DNA from: an uncultured Muribaculaceae bacterium
GTDB lineage: Bacteria > Bacteroidota > Bacteroidia > Bacteroidales > Muribaculaceae
Direction: 5' to 3'
Assembly (NCBI GenBank): GCA_944321715.1
Contig: CALUMJ010000012.1
Coordinates: 1-52,224 of the forward strand
Length of the DNA stretch: 52,224 nt
Below are positions 1 through 52,224 of this stretch, in pieces; the stretch's first letter is position 1; the number at the start of each line of letters is the position of its first letter. Below the pieces are notes generated by a model. It was not told the origin of the DNA and searched no databases. It saw nothing but the letters and a program-made list of their open reading frames with translations. The translations under genes and the position numbers were made by a program.

Positions 1-180
1 CATTGCGGCAAATCGTAACTTGGCAGCCATCACAAACTAATGTTAAAATTTTATTGAGACAGCCGTGCCATGGTATGACGGCTCTACAACAATGTCATAG
101 CACTCATTATATGGCTTGAAATCAGCATTTTTCGCTGCATGGTGCGGCTGTCTGTGCTGTGCAAAAGATGTTAAAAAAAG

Positions 181-484
181 TGCCGTTACTTAGTAGTTAA
201 CGGCACTTTTATCGGTGCAAATATAAGCGATGTTTTTATTCCGTGCAAAAATATTTGACAATTTTTTTTTAATTCAGTGATTTAATGGGCATTTCCCATG
301 CCGTTTCATGCTGGGTGTTGCATGGCGGTTTGCATAGTTTTTTTGCCGAGACGGTAGGTTTACCATGTAAAATGGAGGTAAATGCACCATGCCAGTCTAA
401 ATAAGGCGGACACGCAATATGTTGTGTTACTGATATTTAAAGGGTTGCATTCTAAATAACGCCGTTAACTACTAAATAACGGCA
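181..484. repeat. Inverted-repeat-bounded segment, candidate invertible promoter
   Basis: The left arm (181-204) and the reverse complement of the right arm (461-484) match at 23 of 24 positions. Each arm is itself an imperfect palindrome (TGCCGTTA ... TAACGGC). The roughly 256 bp between the arms carries a good leftward Bacteroidetes promoter. Inversion would place that promoter's -7 element near 440-447, pointing at the lipoprotein start at 568. This is the arrangement of phase-variable surface-gene promoters in Bacteroidales. No adjacent recombinase gene is visible. The left arm could instead be a plain terminator: it is preceded by an A-run and followed by TTTTAT. Confidence 0.45.
218..249 (-). 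promoter_or_regulatory. Leftward promoter inside the inverted-repeat segment
   Basis: On the minus strand a -33 TTTG (249-246) is separated by exactly 20 nt from a -7 TATATTTG (225-218). This matches the Bacteroidetes consensus TTTG-N19-21-TAnnTTTG. Transcription would start near 211 and run left, away from the lipoprotein gene. Confidence 0.55.
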
Positions 485-567
485 GAAAATTAGTGGAAAA
501 CATGGATAAATAAAGTTGTGGAAAAAGGCAACTCTTTTCATTTTTAATATTTAAAGTTTTTATTATT

Positions 568-3500
568 ATGATTAAAAAGTTTTTAAGTGCGACCCTGTTT
601 GGCTTCCTCATGTTGGGGCTGGCAGGTACGTTTGTAGCTTGTGACGACTACGACGACAGCGACTTGCGCAGGCGCGTCGATGCAGTGGAAGGCACACTTG
701 CCGACCTGCAGGCTCAAATCGCCAATGGCGTCTTGATTGAGAGCATCACGTCAACAAGCGGCGGTGTTACCATCACCACATCGGATGGCAACACCTACAA
801 CATCACCAACGGAGCCGACGGCGCAGCCGGTAAGGACGGTTCGGTTGTGGAAATCGGTGATAACGGCAACTGGTTCATCAACGGCGTTGACACTGGTATG
901 CCATCGCGCGGTGCTGCAGGCCAGGACGGTGCCGACGGCCAAGATGGTGAAGATGGTGCCGACGGTTATGTTCCGTCCATCGAAATCATCGACGGTTACT
1001 GGTATATCGACGGTGTGAATACCGGCCAAGCAGCCCAAGGCGAAAAAGGTGACAAGGGCGACCAAGGTGAAACTGGCCCTGCCGGTCCTCAAGGCCCAGA
1101 AGGTCCTCAAGGCCCTGCTGGCAATGACGGTACGAACGGCACTGAAATCACTATCGGTGACAACGGCAACTGGTTCATCGACGGCGTTGACAGTGGCGTT
1201 CCCGCACAAGGCGAGAAGGGCGAACAAGGTGACAAGGGTGACCAAGGCGACAAGGGTGACCAAGGCGAGCAAGGTGAAGCTGGCAAGGATGCCAACCTTG
1301 TTTACTACGTGCCAGACCCTGATGGCTGCTGGGCTAAAGTCGTTTACACCAACGATGGCGAAACACGGCTTTCTTACACAGTGCAAGATGGCACCAATGG
1401 CACTGAATATATGCCATGGCTGCCCGAAGGTACTATCACAGCCGTACTCAACACCGATTCGCAAACCCTTACGCTTTACAACGTAGAGGACGAGGTTAAT
1501 GGCGGAACTACCACTGTGACCATCAAGCTGACCGAACCGCTCGTAGGCCTCGCATTCGTTCCCGATGTGATGAACGACGGCATGGGCGTGGTTTACAAGT
1601 ATCGCTTGTATTTCAACGAAGACAAGGCTGTTAGCGCAACATGGGAAGACGAAGACCTGCTTGTGGCAAGCAACGAACTCAACCTCGTTTATCGCCTCAA
1701 CCCGAGCAACGCCGACCTGAGCGGCATCGAGGCATGGGAATTTGTTAACCGCCAGGTAGAAACTCGCGCAGCTAAGGGCGATGGCTACAATTTGCTCACT
1801 TGGGTAAGAAATGAAATAGACAATATTAATTATCCTGGTGTAATCACAGCCGTAGCTACTGTGAACGAATTGCCCGGCGAGGAAGAGTATGACGCAAGCA
1901 AGGAAGACCTGATTTTCGCATTGCAAGCAACAGGTGAAAACAACCGCGTCATCACTTCGGACTACGCCAAGCTCGAAGCATACGACATGAAGAAGTATGC
2001 CATCTACACTACCGAAGGTGAAGAAGCAGTAACCACAAAAACGGCCGAGGCTTATCCCACCGAGGAGCCCAAGGTTATAACCGACGCAACCGCAACGCAG
2101 GTGAACTTGGTACGCGGCACGACTGTTGACCTCAACGACTGTGTACAAACTATCGCCACCAACCTCTTGCCCGAAATGGTTGCCGTTGACGAAACTGGCT
2201 TCGACATCACCTACAAATTCAGCGAAACCGAGGTTAAGGACGGAACTGGCACAGTACAAAACAGCTTCGTTGACCTCGACGAGAATGGCGTGGTATCTGT
2301 TTCTGCTGGTGCTTCGGCACTTGGCCGCAAACCAGTGTTCAAGGTTGAAGCCGAGGTTAACGGCACTGTAATCGCTACTGCCTATATCGTTATGCAGATT
2401 GTATCGAGCAGCATCAACGACATCACCGTTACTGCCGAGCCTATCGAACTCATCTATAGCGAAATCGATGGTAAGAGCAACTACGTTCCGTTCACTTGGG
2501 AGCAAATCAACGAGGAAATCTACGATGCACTCGACATGTCGGCAGCTCAATTCGCAGCAGCATACGATAACAATCCTGAAGTCATCGGTACGAACGATAA
2601 CTCTGGAACTGAAGACTATGTTCCTGGTGTATTCATTGCAACCAACGGAACATTCCCGACCGACCAAGTATCTACGGCCAACTTCATCACTATCGGTTTC
2701 AACGCTAACATACCTGTTTCGACTGGTAGCGAATACAAGAACTATAATAAGGTTACATTGACCTACCAGCCAAAGGTTGCCAATGCTTATCCTGCTGTAA
2801 TCCTTGAAATTCCTTACACTGTAACCGACAATTGCGACGAACAGGAATTGAGCTACAGCGACTTCATCGAGGGCACTGAATGGGATATCTACGGCGACGG
2901 TGGCAACAATAGCTACGCATTCGGTGCAATACTGAAGAAAGCTTTCGCCGAAGGTACAAAACCTGTGAAGAACCACAAGTACACGTTCAAGTTTGCCGGC
3001 ACGACCGAAACTACTGTTGACCAAGCTATGCTCATCGACGGTGACAAGTGGGATGAAGCAACTATCACATTCAATGGCCAAATCAACGGTGTCATCAACG
3101 AGGGTACTACGGAAGAGAAGCCTGTAACCACTTCTTACGCAATAGAAATGGTAAGCACTCGTGCAAACAATGAACAATGCAATGTGACCTACAAGTTCAC
3201 AATCAACTTCTGCAACCCGCTCGTAATGACGTTCGAAAAGCTGGAAACTACGTTTGAAGACAACACGTTTGCTGCTGTTGACATCAAGTCGGCAATCAAC
3301 ATCAAGGATGGACGTGGTCGCGGTGTAACACTCGTCGAAAAGGGAGCATTCCAAAGCGATAATGCTTGGGGCGTAGAAGAGAAAGAAATCTCATACACGT
3401 ATGAGTTGCTCGGCGACTGGGGTACTGCCCTTGAGTTGACCGAAGATGGCAAGCTCAGCTACAAAGGCACCGGCTTCGGCTACAAACTCCCTGCAACAGT

Positions 3501-3585
3501 GACAGTACGTGTTACAGCTTCTGTTAAAGGCATAGCAGTGGTTACTGAAAATGCAACTGTAACCATCAAGCCAGCCGCTGACTAA
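568..3585 (+). CDS. Large surface lipoprotein with collagen-like repeats
   Basis: The 1005-aa protein starts with a lipoprotein signal peptide (residues 1-25, lipobox ending GTFVAC). The residues after Cys25 are acidic (DDYDDSD), like the export signal of surface-exposed Bacteroidetes lipoproteins. A short coiled-coil-like stretch (about 34-55) follows. Then come three repeats of the form GxxGNWFIDGVxTG (near 98, 142 and 200), separated by collagen-like Gly-X-Y tracts: about 11 triplets from near 157 and about 9 from near 219. The N-terminal layout resembles the DUF4988/PL29-associated N-terminal domain of Bacteroidetes lipoproteins. From about 290 onward the protein is beta-rich with no catalytic motif I recognise. 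Likely an adhesin or structural surface protein. Expression may be phase-variable through the upstream inverted repeats. Function unknown; the lipoprotein call is firm. Confidence 0.85.
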   Translation: MIKKFLSATLFGFLMLGLAGTFVACDDYDDSDLRRRVDAVEGTLADLQAQIANGVLIESITSTSGGVTITTSDGNTYNITNGADGAAGKDGSVVEIGDNGNWFINGVDTGMPSRGAAGQDGADGQDGEDGADGYVPSIEIIDGYWYIDGVNTGQAAQGEKGDKGDQGETGPAGPQGPEGPQGPAGNDGTNGTEITIGDNGNWFIDGVDSGVPAQGEKGEQGDKGDQGDKGDQGEQGEAGKDANLVYYVPDPDGCWAKVVYTNDGETRLSYTVQDGTNGTEYMPWLPEGTITAVLNTDSQTLTLYNVEDEVNGGTTTVTIKLTEPLVGLAFVPDVMNDGMGVVYKYRLYFNEDKAVSATWEDEDLLVASNELNLVYRLNPSNADLSGIEAWEFVNRQVETRAAKGDGYNLLTWVRNEIDNINYPGVITAVATVNELPGEEEYDASKEDLIFALQATGENNRVITSDYAKLEAYDMKKYAIYTTEGEEAVTTKTAEAYPTEEPKVITDATATQVNLVRGTTVDLNDCVQTIATNLLPEMVAVDETGFDITYKFSETEVKDGTGTVQNSFVDLDENGVVSVSAGASALGRKPVFKVEAEVNGTVIATAYIVMQIVSSSINDITVTAEPIELIYSEIDGKSNYVPFTWEQINEEIYDALDMSAAQFAAAYDNNPEVIGTNDNSGTEDYVPGVFIATNGTFPTDQVSTANFITIGFNANIPVSTGSEYKNYNKVTLTYQPKVANAYPAVILEIPYTVTDNCDEQELSYSDFIEGTEWDIYGDGGNNSYAFGAILKKAFAEGTKPVKNHKYTFKFAGTTETTVDQAMLIDGDKWDEATITFNGQINGVINEGTTEEKPVTTSYAIEMVSTRANNEQCNVTYKFTINFCNPLVMTFEKLETTFEDNTFAAVDIKSAINIKDGRGRGVTLVEKGAFQSDNAWGVEEKEISYTYELLGDWGTALELTEDGKLSYKGTGFGYKLPATVTVRVTASVKGIAVVTENATVTIKPAAD

Positions 3586-3674
3586 GCCCGGCACATACAA
3601 TGAGTTAAACATAATAGGAGGACCTGAATGGTATAACACCAATATAGTCTAATAGAAGTCCTTATTAAAAGAAG

Positions 3675-3710
3675 CGCATGGCTGACCGTGAGGTTAGCCT
3701 TGCGTTTTTT
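3675..3710 (+). terminator. Rho-independent terminator of the lipoprotein gene
   Basis: An imperfect stem (CGCAtGGCTgACC with GGTtAGCCtTGCG, 3675-3704) is followed by six T (3705-3710), about 90 bp after the stop codon. Confidence 0.7.
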
Positions 3711-3822
3711 ATTATTATCTGGTAAGATTTGTTGTAAATGGAGTATCAAAAAATATATAGAATAACCCGCGATTACTGGCAGACCGTTGTGTACACATTA
3801 CGGTTATATTCGAGCTGTCATC

Positions 3823-4001
3823 GGAGGTGTATCAAAATTAGCATCAATCTGGTTCGTAGGGACGCACGGCTCGTGCGTCCGTGTGCCGTAAAGCTCTGTT
3901 AATCATTTGTAAATCAACACAATATGCAACTAATTACACGGCGGACGCACGAGCCGTGCGTCCCTACAAAATTGCGCAAATCTGCATTTTGATACACCCT
4001 C
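3823..4001 (-). repeat. Palindromic MITE-like element, copy 1
   Basis: The element is bounded by near-identical inverted ends (GGTGTATCAAAAT at 3826-3838 and ATTTTGATACACC at 3986-3998). Each half carries a hairpin whose 9-bp arms are GGACGCACG/CGTGCGTCC with a 3-nt loop (first at 3860-3880). The ~60-bp centre matches copy 4 well when reverse-complemented, which fixes its orientation as minus. It fills most of the gap between the surface lipoprotein gene and dnaX. A short frame running through it (3881-4066) is not a gene. Confidence 0.8.
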
Positions 4002-4124
4002 TACAACAATGTGAAGATATTTGCAATCTTGATACCCCCTCGCAATGCCCCTCCAGTAATTGCTGATTGTCAACGATTTTTGTTTAATATGCACCTTTGG
4101 CGTGGTTTTTCCGCAGATTTTGCC

Positions 4125-4132
4125 TAAATTTG
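4125..4132 (+). promoter_or_regulatory. Probable dnaX -7 promoter element
   Basis: TAAATTTG matches the Bacteroidetes -7 consensus and lies 27 bp before the dnaX ATG. No clear TTTG sits at the usual spacing, so the -33 half is weak. Confidence 0.4.
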
Positions 4133-4158
4133 TGATTGCACTATTTCGTTAGCAATCA

Positions 4159-5970
4159 ATGGAACAATACATAGTATCAGCACGCAAGTACAGACCCACG
4201 ACATTCAAGTCGGTGGTTGGGCAGCAAGCACTCACCCACACGCTGAAGTCGGCAATCGACTCGGGGCACCTCGCCCACGCCTATCTCTTCTGCGGCCCGC
4301 GCGGCGTGGGAAAAACCTCATGCGCCCGCATCTTTGCCAAGACTATCAACTGCCTGCACCCCACTGCCGAAGGCGAGGCCTGCAATGAATGCGAGTCGTG
4401 CGTGGCATTCAATGAGCAACGGTCGCTCAACATCGTGGAATTAGACGCCGCCTCAAACAACTCGGTGGACGACATACGCAACCTCATAGAACAAGTGCGC
4501 ATACCGCCGCAAATCGGGCGATACCGTGTGTTCATCATCGACGAAGTACACATGCTGTCGGCTGCCGCATTCAACGCTTTCCTTAAGACACTTGAGGAGC
4601 CGCCATCGCACGTGATTTTCATACTTGCCACTACCGAGAAGCATAAAATATTGCCGACAATTCTCTCGCGATGCCAGATTTATGACTTCACGCGCATCAC
4701 TATCCCCGACATAGTGGAGCAACTGAAATACATAGCCGGCAACGAGGGCATCACCGCCGAACCTGCCGCACTGAACGTAATCGCGCAAAAAGCCGACGGC
4801 GCGATGCGCGACGCCCTGTCAATCTTCGACCAAGTGGCGGCATCGTCGGGCGGCAACATCACCTATGCCTCGACCATCGCCAACCTTAATGTGCTTGACC
4901 ACGACTACTACTTCGGCCTGATGGAAGCGTTCCGCACCTGCAACGTCACCCAAGCACTGCTCATATACAAGGAGATACGCGACAAGGGCTTTGACTCGCT
5001 GTTTTTCATCAACGGCCTTGCCAAGCACATTCGCGACATGATGGTGGCTTCAAACCCACAGACCCACAAACTGCTCGACATGGGTGCCGACGTAGCAGCC
5101 CGATTCATAAGCGAAGCGGCAAAGTTCCATCCCAAGTTCTACTACATGGCAATGGACCTGTGCAACACCTGCGACCTGAATTACCGCACGGCATCGAACA
5201 AGCAATTCCTCGTGGAGCTCACATTGATAAAAATATGCCGCTTGCTCGAACAGCCGGGCAACCCGCCAACAGGCAACGGCGGCCAACCACACCCCGCTCA
5301 ATCACCGTCGCCGGCTGCCACACGGCAACCATCGCAGGCAGCACCACCCACCAGCAACAATACCGCACCGCGCAATAATGCCGCCACAACTCCAACGCCT
5401 CCAACACCCACAAAGACAGCTGCACCACAGCCAGCCGTTCAAGCCACAGCCGACCCGAAGGTGGCTTACACGCCACGACCAAGCAAGCCGCAAGTCCAGT
5501 CGCATACCGGAATGCCACGGATTATGATAAACAACACGGCGGCACAATCGCACAAGCAGGCCAGTCCTGCCGCCACCACTGCAAATGCCACACCAAGCCA
5601 CCGCCGCTTGTCGGCATTCACACCCGAACAGATGCTTGCAGCATGGAACGAATATATCGAGAAGCACCCCAGCGAGAAAGTTATCGTCAACACCATGCGA
5701 GCAGCGTTGCCCACGCGCATAAACGACACCCTGTATGAAATACGTGTGGAAAATGTGGGGCAAGTGGAATTTATCAAAACCCGGCAGACCGAGATTGTGG
5801 AATTTCTGCGCCAACACTTGGACAACGACATGGTGGCGATAGATGTCAAAGTGTCGGAAACAGGGCCTGCAAAGAAATTCTGGACATCGCGTGAAATCAT
5901 CGAAGACATGGTTCAACGCAACCCGCAAGTGCGCGACATGATACAGCGGCTCGGCTTAAGCCTTGCATAA
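4159..5970 (+). CDS. dnaX: DNA polymerase III subunit gamma/tau
   Basis: Clamp-loader ATPase that loads the beta sliding clamp at the replication fork. The 603-aa protein shows the full AAA+ layout: Walker A GPRGVGKT at 46-53, the zinc-binding Cys set (65, 75, 78, 81), Walker B IIDEVHML near 126-133, sensor 1 ILATTEKHK near 155-163 and the SRC arginine-finger motif at 170-172. Domain III follows to about 370. A Pro/Ala/Thr/Gln-rich linker (about 375-500) leads to a C-terminal domain of the tau type. The start gives the family-typical N-terminus YIVSARKYRP. It converges on the Lrp-type regulator gene. Confidence 0.95.
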   Translation: MEQYIVSARKYRPTTFKSVVGQQALTHTLKSAIDSGHLAHAYLFCGPRGVGKTSCARIFAKTINCLHPTAEGEACNECESCVAFNEQRSLNIVELDAASNNSVDDIRNLIEQVRIPPQIGRYRVFIIDEVHMLSAAAFNAFLKTLEEPPSHVIFILATTEKHKILPTILSRCQIYDFTRITIPDIVEQLKYIAGNEGITAEPAALNVIAQKADGAMRDALSIFDQVAASSGGNITYASTIANLNVLDHDYYFGLMEAFRTCNVTQALLIYKEIRDKGFDSLFFINGLAKHIRDMMVASNPQTHKLLDMGADVAARFISEAAKFHPKFYYMAMDLCNTCDLNYRTASNKQFLVELTLIKICRLLEQPGNPPTGNGGQPHPAQSPSPAATRQPSQAAPPTSNNTAPRNNAATTPTPPTPTKTAAPQPAVQATADPKVAYTPRPSKPQVQSHTGMPRIMINNTAAQSHKQASPAATTANATPSHRRLSAFTPEQMLAAWNEYIEKHPSEKVIVNTMRAALPTRINDTLYEIRVENVGQVEFIKTRQTEIVEFLRQHLDNDMVAIDVKVSETGPAKKFWTSREIIEDMVQRNPQVRDMIQRLGLSLA

Positions 5971-5983
5971 CCCGTATGGCAAC

Positions 5984-6008
5984 AAAAAAGGAGAGCAAAT
6001 TGCCCTCC
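5984..6008 (-). terminator. Terminator between dnaX and the Lrp-type regulator
   Basis: A stem GGAGaGCA (5990-5997) / TGCcCTCC (6001-6008) has an A-run at 5984-5989, which reads as a T-run on the minus strand. It best terminates the minus-strand regulator gene. Confidence 0.6.
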
Positions 6009-6038
6009 CCCATAACCATATACATGAGTGCATGTATG

Positions 6039-6515
6039 CTATTCTTTCTCTTCGTCGTCGAAATTCACCGGTATTTCACGGTTAATGCTCATTTCAAGCG
6101 ATATTAAAGTTTCGGTGGCTGTGACACCGGCTATGTGCTGTATTTTGTCGTTCAGCAATTCCATCAAGTGCTGGTTGTCGCGGGCGTATAGCTTAATCAG
6201 CATCGTGTAAGGTCCAGTGGTGAAATGGCATTCCACCACTTCACGTATTTTTTCAAGCTCAGGCACCACGTCACGATACATCGACCCGCGCTCAAGTTTG
6301 ACCCCTATGTAGGTGCAAGTGGCGTAGCCCAATACACGCGGGTCAACATTGTAGCCCGACCCCGTAATCACATTCATGTCAATCATGCGCTGTATGCGCT
6401 GGTGTATTGCCGCACGCGAAACGCCGCATTCCACAGCAACGTCTTTCGACGGAATGCGAGCATTCTTCATGATGATTTGCAATATTTTTCGGTCAAGATT
6501 GTCGATTTTCTCCAT
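6039..6515 (-). CDS. Lrp/AsnC family transcriptional regulator
   Basis: A 158-aa DNA-binding regulator. The start is set at the MEKIDNLDRKIL methionine (6515), which begins the conserved AsnC helix-turn-helix domain. A frame extending nine codons further upstream has no family support. Residues about 1-60 form the winged HTH (RIPSKDVAVECGVSRAAIHQRIQRM). Residues about 70-150 form the Lrp ligand-sensing/dimerisation (RAM) domain. It ends in an acidic tail (FDDEEKE). Members of this family respond to amino acids or related small molecules; the ligand cannot be read from the sequence. Confidence 0.9.
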   Translation of the reverse strand: MEKIDNLDRKILQIIMKNARIPSKDVAVECGVSRAAIHQRIQRMIDMNVITGSGYNVDPRVLGYATCTYIGVKLERGSMYRDVVPELEKIREVVECHFTTGPYTMLIKLYARDNQHLMELLNDKIQHIAGVTATETLISLEMSINREIPVNFDDEEKE

Positions 6516-6539
6516 TGTCCATGTAATTAAACCATACTG

Positions 6540-6547
6540 CAAAGATA
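6540..6547 (-). promoter_or_regulatory. -7 element of the Lrp-type regulator promoter
   Basis: On the minus strand this reads TATCTTTG, a perfect -7 element 24 bp before the chosen ATG. The -33 half is not clear. Confidence 0.45.
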
Positions 6548-6750
6548 TGGCATTTTTTCAACAAAAGCCGCATCTTCATATCACAATGATTTGTTTTTGT
6601 GGCATTTTAACTATTATTTGTGCCTTTTTGGGCAATTTCAGAAGAAAAAGAAGCGGTTGTCGTTGCAGGATGCACATCCCACACACGGCAACCGCCTGTA
6701 TTTCACTCCTGCCGGCTACTATGCAGCACAACCGAGATTCATCGGTTCAA

Positions 6751-7617
6751 TCATCTCTTCTTTTCGGGTTCGATACCTACAGTTTCAACCTCGAATATAA
6801 GCAACTCGTTGGGACCAATCTTGGGTGAACGTCCGTCGATGCCATAAGCAAGGTCACCTGGGATATAAAGAATGTAAGAAGCACCCGGGCTCATCAGCAA
6901 CAAACCTTCCTTGAAACCAGGAACCACGCTGCGCGGACTCATCGGGCGAGTTTCATTGTCCTTTGTCTGGTCAAATACTGTGCCGTCGATTTTGCTGCCC
7001 TTATACTTGGTAGAAATGCGGTCGGTTTCCGTGAACGTCTTGCCATTGCCAGGTTTTACCACCTTGTAGGCAAGTCCACTCTCGGTCACAACCACCTTGG
7101 GGTCGTTCTTAACAAGGTCTTCGATAAATTTCTTTCCGGCCTCGGCATTGGAAATAGCTTGTGGGTCACGTTCCTTAACGGCACGTATTTCCTTCTGCAT
7201 GAGCATGTTCACATTGCCTTGCATCATCATCACGTTTACAGTAGAGTCGCTCATGAAAGCCTTTTTGAACTCCGATACGAGCAAGTAGGTATTGAGTTGC
7301 ACCTGGTTGTTCTCTTTAAGGCCTTTTACCATCTCGATGAGGTTGGCACCAAGCACCAAACCCTGACGGTAGCTGTCGTTGGCAGTGTCAACGTTAACCG
7401 CCATTTCAAAGCCACGCATAAACTCGTCACGGTCAAAAGTGGAATCGGTTTTTGCCACCTGTTGCGACCATCCATAACCATAAAGTTCACCCATTGCCAT
7501 GCTCAGAGTGTCGAGCGAGCTGGCCGGTTTGCCACTGTCGATGCTGTTACCGTTGCAGCTTACCATTGCCGACATGGCTACAATGGCGGCTGTCGCCAAA
7601 ATAGAAAACTTTTTCAT
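6751..7617 (-). CDS. FKBP-type peptidyl-prolyl isomerase lipoprotein
   Basis: A 288-aa periplasmic or outer-membrane-anchored prolyl isomerase that assists protein folding. It begins with a lipoprotein signal peptide whose lipobox ends AMVSC (Cys20). An N-terminal FKBP_N-like helical dimerisation region (about 35-150) is followed by a C-terminal FKBP domain (about 180-285) with the typical TKYKGSKIDGTVFDQT and VVPGFKEGLLLMSPGA segments. The catalytic pocket partly departs from classic FKBPs (SYILYIPGDLAYG), as is common in Bacteroidetes homologues. It lies 27 bp downstream of a second FKBP gene on the same strand and is probably co-transcribed with it. Confidence 0.88.
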   Translation of the reverse strand: MKKFSILATAAIVAMSAMVSCNGNSIDSGKPASSLDTLSMAMGELYGYGWSQQVAKTDSTFDRDEFMRGFEMAVNVDTANDSYRQGLVLGANLIEMVKGLKENNQVQLNTYLLVSEFKKAFMSDSTVNVMMMQGNVNMLMQKEIRAVKERDPQAISNAEAGKKFIEDLVKNDPKVVVTESGLAYKVVKPGNGKTFTETDRISTKYKGSKIDGTVFDQTKDNETRPMSPRSVVPGFKEGLLLMSPGASYILYIPGDLAYGIDGRSPKIGPNELLIFEVETVGIEPEKKR

Positions 7618-7644
7618 CTTTATTTTTTTGATTTGATTAAGTTA

Positions 7645-8229
7645 TTAGTTCACTTTTATCAACTGTATGTCAAATATCAAGGTCATATTAGGCCCGATTA
7701 TTCCGCCAGCTCCTTGCGGGCCGTATGCGAGATTCGACGGCACGAAAATGCGCCACTCGGCACCCGGCTTCATCATCTGCAAAGCCTCGACCCATCCCGG
7801 GATAACCTGCGTGACACCAAATGTGGCAGGTTCGCCACGCTCAACCGAACTGTCGAACACCCGACCGTCGATTAATGCGCCTGTGTAATGCACAGTCACC
7901 GAATCGGTGGGCTTAGGCGACTCGCCTTCGCCTTCCTTGATAATTTCATACTGCAACCCGCTCGCCGTCGTGCGCACCTCGGGCCGCTTGGCATTTTCGG
8001 CAAGATATTGTTCGCCAGCCTGCTTGTTCACATCCTTGATGCGTTCTTCCATCTTGGCAAAAAATTCATTCACCACACGTTTTGCAGCGTCGGTAGTCAT
8101 TTGCGAATAGTCGTTTTCGTATGCGGCTTTCACTCCAGCTGCAAAATCACTGTAATCCAACTTTTCAATGCCCGAACGCATGAAGTTATTTCCCATGCTC
8201 AAGCCAAGGGCGTAGCTTAATTTATCCAT
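7645..8229 (-). CDS. FKBP-type peptidyl-prolyl isomerase
   Basis: A 194-aa FkpA/FklB-like prolyl isomerase. The start is set at MDKLSYALGLSMG (8229), because this helical N-terminus is the conserved family start and the 35 codons before it look non-coding. The FKBP_N helical region spans about 1-95. The FKBP domain (about 100-194) contains SVTVHYTGALIDGRVFDSS, VIPGWVEALQMMKPGAEWRIFVPS and LAYGPQGAG, so the binding pocket is intact. No signal peptide is visible, which suggests cytoplasmic action, unlike its lipoprotein neighbour downstream. It is the first gene of the two-FKBP unit. Confidence 0.88.
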   Translation of the reverse strand: MDKLSYALGLSMGNNFMRSGIEKLDYSDFAAGVKAAYENDYSQMTTDAAKRVVNEFFAKMEERIKDVNKQAGEQYLAENAKRPEVRTTASGLQYEIIKEGEGESPKPTDSVTVHYTGALIDGRVFDSSVERGEPATFGVTQVIPGWVEALQMMKPGAEWRIFVPSNLAYGPQGAGGIIGPNMTLIFDIQLIKVN

Positions 8230-8313
8230 TTTCAATCGTTTGTGATAACGTAAATATGTGTACTGCAACATCATGCGGCCAACGACAGGCCACCGGTTGC
8301 TGTTTGGCAAGTG

Positions 8314-8321
8314 CAAAGGTA
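8314..8321 (-). promoter_or_regulatory. -7 element upstream of the FKBP gene pair
   Basis: The minus strand reads TACCTTTG about 85 bp before the FKBP start, matching the -7 consensus. No good -33 partner was found. Confidence 0.35.
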
Positions 8322-8437
8322 GAGTTAAATGCAATTATGTAGGTGATATTTAGAATAAAAAATATTAAATTTGCTATTTAAAGAACATATTAGTGGGTAA
8401 GAATCACTCATTGTTATAACCTCAAATACTCGACAAC

Positions 8438-9142
8438 ATGAAAAAAATCGTAGTTTCGACTGGTGCCGGCATAAGTGCCGAAAGCGGGCTATCGACATTC
8501 CGCGATGCCGACGGGCTATGGGACAAATACCCGGTAATGCAAGTGGCAAGTGCCGCCGGGTTCAGGCAAAACCCAGCATTAATCCACCAGTTCTACAACG
8601 ACCGCCGCAAGCAACTCGTGGAATGCCAGCCCAATGCGGCGCATCGTGGACTGAAAGAACTTGAACGGCAATTCGACGTGCGAATCATCACCCAGAATGT
8701 CGATGACCTTCACGAGCGTGCCGGCAGCTCACACGTGTTGCACCTGCACGGCGAGCTGATGAAAGTGCGCTCGATGAAGCACCCCGAACGCATTTATGAC
8801 GTGCGCGAAGTCACCGGAGGCAGCCTCGAAACCTCGCTTGCCACACGCGACAAATATGGCGACCCTGTGCGCCCACACATAGTGTTCTTCCAAGAGGCCG
8901 TACCCAACTTCGATGCCGCCGCACAACTTGCTTGCGAGGCCGACATATTTGTCGTAATCGGCACCTCGCTGGTGGTATATCCCGCAGCAAGCCTTATTTC
9001 ATACGTCCGGCGCGGCATACCCATCTACTACATCGACCCACACCCGGCCGACACTGGCATGTTGCCCGTGACAGTAATCAGGGAAAAAGCCACCGACGGC
9101 GTGCGCATACTCACCGAAATGCTGCTCAAGCAACAAGATTGA
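8438..9142 (+). CDS. Sir2-family NAD-dependent protein deacylase
   Basis: A 234-aa sirtuin that removes acyl groups from lysines using NAD+. The NAD-binding motif GAGISAESGLSTFRD (9-23), TQNVDDLHERAG (catalytic core near 86-97), the catalytic His in HLHGEL and the GTSLVVYPA segment are all present. The region that carries four zinc-binding Cys in CobB (between HLHGEL and FFQEAVP) has no cysteine, so the structural zinc site appears lost. The FGE motif reads FQE. It is close to the CobB/SIRT5 type in length. It stands alone, between the divergent FKBP genes and psd. Confidence 0.88.
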   Translation: MKKIVVSTGAGISAESGLSTFRDADGLWDKYPVMQVASAAGFRQNPALIHQFYNDRRKQLVECQPNAAHRGLKELERQFDVRIITQNVDDLHERAGSSHVLHLHGELMKVRSMKHPERIYDVREVTGGSLETSLATRDKYGDPVRPHIVFFQEAVPNFDAAAQLACEADIFVVIGTSLVVYPAASLISYVRRGIPIYYIDPHPADTGMLPVTVIREKATDGVRILTEMLLKQQD

Positions 9143-9169
9143 TGAATTGCAACACAGAACGGCAGTGCA

Positions 9170-9201
9170 TTTGCATTATTTTTAAAAATATAATACCTTT
9201 G
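9170..9201 (+). promoter_or_regulatory. Promoter of psd-pssA
   Basis: A TTTG at 9170-9173, a 20-nt spacer and TACCTTTG at 9194-9201 give a full consensus Bacteroidetes promoter about 70 bp before psd. Confidence 0.75.
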
Positions 9202-9273
9202 TACTTGCAAATGAGCCAATCGCTGCCGTCATTTGCAAACTTAACGGTTTCTTAGCACATCGAGCAAGAACAA

Positions 9274-9966
9274 ATGAAAGTCAAAATACACCGAGAGGGG
9301 CTTAACATACTGCTGGCATTGCTGTTTATCTTGTTAGTAATAAACATCTCGGCATGGGTATTCATTGAATACAAGATAATACCATCGATATTCATTGCAA
9401 TCTCTGCCATCATGTACTTGCTGGCAGTAAACTTTTTCCGCAGTCCTCGACGACGCTTCAAGGGCGACGCCGACACTGCTGTCGTGGCCTCGGCCGACGG
9501 CACTGTAGTGGCTCTTGAAGAGGTGTATGAGGACGAATACCTTCACCGCAACGTCATACAACTGTCAATCTTCATGTCGATATTCAACGTGCATGCCAAC
9601 TGGCCATCGGTCGAAGGCCGCGTGGAATATGTCAAGCACCACTCTGGCCGGTTCATGGCGGCCTACCTGCCCAAGTCGAGCAACGAGAATGAGCGGTCGG
9701 CAATCGTGATACGTGCCAAAAACGGTGATGAAATACTGATGCGACAGATTGCCGGAGCCGTGGCGAGGCGCATAGTAACATACGCCGAACCTGGCGACTA
9801 CGTGACGCTCGACCACCATATAGGCTTCATCAAATTTGGCTCGCGGGTGGACATATTCCTGCCACTCAATGCCGAAATCATGGTGAAGCTCGGCGACAAG
9901 ACTGTGGGAGGCATCACGCAAGTTGCCCGCCTAAAAGGCAACAATGAAAAAACTTCTATCTCATGA
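9274..9966 (+). CDS. psd: Phosphatidylserine decarboxylase proenzyme
   Basis: Converts phosphatidylserine to phosphatidylethanolamine in the inner membrane. The 230-aa proenzyme has two N-terminal membrane segments (about 8-30 and 34-52). The self-cleavage site is in FIKFGSR (Ser189), where the Ser becomes the pyruvoyl group. This is the short form of the enzyme (FGSR instead of LGST). The HANWPSVEGRVEYVKHHSGRF segment is typical of this form. The stop codon overlaps the start of pssA by 4 bp (ATGA), so the two steps of phosphatidylethanolamine synthesis are translationally coupled. Confidence 0.93.
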   Translation: MKVKIHREGLNILLALLFILLVINISAWVFIEYKIIPSIFIAISAIMYLLAVNFFRSPRRRFKGDADTAVVASADGTVVALEEVYEDEYLHRNVIQLSIFMSIFNVHANWPSVEGRVEYVKHHSGRFMAAYLPKSSNENERSAIVIRAKNGDEILMRQIAGAVARRIVTYAEPGDYVTLDHHIGFIKFGSRVDIFLPLNAEIMVKLGDKTVGGITQVARLKGNNEKTSIS

Positions 9967-10688
9967 ACCTGCTTAAGTCAATCAAGAATAACATACCCAA
10001 CGCCATAACTTGCCTCAACATGCTATCGGGCTGCGTGGCTTGTATTTTGGCCTCATTTGGCAGCCAAGAGGGTGGCGACACAGGACTGATGTGCTACCAA
10101 TTGGCATTCATCATGATAGCGATGGCGGCCGTGTTTGATTTCTTCGATGGTTTTGTGGCTCGGCTGCTAAATGCCGTTTCTCCCATCGGTAAAGAATTAG
10201 ACTCGCTGTCCGACTGCGTGAGCTTCGGGCTTGCCCCGTCACTGATTTTATTTTTCATGACACGCGAGTTGTACCCATCGTCATGGGTAGCTTACTGCGC
10301 ATTGTTAGTAGCAGTGTTCGGTGCTGTGCGGCTTGCCCGCTTCAATACCGATTCCACACAAGCATCGTCGTTCGTAGGACTGCCCATTCCAGCCAATGCA
10401 ATATTCTGGATTGGATTCTGCGACTATTTCTATTCCCGCCCCGCCATGCCGGCTGGCGAGTACATCATTGCTGCCGCCGTAGTCGTGCTTAGCTATGCTA
10501 TGGTGTCGCGACTGCGCATGTTCTCGCTCAAGTTCAAGCACTACGGGTTGCGTGGAAATATCCACCGCTATCTGCTCATAGTCGGCACGGTAGCTTCCAT
10601 TGCTACGTTAGGCGTGAAAGGCCTTGCCGCAGCCATACTGCTTTATTTCGTGCTGGTGCTAATTTTTCCACGGCACGAGAACGACTGA
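9963..10688 (+). CDS. pssA: CDP-diacylglycerol-serine O-phosphatidyltransferase
   Basis: Makes phosphatidylserine from CDP-diacylglycerol and L-serine, supplying the substrate of Psd encoded just upstream. The 241-aa membrane protein carries the CDP-alcohol phosphotransferase signature DGFVARx8GKELDSLSD (near 61-81), with all the conserved Asp residues, and about seven or eight hydrophobic segments. Its ATG overlaps the psd stop by 4 bp. Confidence 0.93.
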   Translation: MNLLKSIKNNIPNAITCLNMLSGCVACILASFGSQEGGDTGLMCYQLAFIMIAMAAVFDFFDGFVARLLNAVSPIGKELDSLSDCVSFGLAPSLILFFMTRELYPSSWVAYCALLVAVFGAVRLARFNTDSTQASSFVGLPIPANAIFWIGFCDYFYSRPAMPAGEYIIAAAVVVLSYAMVSRLRMFSLKFKHYGLRGNIHRYLLIVGTVASIATLGVKGLAAAILLYFVLVLIFPRHEND

Positions 10689-10774
10689 TGCGGCACGCAC
10701 GTACACAATGGAAGTGTAAATACAAAGTATATCAAACAAAAAAAATCGCTCTGAATTTTAAATAATACATAGAG

Positions 10775-12106
10775 ATGAAAACGATTCAAGTTATTAACCG
10801 CAATGTCCTCGGAGCTGTTTCCGAGAACGACATCAACAGTTTGCAGGCCGCTGCCAGCAGTGCTATGGAAAAGCTGCACAATGGCACTGGCGCTGGTAAC
10901 GATTTCCTTGGCTGGCTCCACCTGCCGAGCGAAACTCCCGAAGCCTTGCTCGACGACATCAACGCCACGGCCAAGAACTTTGCCGACTGCGAATATGTAG
11001 TAGCAATAGGCATAGGCGGAAGCTACCTTGGCGCAAAAGCCGTGATTGAAGCGCTCAGCGACTCGTTTGCCGCCTACAAGCCAGCCAACGGGCCTCGTGT
11101 GTTGTTTGCCGGGCAAAACATCGGCGAAGACTATCTGCACGAATTGAAAGGACTGCTTGCAGGCAAGAAATTTGGCATCATCGTGATTTCAAAATCGGGA
11201 ACAACCACCGAACCGGCTATCGCATTCCGCATGCTCCGCGAGATGCTCGAAACACAAGAGGGCAAATCGTTTGCCTCGACACATATTGTGGCTATCACCG
11301 ACGCTCACAAGGGCGCACTGCGCAAACTCGCAACCGAAGAGGGCTACAAAACCTTTGTCATCGCCGACAACGTGGGTGGACGCTTCTCGGTACTCACTCC
11401 AGTGGGATTGCTGCCTATAGCCGTTGCCGGATATGACATCAAGGCTCTGGTTGCCGGTGCCAAGTCGATGGAAGCTGCTACTGCCGCAACTGGCAACATC
11501 GCCGAAACATACGCAATGACCCGCAACGCCCTATACCGTGCCGGAAAGAAGATTGAAATACTTGTCAACTTTAACCCCAAGTTGCACTACTTTGCCGAAT
11601 GGTGGAAACAACTTTACGGCGAAAGCGAAGGCAAAGACGGAAAAGGCATTTTCCCTGCCGCCGTGGACAACACCACCGACCTGCACTCGATGGGCCAATG
11701 GATACAAGACGGCGAACGCTCAATATTTGAAACCGTGATTTCGGTAGGCGATGCCAAATACACCGAGGTTATCCCATCGGACGAAGCTAACCTCGACGGG
11801 CTAAACTACATAGCTGGTCGCCGTGTAGATGAAGTAAACAAGATGGCCGAACTTGGCACTCAACTTGCACATGTCGATGGCAACGTGCCTAACATCTTGA
11901 TTACAATCCCCGAACTTTCCGAGCAATATCTAGGCGAATTAATCTATTTCTTCGAGAAGGCATGCGGCATCAGCGGCTACATTCTCGATGTAAACCCGTT
12001 CAACCAACCCGGCGTAGAAGCATACAAGAAAAACATGTTTGCTCTGCTCAACAAGCCTGGCTACGAAGCCGAAAGCGCAGCCATACAAGCGAAATTGAAC
12101 AAATAA
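10775..12106 (+). CDS. pgi: Glucose-6-phosphate isomerase
   Basis: Interconverts glucose-6-phosphate and fructose-6-phosphate in glycolysis and gluconeogenesis. The 443-aa length fits the short bacterial form (E. coli Pgi is about 550). The phosphate-binding [12 protein letters not shown] (near 138-149), the family signature [14 protein letters not shown] (near 201-214) and the C-terminal catalytic [14 protein letters not shown] segment are present. It is a single gene with its own terminator downstream. Confidence 0.95.
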
Positions 12107-12128
12107 ACATTTTCAATACTCATCAACA

Positions 12129-12178
12129 GCCGCCCTGCTTTTAGCTTGAATCAACGGCAGGGCGGCCATTTTATCATT
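12129..12178 (+). terminator. Terminator of pgi
   Basis: A perfect 10-bp stem (GCCGCCCTGC 12129-12138 with GCAGGGCGGC 12157-12166) is followed by a T-rich tract. Confidence 0.75.
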
Positions 12179-12202
12179 TTATTTTTTAATTTATTCAAAG
12201 TT

Positions 12203-12793
12203 ATGTTAAAAAATTTCTTAGGCAAGGCTGCGATTCTCGCAGCCGTGGTCATGCTGCCACTTGTTACTATCTCCTGTTCCGACGACGATGAACCAACTCC
12301 CGACCCAACCCCAAATAAAGAGGTGATAGGCGTGCTGGTAACCTACGAAGCCCAAATCGACGAAGCGATGCTCGACTACATGGATGTGCAAGTAAGTTAC
12401 ACAGGCTTAGACGGGCAAAACGTCACTGCAGCCGTAGATTCCAGCAAATGGACACAATCACTGGCTTACAGTATCGACAAAGAAGGGTTACCAACCTCAC
12501 TAAATGCAACATTATCTGCAACACGCAATGCGACTGCATTGCCCGAAAGCGGCAGTATTCACATATATGGGGACATGACAGCGAGTCTATATTTGATTTA
12601 TTCCGATGAAACGGCCTCGGAAGACCAATTAGCGGCAAGCTTCATATTATCCCTTCCAACAGACGATACCGTCGACATAAACGACCTCAACGATTACCTT
12701 ACGCATAACAACGTATTACGTAATTTTAGTTTTGGGATAGAATATAACGAGAACAATGAAATAGCCAACATCTCTTATTCTTCACACAACTAA
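12203..12793 (+). CDS. Small surface lipoprotein, unknown function
   Basis: A 196-aa protein. The start is set at MLKNFLGKAA (12203), which directly begins the signal peptide; the 19 codons before it overlap the pgi terminator. The signal peptide ends at a lipobox LVTISC, followed by SDDDEPTPDPTPN, an acidic and Pro-rich stretch typical of surface-exported Bacteroidetes lipoproteins. The rest looks beta-rich (VIGVLVTYEAQIDEAML ... SIHIYGDMTASLYLIYSDE). I do not recognise a domain. It converges on the nitroreductase gene across a shared terminator. Confidence 0.75.
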   Translation: MLKNFLGKAAILAAVVMLPLVTISCSDDDEPTPDPTPNKEVIGVLVTYEAQIDEAMLDYMDVQVSYTGLDGQNVTAAVDSSKWTQSLAYSIDKEGLPTSLNATLSATRNATALPESGSIHIYGDMTASLYLIYSDETASEDQLAASFILSLPTDDTVDINDLNDYLTHNNVLRNFSFGIEYNENNEIANISYSSHN

Positions 12794-12814
12794 GCACCTG
12801 CTAATAAAAAATCG

Positions 12815-12886
12815 TAAAAGGGGCTGCGCCGAAGTGCCGCGACATTACAATGCCGCCGGCGGCTTACAGGGCGCAACCCCTTTTTA
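12815..12886. terminator. Bidirectional terminator between convergent lipoprotein genes
   Basis: A long stem pairs AAAGGGGCTGCGCC (about 12817-12830) with GGCGCAACCCCTTT (about 12870-12883), with one mismatch. It is flanked by A-rich sequence on the left and T-rich sequence on the right, so it can end both convergent genes. Confidence 0.65.
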
Positions 12887-12939
12887 ATCACAAATCGGTC
12901 ATTAGATTTGGAGTTAATTCATTACACAGAGGTTCTTAG

Positions 12940-13590
12940 TCAGTCGATGAATTTCACTTTCGACGCGTCACGTTCTTTTGCCGCCGGCGATTCATCGGGA
13001 TACCCCACGGCAATGCAGTAAAGCAACGCATAGCCATCGGGCAAGTCGAGCTTTTCAAGATACTCGGCTGCCTCGGGTACATTTTGAATAAACGCTGCCG
13101 AACTGCCAAGACAGCACGTGCCAAGCCCCATCGCCTGTGCGGCAAGCATTATGTTCTCGCCAAGCAGCCCACAGTCGATTTGCGACGACGATGATGTGGG
13201 GTCGTTGGCAACGAAAATCACTGTCGGCGCATTGCGGAACATATTCTTGAATCCGGGGTCGGAAGCCATCTTGGGGTTGATTTTCTTGAACACCTCGGTA
13301 ACGCCGTTGATGTATTCGGGATTGTCAACCACACGCACAGCCCACGGCTGGCGATTCATTCCGTTAGGAGCATTGATGCCGCATTCAAGCAGCAGTTGCA
13401 CAGTGTCGCGCCCCACTGGATAATCTTTGTATTGCCTCACACTGCGACGAGCCATGATATTTTCTATCACCACCTTGCCTGTATCGACAGCTGCCGCCAC
13501 GGTGCCGCCGTCTTGCGACACTGCCGCCGGCGAACTACAACTCGCCATTATGCCGGCCACGCCCATTGCCATTAATTTGTAAAGTTTCAT
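12940..13590 (-). CDS. Nitroreductase-family lipoprotein
   Basis: A 216-aa FMN-binding oxidoreductase-like protein. The start is set at MKLYKLMAMG (13590), since it opens a lipoprotein signal peptide with lipobox GIMASC. An open frame continuing 179 codons upstream is fortuitous and runs through the obg promoter repeat. The nitroreductase fold is shown by IMARRSVRQYKDYPV (FMN-binding), GMNRQPWAVRVV, NIMLAAQAMGLGTCCLG and YPDESPAAKERD. Homologues reduce nitro compounds, quinones or flavins; the substrate is unknown. An exported, lipid-anchored form is less usual than the cytoplasmic ones. Confidence 0.87.
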   Translation of the reverse strand: MKLYKLMAMGVAGIMASCSSPAAVSQDGGTVAAAVDTGKVVIENIMARRSVRQYKDYPVGRDTVQLLLECGINAPNGMNRQPWAVRVVDNPEYINGVTEVFKKINPKMASDPGFKNMFRNAPTVIFVANDPTSSSSQIDCGLLGENIMLAAQAMGLGTCCLGSSAAFIQNVPEAAEYLEKLDLPDGYALLYCIAVGYPDESPAAKERDASKVKFID

Positions 13591-13700
13591 AAATATGTAA
13601 TTTTTATTATTCACAGCAAAGTTACAATTTATCGGCACACAACCACGATTTGCAACATCTTTTAAGTAAAACCAGTGTGCGACAACATAGCCACCAAAAG

Positions 13701-13838
13701 CGGCAAAGCAAAAAATCAGCAAGCTGTTGGCTTTGCGCTCGCATTGCTCTACTTTAAATAAAATAGGCGGCGGCTCGGCAGAGCAAAAAATCAGCAAGCT
13801 GTTTTTTGCTTTGCGCTCGCCTTGCACTATCTTTGCAC
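13701..13838. repeat. Tandem duplication of a palindromic segment in the obg promoter region
   Basis: Two related copies (about 13701-13759 and 13776-13838) share AGCAAAAAATCAGCAAGCTG and then CTTTGCGCTCGC. The second copy is an imperfect palindrome (AGCAAAAAA ... TTTTTTGCT). Only the second copy ends in a good -7 element (TATCTTTG); the first has TACTTTAA at the same place. Confidence 0.7.
13805..13835 (+). promoter_or_regulatory. Promoter of obg
   Basis: A TTTG at 13805-13808, a 19-nt spacer and TATCTTTG at 13828-13835 match the consensus. The -7 ends 22 bp before the obg ATG. Confidence 0.7.
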
Positions 13839-13857
13839 ATAAATTATAGCAAGATAT

Positions 13858-15054
13858 ATGGCAGGAGGGTCTAATTTTATCGACTATGTGAAAATCTTTT
13901 GTCGCTCGGGCAAGGGTGGTGCTGGTTCGCTGCACTTCCACCGGGCAAAGTATGTGCCTAAAGGTGGCCCCGATGGTGGCGACGGAGGCCGTGGCGGACA
14001 CGTAATATTGCGTGGCAACCGCAATCTGTGGACGCTGTTGCACCTGAAATACCGCCGGCACGTATTTGCCACAAACGGGCAGGCTGGCGGAGCAAACCGT
14101 AGCACCGGACGCGACGGCGAAGACCAAGTGGTAGAAGTACCTTGCGGAACTGCTGTGTATGATGCCGACACGGGCGAATTCCTGTGCGATGTTACCGAAG
14201 ATGGCGAAGAAATAAAGTTGCTAAAGGGCGGACGCGGAGGTCTGGGCAACTGGCAATTCAAGAGTGCCACAAATCGCACTCCACGTTATGCCCAGCCGGG
14301 CGAACCAGGCATCGAAAAAGCAATAATCCTTGAATTGAAACTACTCGCCGACGTGGGGCTTGTGGGCTTCCCGAATGCCGGCAAATCGACATTGCTATCG
14401 GCAGTTTCGGCAGCCAAGCCCAAAATTGCCAATTATCCGTTTACCACGCTCGAACCCAACCTCGGCATAGTGAGCTACCGCGACCAACGGTCGTTTGTGA
14501 TGGCCGACATTCCTGGGATAATCGAGGGCGCAAGCGAAGGCCGCGGACTGGGCCTGCGCTTCTTGCGGCACATCGAGCGTAATGCCGTGCTGCTGTTCAT
14601 GATTCCTGCCGACAGCGACGACATCAAGCACGAATATGCCGTGCTGTGCAACGAATTGGCGACTTTTAACCCCGACCTCGCCGACAAGCCGCGCGTGCTT
14701 GCCATCACCAAGTGCGACATGCTCGACGACGAGTTGCTCGAAGACATTCGCCACAACCAGTTGCCCGACGATGTGAAATGTGTTTTCATATCGGCTGTCG
14801 CTGGAATGGGGTTGCTCGAACTAAAAGACTTGCTGTGGCGCGAGATAAACGATGAAAACAACCGTATTCCAACAAAAATCACCCATCGCGACCTCGACGA
14901 ACGCCATCGTGTGAAAGAAGAAGATGATTTCATATTCGGCACCGCACCCGCCGAAGTATTATACAATGACGATGAAACACCCGACATGGGCGGACGAATG
15001 CAGGACGAAGACCGCTGGAACGATGACGAATACTGGCCCGACGACGAACGTTAA
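13858..15054 (+). CDS. obg: GTPase Obg (CgtA)
   Basis: Essential GTPase linked to 50S ribosome assembly and stress control. The 398-aa protein has the glycine-rich Obg fold (about 1-160, for example [14 protein letters not shown]), then the G domain: G1 GFPNAGKST (near 171-179), G2 in [12 protein letters not shown]3 DIPGIIEGA and G4 TKCD. The C-terminus is a divergent, acidic tail (about 350-398, many Asp/Glu) and not an obvious OCT domain. Its last 32 bp overlap the chosen start of pgeF. Confidence 0.95.
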
Positions 15055-15832
15055 GCGAGGGCCGTTGAGTGTACTGTTCCCGGGCAATGTAATTGATTTC
15101 ACCACACTGCGCGGAAACCACGACAACCTCGACCCATATAGCGGATTCTCGGTGTGCAGCTACACTGGCGACAATCCTATGCACTACGACGGCTGCATCG
15201 CCCAACTTGCCAGCACTTTGGGTGTGAACGCCAACAATATAATCCAGCCACGGCAGACCCACGGCACACAGGTGCTGGTGATTGACGAAAACTTCATATC
15301 ACTCGACACCGACCAACGACGTGAACGGCTCGACAAGACCGATGCACTCGTCACCACATGCCGCCATGTCGCAATAGGGGTCAATACTGCCGACTGCGTG
15401 CCCATATTGCTGTATGCGCATGGCAAAGTGCCAATGGTTGCCGCCATACATGCAGGATGGCGCGGCACACTTGCAGAGATTGCAACCAAGGCCGTAAAAA
15501 TCATGCTCAACACCAACGATGCCGACTGCATAGCGGCATACATAGGCGTGTCGATTTGCCGCAACTGCTTCGAGGTGGGCGATGAAGTGGCCAATCTCTT
15601 TGTCCAAGCCGGTTATTCTGGCGAAACCATCTTCCGTAATCACGATACGGGCAAAGCACACATCGACTTGCAAGAAATCAACCGCCGCCAATTGGCCAAT
15701 TGCGGCATTCACATCGAAAACATATTCACCGACAACTGTTGCTCACGCCACGACACATCGGGCAATTACTTTTCGGCTCGCCGCATGGGCGTAAATTCAG
15801 GACGCACTTTCACCGGGATAATGCTATTATGA
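15023..15832 (+). CDS. pgeF: Peptidoglycan editing factor PgeF (YfiH/DUF152 family)
   Basis: A multicopper-polyphenol-oxidoreductase-fold protein that clears wrongly built (L-Ser-containing) peptidoglycan precursors in E. coli; other members act on nucleosides. The ATG at 15023 gives 269 aa and overlaps the end of obg by 32 bp. A longer frame from 14924 would overlap obg much more. Zinc-site motifs are present: [26 protein letters not shown] and the C-terminal [18 protein letters not shown]. Coupled to obg by position. Confidence 0.88.
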
Positions 15833-15872
15833 CCTCCCGATATGCAAACTAACGTTAAAACCAACAGCGTAT

Positions 15873-15904
15873 TTTGTGCCATTTGAACAAATTGGCTACC
15901 TTTG
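15873..15904 (+). promoter_or_regulatory. Promoter of a small RNA
   Basis: A TTTG at 15873-15876, a 20-nt spacer and TACCTTTG at 15897-15904 form a full consensus promoter. The predicted start is near 15911. Confidence 0.75.
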
Positions 15905-15910
15905 CACCCG

Positions 15911-16061
15911 TAATTCGGAAATTTCTTTTTACAAATAATGGCTGGAGCAGCAACTATTCATCGTTGCGGGCTATCGAAGGGTTCGACCCCCTTGCTTGCC
16001 ACAAGTGGAGAGAGGAGAATGAGCAGCACGACTTTCGGGTCGATATGTTGCTCATTTTTTT
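15911..16061 (+). ncRNA. Unidentified ~150-nt small RNA with tRNA-like T arm
   Basis: The transcript is bounded by a consensus promoter and a strong terminator. Inside, GCAAC (15970-15974) and GTTGC (15983-15987) can form a stem. A few bases later AAGGG-TTCGACC-CCCTT forms a 5-bp stem with a 7-nt loop, identical in form to a tRNA T arm. It is followed by GCTTGCC and an A, like an acceptor strand and discriminator. There is no matching GGCAAGC and no D arm, and the unit is too short for a tRNA. A reading frame from ATG at 15938 runs through the terminator, so coding is unlikely. I do not recognise the RNA family. Confidence 0.55.
16020..16061 (+). terminator. Terminator of the small RNA
   Basis: The stem TGAGCA (16020-16025) pairs with TGCTCA (16049-16054), with an inner CGAC/GTCG pairing, and is followed by seven T (16055-16061). 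Confidence 0.75.
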
Positions 16062-16162
16062 ACCCCAATCAGTCATTAGATTTCAAAACTAAGAGGGCTC
16101 CATCGCTGAATAGACAACACATGCCAGCCAACTGCCTCTCTGCGCAATAAACGGTTGCTAAA

Positions 16163-16194
16163 TTTCAATTTTTCACTTATATTGTATAACTTTG
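16163..16194 (+). promoter_or_regulatory. Promoter of the kdsD-like operon
   Basis: TAACTTTG at 16187-16194 fits the -7 consensus. TTTC at 16163-16166, 20 nt upstream, is one base off the -33 consensus. The operon start codon is 23 bp downstream. Confidence 0.6.
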
Positions 16195-16217
16195 CGCATA
16201 TTGAAAACTATACCGAA

Positions 16218-16832
16218 ATGGACATAAAAGACTCTATGCGGCAAATCCTTGAAGCCGAAAGCAAAGCCATCATGAACATCCCTGTCACCGACCAATATGA
16301 ACAGGCAGTAAAGCTCATCGTCGAACAGGTGCATGACAAAGGCGGCAAACTGGTAACCTCGGGCATGGGAAAAGCCGGACAGATAGCAATGAATATCGCC
16401 ACCACTTTCTGCTCGACTGGCATACCTGCAGTGTGCTTGCACCCAAGCGAGGCTCAACACGGCGACTTGGGAATACTGCAACCCGACGATGTGATGCTGC
16501 TACTGTCCAACTCGGGTAAAACCACCGAGATTATCGAACTCGTGACATTGGCACGCAACCTATATCCGCAACTGAAATTCATCGTAATCACAGGCAATGC
16601 CGAAAGCCCGCTTGCCAAGGTCGCCGACATCTGCCTCTACACAGGCGGCGCGCCCGAAGTGTGTCCGTTGGGATTGACACCGACCACATCTACCACGATA
16701 ATGACTGTCATGGGCGACGTGCTTGTAGTGAATGTAATGCTCGCTACAAAATTCACACGCGAACAATATGCCCTGCGCCACCATGGCGGATACTTGGGAC
16801 ATAAAAGCCGCACAGCAGAAGAGATAAAGTAA
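16218..16832 (+). CDS. SIS-domain sugar isomerase, KdsD-like (arabinose-5-phosphate isomerase)
   Basis: A 204-aa single SIS domain. The start is set at MDIKDSMRQILEAE (16218), just after the promoter. The sugar-phosphate-binding segments are VTSGMGKAGQIAMNIATT (near 48-65), SEAQHGDLGIL (carrying the KdsD-type His) and LLLSNSGKTTEI. KdsD converts ribulose-5-phosphate to arabinose-5-phosphate, the first step towards Kdo in lipopolysaccharide. Here the two C-terminal CBS domains of the E. coli enzyme are absent, as in other single-domain isomerases. It lies 5 bp before a sugar-kinase-like gene. Confidence 0.82.
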   Translation: MDIKDSMRQILEAESKAIMNIPVTDQYEQAVKLIVEQVHDKGGKLVTSGMGKAGQIAMNIATTFCSTGIPAVCLHPSEAQHGDLGILQPDDVMLLLSNSGKTTEIIELVTLARNLYPQLKFIVITGNAESPLAKVADICLYTGGAPEVCPLGLTPTTSTTIMTVMGDVLVVNVMLATKFTREQYALRHHGGYLGHKSRTAEEIK

Positions 16833-16837
16833 CAAGT

Positions 16838-17821
16838 ATGAGAAAGGTTATTGCAATAGGCGAATCGGTATTCGACACGGTATTCAACAACGACAAACCC
16901 GTGTATAGCTTTGTGGGCGGACGCATAGCCAACGCTGCGGCATCGGCTGCAATGGCAGGGCTGCCTGTGCAAATGGTGAGCGAATGCTGCAACGACCACA
17001 TAGGCAACATTATCGTCAATTTCCTGCATAGACACAAGGTGGGCACTACATCGGTTGACCGCTTCACCGATGGCAGCACGGCTGCTTCCATGATTTTCTA
17101 CAATGGCAACTGCCGCAGGCTAATCAATTTCAAAAACTATCCCGACGACCGTTTCGACGTGGTGTGGCCACGCATCGACGAGGACGACGTGTTAATATTC
17201 GGCTCGTTCTATTCAATCGACACCGTAATGCGCGAGCAACTATATGAATTGCTTAAATATGCCCACGAGCGCAAAGCAATACTCATATACCTGATGGGCT
17301 GCCAGCACGGCATCAGCTGCCGCATTACCAAGGTCATGCCATGCATCCTTGAAAACCTTGAAATAGCCGACATCGTGATAGCCACGCAAGGCGACCTAAA
17401 CGACATATTCCCGGGCGAAACAGCCGACCAGGCCTACAAGAACCACATAGAATTCTATTGTGGCAACTTCTTGCACATCAACGACAACGGTCAACCATCA
17501 CACATAACGGTATATCACCGTGCTGGCACAAAGAGCCAGTTTGCAATCGGCAACGACAGCTACGAATTATTTGCCAGCAACAAACTCGGCTGGCAAGCCG
17601 GACTGACAAGCGGCATCGCATATTCATTGTTTACCAACGACATAATGCACAAGCAAGTGGACGATACCGCCGACCTCATGGACAACATAATATCGACAGC
17701 AATGGAATTTGCCGACAATGCCGCTGCCGACCCTCAAAAAAATTGCATAGATGATGACTTCGGCTGCAACAAGACGGCACAACTTGAACTCCATTTTGCC
17801 CAACAGCAAGAAAATATGTAG
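16838..17821 (+). CDS. PfkB/ribokinase-family protein with degenerate active site
   Basis: A 327-aa protein of the ribokinase fold. The N-terminal substrate motif is intact (GGRIANAAASAAMAG near 27-41). The C-terminal anion-hole and catalytic motif, normally DTxGAGDxF, reads NKLGWQAGL, so the catalytic Asp is lost. The central D-x-N-x-R type motif is also missing (YLMGCQHGISC). It is probably not an active kinase, or it is a divergent one. A kinase of this family next to the SIS isomerase is, to my knowledge, a usual pairing in Bacteroidales, so this looks like decay or change of role of a normal neighbour. It is translated within the same operon (5-bp gap before, 26-bp gap after). Confidence 0.8.
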   Translation: MRKVIAIGESVFDTVFNNDKPVYSFVGGRIANAAASAAMAGLPVQMVSECCNDHIGNIIVNFLHRHKVGTTSVDRFTDGSTAASMIFYNGNCRRLINFKNYPDDRFDVVWPRIDEDDVLIFGSFYSIDTVMREQLYELLKYAHERKAILIYLMGCQHGISCRITKVMPCILENLEIADIVIATQGDLNDIFPGETADQAYKNHIEFYCGNFLHINDNGQPSHITVYHRAGTKSQFAIGNDSYELFASNKLGWQAGLTSGIAYSLFTNDIMHKQVDDTADLMDNIISTAMEFADNAAADPQKNCIDDDFGCNKTAQLELHFAQQQENM

Positions 17822-17847
17822 AACTCACTCATAAACGACACCCCATC

Positions 17848-18810
17848 ATGAAGCAACTAAGCCCAAAGACATTTTTGCCCAAAATATACAACGAGCCACA
17901 ACGCAAGTCGCAAGAGAAATATGTGGAACTCAATTCACTGCTGCTCGACGCAAGAGTGCAGCAAGTGGCCACAATGCTCGACATGGGCAATAAAAACGAG
18001 GCACAAGGCATAATCGGCGAGATGACCGACGAGCTGCAACACATGGGCAAGAATGGAGGCTTGAAGTTGGCTTGGACGCAATTGGCCGCAATGTGGATTG
18101 CATCAGACAACGGCGACAGCAACGCAACCATCGAAATGGGAATTGCCACACTGCACTCGCTGCTCGATGCCGACGAACGCGGCAGCATCGAATACCTCTC
18201 GGTAGCGGCTGCCACCATCTACATGCTTGCCATCGCACACCTCAAAATGGGAGAGAGCAAAAAAGCCGAGAAAGAACTCGAAAAAGCTCAAAAGCTCTAT
18301 GAACGCCTTGCCAAGAAAGATGGCGACCGTTTCACCCCGGCATTGATGGGGGCGGTAGAAGCATCTACCGAGGTGTACAAATCAAAATTGAAAAAAATGA
18401 ACGTGCTCGCTCACTACCAAGTGGCCACAGAGCTGTACCAAGGGAAAGTGTCGGCAGGTGTGACCGATGCCATCAACAGCCTTGTTGACAGTATTTCGGC
18501 CGAGGGAGACATACACCTGAAAATGGGCAACTACCGCGATGCCGTGAAGTTCTACACCAAGGCTCTGAGATACCAAAAGCGCATCAGCGCATCAATGGGC
18601 ATCAAAGAGCTGCGCATATCCATCAACTTGGGCAACGCATTGCTCCAACTCAATAATCGCCGTGCCGCCGGCGAACAGTTGCTACACTCAATTTTGCCGC
18701 TTGCCGAGAGAATTGGCTCGGCCGCCGATGTCGAGGAAATCAACTCCTTGCTCACAAACGCCGACAAAGGCACTTTTGACATTGCAACTATATGGAAAAA
18801 ACTATTTTAA
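17848..18810 (+). CDS. Tetratricopeptide-repeat-like helical protein
   Basis: A 320-aa, almost entirely helical protein without signal peptide. TPR-like segments are visible near 115-165 (YLSVAAATIYMLAIAHLKMG ... KAEKELEKAQKLYERLAKKDG) and near 205-290 (AEGDIHLKMGNYRDAVKFYTKALRYQ; INLGNALLQLNNRRAAGEQL). TPR proteins act as scaffolds for protein partners; the partner is unknown. It sits between the PfkB-like gene and ribH with short gaps (26 and 13 bp), so it is probably co-transcribed with them. Confidence 0.75.
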   Translation: MKQLSPKTFLPKIYNEPQRKSQEKYVELNSLLLDARVQQVATMLDMGNKNEAQGIIGEMTDELQHMGKNGGLKLAWTQLAAMWIASDNGDSNATIEMGIATLHSLLDADERGSIEYLSVAAATIYMLAIAHLKMGESKKAEKELEKAQKLYERLAKKDGDRFTPALMGAVEASTEVYKSKLKKMNVLAHYQVATELYQGKVSAGVTDAINSLVDSISAEGDIHLKMGNYRDAVKFYTKALRYQKRISASMGIKELRISINLGNALLQLNNRRAAGEQLLHSILPLAERIGSAADVEEINSLLTNADKGTFDIATIWKKLF

Positions 18811-18823
18811 ACGCAACATATAA

Positions 18824-19309
18824 ATGGCAACAGAATTAAGAACCAACGATGGCAACGCGCCATTACCAAAAATAAACCAGCTGAAAGTGGCCATCGTGGC
18901 TGCCGAGTGGAACAGCAAAATCACCGACGCACTGCTGCAAGGGGCTGTAAATAAGTTGCTCGACGAAGGCTATCCCGCATCATGCGCCGACACCTACCGT
19001 GTGCCCGGCACAGTGGAACTGACATACGCTGCCGCAAGGCTCATTGGCACCGGCCGATATGGGGCGGTAATAGTGCTGGGCTGCGTAATCCGCGGCGACA
19101 CTTCGCACTTCGATTATGTGTGCCAGAGTGTCACCGAAGGTGTCACCACGCTTAACGCAACGGGCAATGTGCCGGTAATATTCGGCGTGCTGACCACCGA
19201 CAACGAGCAGCAAGCACTCGACCGCGCCGGAGGCCGACTGGGCAACAAAGGAGCCGAAGCTGCCGAATGCGCCATAAAGATGCTTCATTTCATTGAAACC
19301 TGCGGCTAA
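18824..19309 (+). CDS. ribH: 6,7-dimethyl-8-ribityllumazine synthase
   Basis: Penultimate step of riboflavin synthesis: it joins 5-amino-6-ribitylaminouracil with dihydroxybutanone phosphate, in a cytoplasmic capsid-like oligomer. The 161-aa protein has EWN (28-30) for substrate stacking, the RVPGTVELTYAA segment (59-70) and GCVIRGDTSHFDYVC with the catalytic His95. It is full length. It is the last gene of the operon starting at 16218. No FMN riboswitch is visible near it. Confidence 0.95.
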   Translation: MATELRTNDGNAPLPKINQLKVAIVAAEWNSKITDALLQGAVNKLLDEGYPASCADTYRVPGTVELTYAAARLIGTGRYGAVIVLGCVIRGDTSHFDYVCQSVTEGVTTLNATGNVPVIFGVLTTDNEQQALDRAGGRLGNKGAEAAECAIKMLHFIETCG

Positions 19310-19339
19310 CAACACTTGCCGCACACACGCATACAACAA

Positions 19340-19516
19340 GAGGGTGTATCAAAATGCAGATTTAAGCGATTTCGTAGGGACGCACGGCTCGTGCGTCCGT
19401 TAGCCTTTAAGCATATATTCCACTAACACACAACCGATTAGCCATATCTTCAGCACACGGACGCACGAGCCGTGCGTCCCTACGAAATTGGTGAACGCCT
19501 ATTTTGATACACCTTC
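19340..19516 (+). repeat. Palindromic MITE-like element, copy 2
   Basis: The ends are GGTGTATCAAAATGCAG (from 19343) and ATTTTGATACACC (19501-19513). It has the same two GGACGCACG/CGTGCGTCC hairpins and an internal core matching copy 4 in the same orientation. It lies between the convergent ribH and retropepsin genes. To its right, CAGTCATTC (19547-19555) and GAATGACTG (19603-19611) form a separate 9-bp inverted repeat. Confidence 0.8.
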
Positions 19517-19625
19517 CTATTGTATCGGCTTAAATTTGGCACAAAGCAGTCATTCGACAGTGAAATGCAGAATTCACTTAGCTTTTCAAACCAATTTTGG
19601 CTGAATGACTGATTATTAAACACTT

Positions 19626-20927
19626 TTACTCAAGAATCACAAAGCATTCATTGAAATTGATTGTCACCTTGTCAAATTGATTAACAAGTGCCATCCCGAT
19701 GTTGCCATCATAAGAATGATTATTTCCGAGCGTTACTGTGATATTGCGGAACATTACATTTTTACCGCCTATCATAAATGTCCATTCGGGTAGGAGCAAC
19801 ATATCTCGTTCTTCCACGACACCGATTCCTCCCGTGAGCCTCCTGACGCGCTTGCTTTTTGCATCGACCGCAGCTTTATTCTTTTCATAAAAGCCATCAT
19901 ACAGTGCCGCAAGACCGTTGCCAGTATCCAAGAGAAAATCGTATGCCTCTCCTCCGCTTTCGCCCCTTATTATCAGCGAACGGTTGTCTATGTACATATT
20001 GCTGCCACTTGCCGGCTTGACTGTAAACCGGGCTGGTATTACTATTTTGCCATCATGGGGAAATATTTGTATTTCGCCCAACAGAGCCATCAAGTCGACT
20101 CCTATGACAAAGTCAATATCAGCAATTTTGTTTAATGTCGTGTCCTGGTTGATTGTCACCGGTATGTTCCTCACCATGATGTCACCTACCTGCATACTAT
20201 CCAAGACACCCGCTTGCCCGTAAACCACTTCGCCACCACGTATCAGCAACGAGTCTGCAAGTATTCTCACACCAGCCTTTCGGGCAAATTCCTCCGACAT
20301 GAAAGTGGAACCCGCTCCAGTGTCGAATATCGCCTTATACTGCTTGCTATTCACCGTTACTGGCACATACATGGTTGTACCCCTCGGCACAGTGTCGTTT
20401 TCTATCTTCAGCACTATGCTGTCGTTGCTCATTGCTATCACCGCATCGCCTTTGGGAACATCTACGCTCATAGGCTGGCAGTCGCGAAAAATGTCGTAGA
20501 ACCTTATTGCTTCATCTACCAGAGAATAATCCATCGCCACGCCCTGCGCCACCAGTTGCGACTTAAAATCTTTCAACATATCGGCAGCCACGGCATAATC
20601 ACCCCTATTTGCCTCTGTGACAGATTTCACAAGCAGCATCGACGTGATATTATCAATCCCGAGCTCACTCTGATGATACTGCAACAACGAATCGACACAC
20701 TCTATCGTTTTATCCGGACGGTTAAAATAATAACCCAACAGAGCCTCAGACATTAGGCGGAGCATTGGAGTTTGCACGCTGTCTTTTATCGCCGGGAATT
20801 CCTTCTCCAGCGTGAACCAGTCGCCGCTGTTGAGCAACTCGCCCACTCGCATATCCGCCTTTTGCGCCATTGCGCCCATTGCTACGCAGAGCATAAGTGT
20901 GCAAAGCAGTTTTTTCAATCCCTTCAT
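19626..20927 (-). CDS. Exported retropepsin-like aspartic protease, two domains
   Basis: A 433-aa protein. The start is set at MKGLKKLLCTLMLCV (20927), which opens a signal peptide ending AMGAMAQ; a 14-codon upstream extension has no support. After a helical region (about 25-155) come two retropepsin-like domains, each with the active-site triplet: DTGAGSTF (Asp near 202) and DTGNGLAAL (Asp near 334). The gene-encoded tandem could fold as an intramolecular pseudo-dimer. It is probably periplasmic. The substrate is unknown; related Bacteroidetes proteins are annotated only as aspartyl protease family. Confidence 0.82.
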   Translation of the reverse strand: MKGLKKLLCTLMLCVAMGAMAQKADMRVGELLNSGDWFTLEKEFPAIKDSVQTPMLRLMSEALLGYYFNRPDKTIECVDSLLQYHQSELGIDNITSMLLVKSVTEANRGDYAVAADMLKDFKSQLVAQGVAMDYSLVDEAIRFYDIFRDCQPMSVDVPKGDAVIAMSNDSIVLKIENDTVPRGTTMYVPVTVNSKQYKAIFDTGAGSTFMSEEFARKAGVRILADSLLIRGGEVVYGQAGVLDSMQVGDIMVRNIPVTINQDTTLNKIADIDFVIGVDLMALLGEIQIFPHDGKIVIPARFTVKPASGSNMYIDNRSLIIRGESGGEAYDFLLDTGNGLAALYDGFYEKNKAAVDAKSKRVRRLTGGIGVVEERDMLLLPEWTFMIGGKNVMFRNITVTLGNNHSYDGNIGMALVNQFDKVTINFNECFVILE

Positions 20928-21020
20928 ATCTTCACAAATTATTGTTTTATTATGCAGTTCTATTATCACAAGGCAAAATTACATTTGCTGTACGATGAAG
21001 GCCACAATGTGCCGTAAACT

Positions 21021-21065
21021 GTGGAAGTGACGAGCCGACATGGTATGACGGCTCGTCACTTCCAC
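21021..21065. repeat. Perfect 17-bp inverted repeat (long hairpin)
   Basis: The arms 21021-21037 and 21049-21065 are perfectly complementary, with an 11-nt loop containing ATGGTATGA. It lies between the alkaline phosphatase stop (21147) and the retropepsin start (20927), both on the minus strand. It may act as a terminator, although no T-run follows. The loop and right arm share CATGGTATGACGGCTC with 69-84. Confidence 0.75.
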
Positions 21066-21146
21066 ACACAGCAATTGCTGATTGTTTCAATATCTAATCA
21101 TGGCCATACCTTTCATTTCGGCACAACCTATATTTGTCAGTGTTAC

Positions 21147-22538
21147 TCACTTGACAATACCTACTATACGGCGCATCTTTGCAGGAATGTCGATGTTGTT
21201 GTTGACATTGCCAAACATTTCGCTGCCGACCCCAACGGCAAACACAGGCACGAAGTCGCCCGCATGGCTCGTAGTCGTCCAGCCTATGCCTGTAATATGG
21301 TCGAGTATATCGAATACGGTTTCAATAAATTCGTTGTATGTGGTGTAAAGCGTTTCCACGTCGCTGCCACTATGCTCGATAAATGTGTCTTCAAACTTGT
21401 CGCGCAGTTCCTCGTCTTGCTCCTCGCTCACGGCGATAGGTCCATACAGCCCTAAGTTCTTGGTCAAGTAGCTTTTCATCTCGTCCCATTTGACCGCTTT
21501 ACCACTTTCAATCAATTCCTTGCAGTAAAGTTCAAACATTTCGATTGATATGCGCTGATAGTCCATATTTTTCAAATTCACCTCTTTAGGACCATCCTCT
21601 ACACCCATCTGCATTCCGCCTGTGTTGTGGTCGGCAGTTACAACGATGAGCGTTTCGTCGGGATGCTGCAAGTAGAAGTCGTATGCAATCTTAATCGCTT
21701 CGTTGAAATTAAGAATTTCCTTTACCACGGCACCGCCATCGTTGGCATGTGCCGCCCAGTCGATATTTCCGCCCTCAATCATCATGAAAAACTTGTCGGG
21801 CGAAACACGCTTCAAGTGGTCTAAGCAAGCCTGCGTGATATATGGCAGGTGCAAGTTGGCATCAATGCTATCGATGGTGTAGCCAAAGTGCATGATGCGC
21901 GGGTCATTGTTGAGCAGCACTATTTTGTCGTTGCCTTTTTGCTTTTCAAATGCCTCACGGCCTTCAACGACGGTGTAGCCATTCACTCGCAGCGAGTCAA
22001 CAAGCCCGGTGTCGTTGCCCTTGGCATCTTTCGTGCCTCGCAGCACCGAACCCACAAACATATCGTAATCGCTATGCGCCATGTCGAGCCCGATTTCGTA
22101 ATACATGCTACGTGACGGCACATGAGCATAGAACGCCCCCGGTGTGGCATCGTCGGGCTCCACCGATGTGCCGATTGCGATGCCATAACCGAGCTTCTTC
22201 AGCTCCGAAGCTATGCTGTAAACCGGCGTTTCATCGGGCAGCACACCCAGCATGTTGTTATTGGTTTTCGAGCCAGTCGATAGTGCAGTTCCTGCTGCGG
22301 CCGAATCGGTGATTTTGCTATTGGCCGAATAAGTCATGGCAAGCGACGACACTGGGAATTGCATCATAGTCAGCGGCTTGTCGTTGCCAAGCACAGTGCG
22401 GTTGTAAGTCTGTGCAGTCATCACATGACCCATTCCCATGCCATCACCTATGAAATAAAAAATATACTTCGGTGCCTGCGCCCACGCACCTACCACCACG
22501 GCCAAGCAGGCCAACAAAGAAAGAAATCTTGAAAACAT
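21147..22538 (-). CDS. Alkaline phosphatase, exported
   Basis: A 463-aa PhoA-superfamily phosphomonoesterase, probably periplasmic. The signal peptide ends near GAWAQ (residue 21). The metal and catalytic sites are visible: GDGMG with Asp32, the nucleophile in TDSAAAGT (Ser79), MIEGGNIDWAAHAND, VTADHNTGG and the C-terminal HAGDFVPVFAVG. It releases inorganic phosphate from phosphate esters. It has full length and all key residues. The regulation is not readable; I see no clear Pho box. Confidence 0.92.
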   Translation of the reverse strand: MFSRFLSLLACLAVVVGAWAQAPKYIFYFIGDGMGMGHVMTAQTYNRTVLGNDKPLTMMQFPVSSLAMTYSANSKITDSAAAGTALSTGSKTNNNMLGVLPDETPVYSIASELKKLGYGIAIGTSVEPDDATPGAFYAHVPSRSMYYEIGLDMAHSDYDMFVGSVLRGTKDAKGNDTGLVDSLRVNGYTVVEGREAFEKQKGNDKIVLLNNDPRIMHFGYTIDSIDANLHLPYITQACLDHLKRVSPDKFFMMIEGGNIDWAAHANDGGAVVKEILNFNEAIKIAYDFYLQHPDETLIVVTADHNTGGMQMGVEDGPKEVNLKNMDYQRISIEMFELYCKELIESGKAVKWDEMKSYLTKNLGLYGPIAVSEEQDEELRDKFEDTFIEHSGSDVETLYTTYNEFIETVFDILDHITGIGWTTTSHAGDFVPVFAVGVGSEMFGNVNNNIDIPAKMRRIVGIVK

Positions 22539-22561
22539 AAAAACAAATCATTTTAATTAAC

Positions 22562-22680
22562 AATGGACAATTGACATTTATTGCCCGTCACATATTGTCA
22601 TTGACCATAATCCATTATCCATTGTCAGTTGTCAGTTATTAATTATTATCAGTATTTCGATTGTCAATTGTCAAAAGTTG
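22562..22680. repeat. Low-complexity CAATTGTC/CATTGTC-type intergenic repeat
   Basis: Variants of CAATTGACA and CATTATCCATTGTCAG follow one another across the alkaline phosphatase-GH3 gap. The repeat continues into the 3' end of the GH3 gene, whose last residues (TIDNRNTDNN) are encoded by it. Confidence 0.55.
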
Positions 22681-24174
22681 CTCCATCAGTGTCCGGTCGT
22701 TGCTCAATCGCGGCACTTTGCGCTGTCCGCCACGCTTGCCCGTGCTGGCAAGCCATCGGTCAAACAATCCCTGCCGTGCTACAGTCACCTCGGGGCCGTC
22801 AAGGAATATGCCTTTATAACGCTTGGCTTCATAGTCGCTGTTCAGCTCTTTCAAGTGTGCGTCAAGCCGTTCGGCAAAAAGCTGCAAGTCGGTCGGCGGC
22901 GTGGAAAATTCCACAAGCCACTGATGATGGCCGTGCTTCCCCTCGGCGGCATACACCGGCGCGGCTGTGTAATCGACCACTTCGGCATGGGTGTCGCTGC
23001 AAGCCCGCTTTATGGCCTCATCGGCATTATGCACCATCAATTCCTCGCCAAACGCATTTATGAAATGGCGAGTGCGCCCGGCAATGGTGATTTTCACAGG
23101 AGCCGTTTGCTCCACAGTCACCGTGTCGCCTATCTTGTATCGCCACAAACCGTTGTTGGCTGTGATGACAAGTGCGTAAGTTCTGCCTTTTTCCACTTCC
23201 CACAGAGGCAAAACACGTGGATTGTCGCTATCGGCATCTTCAATGGGGATAAATTCATAAAACACACCCACATCGAGAAGCAGCAGCATGGCGCGGCTCT
23301 CCCACGACGATTGCACGGCAAAAAATCCCTCCGAGGCATTGTAGGTTTCCAGAAAGTGCATCTGCGACATGTCGCAAAGCCGCACATACTTGTCGCGGTA
23401 AGGCTCGAAACTTATGCCCCCATGAAAGAAAACTTCGAGATGCGGCCACACCTCGTGTATGCACTTTGCCCCCTTGCGCCGCAACACTTCCTCAATCACA
23501 GTCAAGAACCACGACGGCACCCCCGAAATGTTGGTGACATCCTCGTCGATGCTGCTCTCGACCAACGCCGGCAATTTCTGTTCCCAATCTTCCATGAGAG
23601 CCACCTGCTTCGACGGTATGCGCACTATATTGGCAATGGGATTGATATTGTCTATCAATGTCGCCGACAAGTCGCCCACTCGCACTCCAGGTTTCAACTG
23701 TTTAAGTCCGTTGGCAAAGCTGCCGCCTAAGATAAAACTCTTGCCGGCAAATATGCGGCTCGCAGGGTTAAGGTTCAGGTAGTGTGCCACCACGTCGAAA
23801 CCGCCTTGATAGTGGCATAGCCGCAACGAATCGGCCGTGATGGGAATATATTTGCTCTTGCCGTCGCTTGTTCCCGACGATTGGGCAAAATGCGTTGTCA
23901 CCCCACGCCAAAGCACATTCTTCTCTCCAGCCACCATGCGCATGATGGCCGGCTTGAGGTCTTCATAGCTGTGAAGCGGCACACGCTCACGAAACTGGTC
24001 GTATGTGAGGCTGTCGATAAACTTGTATTTCTGCCCTATTTCGGTGAAGCTTGCCTGGCCGATGAGCGAATACAACTGCTCACGCTGCACCACGTCGCCA
24101 TAATCGATAAATCGCAGCGACTTGCGTATGCGGCTTTCAAACAGCGGCCTGACCAAAGGCGTGAAATTAAACAT
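22639..24174 (-). CDS. GH3 auxin-responsive promoter family protein (acyl-adenylating enzyme)
   Basis: A 511-aa member of the ANL/GH3 adenylate-forming family. GH3 enzymes in plants couple amino acids to acyl hormones; the bacterial role is not settled. The ATP-binding TTHFAQSSGTSDGKSKYIP segment (near 92-110), YNASEGFFA (near 281-289) and the YKIGD and GRTRHFINAFGEELM motifs in the C-terminal part are typical. No signal peptide. The last residues lie in a low-complexity repeat, suggesting an altered C-terminus. The -7 element at 24200-24207 probably drives it. Confidence 0.85.
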   Translation of the reverse strand: MFNFTPLVRPLFESRIRKSLRFIDYGDVVQREQLYSLIGQASFTEIGQKYKFIDSLTYDQFRERVPLHSYEDLKPAIMRMVAGEKNVLWRGVTTHFAQSSGTSDGKSKYIPITADSLRLCHYQGGFDVVAHYLNLNPASRIFAGKSFILGGSFANGLKQLKPGVRVGDLSATLIDNINPIANIVRIPSKQVALMEDWEQKLPALVESSIDEDVTNISGVPSWFLTVIEEVLRRKGAKCIHEVWPHLEVFFHGGISFEPYRDKYVRLCDMSQMHFLETYNASEGFFAVQSSWESRAMLLLLDVGVFYEFIPIEDADSDNPRVLPLWEVEKGRTYALVITANNGLWRYKIGDTVTVEQTAPVKITIAGRTRHFINAFGEELMVHNADEAIKRACSDTHAEVVDYTAAPVYAAEGKHGHHQWLVEFSTPPTDLQLFAERLDAHLKELNSDYEAKRYKGIFLDGPEVTVARQGLFDRWLASTGKRGGQRKVPRLSNDRTLMEQLLTIDNRNTDNN

Positions 24175-24199
24175 CGCTTGTTAAGAATTTTGTGCATAG

Positions 24200-24207
24200 C
24201 AAAGTTA
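24200..24207 (-). promoter_or_regulatory. -7 element of the GH3 gene
   Basis: The minus strand reads TAACTTTG 26 bp before the GH3 start. The -33 element is unclear. Confidence 0.4.
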
Positions 24208-24301
24208 CGCCATTTTATCCACAATGCTCGTAACAAACAAGTAATATTTTACCGTCCTATAAACCTGTTTATTTTTCAATTGTGTTAATACTACTTGCCG
24301 G

Positions 24302-24333
24302 GTTGTATAATTTATGTGAAATTGTTACTTTTG
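24302..24333 (+). promoter_or_regulatory. Promoter of the glycosyltransferase operon
   Basis: GTTG (24302-24305), a 20-nt spacer and TACTTTTG (24326-24333) give one mismatch to the consensus. The transcript would carry the palindromic element 24350-24518 in its leader before the first gene at 24563. Confidence 0.5.
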
Positions 24334-24349
24334 CATTTTACATGTGGCG

Positions 24350-24518
24350 GGTGGTGTATCTGAATGCTCCTTTAGCTACGTCGTAGGGACGCACGGCTCG
24401 TGCGTCCATGTGCCGCAAGGCACTACTAACAGGCTGCGTGTGAATGGAATATACGCCTATCGGTGCAGCGGACGCACGAGCCGTGCGTCCCTACAAAATC
24501 ACACTTCGATACACCATC
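24350..24518 (-). repeat. Palindromic MITE-like element, copy 3
   Basis: The ends are GGTGTATC (24353-24360) and GATACACC (24508-24515), more diverged than in copies 1, 2 and 4. The GGACGCACG/CGTGCGTCC hairpins are intact and the core matches copy 4 in the reverse orientation. It lies between the divergent GH3 and GT2 genes, downstream of the likely GT2 promoter. Confidence 0.75.
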
Positions 24519-24562
24519 CGCCGCTGTGGGAGTAGTGTTGCTAATCATTCTTTATTTAAAAA

Positions 24563-25342
24563 ATGGCGAAAATTTCAGCAACAATCATTACCAATAACGA
24601 TGCCGCTACCATAGGCCGGTGCTTGGAATCGGTAACCACGGTCGCCGACGAGATTGTTGTCGTTGACGCATTCTCCACCGACGGCACAGTGGATGTGTGC
24701 AAACGATATGGTTGCAAAGTGAGGCAACGGCGGTTTGACGGCTACGGAGCGCAGAAGCAATATGCCGTGTCGCTTGCATCGAACAGCTATGTGCTATCGG
24801 TCGATGCCGACGAATTTTTGGACACCGATTTGCAACAGTCGATAATACAGCTGAAAACGCAAGGGTTCGAGCATCGCATTTACAGCCTGTCGAGGCTCAA
24901 CTTCTTCGGCCGGCGGGCAATAAAGCACAGTGGCTGGTGGCCCGATGCACAAACGCGCCTTTTCGACCGCCGATATGCCAGTTGGGATTTGCGCGACGTA
25001 CACGAGCGTGTCACTTTCCCCTCAACGTTGTGGCCAGCACCAGTGAAAGGCCTATTGATGCACAACCGTTGCACCTCGGCAGCCCAACACCGCCGTAAAG
25101 AAACCAATTATGCCATACTCGAAGCCCGCACACTTGCTGCCCGGGAAAGGAAACTTTCGCCAATAGTGGCTTATGCCCGTGCTGCCGCCACATTCATGCG
25201 CATATATGTTTTCCGCCTTGGATTCCTCGATGGAGCCGAGGGACGGGAGATTGCCAGCACGGCTGCCGCCATGCAACTTGTAACCTACCGAATGGCAAAA
25301 AAGGCAAAAACAAGAACCCAACCAACAGGAAAAAACAATTAA
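24563..25342 (+). CDS. Glycosyltransferase family 2, WaaE-like
   Basis: A 259-aa inverting GT-A glycosyltransferase. The nucleotide-sugar fold starts at ISATIITNNDAATIGRCLESV. The DXD-type metal motif is in LSVDADEFLD (near 74-83). It ends with a helical tail. Sequence layout is close to the WaaE/KdtX group, which adds a sugar to the lipopolysaccharide inner core. Together with the next two genes (GT4 and a Kdo-kinase-like protein), 5 bp and then 4 bp of overlap apart, it suggests synthesis of lipid A-core or another surface glycan. The precise sugar cannot be told. Confidence 0.85.
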   Translation: MAKISATIITNNDAATIGRCLESVTTVADEIVVVDAFSTDGTVDVCKRYGCKVRQRRFDGYGAQKQYAVSLASNSYVLSVDADEFLDTDLQQSIIQLKTQGFEHRIYSLSRLNFFGRRAIKHSGWWPDAQTRLFDRRYASWDLRDVHERVTFPSTLWPAPVKGLLMHNRCTSAAQHRRKETNYAILEARTLAARERKLSPIVAYARAAATFMRIYVFRLGFLDGAEGREIASTAAAMQLVTYRMAKKAKTRTQPTGKNN

Positions 25343-25347
25343 AAACA

Positions 25348-26433
25348 ATGAGCCTCAATATATTCCACATAGTTTCGGGCAAGAAATGGAGCGGGATTGA
25401 GCAATATGTCTATGACCTCGCTTCCGAGTCGAAAAGGGAGGGCAATTATGTGGAAATAGTTGCCACCAAGCGGGAAAATATACTCAACCGTTTCCGCCCA
25501 TTGGAAATCCCCATCTCAATCTTGCCATTGAGGCGCAAGGCCGACATCGAAAGCCCCATACGCTTCGCAAGGCTCATAAAGCGCGGACACAATGTGGTAC
25601 ACGTGCACAACGTGAAAGATGCCCGCATGGCTCTCATCGCACGCCGCATATCCGAGAACCGCAACACTCGCATCATTCTCACATGCCACACCGTGGAAAA
25701 AGCCAAAAAGGGGTTTGTGCATCGCATGATTTACAACGACCTCGACAAGATTATTTTCGTGTCGGAGCTGTCGCGCAACGAGTTCATGCTCACTCTCCCG
25801 TCGCTCGACTTGTCGAAAACCTGCGTAATACACGACAGCGTGAAACGCGACCCCAACATGGCGGCCGACTTCGACATCAGGCAGCGATATGGCATCGGCG
25901 ACAGCAAGAAGTTAATCATGTTCCATGGCCGCATCTGCGAGGAGAAAGGCATATCGGTGCTGCTGCGCGCCATCACCCAACTCGACAAAAGCCGCTACCA
26001 CTTGGTTATAATGGGAAGCGGCGAAGTGAAGTACATGGGCATAATCAAAGCATTCATCATTGCCAACCAATTACTGCACAATGTGTCGTTTATCCCCTAT
26101 CAAGCCCATGTGCAACCATTGGTGGCGCAATGCGACATAGGCGTATTACCGTCAATCGTGCGTGAAGCATTCGGCATAACCAACATAGAATACATGATGC
26201 TGGGCAAGCCCCATATCACAACCGACAACGGCGCACAACCCGAGTATATCGACAACGGCTCCACTGGAATGCTCGTGCCGCCCAACGACTACAAGGCCCT
26301 TGCCGACGCCATAGAAACGCTCATCGACGACGACAACCTTTGTGCCAGAATGGGTGCCGAGGCAAAAGTGAAATTTGACACACAGCTCGACTACCGCCAT
26401 TTCATGGAACACATAAACATGGCCTACAAATGA
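25348..26433 (+). CDS. Glycosyltransferase family 4
   Basis: A 361-aa retaining GT-B glycosyltransferase. The N-terminal acceptor domain begins with IFHIVSGKKWSGIEQYVYDLA. The C-terminal donor domain contains KLIMFHGRICEEKGI (near 190-204), the catalytic EAFGITNIEYMMLGKP stretch (Glu near 272 and 279) and TGMLVPPND. Its stop overlaps the start of the next gene (ATGA, 4 bp), so the products are made together. The donor sugar is unknown. Confidence 0.88.
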   Translation: MSLNIFHIVSGKKWSGIEQYVYDLASESKREGNYVEIVATKRENILNRFRPLEIPISILPLRRKADIESPIRFARLIKRGHNVVHVHNVKDARMALIARRISENRNTRIILTCHTVEKAKKGFVHRMIYNDLDKIIFVSELSRNEFMLTLPSLDLSKTCVIHDSVKRDPNMAADFDIRQRYGIGDSKKLIMFHGRICEEKGISVLLRAITQLDKSRYHLVIMGSGEVKYMGIIKAFIIANQLLHNVSFIPYQAHVQPLVAQCDIGVLPSIVREAFGITNIEYMMLGKPHITTDNGAQPEYIDNGSTGMLVPPNDYKALADAIETLIDDDNLCARMGAEAKVKFDTQLDYRHFMEHINMAYK

Positions 26434-27218
26434 TGAAGACAAAGATTGTAGTCAACAAGCCATACAAGGCGGCTTTGGGCGACTTTGTGAAATCAATCCC
26501 GACAAGGAACGAGCAGCTTGGGCAGGTCATATATGCCGGACGCAATACCATTTACCATATAAATGTTGACGGAATCGACTTGTCGATAAAGAGCTTCAAA
26601 GTGCCAATGCTCATCAACCGCATAGCATACACTTTTTTCCGCAAAAGCAAGGCACGTCGTTCATACGAACACGCTATGGCATTGCAGCAGATGGCATTCG
26701 ACACACCCGACCCGGTGGCTTACATCGAAACTTACAAACACGGTCTGCTGGAGCGCAGCTACTACGTGTGCCTGATGCTGACCGATGCACAAAACATACG
26801 CCAATGGGAAACACGCCCCGACTGCGACCGCATAATTGAAGGCACATCCCAATTGATGGTGCGGCTGCATCGTGCTGGTGTTTTCCACCGCGACTTCACC
26901 CCCGGCAATATATTATATACTCCCGACTACCGTTTCTACCTTATCGACATCAACCGTATGCAAATAGGCGGAAATATATGTATGCGAACGATGCTTAAAA
27001 ATTTCAACGGCATAAACGAGGACTTCGATGCGCTGCGAGTGCTGGCATTGCGCTACGCTGCCATTGCTGGCATCGGTAATGGCAGTCGGTTTGCCGACAA
27101 AGTTGTGGCATCAAGCCGCAAGTGGTGGGGCAAGAAGCACCGACACATCGACCGCAAGCGGCGATTAAAAGCAGCAAAAGAACGGCTAAAGAAGCTGTTA
27201 CACAATATTATCAAATAA
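26430..27218 (+). CDS. Lipopolysaccharide kinase (Kdo/WaaP/InaA)-like protein
   Basis: A 262-aa protein with a small protein-kinase-like fold. The catalytic loop HRDFTPGNIL (near 152-161) has the Asp and Asn of kinases, and YLIDINRM stands in for the metal-binding DFG. Family members phosphorylate heptose or Kdo in the LPS core from the cytoplasmic side. Several Lys/Arg-rich helices at the C-terminus suggest membrane contact. It is coupled to the GT4 gene by a 4-bp overlap and followed 5 bp later by an MFS transporter gene. Confidence 0.8.
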   Translation: MMKTKIVVNKPYKAALGDFVKSIPTRNEQLGQVIYAGRNTIYHINVDGIDLSIKSFKVPMLINRIAYTFFRKSKARRSYEHAMALQQMAFDTPDPVAYIETYKHGLLERSYYVCLMLTDAQNIRQWETRPDCDRIIEGTSQLMVRLHRAGVFHRDFTPGNILYTPDYRFYLIDINRMQIGGNICMRTMLKNFNGINEDFDALRVLALRYAAIAGIGNGSRFADKVVASSRKWWGKKHRHIDRKRRLKAAKERLKKLLHNIIK

Positions 27219-27223
27219 TAACA

Positions 27224-28453
27224 ATGAAAAATATATTAGACTCGCTCAAGGGGCATCCACACGTGAAAGCCGAAACGGCATACGCAATACTGCTGGCAAT
27301 CAGCATTTGCCACCTGCTCAACGACATGATACAATCGGTAATTCCAGCAATGTATCCGATGCTTAAAGACAACTTGAGCCTCACGTTTGCACAAATCGGT
27401 ATCATTACATTTGTTTTCCAATTGGCATCTTCCATCTTGCAACCGTTCATAGGATTATATGCCGACCGCCATCCTCAGCCATATTCATTATCAATGGGCA
27501 TGTGTTTCACTCTTGCCGGACTGGTAACACTGGCCTATTCCACAAGTTTTCCCATGGTGCTTATAGCAGTGGCAATCATCGGTTGTGGTTCATCGGTATT
27601 CCACCCCGAAGCCTCGCGTGTGGCACAAATGGCATCGGGCGGCAAAAAGAGCCTTGCACAATCCATTTTCCAAGTCGGCGGCAACGGCGGGAGTGCCATA
27701 GGGCCATTGCTGGCGGCACTAATCGTGTTGCCTTTCGGGCAGCATGCCGCAGGGTGGTTTGCCGTGGCAGCATTGCTTGCCGCACTCATACTCGTGCGCA
27801 TCGGTTACTGGTATAGCCTGATGCTTCCGCAATTGGGCAAGTTTAAACGTATGCGGCCGGTGGTGTCTGCCAACCTTTCGACATCAATGGTACGCCTTTC
27901 AATGGCTATATTGGTGGTGATGGTGTTCTCGAAATACTTCTTCAACGCCTGCATGACGAGCTATTTCACATTTTTCCTCATCGACAAGTTCGGCATTACA
28001 GTGCAGCAATCGCAATTCTGTCTGTTCGCCTATCTGGCAGCATTCGCAGCCGGAACATTGCTCGGCGGTTTCCTTGGCGACCGATATGGGCGCAAATATG
28101 TGATATTGTTCTCGATTTTCGGGGCGGCACCGTTCACGCTGGCGTTGCCCTACATCGGCAGCCTCCCATGGGTTATCGTGGTAGCTACTATCATCGGCCT
28201 GATTATCGCGTCGGCATTCTCGGCGATAGTAGTGTATGCCACCGACCTGAAACCCGACAAGGTGGGAATGGTGGCAGGCATCTTCTTCGGGTTGATGTTC
28301 GGGCTTGGAGGCATAGGGTCGGCATTCTTCGGCTGGCTTGCCGACGTGACGAGCATCGACTACATTTTCAAGGTCAGCACATGGCTGCCACTGCTCGGCA
28401 TCATCGCCGTGATGCTCCCCGACATCAAGCCCGCACTGCAAAAGGCGCAATAA
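27224..28453 (+). CDS. MFS transporter, fosmidomycin-resistance (Fsr)-like
   Basis: A 409-aa, 12-segment inner-membrane transporter. The start is set at MKNILDSLKGHPHVKAE (27224). A 34-codon upstream frame overlaps the kinase gene and lacks support. The first segment has the SICHLLNDMIQSVIPAMYP stretch typical of Fsr-like MFS proteins. The loop motif GDRYGRKYV (near 280) is present. Family members export fosmidomycin or other small molecules; here the substrate is unknown. It is the last gene of the operon, followed by a two-step hairpin. Confidence 0.85.
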   Translation: MKNILDSLKGHPHVKAETAYAILLAISICHLLNDMIQSVIPAMYPMLKDNLSLTFAQIGIITFVFQLASSILQPFIGLYADRHPQPYSLSMGMCFTLAGLVTLAYSTSFPMVLIAVAIIGCGSSVFHPEASRVAQMASGGKKSLAQSIFQVGGNGGSAIGPLLAALIVLPFGQHAAGWFAVAALLAALILVRIGYWYSLMLPQLGKFKRMRPVVSANLSTSMVRLSMAILVVMVFSKYFFNACMTSYFTFFLIDKFGITVQQSQFCLFAYLAAFAAGTLLGGFLGDRYGRKYVILFSIFGAAPFTLALPYIGSLPWVIVVATIIGLIIASAFSAIVVYATDLKPDKVGMVAGIFFGLMFGLGGIGSAFFGWLADVTSIDYIFKVSTWLPLLGIIAVMLPDIKPALQKAQ

Positions 28454-28491
28454 GTCAGTACCCAGCAGTGTAAATCCCCACTAAAGGCATC

Positions 28492-28535
28492 GCGACTTAT
28501 TAGACGCGGTACAATGCAGCGTACCAATAAGTCGC
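28492..28535 (+). terminator. Hairpin after the MFS gene
   Basis: The outer stem GCGACTTATT (28492-28501) / AATAAGTCGC (28526-28535) encloses an inner stem GGTAC/GTACC (28508-28512, 28521-28525). No T-run follows, so termination is likely but not certain. Confidence 0.5.
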
Positions 28536-28673
28536 AATGCAAACATGCATTAATGCCAGTAAGTTACCTCGAAGAAACATAACCAAATTTTTAACAATAA
28601 TATCATGTAAATTATAGACGAAACATTGCGATATAACAATTTCGTAACATTTCGCAATTATTTGTCATATTCA

Positions 28674-28705
28674 TTTGCATTTATCGAGGATTGCCATTAC
28701 ATTTG
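28674..28705 (+). promoter_or_regulatory. Promoter of the C10-like gene
   Basis: A TTTG at 28674-28677, a 20-nt spacer and TACATTTG at 28698-28705 match the consensus. The rest of the 28454-28746 gap is AT-rich and holds nothing else that I can identify. Confidence 0.7.
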
Positions 28706-28746
28706 GGAAAATTTAACACCATAAAATAACCTAAAACTAAGCGATT

Positions 28747-29298
28747 ATGAAAATCTTAAACGTAATCTATGAATATCCAGAATCGTACAATTGGAATGAG
28801 ATGCCATATAATATGGCAACACGTACTACATCGTCGTTATTATATGACATTGCAATAAGAGCAAATGCCACCTTTGGTTTGGATGGAACATCTACCACTT
28901 TAACTAACATGAAAAATGCTTTGCAAAGCTATGGCTACAAATATAACGGAATAGGAGTATTCGATCATAGCGCACACAACACATGGTCGGAAATAAAGGA
29001 AAAACATCCTGTTTGTATGAGCGGCGAGATTGACGGAATAGGTCACGCATGGATTGCATCTGGAGGTACATATATGAATGGTGACGTTGAATATTATGTA
29101 TATACTTTCAGGGAACGATTTGATTTTTACCCTGTTTACAAATATGTTGATAGTGGCATGCAATATTACTATTTTTACATGAATTGGGGATGGTATGGCG
29201 GATATAACGGCTCCTATTTGGATACAGCCAAAGACCCAGTATATGGCGAAGAAATAACTGACCGTAGGGACATATATGGCATAGAACCAAATAATTAA
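28747..29298 (+). CDS. C10 (streptopain)-peptidase-like protein lacking the catalytic Cys region
   Basis: A 183-aa protein resembling the C-terminal half of C10 cysteine peptidases. Family landmarks are YNWNEMPYNMA (14-24), LLYDIAIRANATFGLDGTST (31-50), the catalytic-His segment GHAWIASGG (His100) and MNWGWYGGYNGSYL (near 150-163). In C10 enzymes the catalytic Cys lies about 145 residues before the His; here the frame begins too late and there is no signal peptide. A good promoter precedes this short form, so it may be expressed as is. It is noticeably AT-rich. It may be a decayed enzyme, a pseudo-enzyme or an inhibitor-like protein. The barrel gene follows after 20 bp. Confidence 0.7.
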   Translation: MKILNVIYEYPESYNWNEMPYNMATRTTSSLLYDIAIRANATFGLDGTSTTLTNMKNALQSYGYKYNGIGVFDHSAHNTWSEIKEKHPVCMSGEIDGIGHAWIASGGTYMNGDVEYYVYTFRERFDFYPVYKYVDSGMQYYYFYMNWGWYGGYNGSYLDTAKDPVYGEEITDRRDIYGIEPNN

Positions 29299-29318
29299 CA
29301 CTAAAATATAATGAGATT

Positions 29319-29912
29319 ATGAAACGGATTTTGACTTTTGTGCTGGTTGCATTGGCTGGGATGACGGCGGTAATGGCACAGCGAAGCAACCATTTCACGG
29401 TTGACCTGAATTTCAGCAAGACCACAAAGGGTGGTGGATATGCCAAAGAGCCTCTCGACGCTTGGGGCATATCGGCAACAGGTGGGTACAGGTTTTATTT
29501 GGTGAAAGGGTTATACATAACACCCGAAGCCACCCTCTATTACGAAAACCATGACCACGGAGTTGTATATGGTACACCTGAAACAGAAGACTTAATTGGC
29601 GTAAAACTTGAAAAAGACGACCGCGACCGAACAAGCGAGGCGGGCATAGGGCTTGGCGGAATGGTTGGCTGCAACCTTATATGCGACCGCTTCTATACGA
29701 GCATCGACATATTCACTGGACCATACTTCGATTGCGCATTAGTGCAAAAGGACGATTGGCTCAACCGCCCGTCGTTCAAATGGCGTTTCGGCGCGGCAGT
29801 TTCATTCTCGCGGGTCTATATCAAAGCGTCAATCGACTTGTCATTAACCAACCTCATGGACGACATCAACGAACACAACGCATTCAATGTGGGCGTTGGT
29901 TACCACTTCTGA
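29319..29912 (+). CDS. Small outer-membrane beta-barrel protein
   Basis: A 197-aa exported protein. The signal peptide (MKRILTFVLVALAGMTAVMAQ) is followed by alternating hydrophobic strands rich in Tyr/Phe (GYRFYLVKGLYITPEATLYY). It ends in an aromatic residue in a typical last strand (VGVGYHF), as outer-membrane barrels do. It is probably an eight-stranded porin-like or OmpA-barrel-like protein. It is co-transcribed with the C10-like gene. Confidence 0.75.
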   Translation: MKRILTFVLVALAGMTAVMAQRSNHFTVDLNFSKTTKGGGYAKEPLDAWGISATGGYRFYLVKGLYITPEATLYYENHDHGVVYGTPETEDLIGVKLEKDDRDRTSEAGIGLGGMVGCNLICDRFYTSIDIFTGPYFDCALVQKDDWLNRPSFKWRFGAAVSFSRVYIKASIDLSLTNLMDDINEHNAFNVGVGYHF

Positions 29913-29930
29913 GAATTACCCAAAATGCGT

Positions 29931-30108
29931 GAAGGCGTATCAAAATGCAAATTTGTGCAATTTTGTAGGGACGCACGGCCCGTGCGTCCGCTGCGCAATT
30001 AGGTACATATTCTATTAATTTACAGATGGTTAATTGAGCCTTGAGGCACACGGACGCACGGGCCGTGCGTCCCTACGAGGTTGGTACTGCCAATTTTGAT
30101 ACACCCTC
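29931..30108 (+). repeat. Palindromic MITE-like element, copy 4
   Basis: The ends are GGCGTATCAAAATGCAAATTT (from 29934) and ATTTTGATACACC (30093-30105). The hairpins are GGACGCACG/CGTGCGTCC with central GGC. It is the reference orientation for the family. It lies between the convergent barrel and MarR genes. Confidence 0.8.
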
Positions 30109-30140
30109 ATCATTTATATGGTACAATCAATCGCTCGCTG

Positions 30141-30506
30141 TCATTCGTGGCGGGCAAACATCGGTGCCAACCACTTGGGGACTTCCACACCGCGCTCCTT
30201 GATGCTCGCAAGGCAATCTTTCCCCTTTTGCGTCAAAGTGAAGTACATCTGCCGCTTGTCATTCTCGCCCAAGCTGCGCGTGAGCAGCCCTTTCTCCTCG
30301 GCAGAACGAATGGTTTTCGACGTATGCGAAGATGTCATGCCCGTGCAAGCGATAATAGTCCCAGCTGTCACCGTGTCGGTGCCTATGCTGCAAAGCACCA
30401 TAGCCTCGTTGAGCGACACACCGTGAACTTCCATCAAATTATTTTCTATACCAGCAAGGGCTTGCATCAAATCCCTCATCACACAAATACACTGAATCTT
30501 TTCCAT
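30141..30506 (-). CDS. MarR-family transcriptional regulator
   Basis: A 121-aa winged-helix regulator. The recognition helix region is GMTSSHTSKTIRSAEEKGLL (near 55-74), and the wing is GENDKRQMYFTLTQKG. Several Cys lie in the N-terminal half, which would allow a redox response, but this is inference. It is transcribed 5 bp after the CoA-disulfide-reductase fusion and probably controls that unit. Confidence 0.85.
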   Translation of the reverse strand: MEKIQCICVMRDLMQALAGIENNLMEVHGVSLNEAMVLCSIGTDTVTAGTIIACTGMTSSHTSKTIRSAEEKGLLTRSLGENDKRQMYFTLTQKGKDCLASIKERGVEVPKWLAPMFARHE

Positions 30507-30511
30507 ACACG

Positions 30512-32959
30512 TCAGATAAACAGATTTACATTTGCCTGGTCGGCACGTTCCATATATGTTGCCACACCGCCGATGCTAACACAGTCGAGCAATTCCTCAC
30601 GCTGCACACCCATCACATCCATCGACATTTGGCAAGCAATAAACTCTACGCCATTGTCAATAGCCTGCTGGCGAAGCGATTCGAGCGAGTCAACGCCCTT
30701 CTTGTGCATCAGGTAGCGCATCATTTTCGCACCAATCCCCCACATATTCAGCTTTGAAAGATTCAGTTTGCGAGTGTCTGACGGTAACATCCATCCAAAC
30801 ATCTTGCCGAAAAAGTCTTTTTTAACAGCAGGTTTATGCACTTTCTTTATGGCATTAAGCCCCCAGAACGTGAAAAATATAGTAACTTTCTCGCCTGTGG
30901 CAGCTGCGCCGTTGGCAAGGACAAAAGTCGCCAAAGCCTTATCTAAGTCGTCGCTGAAAAGTATGAACGTCTTGCCCATGCTCCCGCTTGTTTGTGCCAT
31001 ACCTTGCCGTGGGGCTATTCCCGCTTTCTCTATTCTCACACTGTAAACGCCGTTCGCTTCCGATTTAGCAATAAATCGGTTGCCAGTCGAGCGGCACCAT
31101 GCCTCGGCATCGCGCGGGAATCCGGCATCGGTAGCACTCACCTCGATACATTGCCCCGGCTGCAACGCATCCATGCCTTTTTTCAATTTCAATATCGGGC
31201 CCGGGCACTGCACACCACAAGCATTAACCTTGACAACTGACACAGGACCGGTGCTTGGCTCCTGCTTGCTATTGGCAGCCTTGCTGGAAGTGTTTTCGGT
31301 CGGCATGGCCACTGGTTTCGTGGCGGCATTGTAAGTCTTGATACCTCCAACAAGGTTGCGGACATCGTTGAAACCATTCTCTTTTAATATGTTGCTTGCC
31401 AAGTATCCACGCAAGCCGACACCGCAATACACCCACACTGGCATGTCGCGCGGTATCTCGGCAATATGCCCGCGCAACTCGTCGAGCGGCAGGTTGATTG
31501 CAGCATTGATTGCTCCTAACTCAAACTCGTCGGAGGTGCGTACATCCACCAGCGTCACTTTGCTTAGGTCGGCATCGCGCAACTCGCGCCAATACAGCGG
31601 CGACATCTTCCCGCTCAATATGTTACCGGCAACATACCCGGCGATTGCCACAGGGTCTTTTGCCGAAGAAAACGGCGGGGCATACGCATGTTCGATTTGC
31701 GTCAGGTCATGCACTGTGCCACCGCGTTTTATGACTAATGCAAACTCGTCGATGCGCTTGTCAACACCATCGTAGCCAACAATCTGCGCCCCATATAGCC
31801 GTCCATCCTTCGGCGAAAATGTAACCTTGATGGCCATCTGCAATGCACCGGGGTAATAGCTTGCATGTGAAGCCGAGTGGGTTGTGGCTGTAAGATAGTC
31901 GATGCCCATCTGTTTCAACCGCTTTGCTGGCAATCCTGTCGATGCAACCGTGAGGTCAAATACCTTGGCAATAGACGTGCCTATGGAACCCTCGTATTTC
32001 ACCCGATTGCCAAACACTATATTATCGGCCACAATGCGTGCTTGGCGATTGGCCGGCCCTGCCAAGAAATTAAGCCACGGCTTGCCGGTGACTGGGTGCG
32101 GGAATTCTATCGCATCGCCCACGGCATACACATCATCGTCGGTTGTCTGCAAATATTCATTCACATAAATTCCCTTCATTTCGCCAAGTTTTAATCCTGC
32201 CTCGGCTGCCAAGCGGGTCTCGGCTCGCACACCGATAGAGAGGACAACCATGTCAACTTGGAGCCGCACGCCCGACTTGAATGCCACCAAGAGGCCGCCA
32301 TCAGCCTTCTCAAACGCCTCAACCGCCTGTTGCAAATATAGCCGCACGCCCTTCTGCGACAGATGCTCATGCACCAATGCCGCCATGGAATAATCAATCG
32401 GTCCCATCACTTGGTCGGCCATCTCAACGACCGACACTTCGACCCCGGCGTGTACCAGATTCTCGGCCATCTCCAAGCCGATAAAGCCGCCACCCACGAT
32501 AACGGCACGTTTCACTGCCTTTTCACCAAGATACCGCTTTATGCGGTCGGTGTCGCTCACATTGCGCAGCGTGAAGATGCCCTCCAAGTCAATTCCTTTC
32601 AACGGTGAGCGCACAGGCGATGCTCCTGGCGACAACAATAGCTTGTCGTAACCCTCCTGGTAGGTTTCACCGTCGGCACGACGCACTGTCACCGTCTTGC
32701 TTGCCCTGTTGATAGCAACCACTTCCGAACGTGTACGCACATCTATGTTGAACCGTCTGCCGAATGCTTCGGGAGTCTGCACAAAGAGCCGGTCGCGCTC
32801 CTCAATGACTCCCCCAATGTAATATGGCAAACCGCAATTGGCATACGAAATGTATTCACCCTTTTCAAACAATATGATTTCGGCTTTCTCGGTATTCCTG
32901 CGGATACGAGCCGCTGCCGTGGCACCACCGGCCACACCACCAACGATTATGACTTTCAT
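30512..32959 (-). CDS. CoA-disulfide reductase-rhodanese-TusA-DsrE fusion
   Basis: An 815-aa sulfur-handling flavoprotein. The start is set at MKVIIVGGVAGGATAAARI (32959), the FAD-binding N-terminus. Domains in order are a pyridine-nucleotide-disulfide reductase of the CoADR type (about 1-320, active Cys42 in YANCGLPYY), its dimerisation domain (about 330-440), rhodanese (about 455-540, Cys in VYCGVGLRG), TusA (about 575-650, CPGP) and a DsrE-like domain (about 665-815). The chain could pass persulfide sulfur from the reductase site along rhodanese, TusA and DsrE within one protein. It is co-transcribed with the MarR gene. Confidence in the domains is high; the physiological substrate is open. 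Confidence 0.9.
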   Translation of the reverse strand: MKVIIVGGVAGGATAAARIRRNTEKAEIILFEKGEYISYANCGLPYYIGGVIEERDRLFVQTPEAFGRRFNIDVRTRSEVVAINRASKTVTVRRADGETYQEGYDKLLLSPGASPVRSPLKGIDLEGIFTLRNVSDTDRIKRYLGEKAVKRAVIVGGGFIGLEMAENLVHAGVEVSVVEMADQVMGPIDYSMAALVHEHLSQKGVRLYLQQAVEAFEKADGGLLVAFKSGVRLQVDMVVLSIGVRAETRLAAEAGLKLGEMKGIYVNEYLQTTDDDVYAVGDAIEFPHPVTGKPWLNFLAGPANRQARIVADNIVFGNRVKYEGSIGTSIAKVFDLTVASTGLPAKRLKQMGIDYLTATTHSASHASYYPGALQMAIKVTFSPKDGRLYGAQIVGYDGVDKRIDEFALVIKRGGTVHDLTQIEHAYAPPFSSAKDPVAIAGYVAGNILSGKMSPLYWRELRDADLSKVTLVDVRTSDEFELGAINAAINLPLDELRGHIAEIPRDMPVWVYCGVGLRGYLASNILKENGFNDVRNLVGGIKTYNAATKPVAMPTENTSSKAANSKQEPSTGPVSVVKVNACGVQCPGPILKLKKGMDALQPGQCIEVSATDAGFPRDAEAWCRSTGNRFIAKSEANGVYSVRIEKAGIAPRQGMAQTSGSMGKTFILFSDDLDKALATFVLANGAAATGEKVTIFFTFWGLNAIKKVHKPAVKKDFFGKMFGWMLPSDTRKLNLSKLNMWGIGAKMMRYLMHKKGVDSLESLRQQAIDNGVEFIACQMSMDVMGVQREELLDCVSIGGVATYMERADQANVNLFI

Positions 32960-33098
32960 ACGCGCATATATTTTCTGTTGTTTATATTTTCCATTCGAAA
33001 CTTTTTCACAAAGAAAGCACCAAAATTCCAATAGAGAAAATTTCCACAGGAAAATATTCTATGCGTTAACATTTTTTTGTTGATTTAGGAATATAAAA

Positions 33099-33143
33099 AC
33101 GCTTCGGAATTCTCCGACTCATAACAGTCGAACTTTCCGAAGC
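33099..33143 (-). terminator. Terminator of the flavin reductase gene
   Basis: GCTTCGGAA (33101-33109) pairs with TTCCGAAGC (33135-33143), with an inner CGACT/AGTCG. On the minus strand the stem is followed by GTTTTTATATT. Confidence 0.65.
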
Positions 33144-33187
33144 TATATTTATTCCATGTGCGGCTATTCCGCCGCATTCACGGATTC

Positions 33188-33703
33188 TTAACCTTTGTAG
33201 GCATTCACGATTTCCATCACATACACATCGTGGTAGCCGCCAGCCTTGCCACCATACCACTTTGCGATTGACGAGTCGATGAAGCCATCGGGCTTGATGC
33301 TGTCCTTGTAAAGTTTGCGGCATTCGAGTGTAAGCCGCGATTGCTCAAAGGCAACATTACCATGCTCGGTTGCCACAGGTTTAAGGCCAGTTTCGGCCAC
33401 TTTGTCACAGTCGCGCCCCGATTTTGTGCCACACACATTATATGCTTGCCGCATTTCTGGCGAATTACCAAGAAACGAGAGTGTTACATATTCACGTCGC
33501 TCAACAAAATCGTGCGTATAGCGTTCTGGCCGAACGAATATCACTGCCACAGGCTTGTTCCACAACCAACCCAAGCATCCCCACGAAGCCGTCATCATGT
33601 TGAAATTGTCGCAACTCCCGGCAGCAATCAGTATCCATTCTTTCCCTATAAGCCCAAACACATTGTCGTTCAGCGTCTTTACGTCTATTCTCTCCATAAT
33701 CAT
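33188..33703 (-). CDS. Flavin reductase family protein (FMN-binding split barrel)
   Basis: A 171-aa cytoplasmic flavin-binding oxidoreductase. FMN contacts are suggested by NFNMMTASWGCLGWLWNKP and VRPERYTHDFVERREYVTLSF. The start could be ATG 33703 or the Met two codons later; a -7 element TAAATTTG sits on the minus strand at 33722-33715. Family members reduce flavins with NAD(P)H or serve as small redox proteins. It stands alone, with its own terminator downstream. Confidence 0.87.
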   Translation of the reverse strand: MIMERIDVKTLNDNVFGLIGKEWILIAAGSCDNFNMMTASWGCLGWLWNKPVAVIFVRPERYTHDFVERREYVTLSFLGNSPEMRQAYNVCGTKSGRDCDKVAETGLKPVATEHGNVAFEQSRLTLECRKLYKDSIKPDGFIDSSIAKWYGGKAGGYHDVYVMEIVNAYKG

Positions 33704-33796
33704 TGTTTTTATCCCAAATTTACAACATTTCCCCCAAATGCCACACCTTTCCTGCCATCTAAAATCAAAAGAATAATTTGATTCTTATCCGAGAAT

Positions 33797-36700
33797 TCAA
33801 TGGAAATTAGAAGACAAAACCAAATCGGCCAATAATACAGCCGATTCAGCTTCTTCCTTAGAAGCATCTTTTGGCTTCCATGCAACAATGAAACGGACAG
33901 TAGCCGACTTCACTTTATAACCTTTTCCCTGCCACTCCAATAATTTTTCTTGCATTTTTTGCGACAACTTTGCCACAGGTTTATTAGCCGTATTATATAA
34001 AATAAAGTTTCGGTAATATAGCAAATCCTCACTCCTTAACGCTAACACGTCTTGCTTCAAATTCTTGAAAAATCCCAAGTTCACGTCCTTATGAGAAAGC
34101 TGTAAGACGATTTCGACAGGCATATCATAAACATTTTTATCAACAGAATATTTGTCGGCACAAAGCCCATCGAAACAAGCACCGCTTGTGTGAATGAACA
34201 AGCGTTTTTTTGCTCGTGTAATACCTACATAGAACCGACGCAAAAGACAATCGTCTTTCATATACCCACCCGATATGAACATATACACATCGTCAAATTC
34301 CCGCCCCTTAGCTTTATGGATAGTAGAAACTACTACATCCGACTGCGAAACGTCGCAAAAATCTTCAACTGACGATTCAAAAACAAACTCTTTAAAATCA
34401 CTGACATATTTAGTCTTATTGGTTTGTTCAAACAGTTCTGCACAGCGTTTCACATAAGCCAAACTTTGACTGCCCTCATAAGCCAAATATGTTGCACGCT
34501 TAGCGTCCTCCCATAGTTCGTCAGGAATAAGAGGCGCATTGGCACGCTTGTCGATATATTTCAAAAAGTACCTCACCTCGGCCAAATTCCAAAAACGCAA
34601 ACCATCCATCGACTGTATCAACTTACTGTTTATACCATATTTCCGTAAGAATGCAGTCATAATTACGGCTTCTTCATTGGTTTGCGTTAGTACACATGAA
34701 GTTCCTTTTCCCTCATTTTTCATTATTTTCTCGGCCAGTGGACGATACATGTATTGCGATTGATGCCGTGTCACTTCTACGAATCCATTTTCATCGCTCA
34801 TCGACTGTATGGGAGTGTTTTTCATTCTATTGCTTATTGCCATAGCAAAATTGTTGGCAAAATTTACAACATGCTTCGAGCTCCTATAATTTTCGGTCAT
34901 TTCAATAAAACGACTCCCTTGCTCTTGTGTCAAATCATACAAATATTTGGAATTGGAACCACGAAACTCATATATGTTCTGGTCGTCATCGCCTACTGCA
35001 ATCACACGCATTTCCTCGTTATTTGCCATCAAGGCTTTCACAAGCGCATGCTCATCTTCTCCCATGTCCTGAGCCTCGTCTATTACCAGCACCGTCTTGG
35101 CAATTCTATTGGGTTCCACTTCACCTTGATTTATCATTTTAGCAGCTTGTTCAACAACATTCTTGGCATCTTCGAGGTTCCCAACTCGTCCCAGAAGGTC
35201 AAAACAATAGGAATGAAATGTCTTGATTTCGACAAAATGAGCCGCATTTCCTATCAAACCCATGAGTCGTTGCTTAAATTCCGTAGCTGCCGCCCTTGAA
35301 AATGTGAGCATGAGAAGTTGCTCATGCTTGACATCTTCGAGCAATAGAAGCGAGGCGAGCTTGTGAACCAGCACACGTGTCTTGCCACTGCCCGGTCCTG
35401 CAGCAACTACAATACAACGCGACTCTTTGTCGGAAATAATTTCCATTTGGCGTTTTGACAACAATCCGAACAACTGTTCATATTTCTGCGGTGTCAAGTT
35501 CCGCTGTATTTCACCCGCTCTATCTCCTTTGAAATATTTGGCAATGAATTTCTTATAATCCATTTGAAAATAATCCTGCACATATCTCAATGCGGCATCA
35601 TAGTCCTTCACCATCAAATTGGCATATTCGCCCACAATATGTACCTGCTGGATTTTCTGCTTGTAAAATTCATTCAACATGCGATAGTCTTCCTGTTTGT
35701 ATCTCGACTTGCTGTCTTTAAGCCGCCGTATGTCCATGGCATTATAAAGGACTAAGAATCCACCATCAAGTTTAAGAGCACCGATTTTGGACAGATACAG
35801 AAGAGCCTCTTCAACATCTTCGAGTTTTATGTCGTCATGATTTAAAAAAAGTGTTTGATTTCCCGACTTAAATTCTCTGAGCAACTCTACGACCGAAAAT
35901 TGAATGGCTGCGTCTTTTGCGTCTTTTTTCTCTATCTGAGCAGCCATTCTGTAAAGCCACTCTACAGCGAAACGACTTATTTCCAATCGCTTCTCAAACC
36001 GTCGGAGTGTGGCATCCAAATCATAAAGACGACATAGCTCCATATTCCTGGCAGCATCCTCCTTTTTACGGGTATAACCCTTAACCGTCATGAAATAGAG
36101 CAACGTGCGTATGTCTTTCTCCTTTGATGAGGCAATGCCGTCATTAACAGCATTGTCGTTCAATTGCTTACATGATATTCTCAAAGCCCCATCTGGAATA
36201 TGGCTCAAAATATATTGTTCTAACCTTGCAAAACGTTCAAGCAGTGCCATCGCTTTCCGCTCCGAGTCGCCAGCGTCCATCAAATAGGCCGATATATCTT
36301 TACTATCTGCAAGAATACCTTCCTGCCGCATCCGTTCTATTGCCGAGATAACCTCACCCTTAGTCATACCCAAAATATCGGCAAGGTAATCAACTCGTGA
36401 TTCCGCCTCCGAATCCTGAGCCTTGGCAATATATTTCTGTGAAATTAACGATTTTATTATTCTGACAGCTTTTTCTATCTCTGCACTTTCAAAAAGAAGT
36501 GATGTGGCTATGCGCTGTCGTGCCTCGTCCATATTTTTCACTGTGATACCTGTGGCATAAACATGGGGAACATTATTACCTCGCTCAATATACCCACTTT
36601 GTTCCAAAGTTGCCAAAGCTGTCCTTACCCGTGTTTCAATATCCGAAACAGAATCATCCCAGCCTGCCTTCCGTGCTATTTCAAGAGCCGAACAACTGAC

Positions 36701-38677
36701 CCGCATACGTTGTTTCGTGAGGTCTTTAACAGCCTTCCACACTTGTTGTATTTCACTGATGCTTAATTTTGTCTGGTTTAGTAATATGAAATGTTTATCA
36801 AGGTCGTTATCGCCATACAGCACATAACATCGGGCATCAAGGTTAGGGTCGCGGCCAGCCCTCCCAGCCTCTTGCACATAATTTTCCAGAGAGTCGGATA
36901 TGTCATAATGTATCACAAGGCCGACATCTTTCTTGTCGACACCCATGCCAAAAGCCGATGTTGCCACAATGATGCGCACTTGGTCGCACATGAATGCATC
37001 TTGATTGGCAATCTTTTTGTCCGAATCCATTCTTCCGTTGAAAGGCAATGCCTTGTAACCATCCTTGCTAAGTTTGTTGGCAAGGTCGATGGCTCGTTTT
37101 GTTCGTGATACATAGACAATCGTCGGGCAATTCGATTCCGCAACCAGTGTCCTTAGTTTAAGATATTTATCACTGTCCGACTCAGCATGAATTACCGAAT
37201 AACGCAAATTAGTTCTTGAGGCTGTCGATGCAAATAGCTCCAGTTCAAGTCCTAACATCTGTTTGAAATAATCGCATATATCCTGCACGACCTTTTGCTT
37301 GGCAGTTGCTGTGAAACACGATATTGGTATAGGATTTTTACACCTTTTCTTTTTTTGATATTCCTTGATGAATTTACCAATGTAAAGGTAATCGACCCTG
37401 AAGTCTTGCCCCCACGAAGAAAAGCAATGAGCCTCGTCTATTACAAACCTGACAACGTACCGGGCCATCAAGATTCGTTCAATAGTCTTTGAACGAAGCA
37501 TTTCAGGAGCAATATATAGCAACGACGCCTCTCCATCATGAACTCGCTGTATCGACAACGCTCTGCTTATAGGGTCTAACATTCCATTAATAGTGACTGC
37601 ATCGGTAATGCCTTTTTCGGCAAGGTTGTCAACCTGGTCTTTCATCAATGATTGCAACGGCGAAATGACAACTGTCAGACCATGCACCGAACGACCCTCC
37701 ATGAGGGCAGGCAGCTGGAAAGTAAGCGATTTACCGCCTCCTGTGGGAAAAATCGCAAGCAACGATTTGCCCTGTACGGCAGCTTCGACTGCTTGCTCTT
37801 GAAGCGGTTCTCCTTCATAGGTACGGAATCGGTCATATCCGAAAAATACCTTGAGATTGTAGGACACGTCAAGCTGCTTGTTACAATAATCACAACCAGC
37901 ACCACAACGTACATGCCGCAAAATTCTCACGACATACTCAACATCAGGATAATTACGCAGCACCCAACCTGGCGTTATCGAGCGATAGTCGGTCGTGTCA
38001 ATCAATGCCAATGCGAACGCCAACTCACATGGATAGTTGTCAATCAGCGCGCCAATATCGGAATTACTGCATATTTTCCCATCATAAGTATTTTTTATAA
38101 GTTCGGCTAAGCCTGCATTTAAATATTCGGCGCAAACCATGCCGAGAAAGCCCTCAAATTCCTCCACGCCTTTTAATAGGGATGCAAAAATCAGGCGTTT
38201 GTCATTGGATAAAGATTTCCAGCGTGCAATTTCATCAAAGAGCAAATCCCTTGCTTTTTCGCAATCATTCACAGGATTATTCACTTGGTCGCTTTCCAAC
38301 TTGTCATCTTTCAGAAGCCTGTGATAAGGACGTTCGGGGAACAATAGTGGAGAAACATATAGGGTATCAACCAAAATCCATCGACTGGTTCTATCGGCAA
38401 ACAAATATTTAGCATCGTGATGAATAATGTTATGCCCGCATACATAATCTACCCCATCAATGAACTCATACAATTCATTTCTTGATGCTTTGTGAAAGAC
38501 AGCACCATCATAGCGTATTGCTCCTATGTCGTGCAATTTGTTATCTTGTAAACCAATCTCGGAATCTACTATGACATACCGAGATGCATCATGCGAAGCA
38601 ATAGACATTTTATTGCCAACTGTTTCGTTTGCATCATCAGACTTTCTAATTCTCATGATTTTATTCCAAATCGACAT
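33797..38677 (-). CDS. DEDD exonuclease-RecQ helicase-UvrD helicase fusion
   Basis: A 1626-aa protein with three catalytic modules. At 33-150 is a DnaQ/RNase T-like 3'-5' exonuclease with DEDD residues Asp38 and Glu40 (IVDSEIG), Asp88 in GHNIIHHDAKYL and Asp138 in NPVNDCEKA. A small HxxCxxxCxxC cluster lies at 255-265. At about 285-700 is a RecQ-type helicase, with Walker A FPTGGGKS (310-317), DEAH (414-417) and AGRAGRDPN. At about 1080-1560 is a UvrD/PcrA-like helicase, with AAGPGSGKT near 1094, IDEAQDMGEDE, STIHKAKGREFDDV and FYVGITRAKKRL. It is transcribed away from the jetABCD-like operon. It is probably a DNA-processing enzyme of a defence island, but a repair role is possible. Confidence 0.88.
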   Translation of the reverse strand: MSIWNKIMRIRKSDDANETVGNKMSIASHDASRYVIVDSEIGLQDNKLHDIGAIRYDGAVFHKASRNELYEFIDGVDYVCGHNIIHHDAKYLFADRTSRWILVDTLYVSPLLFPERPYHRLLKDDKLESDQVNNPVNDCEKARDLLFDEIARWKSLSNDKRLIFASLLKGVEEFEGFLGMVCAEYLNAGLAELIKNTYDGKICSNSDIGALIDNYPCELAFALALIDTTDYRSITPGWVLRNYPDVEYVVRILRHVRCGAGCDYCNKQLDVSYNLKVFFGYDRFRTYEGEPLQEQAVEAAVQGKSLLAIFPTGGGKSLTFQLPALMEGRSVHGLTVVISPLQSLMKDQVDNLAEKGITDAVTINGMLDPISRALSIQRVHDGEASLLYIAPEMLRSKTIERILMARYVVRFVIDEAHCFSSWGQDFRVDYLYIGKFIKEYQKKKRCKNPIPISCFTATAKQKVVQDICDYFKQMLGLELELFASTASRTNLRYSVIHAESDSDKYLKLRTLVAESNCPTIVYVSRTKRAIDLANKLSKDGYKALPFNGRMDSDKKIANQDAFMCDQVRIIVATSAFGMGVDKKDVGLVIHYDISDSLENYVQEAGRAGRDPNLDARCYVLYGDNDLDKHFILLNQTKLSISEIQQVWKAVKDLTKQRMRVSCSALEIARKAGWDDSVSDIETRVRTALATLEQSGYIERGNNVPHVYATGITVKNMDEARQRIATSLLFESAEIEKAVRIIKSLISQKYIAKAQDSEAESRVDYLADILGMTKGEVISAIERMRQEGILADSKDISAYLMDAGDSERKAMALLERFARLEQYILSHIPDGALRISCKQLNDNAVNDGIASSKEKDIRTLLYFMTVKGYTRKKEDAARNMELCRLYDLDATLRRFEKRLEISRFAVEWLYRMAAQIEKKDAKDAAIQFSVVELLREFKSGNQTLFLNHDDIKLEDVEEALLYLSKIGALKLDGGFLVLYNAMDIRRLKDSKSRYKQEDYRMLNEFYKQKIQQVHIVGEYANLMVKDYDAALRYVQDYFQMDYKKFIAKYFKGDRAGEIQRNLTPQKYEQLFGLLSKRQMEIISDKESRCIVVAAGPGSGKTRVLVHKLASLLLLEDVKHEQLLMLTFSRAAATEFKQRLMGLIGNAAHFVEIKTFHSYCFDLLGRVGNLEDAKNVVEQAAKMINQGEVEPNRIAKTVLVIDEAQDMGEDEHALVKALMANNEEMRVIAVGDDDQNIYEFRGSNSKYLYDLTQEQGSRFIEMTENYRSSKHVVNFANNFAMAISNRMKNTPIQSMSDENGFVEVTRHQSQYMYRPLAEKIMKNEGKGTSCVLTQTNEEAVIMTAFLRKYGINSKLIQSMDGLRFWNLAEVRYFLKYIDKRANAPLIPDELWEDAKRATYLAYEGSQSLAYVKRCAELFEQTNKTKYVSDFKEFVFESSVEDFCDVSQSDVVVSTIHKAKGREFDDVYMFISGGYMKDDCLLRRFYVGITRAKKRLFIHTSGACFDGLCADKYSVDKNVYDMPVEIVLQLSHKDVNLGFFKNLKQDVLALRSEDLLYYRNFILYNTANKPVAKLSQKMQEKLLEWQGKGYKVKSATVRFIVAWKPKDASKEEAESAVLLADLVLSSNFH

Positions 38678-38895
38678 AGTAGCATTACTTCAATATGGTT
38701 TATTCATATTCTAAATATACAAATATATAAAAAGCATATCATAAAAAGCGCAAAAAGGCATAAAACTCTTGACATTAACCTGAATTTATTCATAACAATA
38801 TATCACAATTCCCGAAGAAAAGACGGATAAAAAGGAGCTATGTCGTAATGCATTACAACCCAGTCACATACCTTACACAAACAGAGCTTCCCGTG

Positions 38896-39048
38896 CTAAT
38901 TAACAAATTTTGCGGCTTTAACACAACCATCGCCATCAATAGCCTTCAACAAGTATATACCATGAGAGAATTCTCCCACTTGAATAGTTCCAGCATCGGG
39001 CGTAGCCGGCCCTAACCGAGCATCAACGATGATGAAGAAAAGATGCAG
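38896..39048 (-). pseudogene. Remnant of a C-terminal sorting-type domain
   Basis: About 50 codons remain open on the minus strand, ending in a TAG at 38898-38896. The translated end contains GTIQVGEFSHGIYLLKAIDG and finishes KAAKFVN. This resembles the C-terminal secretion/sorting domain (Por-type) of Bacteroidetes exported proteins (GIYxxK ... KxxK). No matching upstream gene body exists, so it looks like the stump of a deleted or displaced gene. Similarity is by eye only. Confidence 0.45.
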
Positions 39049-39185
39049 CTAAACTGCGAAGTGAATTTAGCCGCATACTTGCAGTACCAGCGAACGCTCC
39101 AACAACAAAACACCAAAACTTTTATTTCATCACTACCCCACTCACCTCTAACTCTGGCAAAGTTGACAAATATACATCGAATGGT

Positions 39186-39214
39186 TTTGGTTTTCCAATA
39201 AAACTGTATCTTTG
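39186..39214 (+). promoter_or_regulatory. Probable promoter of the jet-like operon
   Basis: TATCTTTG at 39207-39214 is a perfect -7 element. TTTG at 39186-39189 lies 17 nt upstream, slightly short of the usual 19-21. The first gene starts about 80 bp downstream. Confidence 0.5.
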
Positions 39215-39295
39215 CCAAAAAGATACTAATGCCTGCAACTATGCTGCAAAAACGTTTACCAATGTCTTTTAAAAGGCTGTGAAAATGTGTGATAT

Positions 39296-40492
39296 ATGCC
39301 AACCTACAATTCCATACGCGAACTGACACGAGGGCTTCAACAGGGTGCGAAACTGCTGAACGACATGTTCATCAAGAGAAAGACCGTGCCGATAAAATAT
39401 GACGACGCAGTGGAAACCCTCGATGGAGATGAAAATAGATTGAAACATTTGATTAGCTTCGGTGTCATAGTGCTGTCGGGCGACATACTTGAACTCGACG
39501 ACACCTACCAACGTTTCTTTGAGGAAGTGCTTGCTGTCAACGAAGATATAAATGTCGCTTCGGTACAAACTTATATTTCAAAGTTGAAATTAGGAATAAA
39601 CTCGTTTTTGGCCGCCGACACTCCTGCCCGGAAAGCTCAATACCTCAGGGAAATACGACACACGTTTAAGAGCATCGAAAATGCGACACGGCGCAATGTG
39701 GTTGACCTTAAACGCAATGTAGAACAGACCTACAAGCAAGAACCTAATTTCAAAATAAAAGAGCTGCGGCTGCGCGACTTCGACGAAAAAGCAAGACTTA
39801 TCGCCGAACTCGTGAAGCAGACAGAACGGGTCATGGACGAACAGACAATTTTCTTTGCCAACGCAGCTTCTGATGTTGGATTAAGGCAGACTATCGGCGA
39901 AGTGAAAGAAGGATTGCATGAATCTTCACATGCACTAATATCCATTTCGGCACAGATTATCGACTACCTCAACCGCATAGAATACCAAAGCAAAATCGTA
40001 AAGAAAGTCAGGCAGTTGAAATACTTGAAAGACCAGTTAATGATAGAGGAAAGCACCGACATAAAAAGCACACTTGGCAAGATTGACGACTTGTGGATGG
40101 AAAAACAGCCCAAATATATCACCCGCGTTTCACTCGATTTCCTGCGGGACAACGATGCCGCATTGGAGATACTCAGGAACATACGGCGCAGGTTGTCAAA
40201 GAAAACTACCATCAAAGCGCGATTGGCTGGCCGCATAGACGAGAAATACCTCATCGAAAACAAAGAAATTGGCCGAATGTTCAATCATGCCGAAATCATG
40301 AATGGCTTTTTTGCCCAAGGTAACGACCTTTTCAGCTATGTGTGGAACTATGATTTTACAATGGACGCAAATGAAGAGATGCGGCTCGTGCTGTTCCTTC
40401 AATTAGCCTCACAGTATGATGCGAAGCTGAAATACCTGCCAGAAACCAAGACAATTAACAACATTGAATATCCATTAATCTTCTCAAAATAA
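39296..40492 (+). CDS. jetA: JetA-like subunit of a Wadjet (SMC-type anti-plasmid) system
   Basis: A 398-aa helical protein. Position, size and neighbours match JetA, the kleisin-like (MukF-like) subunit of Wadjet. The N-terminal part (about 1-100) looks like a winged-helix region, and a long helical/coiled-coil middle follows (EIRHTFKSIENATRRNVVDLKR; about 120-260). No catalytic motif is expected or seen. In Wadjet, JetA bridges the SMC heads and recruits JetB. Identification rests on operon order more than on sequence recognition. It is followed 8 bp later by the JetB-like gene. Confidence 0.7.
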   Translation: MPTYNSIRELTRGLQQGAKLLNDMFIKRKTVPIKYDDAVETLDGDENRLKHLISFGVIVLSGDILELDDTYQRFFEEVLAVNEDINVASVQTYISKLKLGINSFLAADTPARKAQYLREIRHTFKSIENATRRNVVDLKRNVEQTYKQEPNFKIKELRLRDFDEKARLIAELVKQTERVMDEQTIFFANAASDVGLRQTIGEVKEGLHESSHALISISAQIIDYLNRIEYQSKIVKKVRQLKYLKDQLMIEESTDIKSTLGKIDDLWMEKQPKYITRVSLDFLRDNDAALEILRNIRRRLSKKTTIKARLAGRIDEKYLIENKEIGRMFNHAEIMNGFFAQGNDLFSYVWNYDFTMDANEEMRLVLFLQLASQYDAKLKYLPETKTINNIEYPLIFSK

Positions 40493-40500
40493 AACCAAGC

Positions 40501-41052
40501 ATGAAATATACCAGCGAAGTATTCCAACGATTGTCAAAAGGTCAATTCATTTCAAGCAATAGCATTGATTTTGAGACTCGCGCCATTTACAACGACATCG
40601 AAGAAAACCAGCAGGAATATGAAGAATATTTCCGCTTGATTGACTTTATCCTGTCAGCAGGAGATGGATTCTACTATTTCAGCAGGCGCGAAGCCCGGGT
40701 AAATATTGAAAACAAACTTCAATCACTTTTTTCTTGGATTGACTACTTGGATTTCCTGAAGACATACGACACTACATTTGATGCCGGCACACAATTCTCA
40801 TTAGCACAGATGGAAATAAGACTTTCGGCCGACCTTGAACTGAAAGAGAAACTCTCAAGGCTATTTCAAGACAAGCAATCAAACCGCGACAAGCTCGAAG
40901 CCCTTGCGAATGCGATGCTTAACATGGGGTTCGCCGAACAGACCAACGAAGCCGAAGGCCGCTACCAAGTGACTTCGGCATTCCATTACATAGAACAAAT
41001 AATATCCTGCATAAACATCGACGAGGAGGTGAAAGATGAGATACCTGAATAA
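40501..41052 (+). CDS. jetB: JetB-like subunit of a Wadjet system
   Basis: A 183-aa protein in the place and size range of JetB (MukE-like winged-helix subunit that binds the kleisin). It is helical with several aromatic segments (FYYFSRREARVNIENKLQSLFSWIDYL is split here across about 58-84) and a C-terminal winged-helix-like ending (MGFAEQTNEAEGRYQVTSAFHYIE, near 140-165). No other domain is recognised. Its last 17 bp overlap the JetC-like gene, indicating translational coupling. Confidence 0.68.
   Translation: MKYTSEVFQRLSKGQFISSNSIDFETRAIYNDIEENQQEYEEYFRLIDFILSAGDGFYYFSRREARVNIENKLQSLFSWIDYLDFLKTYDTTFDAGTQFSLAQMEIRLSADLELKEKLSRLFQDKQSNRDKLEALANAMLNMGFAEQTNEAEGRYQVTSAFHYIEQIISCINIDEEVKDEIPE
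41023..41033 (+). promoter_or_regulatory. Strong Shine-Dalgarno site before the JetC-like gene
   Basis: GAGGAGGTG lies just before the ATG at 41036, inside the end of the JetB-like gene. Such a strong site stands out in a genome whose leaders mostly lack one, and it supports this start and the overlap. Confidence 0.6.
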
Positions 41053-44000
41053 AATCATATTCATAAACAGTGCCCACATACCATACACCGAAATACGCCT
41101 TGACGGCAACGTCCATTTTATAGGCACACAGGGAGTGGGGAAATCGACTTTGCTCCGTTCGATACTGTTCTTTTACAACGTGGACAAGAGCAAATTAGGC
41201 ATACGCACCCAAGACAAACAAAAAAGTTACGACGAGTTTTATTTCCCGTATCCAAATTCGTATATCATTTATGAGGTATGCCGTGAAAACGGAAAATTCT
41301 TCGTGATGACTTTCGCATCCAACGGTCGGGTGGCATTCCGCATTGTCGATTGCCCCTACGAGAAACGCTTCTTTGTGGACGAGGACAACAACGCAAGATA
41401 TGAATGGGGGCGGATAAGTGAACAAATAGGAACAAAAGTCTTCCGGAGCAACATCATCAGGGGGTACGAGGAATTCCGCGACATAATATATGGCAATCTG
41501 CAGAATGTGGCAAAAGAATTACGCCGCTTCAACTTGATGGAAAGCCCGCGGTACCAGAACGTGCCACGGACAATCCAAAACATCTTCTTAAACCAAAGCC
41601 TTGAATCGCGCGTCATCAAAGACACCATAATCGATTCAATGGATTTTGCCAACGACAGCATCGACCTTAATTTCTACAGAGAGCATGTAAAATATTTTCG
41701 CCAGCAATACGAAGATATATGGAAATGGTATAAACGTGACAAAAACGGCAGAGTCAAAGTAAAGTCTGATGCCGAAAACGTCATATCTAAATATTCACTC
41801 TATGAATTGACAAAAAGAGCAGTAAAGGAGTTATGCGCAAAGCTCAATTTTGCAATAGTGCGCGACACTGAAAGATTGCCCATGCTAAGCGAACATATAA
41901 ACACCAAAAACATGGAGCTCTCACGACAACGGCGGCTGCTCGACGAAGAAGAAACCAAGCACAACAAGGAACGTGACACGCTGAAAGGGAAAGAAGCCGT
42001 CTTGACCGATTTCCTGAAACAGGTGAAAACCAAAATGCAGCATTATTCCGAAATAGGCATTGATGGAATTATCGAGAAAATATCGAATGAAAAGGGGCTG
42101 CACATTCGCAAAGACTATCTGACACAACAAGAGGATGCCTTGACCAGCAAAAACAATAGCGTTAAAAGCCGGTATGATGCCATGATACAGAGCTTAGACA
42201 ATAGCTTAGCCGAATACCGACTCCAGGCCGAGCGGCGTATTAACGAGATTGAACGCCAACTGACCGGAGAGATTGCGAGAATACAGGCCGAACAGGCTTC
42301 AAAACAGAACGAGGCAAATCAAGCATACCAACAAAAAATCGACGACCTGCAAGAGAGCATCGACGCAGCCACGCAAGAGAAAACATCACTGAAACTGCAA
42401 GAGCAAAAGGCGCAGCATTCCAACCCGTTCGAGCAAGAGATGGGCAGCTTGTCGGCACAAATCCGCGAATTAGAGGAACGAAAGCACTCGCTGGCCTTTG
42501 AAATAGAACAAAAACAGCACAATATTACAAACATCGAGAATGAAACCGCAGCCAAGCGAAAAGAATTTGAAAATGCCTGCGAGAAAGACTTGCTGGAAAT
42601 CAAGCATAAGCACGCAGAAATAAGGCACGAAATAGACGGGCTTAAAGAGCTACTGTCGCGGCAAGAAGGGTCGTTCATAGAGTGGCTCGACGAGAACCTT
42701 GATGGCTGGAAAGACACCATAGGCAAGGTTGTTGGCGATGACATACTTTACAGCACTTCGCTCCATCCACAAAAGATAGGTAGCACAAGTTCTCTATACG
42801 GCATCGGCATTGAATTGCAAAATATAACGAAGACAATAAACACCCCCGATGAAATACGCTCACGGATAAACATTCTTGAGCAGGAAATGAGCGCACTCGA
42901 CAAGAAAGCGACAGACAGGCAACGCCGGCTCGAAAACGACATTAAAGAGCTGGAACGACTCCCGTCCATGAAATTAAAAACTTTGCGCATCGACAAAATC
43001 AACTTGGAAACAGAGCTAAGACAAATTCCAGTCCGAATCGACCGTTGCAACAAGACCCTTGCTGAATACCAAACCCGCCTTAATGAGTGGAGGGAACGGG
43101 AACTCAACTCCATAAGGACACAAATAGCGAAAACCGAAGAACAGATAGACAAATTGAAGTCATCGAAACGGCAGACCCTTGACCAAAAACGCAAAGATGC
43201 CGAAAACCTAAGCAAAGCCTTTAACAACCGAAAGAAAGAAATTGAAACTTCGGCAAAACAAAAAATCGAGCAAATAAACGCCGACGTGAAACAGCAAGAA
43301 ACATCAGTCGCCGACGGCAAAAGGGAATTGGAAGCCCAGATGACCGCCGAATTGAAAGGACTCGGCGTTGATGTTGACAAGCTTGCTGAAATCAGAGCAG
43401 AATTGCAGCAAATTGCCAATAAACTGGCATACATCGAGAACCATCGTGCCGATTACTATTCTTGGTTAAATGACAAAAAAGATTATTTCGATTTGGAATT
43501 ATCCAAGAAAGAAGAACGAAAGCAATTGCTGCAAAGTTTAAATGAGCTCCAGCATAAATTCGACCTGCGGAAACAAAAATTAATGGATGCGATTAGGTTG
43601 CTTTCCGAAGAAATCGAATCGCTAAAAAACGAAAAAGCTAAAATAGATGAAGCCATAAAACGGACAAACACATTTATAGCCAACCCGACTTGCCCTCACA
43701 ATATTGCCGAAGCAGGAACTAAGGAAACGCAAGAACCGCTCTCCGAAATTTTGGATAGCCTCAGAGACAACATCGGCAGCCAGCAGCAGCGCATGGAAGA
43801 GTTTAAGAAAGCCGTAACTGTGTTCAAAAGTAATTTCTCTCCACAAAACACGTTCCACTTCAGGACAGAATTCAACACCGAGGAAGACTATACCGAATTT
43901 GCATCGGAACTAAACGAATTCATGTCGAACACAAAAATCGAAGAGTACCGCAAACGAACCAGCAGCCAATATGCGAGCATAATCAAACGCATAGCCCGTG

Positions 44001-44692
44001 AAGTGGGCGACTTGAGCCAACACGCTGCCGACATAAAGGCAACCATAAATGAAATAAACCGCGATTTCAGGGAAAACAACTTTGCTGGAGTTATCAAGGA
44101 AATTGAACTTCGTGCCGTGGAAAGCAGCGACAGGCTGATGCAGCAGTTGCTGAACATAAAAAAGTTTGACGAAGAGTATGGATTTGACATCGGAAACCTT
44201 AACCTGTTCTCGACCGAAGACACATTAAACCGCACAAACGAACGGGCTGTAAAATTGCTGATGAGCCTCATTGACATGATGGATATTGAGCAAAAACGTG
44301 ATAAAATCACACTCGCCGACACATTCAAGCTCGAATTTAAAGTCAAGGAAAACGACAACGATACCAACTGGGTGGAGAAACTGTCGAATGTGGGGTCGGA
44401 CGGAACAGATATCCTTGTGAAATCAATGGTGAACATAATGCTAATCAACGTGTTCAAGCGTAAAATATCCAGGCATTTCGGCGATTTCAAACTGCACTGC
44501 ATGATGGACGAAATAGGGAAACTACATCCCGACAATGTCGAAGGTATATTGAAGTTTGCCAACGTGCGTAACATTTTCCTCATAAACAGCTCGCCCACTA
44601 CATATAACGCCCAAGTGTATAAATACACATACTTGCTTAGCAAAGACGAGAAGAGCAACACCATAATAAAAACATTATTAACCATGAGATGA
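41036..44692 (+). CDS. jetC: JetC-like SMC/MukB-type ATPase
   Basis: A 1218-aa ATPase with split SMC architecture. Walker A is GTQGVGKST at 30-38. A long coiled coil runs from about 270 to 900, broken near 540-600 where the hinge would lie (WLDENLDGWKDTIGKVVGDD). A signature-like SNVGSDGTDILVKSM is near 1117-1131, and the Walker B CMMDEIGKLHPDN is near 1155-1167. The second Asp/Glu pair needed for hydrolysis is present. In Wadjet, the JetABC motor extrudes DNA loops and senses small circular DNA. Start chosen by the strong Shine-Dalgarno. Its stop overlaps the next start by 4 bp. Confidence 0.82.
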   Translation: MRYLNKIIFINSAHIPYTEIRLDGNVHFIGTQGVGKSTLLRSILFFYNVDKSKLGIRTQDKQKSYDEFYFPYPNSYIIYEVCRENGKFFVMTFASNGRVAFRIVDCPYEKRFFVDEDNNARYEWGRISEQIGTKVFRSNIIRGYEEFRDIIYGNLQNVAKELRRFNLMESPRYQNVPRTIQNIFLNQSLESRVIKDTIIDSMDFANDSIDLNFYREHVKYFRQQYEDIWKWYKRDKNGRVKVKSDAENVISKYSLYELTKRAVKELCAKLNFAIVRDTERLPMLSEHINTKNMELSRQRRLLDEEETKHNKERDTLKGKEAVLTDFLKQVKTKMQHYSEIGIDGIIEKISNEKGLHIRKDYLTQQEDALTSKNNSVKSRYDAMIQSLDNSLAEYRLQAERRINEIERQLTGEIARIQAEQASKQNEANQAYQQKIDDLQESIDAATQEKTSLKLQEQKAQHSNPFEQEMGSLSAQIRELEERKHSLAFEIEQKQHNITNIENETAAKRKEFENACEKDLLEIKHKHAEIRHEIDGLKELLSRQEGSFIEWLDENLDGWKDTIGKVVGDDILYSTSLHPQKIGSTSSLYGIGIELQNITKTINTPDEIRSRINILEQEMSALDKKATDRQRRLENDIKELERLPSMKLKTLRIDKINLETELRQIPVRIDRCNKTLAEYQTRLNEWRERELNSIRTQIAKTEEQIDKLKSSKRQTLDQKRKDAENLSKAFNNRKKEIETSAKQKIEQINADVKQQETSVADGKRELEAQMTAELKGLGVDVDKLAEIRAELQQIANKLAYIENHRADYYSWLNDKKDYFDLELSKKEERKQLLQSLNELQHKFDLRKQKLMDAIRLLSEEIESLKNEKAKIDEAIKRTNTFIANPTCPHNIAEAGTKETQEPLSEILDSLRDNIGSQQQRMEEFKKAVTVFKSNFSPQNTFHFRTEFNTEEDYTEFASELNEFMSNTKIEEYRKRTSSQYASIIKRIAREVGDLSQHAADIKATINEINRDFRENNFAGVIKEIELRAVESSDRLMQQLLNIKKFDEEYGFDIGNLNLFSTEDTLNRTNERAVKLLMSLIDMMDIEQKRDKITLADTFKLEFKVKENDNDTNWVEKLSNVGSDGTDILVKSMVNIMLINVFKRKISRHFGDFKLHCMMDEIGKLHPDNVEGILKFANVRNIFLINSSPTTYNAQVYKYTYLLSKDEKSNTIIKTLLTMR

Positions 44693-45549
44693 AAATAACT
44701 GAAGCACTTATTGCCAAATTTATCAGGCTGGCAAGAGGGGAGTCGCTGCCAGCCAGCAGTCTTAAAGGAGATTTTATAGAACAAATGCTTTCTGATGGAA
44801 TACTTGTAACAAGTGCCAAAGGTAGCAGGAAAAACATACGTGCGCAGTATGAACAATCGCTGAGGGATTACTTGGCTACGCATCTTGATATTAGAAACCT
44901 CGAAGCATATCATGCCATACTAAACAAAGAAAATGCAAGCAAGGCAGAACAAGTAAAAGCAACCGGCAATTCCAAAACAAGGCAACAACGCTCTTTCTGC
45001 GGCTTTCTAATTAACAGTTACGACCCGATACCAGCCACACTTGCAGGCAGAGAGATTGAGATTCTGCCCGAAGACGGGACATTCATGTTCATATACGACT
45101 TCAAGACATTCTCTATTCCCGATAATGTGGCGGTTGTGGGCGTAGAAAATGCCGAGAATTTTAGGTACATACGTGAGCAACGTTGGCTTTTTGAATCGTG
45201 TATTCCCAAAGGCGTAAAACTGCTTTTCGTTTCCCGATACCCCCAAAGTGGCGATTTACTGGAATGGTTATTGGCAATTCCTAATCAATACATACACTTT
45301 GGTGACCTCGACTTGGCCGGGGTTCATATATACTTGAGCGAATATTACAAGCACCTCGGCGACAGAGCGTCATTTTTGATACCCGAGGATTACGAGGCGA
45401 GAATTGCCATGGGTAGCCGGGAAAGATATGACGACCAATATGGCAAATTCCACAAAATGGAAATTCAAGATTCTCGGTTGATACCCCTTGTAGCTTGCAT
45501 CAACAAGTTACATAAAGGGTATGACCAAGAAGGTTTCATCATGGGATAA
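44689..45549 (+). CDS. jetD: JetD-like TOPRIM nuclease subunit
   Basis: A 286-aa protein matching JetD, the nuclease that cuts circular DNA once JetABC has gripped it. The N-terminal part (about 1-65) looks like a winged-helix DNA-binding region. The C-terminal TOPRIM domain has the acidic Glu153 in VVGVENAENF and the DxD pair Asp206/Asp208 in FGDLDLAG. The C-terminus YDQEGF has a Glu in the place expected for this family. It is shorter than many JetD proteins (about 390 aa). Its ATG overlaps the JetC-like stop by 4 bp. Confidence 0.8.
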   Translation: MKITEALIAKFIRLARGESLPASSLKGDFIEQMLSDGILVTSAKGSRKNIRAQYEQSLRDYLATHLDIRNLEAYHAILNKENASKAEQVKATGNSKTRQQRSFCGFLINSYDPIPATLAGREIEILPEDGTFMFIYDFKTFSIPDNVAVVGVENAENFRYIREQRWLFESCIPKGVKLLFVSRYPQSGDLLEWLLAIPNQYIHFGDLDLAGVHIYLSEYYKHLGDRASFLIPEDYEARIAMGSRERYDDQYGKFHKMEIQDSRLIPLVACINKLHKGYDQEGFIMG

Positions 45550-45592
45550 AACTGGAAATTTGCCACGCACAGGCAGCAGAAGTCCTTTGTCG

Positions 45593-46107
45593 TCAGTTTG
45601 TCTTCCGTTCCGTTTTTATTGTTTTCTTCCATGGCTTACAAACTGATACGACAACGACAAGCATCAGGCAGACTACCTGAATGATTCCCCAAAAGATGGT
45701 TTGCGAAATATTATCCCAATAGGCATCGGCATTGACCGCATAGTCTGCCAGTCTTTCGGGCGGATACACGTTCCCGTTCACGCAAGGCCCCATCAGGAAT
45801 GTTCCCGAAGCCATCATGAACAGCGTGAACACCCACTTCAATGCCACCCATCGGTGCTTGAAAAATCCCCAAGGAGTAAACAGGCTGTAAAGCAATCCCG
45901 TGACCACACATCCGTTTGCACCCGGAATAATCAGGAAGTCGTCTATGATTTTCAGAGTCAGGGCATACATGTACATCTCATGCTCTCCCGACGGTGATAC
46001 CCACGTCAGCAATGCAGTCATTCCGATAGCCCTCCAGCCCAAAGGACAACGCACAGAAAGTGCAGCACCTTCAATGCTTTCACACATTTAGCATTCAATC
46101 TTATCAT
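45593..46107 (-). pseudogene. Frameshifted four-segment membrane protein gene
   Basis: The intact-looking frame (from 46087) encodes membrane segments and PWGFFKHRWVALKWVFTLF, but it lacks the usual first segment. In another frame, an ATG at 46107 gives MIRLNAKCVKALKVLHFLCV followed by VLWAGGLS, the expected N-terminus of this DUF2269-like family, and then stops. A one-base change near 46022-46030 would join the two into a protein of about 171 aa. It is therefore a probable recent frameshift, or a sequencing error. Function unknown. Confidence 0.65.
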
Positions 46108-46120
46108 ATCCTATTTTTTG

Positions 46121-46285
46121 TTAAGTTGTTATATTTCCAAATCTCCTATCCATACCTAGGTAATTCTCCAAAGAAAGTGCATATACGGTAACGTATTCCA
46201 CCCCAAGTTCCGTTATCGTCTTGAGCGTATCAAACACCACACGGCTTCCTATAAAGTGTCCATAATTTCTGTCCCCCTTTTTTCA
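46121..46285 (-). pseudogene. Fragment of isoprenyl transferase (UppS-like)
   Basis: On the minus strand an open stretch encodes GDRNYGHFIGSRVVFDTLKT and then ITELGVEYVTVYALSLENYL before a stop at 46121. These match the GHxxGxxxV and LGVxYLTVYAFSTENW segments of undecaprenyl diphosphate synthase. The catalytic N-terminus and the C-terminal half are missing, and a stop lies just upstream. It is a gene remnant, with the functional copy presumably elsewhere. Confidence 0.6.
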
Positions 46286-46309
46286 TAACTCTTCTTACCT
46301 CGAACCCAC

Positions 46310-46374
46310 GTATACATGGCACGTTACTTCCGCCGCCGCACCGGCTTCACTCCTAATGAATTCCGCAACCAATG
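46310..46374 (+). pseudogene. C-terminal fragment of an AraC-family regulator
   Basis: About 20 codons encode YMARYFRRRTGFTPNEFRNQ and a stop. This is the end of the second helix-turn-helix of AraC/XylS regulators. Nothing of the rest of the gene is left upstream. It lies 11 bp from the 3' end of mutS. Confidence 0.6.
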
Positions 46375-46385
46375 AGATACATTGC

Positions 46386-48998
46386 TCAATCCCGGCCGGT
46401 TATAATCTTCTTTATATCATTGAGTTTGTTAAGTGCCTGCATCGGCGTGAGATTGTCAATGTCAACGTGCAAAATTTCATCGCGCACCTGGCATAGCACT
46501 GGGTCGTCGAGCTGGAAGAACGAAAGTTGCATTCCGCCCGCAGCCGGAGCTTCGCATATATTCAACGGTTGCTTCTCGCCACGGTTGTTTTCTTCGAGTT
46601 GATGCAACACCTCGTTGGCACGTTCGACAATCGATGGCGGCATACCGGCAAGTTTTGCCACATGTATGCCGAAACTGTGTTCGCTACCACCGCGCACGAG
46701 TTTGCGCACAAATACCACTTTACCATCAATCTCTTTCACCGACACATTATAATTGGCTATGCGCTTATAGGTTTTCTCCATTTCGTTTAGCTCATGGTAA
46801 TGAGTGGCAAATAGTGTCTTTGGGTGCGCTTTCCCATTCTCGTGCAGATATTCCACGATTGACCATGCTATGGATATGCCATCGTAGGTGCTTGTGCCGC
46901 GCCCCAGCTCGTCAAACAATATCAGGCTACGTTCGCTTATGTTGTTAAGGATAGAAGCCGCTTCGGTCATTTCCACCATGAATGTCGATTCGCCAAGCGA
47001 GATATTGTCGCTCGCTCCGACACGGGTGAAAATCTTATCGACAATACCTATTTTTGCGGCATCGGCTGGAACAAAACACCCTATTTGCGCCATCAACACA
47101 ATCAGGGCAGTCTGCCGCAGCAAAGCCGACTTACCGGCCATGTTTGGCCCTGTTATCATGATTATTTGCTGGTCGTCGTTGTTTAACTTGATATTGTTCG
47201 ACACATATTTCTCGCCTATCGGCAACTGGCGTTCAATCACCGGATGCCGCCCCTCGGTGATGTCGATGTCGAGCGAATCGTCAAGCACAGGACGCACATA
47301 ACGGTTGTCGGCGGCAGCCTGGGTAAAGGCGAGCAGACAATCAAGCCGTGCAATCAGGTTGGAATCGACCTGTATGGCAGGGATATAATCGGCAACGGCA
47401 GTCACAATCTCGTTGAACAGCCGCATCTCGATTGATATGATTTTCTCTTCGGCTCCAAGGATTTTTTCCTCGTATTCTTTCAATTCCTGCGTCACATATC
47501 GCTCGGCACTCACCAACGTCTGCTTGCGCACCCATTCGGGCGGCACTTTGCTCTTGTGCGTGTTGCGCACCTCTATGTAGTAGCCAAACACGTTGTTGTA
47601 GCTTATTTTCAAGCTCGGGATTCCCGTGCGCTCGCTCTCGGCCTGTTGCAGCTTCATCAGGTAGTCTTTGCTCGAATGCGATATTTCGCGCAACTCGTCA
47701 AGCTCGGCATTCACACCGGGGCATATCACGTTGCCTCGGTTTGCCATGTTGGAGGCATCGGGATTTATCTCACGCTCGATACGGTCGCGGACAATCTTGC
47801 ACGGGTTGAGTTGCTCTCCTATATGGCGCAATACTTCGTTGTCGGCATTCGTGCAAAGGTCTTTTACAGGTTCGATTGCCACTAAGGCATTTTTCAATTG
47901 CACGAGTTCGCGGGGCGTGATGCGCCCCACTGCCACTTTCGACACGAGCCGCTCGATGTCGCCTATCATTTCTAACTGCCGCTTGAGCGTGTCGCGGGCA
48001 GCCGTGTCGCGGAAGAAATATTCCACCACGTCTAAGCGGTTATTGATTTGCCGCACATCTTTCAACGGGAATATAATCCACCGCCGCAACATGCGGGCAC
48101 CCATCGGCGTGAGAGTGCCATCAATGACCGACAACAGGCTCTTGCCATCTTCACTCATCGAACATACAAGTTCGAGGTTGCGCACCGTGAATTTGTCTAA
48201 CCTGACGTATCGTTCCTCCTCGATGCGCGACAACATGGTGATGTGGCCTATGTGCGTGTGCTGCGTGATGTCGAGGTAGTGCAGCACTGCTCCCGAAGCC
48301 ACTATTGCATTGTGCATCGACTCGATGCCAAACCCTTTCAGGTTTTTCGTTTCAAAATGCTTCAGCAGCCTGTCGGTTGCAGCCTCCTCGGTGAAAATCC
48401 AGTCATCGAGGTCGAATGTGAGGTATTTTGCCGAGAATGTTTCGGCAAACCGCTTGCGGTTGCTGCGTTCCACAAGCACCTCCTTGGGCGAAAAATTACC
48501 GAGCAGCTTGTCGATATAGTCGGTAGCACCTTCGGCAGTTAGAAACTCGCCCGTACTCACGTCGAGGAACGCCACGCCACAAGTGCGCTTGCCGAAATGC
48601 ACGGCCGCAAGGAAGTTGTTTTCGCGGTTGTTGAGAATGTTGTCGTTGAACGATACCCCCGGCGTTACCAGTTCGGTAATGCCACGTTTCACCAACTTAC
48701 GGGTTAGTTTAGGGTCTTCCAATTGCTCGCAAATGGCCACTCGCTTGCCAGCACGCACCAACTTAGGCAAATATGTGTCCAATGCATGGTGTGGGAAACC
48801 GGCAAGCTCCACATATTGTGCCGAACCATTGGCGCGGCGGGTGAGCGTGATACCGAGTATTTCAGAACTGGCTATCGCATCCTCCGAGAATGTTTCATAA
48901 AAGTCGCCCACACGAAACAACAGGATTGCATCGGGATGCTTCTTCTTCATCTCGAAATATTGTTTCATGAGCGGTGTCTCGACTACCTCCTTTGCCAC
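46386..48998 (-). CDS. mutS: DNA mismatch repair protein MutS
   Basis: An 870-aa mismatch-recognition ATPase. The mismatch-reading Phe-x-Glu is in GDFYETF (Phe33, Glu35). The ATPase has Walker [10 protein letters not shown] (near 615), [13 protein letters not shown] (near 695) and the C-terminal dimer helix. The start is a GTG at 48998; an in-frame stop lies two codons upstream, and the next ATG would remove the conserved ETPLMKQY N-terminus. The minus-strand TAATTTTG at 49032-49025 probably forms its -7 element. Confidence 0.95.
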
Positions 48999-49184
48999 AA
49001 CCTATAACATTTTTTTCAGGAGTTCAAAATTACAAAATTTCGTCCAACCTGTAAGAAACTGTTTTGAATTTTTTGTTCAATGGTTCGGGTTGGATTTTCG
49101 ATGCGCCGGCAAAAAAACGTGAAGCTCTCGTGCTGCAAAAATTATGTAAAAATGAAAAATCAGTTTAACTAATTTCATAAAATC

Positions 49185-49215
49185 TTTGCAAGTACCGAAA
49201 TTGTGACTACCTTTA
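49185..49215 (+). promoter_or_regulatory. Promoter of fbp
   Basis: TTTG at 49185-49188, a 19-nt spacer and TACCTTTA at 49208-49215 (last base off consensus) lie about 25 bp before the fbp ATG. Confidence 0.6.
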
Positions 49216-49240
49216 TACTCGTCCAAGTTTTATAAGGATA

Positions 49241-51262
49241 ATGGATGACAATAGTTACACACCCCAAAGCACCGATAATGACGTGCGATTCTTGCAGTTG
49301 CTTGCCCGCAATTTCCCAAATGCGGCCGTGGCCAGCACCGAAATCATAAACCTTGAGGCAATACTGAACCTGCCTAAGGGTACCGAACATTTCCTTGCCG
49401 ACCTTCATGGCGAGTATGAAGCGTTCCAGCACGTGTTGCGCAACGCCTCGGGCAACATCAAACGCAAGGTGCGGGAAATATTCGGCGAAACTCTCACGCA
49501 GCGCGAGCAAAAAGAATTGTGTACGCTCATATACTATCCCGAGCAAAAACTTGAACTGGTAAAACAAGAAATCACCGAGGACATCGACGACTGGTATTTT
49601 ATCACCATCAACCGGCTGGTAATGGTGTGCCGCAATGTATCGTCGAAATACACCCGCTCAAAGGTGCGCAAGGCCATGCCATCAGACTTCGCCTATATCT
49701 TGCAGGAATTGCTGCACGAAAGCACCGTTGACCCAAACAAGCAAGCCTACGTGGACGTGATTGTGCGGACAATTATTTCCACTCGCATGACCGACAAATT
49801 CATAATCGCGCTGTGCAACCTTGTACAGCGGCTTGCCATTGACTCGTTGCACATCCTGGGCGATGTTTTCGACCGTGGCCCATATCCCGACCGAATCATG
49901 GAACTGCTGTGCCGCTACCATAATTGCGACATTCAATGGGGCAACCACGACATACTGTGGATGGGCGCCGCTGCCGGCAACAAAGGCTGCATCGCCAACG
50001 TGGTAAGGCTTGCCCTGAGATATGACAACCAATCGGTACTCGAAGACGGGTATGGCATCAACCTGCTGCCGCTTGCGACGCTTGCCATAGAAACATACGG
50101 CAACGACGAATGTGCCATGTTCATGCCCAAGGAAAACGAGGGCCGCAATTATAGCTCCAAGTCTATACGCCTTGCCGCACAAATGCACAAGGCCATTGCC
50201 ATTATCCAATTCAAGACCGAGGGCGAAATCATAATGCGCCGCCCCGACTTCCAGATGGACGACCGCTTGCTGCTCCAAGGCATCGATACCAATCGCGGCA
50301 TAATCGCCATCGACGGCAAGGAATATGAACTAACCGACACAAATTTCCCTACCATAGACCCTGCCGACCCTTACAAACTGACAGCCGAGGAGCAAGATGT
50401 CATCGACAAGCTGCACAATTCATTCCTGCACAGCGAAAAATTACAGAAGCACGTCAATTGGCTGTTCCGAAACGGCTGTATTTTCACCATTACCAACAGC
50501 AACTTGCTGTTTCATGCATCTGTGCCGCTCAACGAAGACGGCTCGCTGAAAGAGGTGGAAATCCGTGGGAAAAAATACAGCGGCAAAGACTTGCTCAACC
50601 AAGTGGGAAACCTCATGCGCGAAGCTTATTTCGGTTGTGACGACCCCGAAGAACAAGCATTTGCCCTCGATTATATATGGTACTTGTGGTGCGGCAAAAA
50701 TTCTCCAGCATTCGACAAGGACAAAATGGCAACTTTTGAACGCTACTTCATAAAAGACAAAGAAGCACACCGTGAGGTGAAAGGCTGGTATTACCAGTTG
50801 CGAAACGACGAAGCCGTGTGTGACCATATTCTCGACGCTTTCGGCGTGGAAGGCCAGCACCGCCACATAATCAACGGACACGTGCCAGTACGCACAAAAA
50901 TGGGTGAGCAACCCATACGGGCAAATGGCAAACTGATGGTAATCGACGGCGGATTCTCAAAGGCTTACTGGTCGGAAACTGGTATTGCCGGCTACACGCT
51001 TGTGTTTCATTCACGCGGTTTCCAATTGGTGCAACACGAGCCATTCACATCAATCGAAGAAGCAGTAAAAGAAGGGAAAGATATAAAATCAACTACACAA
51101 ATCGTGGAAATGAGCAGTCAGCGAATGCTTGTACGCGACACCGACAAGGGCAACGAGCTAAGGACACAAATAGCCGACCTTAAAGACTTGCTGCACGCAT
51201 TCCACACAGGCCTTATAAAAGAACAAGATTCAAGCATGAGCCAAATACGACTCAAGCAATAA
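49241..51262 (+). CDS. fbp: Fructose-1,6-bisphosphatase class III
   Basis: Gluconeogenic enzyme that hydrolyses fructose-1,6-bisphosphate to fructose-6-phosphate. The 673-aa length is typical of class III, which is found in Firmicutes and Bacteroidetes. It has a metallophosphatase core: DLHGEYEAF (54-62), LGDVFDRGPYPD (near 205-216), WGNHDILWMG (near 232-241) and INGHVPVRT (near 545). It works opposite to phosphofructokinase, and upstream of the Pgi encoded at 10.8 kb. It is monocistronic with a strong terminator. Confidence 0.95.
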   Translation: MDDNSYTPQSTDNDVRFLQLLARNFPNAAVASTEIINLEAILNLPKGTEHFLADLHGEYEAFQHVLRNASGNIKRKVREIFGETLTQREQKELCTLIYYPEQKLELVKQEITEDIDDWYFITINRLVMVCRNVSSKYTRSKVRKAMPSDFAYILQELLHESTVDPNKQAYVDVIVRTIISTRMTDKFIIALCNLVQRLAIDSLHILGDVFDRGPYPDRIMELLCRYHNCDIQWGNHDILWMGAAAGNKGCIANVVRLALRYDNQSVLEDGYGINLLPLATLAIETYGNDECAMFMPKENEGRNYSSKSIRLAAQMHKAIAIIQFKTEGEIIMRRPDFQMDDRLLLQGIDTNRGIIAIDGKEYELTDTNFPTIDPADPYKLTAEEQDVIDKLHNSFLHSEKLQKHVNWLFRNGCIFTITNSNLLFHASVPLNEDGSLKEVEIRGKKYSGKDLLNQVGNLMREAYFGCDDPEEQAFALDYIWYLWCGKNSPAFDKDKMATFERYFIKDKEAHREVKGWYYQLRNDEAVCDHILDAFGVEGQHRHIINGHVPVRTKMGEQPIRANGKLMVIDGGFSKAYWSETGIAGYTLVFHSRGFQLVQHEPFTSIEEAVKEGKDIKSTTQIVEMSSQRMLVRDTDKGNELRTQIADLKDLLHAFHTGLIKEQDSSMSQIRLKQ

Positions 51263-51325
51263 ACAGAGGGTCGCTTTAACTCAATTAACCACCAACAAAA
51301 AACAAACCTAATAAAACCTTAATCC

Positions 51326-51363
51326 ACTATGGAGCCGCTACCGAGCAGCTCCATAGTTTTTTC
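51326..51363 (+). terminator. Terminator of fbp
   Basis: The perfect stem ACTATGGAGC (51326-51335) / GCTCCATAGT (51348-51357) is followed by TTTTTC. Confidence 0.8.
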
Positions 51364-51404
51364 TTATACTCATTAAAAAAATAAGCAATAGCCTGAAAAT
51401 AAAC

Positions 51405-51435
51405 TTTGATTAATATCACAAAAAACTTATATTTG
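51405..51435 (+). promoter_or_regulatory. Promoter of the small unknown protein gene
   Basis: A TTTG at 51405-51408, a 19-nt spacer and TATATTTG at 51428-51435 match the consensus fully. Confidence 0.7.
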
Positions 51436-51480
51436 CATATTCTGTAACATGAAACTGTGTATTATAAAGTCAAAAACAAT

Positions 51481-51849
51481 ATGGGTATTTTTAATTTATT
51501 CAGCAAAAAGAAGAAAAGTGAACAAAAAGGTATAACTGCTCCTCGATACAAGGGTAGATGGTACGGACTCATGTTTTGCCTCGGAGAAGAAAGTGGCAGG
51601 GACATGAGAGAAGCAACAAAAGATAAAGCGTCGGAAATATTAACAATGCTCAAAATCAGCAATGAATTCCCCGATGACTTCAAATATGTGAACAAACTAA
51701 TAGAACTTGAAAAAGCAAGAGAAGAACAATCAAAGCAATTAACCGATTCGCAACGCCAAGCCGAATACCTCATAGGTGCGGTAGAAGCAAAGAAAGTATA
51801 TCTTGAAGGGAGAAACTGGGAACGCCTATTGCAAGACCAAGAAATATAA
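51481..51849 (+). CDS. Small hypothetical protein
   Basis: A 122-aa protein with ATG at 51481 (MGIFNLFSKKKK). A GTG eight codons earlier is possible but sits close to the transcription start. The N-terminus is basic with an amphipathic MGIFNLF stretch that could touch the membrane. The middle has YGLMFCLGEESGRDMREATKD, and the C-terminal half is helical and charged (KLIELEKAREEQSKQLTDSQ). I do not recognise a family. It has its own consensus promoter, so it is likely a real gene. Confidence 0.6.
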   Translation: MGIFNLFSKKKKSEQKGITAPRYKGRWYGLMFCLGEESGRDMREATKDKASEILTMLKISNEFPDDFKYVNKLIELEKAREEQSKQLTDSQRQAEYLIGAVEAKKVYLEGRNWERLLQDQEI

Positions 51850-51919
51850 CTTTAACTAACCCTTAAAACAGATTACAATGTGGCCGAAACCTATTTGCCA
51901 CACTTAATTCTGAACCGTT

Positions 51920-52093
51920 GAGGGTGTATCAAAATTATAACCACATACATTTGTCGTAAAGCCGTGGCGTGCCACGGCTTTACTGCACATATTGTATTCA
52001 ATTACATAACAAGCACCTACAATGTGACAAAAACGAGCCGTAGCACGCCACGGCTCTACGATGTAACAAATATGCAATTTCGGAAACACCTTC
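51920..52093 (+). repeat. Palindromic MITE-like element, copy 5 (variant hairpins)
   Basis: The left end GGTGTATCAAAAT (51923-51935) matches the family; the right end (near 52075-52093, AACACCTTC) is eroded. The internal hairpins have a different sequence (AAGCCGTGGC/GCCACGGCTT and a second GAGCCGT ... CACGGCTC), but the core (TGCACATATTGTATTCAATT) matches copy 4 in the same orientation. Confidence 0.65.
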
Positions 52094-52157
52094 AACGACA
52101 GATTCAGATGCGACTTGGCCGGCAACAATGCCACACGCCGCGGCGGGGCACGGGAAG

Positions 52158-52224
52158 CCTCCCCTTCGGGGGGAGGTTTGGTGGGGGCCTCGGTGGGCTA
52201 CGGTGGGGCTGCGGTGGAGGGCTT
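52158..52224. repeat. G-rich tandem repeat with a CCTCCCC hairpin at the window edge
   Basis: CCTCCCC (52158-52164) pairs with GGGGAGG (52170-52176). It is followed by CGGTGGG-type units about 11 nt apart (52191, 52201, 52212), which run to the end of the window. Nothing coding is evident here. Confidence 0.5.

Follow-up and report, generated by a model that had tools for sequence, protein, structure and literature searches.

A divergent Wadjet/MksBEFG-like operon and a neighbouring exonuclease-like RecQ-UvrD fusion gene at a variable site beside mutS in an uncultured Muribaculaceae bacterium

The window analysed here, a stretch of 52,224 nucleotides from an uncultured Muribaculaceae bacterium (contig CALUMJ010000012.1; the source genome totals 2.8 Mb over 88 contigs), carries beside mutS an AT-rich block with five principal open reading frames: one long gene on the minus strand, whose product combines an exonuclease-like fold with two helicase cores (hereafter the fusion), followed by four genes on the plus strand that resemble jetABCD (Table 1). 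The first-pass annotation had described these four genes as translationally coupled, and their spacing bears this out: across the operon (39296-45549), jetA and jetB are separated by 8 bp, jetB and jetC overlap by 17 bp, and jetC and jetD overlap by 4 bp. A gene for a predicted membrane protein lies within the block and outside the jet operon, and the DNA at 45593-46386 is present in only one of nine genomes of the genus, the window's own. Neither tRNA genes nor Rfam RNAs reaching the gathering score were detected in the window.

Table 1. Features of the AT-rich block and of the genes and promoter motifs within it (window coordinates)
Feature	Position	Strand	Length	Basis or remark
AT-rich block lacking a DNA match in sister stretches	33735-46385			GC profile and blastn
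Fusion (DEDD-fold exonuclease-like + RecQ + UvrD)	33797-38677	-	1626 aa	
Promoter motif towards fusion (Bacteroidetes-type -33/-7)	38720-38754	-		motif scan
Promoter motif towards jetA (Bacteroidetes-type -33/-7)	39186-39214	+		motif scan
jetA/mksF-like kleisin	39296-40492	+	398 aa	predicted fold
jetB/mksE KITE subunit	40501-41052	+	183 aa	Pfam MksE PF21980
jetC/mksB SMC-like ATPase	41036-44692	+	1218 aa	Pfam DUF3584 PF12128
jetD/mksG-like TOPRIM nuclease, short form	44689-45549	+	286 aa	weak profile matches and invariant acidic residues
Predicted membrane protein	45593-46087	-	164 aa	DUF2269 0.0095, weak, under cut-off

The 618-bp spacer between the fusion gene and the operon, which matches only itself when searched as a genomic repeat, had been read as one shared control region. 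It instead holds two separate promoter motifs, one facing each side, and a single promoter region common to the fusion and the operon is rejected on this ground. The scan used what we take to be the Bacteroidetes-type -33/-7 consensus, which occurs 8 times in the window against 2.2 expected. The block is indeed more AT-rich than its surroundings, with a GC content of 0.41-0.45, while the flanks mostly run at 0.47-0.54, apart from dips to 0.44-0.45 at 28001-30000 and 50001-52000.

The edges of the block were set by blastn against 11 fetched sister stretches rather than whole genomes. On the left, just after a flavin-reductase-like gene, DNA similarity to one sister genome (G295) stops at 33734; on the right, similarity to eight sister mutS stretches stops at 46383-46396, the position of the mutS stop codon. 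G295 has a type I methyltransferase gene (L105:658-2223) some 8.4 kb away from mutS, in the direction in which the window carries the block. The counterparts of the two flanks are on separate contigs of this genome, so that no simple empty site could be identified in it. Searches for terminal repeats of the block returned only short, chance-like repeats, and no integrase was detected among its main open reading frames searched with PADLOC, Pfam and NCBIfam profiles; an insertion bounded by terminal repeats was rejected for these reasons. Arrival at this site was probably horizontal.

Profile searches against the Jet families in PADLOC returned weak matches for JetB, JetC and JetD and none for JetA, and the matches are mixed with respect to Wadjet types I, II and III. 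JetB is recognised by the Pfam MksE model (PF21980, 8e-40) and more faintly by PADLOC JetB1 (4.4e-4). JetC matches Pfam DUF3584 (PF12128, 3.4e-68), and its PADLOC scores are led by a partial match to LmuB (7.8e-7), followed by JetC1 (2.2e-6) and JetC2 (8.5e-6). The motifs GTQGVGKST and CMMDEIGK, already pointed out in the first-pass annotation, carry residues invariant in all 15 aligned JetC proteins (G30, Q32, G33, G35, K36, D1158 and E1159), as expected of Walker A and Walker B sites. JetD is matched by PADLOC JetD3 (3.2e-4) and, under the curated cut-off, by DUF7281 (3.5e-5), and the JetD1 profile reaches up to 12 of 17 JetD relatives. The acidic residues previously singled out in JetD, E153, D206 and D208, are invariant among 17 aligned JetD proteins, as is E281, a pattern consistent with TOPRIM metal binding. 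At 286 aa, JetD is 60-123 aa shorter than its three matching PADLOC profiles (346, 387 and 409). The alignments drew on near-full-length sequences plus the window's own and include all of these for JetA and JetD, 16 of 17 for JetB and 15 of 16 for JetC.

For JetA itself, PADLOC, Pfam and NCBIfam gave nothing over cut-off, and profile searches with an alignment of 14 members gave no consistent family match and no PADLOC JetA match. Its layout comprises an N-terminal winged-helix-like part, long helices and a C-terminal helix-strand part. An AlphaFold2 model of low overall confidence (pLDDT 76.5, pTM 0.43) has as its top Foldseek matches two MukBEF chains, 9gm7_C (7.3e-5) and 7nz2_C1 (2.5e-4), with further matches to 1t98_A (MukF, 3.2e-3), 8q72_E (E. 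coli JetABCD, 2.9e-3) and 3euh (MukE-MukF), the chain identities being taken in part from entry titles. TM-scores of about 0.2 indicate a match at the level of domains, which are presumably joined flexibly, and the predicted fold points to a homolog of the MukF/JetA kleisin. Searched as profiles against PDB sequences, JetA, JetB, JetC and JetD gave no relevant match, the JetD search being limited to 1e-5.

The proposal of a Wadjet-like jetABCD operon is upheld by the MksE identity of JetB, the DUF3584 identity of JetC, the resemblance of the JetA model to MukF and JetABCD chains and the retained acidic residues of JetD, and the operon has the four coupled genes, kleisin, KITE, SMC and TOPRIM, expected of a Wadjet system. 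Points on the other side are that the PADLOC Wadjet scores lie near noise, that LmuB scores slightly better than the JetC models, that JetA lacks a sequence match and has a model of low confidence with low TM-scores, and that JetD is short. Lamassu was considered and rejected: PADLOC LmuB models reach JetC only, the other operon genes have no Lmu match, and the LmuA/LmuB set is thus not present. The four-gene operon is best read as Wadjet/MksBEFG, a reading that is well supported as kinship and, as function, follows by inference only.

The JetC family is patchily distributed. Within the order, 19 of 295 genomes carry it, and within the genus three of nine, the window's among them; the other two genus members are 35-38% identical to the window protein. 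A phylum-wide sample of 395 genomes yielded two, both within the order, and records of Persicobacter (Cytophagales) carry it beyond the order. The A-B-C-D order recurs among Bacteroidales relatives where the contig permits, the exceptions being one locus with an extra open reading frame between jetB and jetC (L075) and one with a longer jetC-jetD gap (L069). JetD was not detected in five loci with JetABC, namely L068, L071, L215 (Parabacteroides distasonis), L220 and L221 (Persicobacter); L070 also lacks it, but its contig ends there and it is excluded from this count. Since L071 is sister to the JetD-bearing L217 on the JetC tree, JetD has probably been lost more than once. Three distant relatives on proteobacterial plasmids appear to show the order C-B-A-D, with gene names assigned from length and position and a last gene of about 281-285 aa; seven proteins from L218, L224 and L225 gave weak or no PADLOC matches. 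At L222, an IS-like transposase gene lies inside the SMC-like region.

The architecture proposed for the fusion, an exonuclease followed by RecQ and UvrD, is recovered by sequence profiles for the two helicases and by predicted fold for the exonuclease. The RecQ core spans residues 275-670 (TIGR01389, 3.2e-92; TIGR00614, 262.8 bits against a cut-off of 219.8) and the UvrD-like helicase residues ~1073-1497 (PF00580, 1.4e-32; it and PF13361 both score above cut-off). Neither Pfam nor the PDB yields a relevant sequence match for residues 30-268, and the middle segment of the protein returned nothing useful against PDB sequences. A model of the N-terminal region (pLDDT 87.4) matches DinG (3.0e-3, probability 1.00), Pol I, B-family polymerases and NrnC, with no structure match under 1e-3 and other RNase H-like folds ranking lower. 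The predicted DnaQ-like fold, together with D38, E40, D88 and D138, which are invariant in 19 aligned relatives, would fit a DEDD exonuclease. These 19 come from 22 near-full-length fusions, without L054, L059 and L062; two further fusion alignments also omit L100 and comprise 18. Its motif III is atypical. At what we take to be the His/Tyr positions, counted back from the last Asp, position -5 is Asn (in a few cases Ser) and position -4 is Asn or Asp in the Bacteroidota sequences shown, which include 12 of the 13 phylum loci. L212, read in a wrong frame, is disregarded; Asn is also found in four readable Aliarcobacter and proteobacterial fusions, and neither the His (h) nor the Tyr (y) form appears in the sequences shown. 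With Asn in place of His or Tyr, the domain may lack exonuclease activity, or a different residue, perhaps the invariant H119, may serve as the base.

Within the order, 23 of 295 genomes have the fusion, in some cases as contig-end fragments or with stops; it is also present in five of nine genomes of the genus and in 15 of the 395 genomes of the phylum sample, all 15 in an open frame of at least 1601 aa; 13 of the latter lie outside the order, and none of these 13 has the JetC family. Among the 80 best of 528 confirmed matches, 65 loci have a frame of at least 1500 aa, the rest being cut by contig ends or apparently interrupted. Long relatives, which cover 97% of the query in Aliarcobacter and ~88% in alphaproteobacteria, are carried on plasmids. 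Two records labelled as plasmids are NZ_OY725908 and NZ_OY725754, of which at least the latter looks chromosomal (rpmA, gcvT). In phages, 21 records match, none over more than 80% of the query, and the 10 listed match the RecQ part. MutS is 86-95% identical across eight genus-mates and the fusion 75-77% in the four that carry it; its identity to fusions in some other families of the order (73-77% for the closest) is the same as to genus-mates, and this points to horizontal movement. These comparisons of sequences point to a separate, widespread and horizontally moving family, which no title in the literature searched describes.

The surroundings of the fusion family are mixed. Of the 137 proteins directly adjoining the 80 best of 528 loci, 135 were scanned with PADLOC models at 1e-20, two long ones having been dropped, and 60 families were matched; of the 25 shown, four PDC-S01 models have 3-5 members each and the other 21 one member each. 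In a control of 114 proteins around mutS (eight sisters and the window flanks, mutS excluded), 32 families were matched, and the 25 shown have one member each, nearly all of type I or II restriction-modification. This defence-island comparison is only suggestive, since the PADLOC scan does not count distinct proteins. No Pfam family occurs in more than five of the 135 neighbours (25 of 116 families shown), and sigma-70, HSP70, AcrB and cytochrome bd are among those shown.

The first-pass annotation suggested from position that the fusion could degrade or unwind DNA linearised by Wadjet; the fusion and the operon would then form one functional defence unit, with JetD as the nuclease that linearises plasmids. 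The two are divergent neighbours in the window, and at least two of 101 other fusion genes with a readable flank also lie near jet genes: at L196, jetABC lies about 3.8 kb downstream of the fusion and is cut off where the fetched stretch ends, and at L192 a lone jetD without its usual N-terminus lies 2.75 kb downstream. The 101 genes (102 locus identifiers) comprise 21 from genomes of the order, four from the genus and 76 of the 80 best matches after removal of four duplicates; the set excludes G067, whose contig is short, as well as the flanking regions of the 13 phylum-sample genomes from outside the order, and the selection of the best 80 of 528 makes the set lean towards close relatives of the window fusion. 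Because only 62 of those 80 stretches reach 12 kb and 39 reach 18 kb, two of 101 is a lower bound. If 19 of 295 genomes, each 2.5-3.5 Mb in size, carry a single jet operon, random placement predicts 0.02-0.03 such cases, with a probability of 2e-4 to 4e-4 for two or more. The annotation had staked the link on the fusion lying near jet operons more often than by chance, and that much stands, yet 99 of the 101 have no jet gene in the flank seen. From the jet side, none of 29 loci, several of them short contigs, contains the fusion; as chance also predicts a number near zero, this speaks against a fixed unit and not against enrichment. Orientation and spacing differ across the three known cases, the promoter motifs are separate, and the fusion and JetC share a genome in only four of 295, on different contigs in the three besides the window's; with the window genome excluded, three of 294 against 1.35 expected is not significant (p 0.14). 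The conserved neighbourhood that would mark one system is not seen, the functional unit was rejected on these counts, and we consider it very unlikely. The excess over random placement fits two accessory genes that share variable sites. The fusion is enriched near jet genes but far from forming a unit with them, and is probably an incidental neighbour; the likeliest picture is of two accessory genes that came to share a single variable site.

The identity of each partner must also be weighed. JetABC(D) could be a chromosome-organising condensin of the MksBEF type with no part in defence, in keeping with the match of JetB to Pfam MksE and with the five JetABC loci in which JetD was not detected, some of them adjoined by housekeeping genes; on the evidence of these loci, the SMC core may have a chromosomal role as well. 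The window copy, though, retains jetD with its invariant acidic residues, and a family so patchy, and so divergent within the genus, is unlike a core condensin, which makes this account quite unlikely for the operon. RecQ and UvrD are repair helicases, and a plain role of the fusion in DNA repair or recombination, rather than against mobile elements, agrees with this and with the mixed Pfam families and scattered PADLOC matches of its neighbours. Its patchy horizontal distribution and carriage on plasmids stand against such a role, since a core repair enzyme would be expected to be spread more evenly, and we hold the repair reading to be a substantial possibility that falls somewhat short of probable. 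A bolder proposal is that the fusion by itself makes up a defence system not yet described, in which a protein whose exonuclease site is atypical, with Asn in motif III, would destroy invading DNA from its ends. We regard this as unlikely; if true, a one-gene defence would be spreading across Bacteroidota and Proteobacteria, and Wadjet, stacked with it in few genomes, would supply ends. The account that we judge probable is a divergent Bacteroidales branch of Wadjet/MksBEFG and an independent DEDD-RecQ-UvrD helicase-nuclease at the same variable site.

For this pairing of independent genes, a working model can be drawn from characterised systems, with the subunits here assigned by sequence and predicted fold. 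JetABC would act as an SMC motor that reels in DNA, and once a small closed circle had been fully extruded, the TOPRIM nuclease JetD would cut the circle. The DEDD-RecQ-UvrD protein, which would have moved horizontally to the variable site beside mutS, most likely unwinds and processes DNA ends or branched DNA alone, as a defence or repair enzyme that would not need Wadjet. Plasmid cutting and end processing are thereby the activities that we infer for the locus.

What is new at this locus is a distant, so far unlabelled Bacteroidales version of a known operon, the Wadjet operon. The genes of three annotated jet relatives are labelled only 'ATP-binding protein' or 'hypothetical protein', and such generic annotations, together with near-noise scores against PADLOC-DB 2.0.0, suggest that counts of plasmid defence systems in gut Bacteroidales may run too low. 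The fusion family, for its part, is widespread beyond Wadjet loci. The JetABC-only relatives offer material for testing conversion between plasmid defence and chromosome condensin, in a group for which one study of two Bacteroidetes strains reports that neither has homologs of the condensins known so far (PMC10197239).

Compared with Wadjet, MksBEFG and EptABCD as presented in two reports, the window operon shares the kleisin-KITE-SMC-TOPRIM arrangement, a JetA whose model resembles MukF and JetA, and the TOPRIM acidic residues (PMC10586767, PMC10123090), and differs in its very low sequence similarity and in a JetD of 286 aa against profiles of 346-409. According to one of these reports, nuclease activity of MksG is impaired by E236A and by D279A, and a part in it is proposed for E349/E351 (PMC10123090); the invariant residues of the window JetD resemble these in general pattern rather than by residue-by-residue alignment. 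With the MksBEF and MukBEF condensins the likeness is one of counterparts, JetA, JetB and JetC corresponding to MukF, MksE and MksB, and the difference is that the window operon retains a nuclease gene, which some of its jet relatives lack. The fusion resembles RecQ and UvrD/PcrA in its intact helicase motifs. DinG, an exonuclease joined to a helicase, is the closest named structure match of its N-terminus, and an exonuclease-like fold ahead of a RecQ core also recalls WRN, which we take to be a RecQ helicase with an exonuclease. From all of these it is set apart by two helicase cores of different superfamilies in a single chain of 1626 aa, and from WRN and DinG also by a motif III with Asn in place of His or Tyr.

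JetD, the TOPRIM nuclease, was not detectable beside the JetABC genes of the window-type family in loci L068, L071, L215, L220 and L221, and it has apparently been lost from such loci repeatedly. An NAD(+) synthase gene adjoins JetABC in L215, from P. distasonis, and the neighbors in L068 and L071, judged from their first residues, are presumably ilv-like and thi-like genes, respectively.

Within the exonuclease-like domain of the divergently transcribed exonuclease-RecQ-UvrD fusion, residues 118-138 carry the signature PYHxLxKD...NNPxxD, in which Asn occupies the His/Tyr position of the exonuclease motif and an invariant His lies 19 residues ahead of the last Asp. A protein matching part of the fusion (3e-56) immediately adjoins a full fusion gene in another locus, L054.

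Beyond the fusion gene, a 982-bp tract is 98.9% identical to the sister genome G295, whereas both of its flanks reach just 81-85%; judged from this contrast in sequence identity, the tract is either recently exchanged or strongly conserved. The multidomain chain encoded nearby has relatives in 5/9 genomes of the genus, the window's own included.

Coordinates of the features discussed (positions in the window or in the named locus)
Location	Strand	Feature
Window 28957-29938		Near-identical tract
Window 30512-33031		839-aa chain: CoA-disulfide-reductase, rhodanese, TusA and DsrE2-like domains
Window 33797-38677	-	Fusion gene
L054:4798-6849		683-aa protein matching part of the fusion
L065:9-215		71-residue JetC start
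L075:7597-8637		346-aa ORF
L192:17549-18364		Solitary jetD-like gene

The 346-aa ORF in L075 separates jetB from jetC in an operon whose order is otherwise kept. The JetC fragment of L065 (genome G122), at 72% over its 71 residues the highest identity to the window JetC seen, occupies one end of a contig of 3.5 kb on which no further jet gene was labelled. In L192, a fusion gene is followed 2.75 kb downstream by the jetD-like gene, which is missing its usual N-terminus and adjoins a 693-aa protein that appears to resemble the DUF262 restriction proteins.
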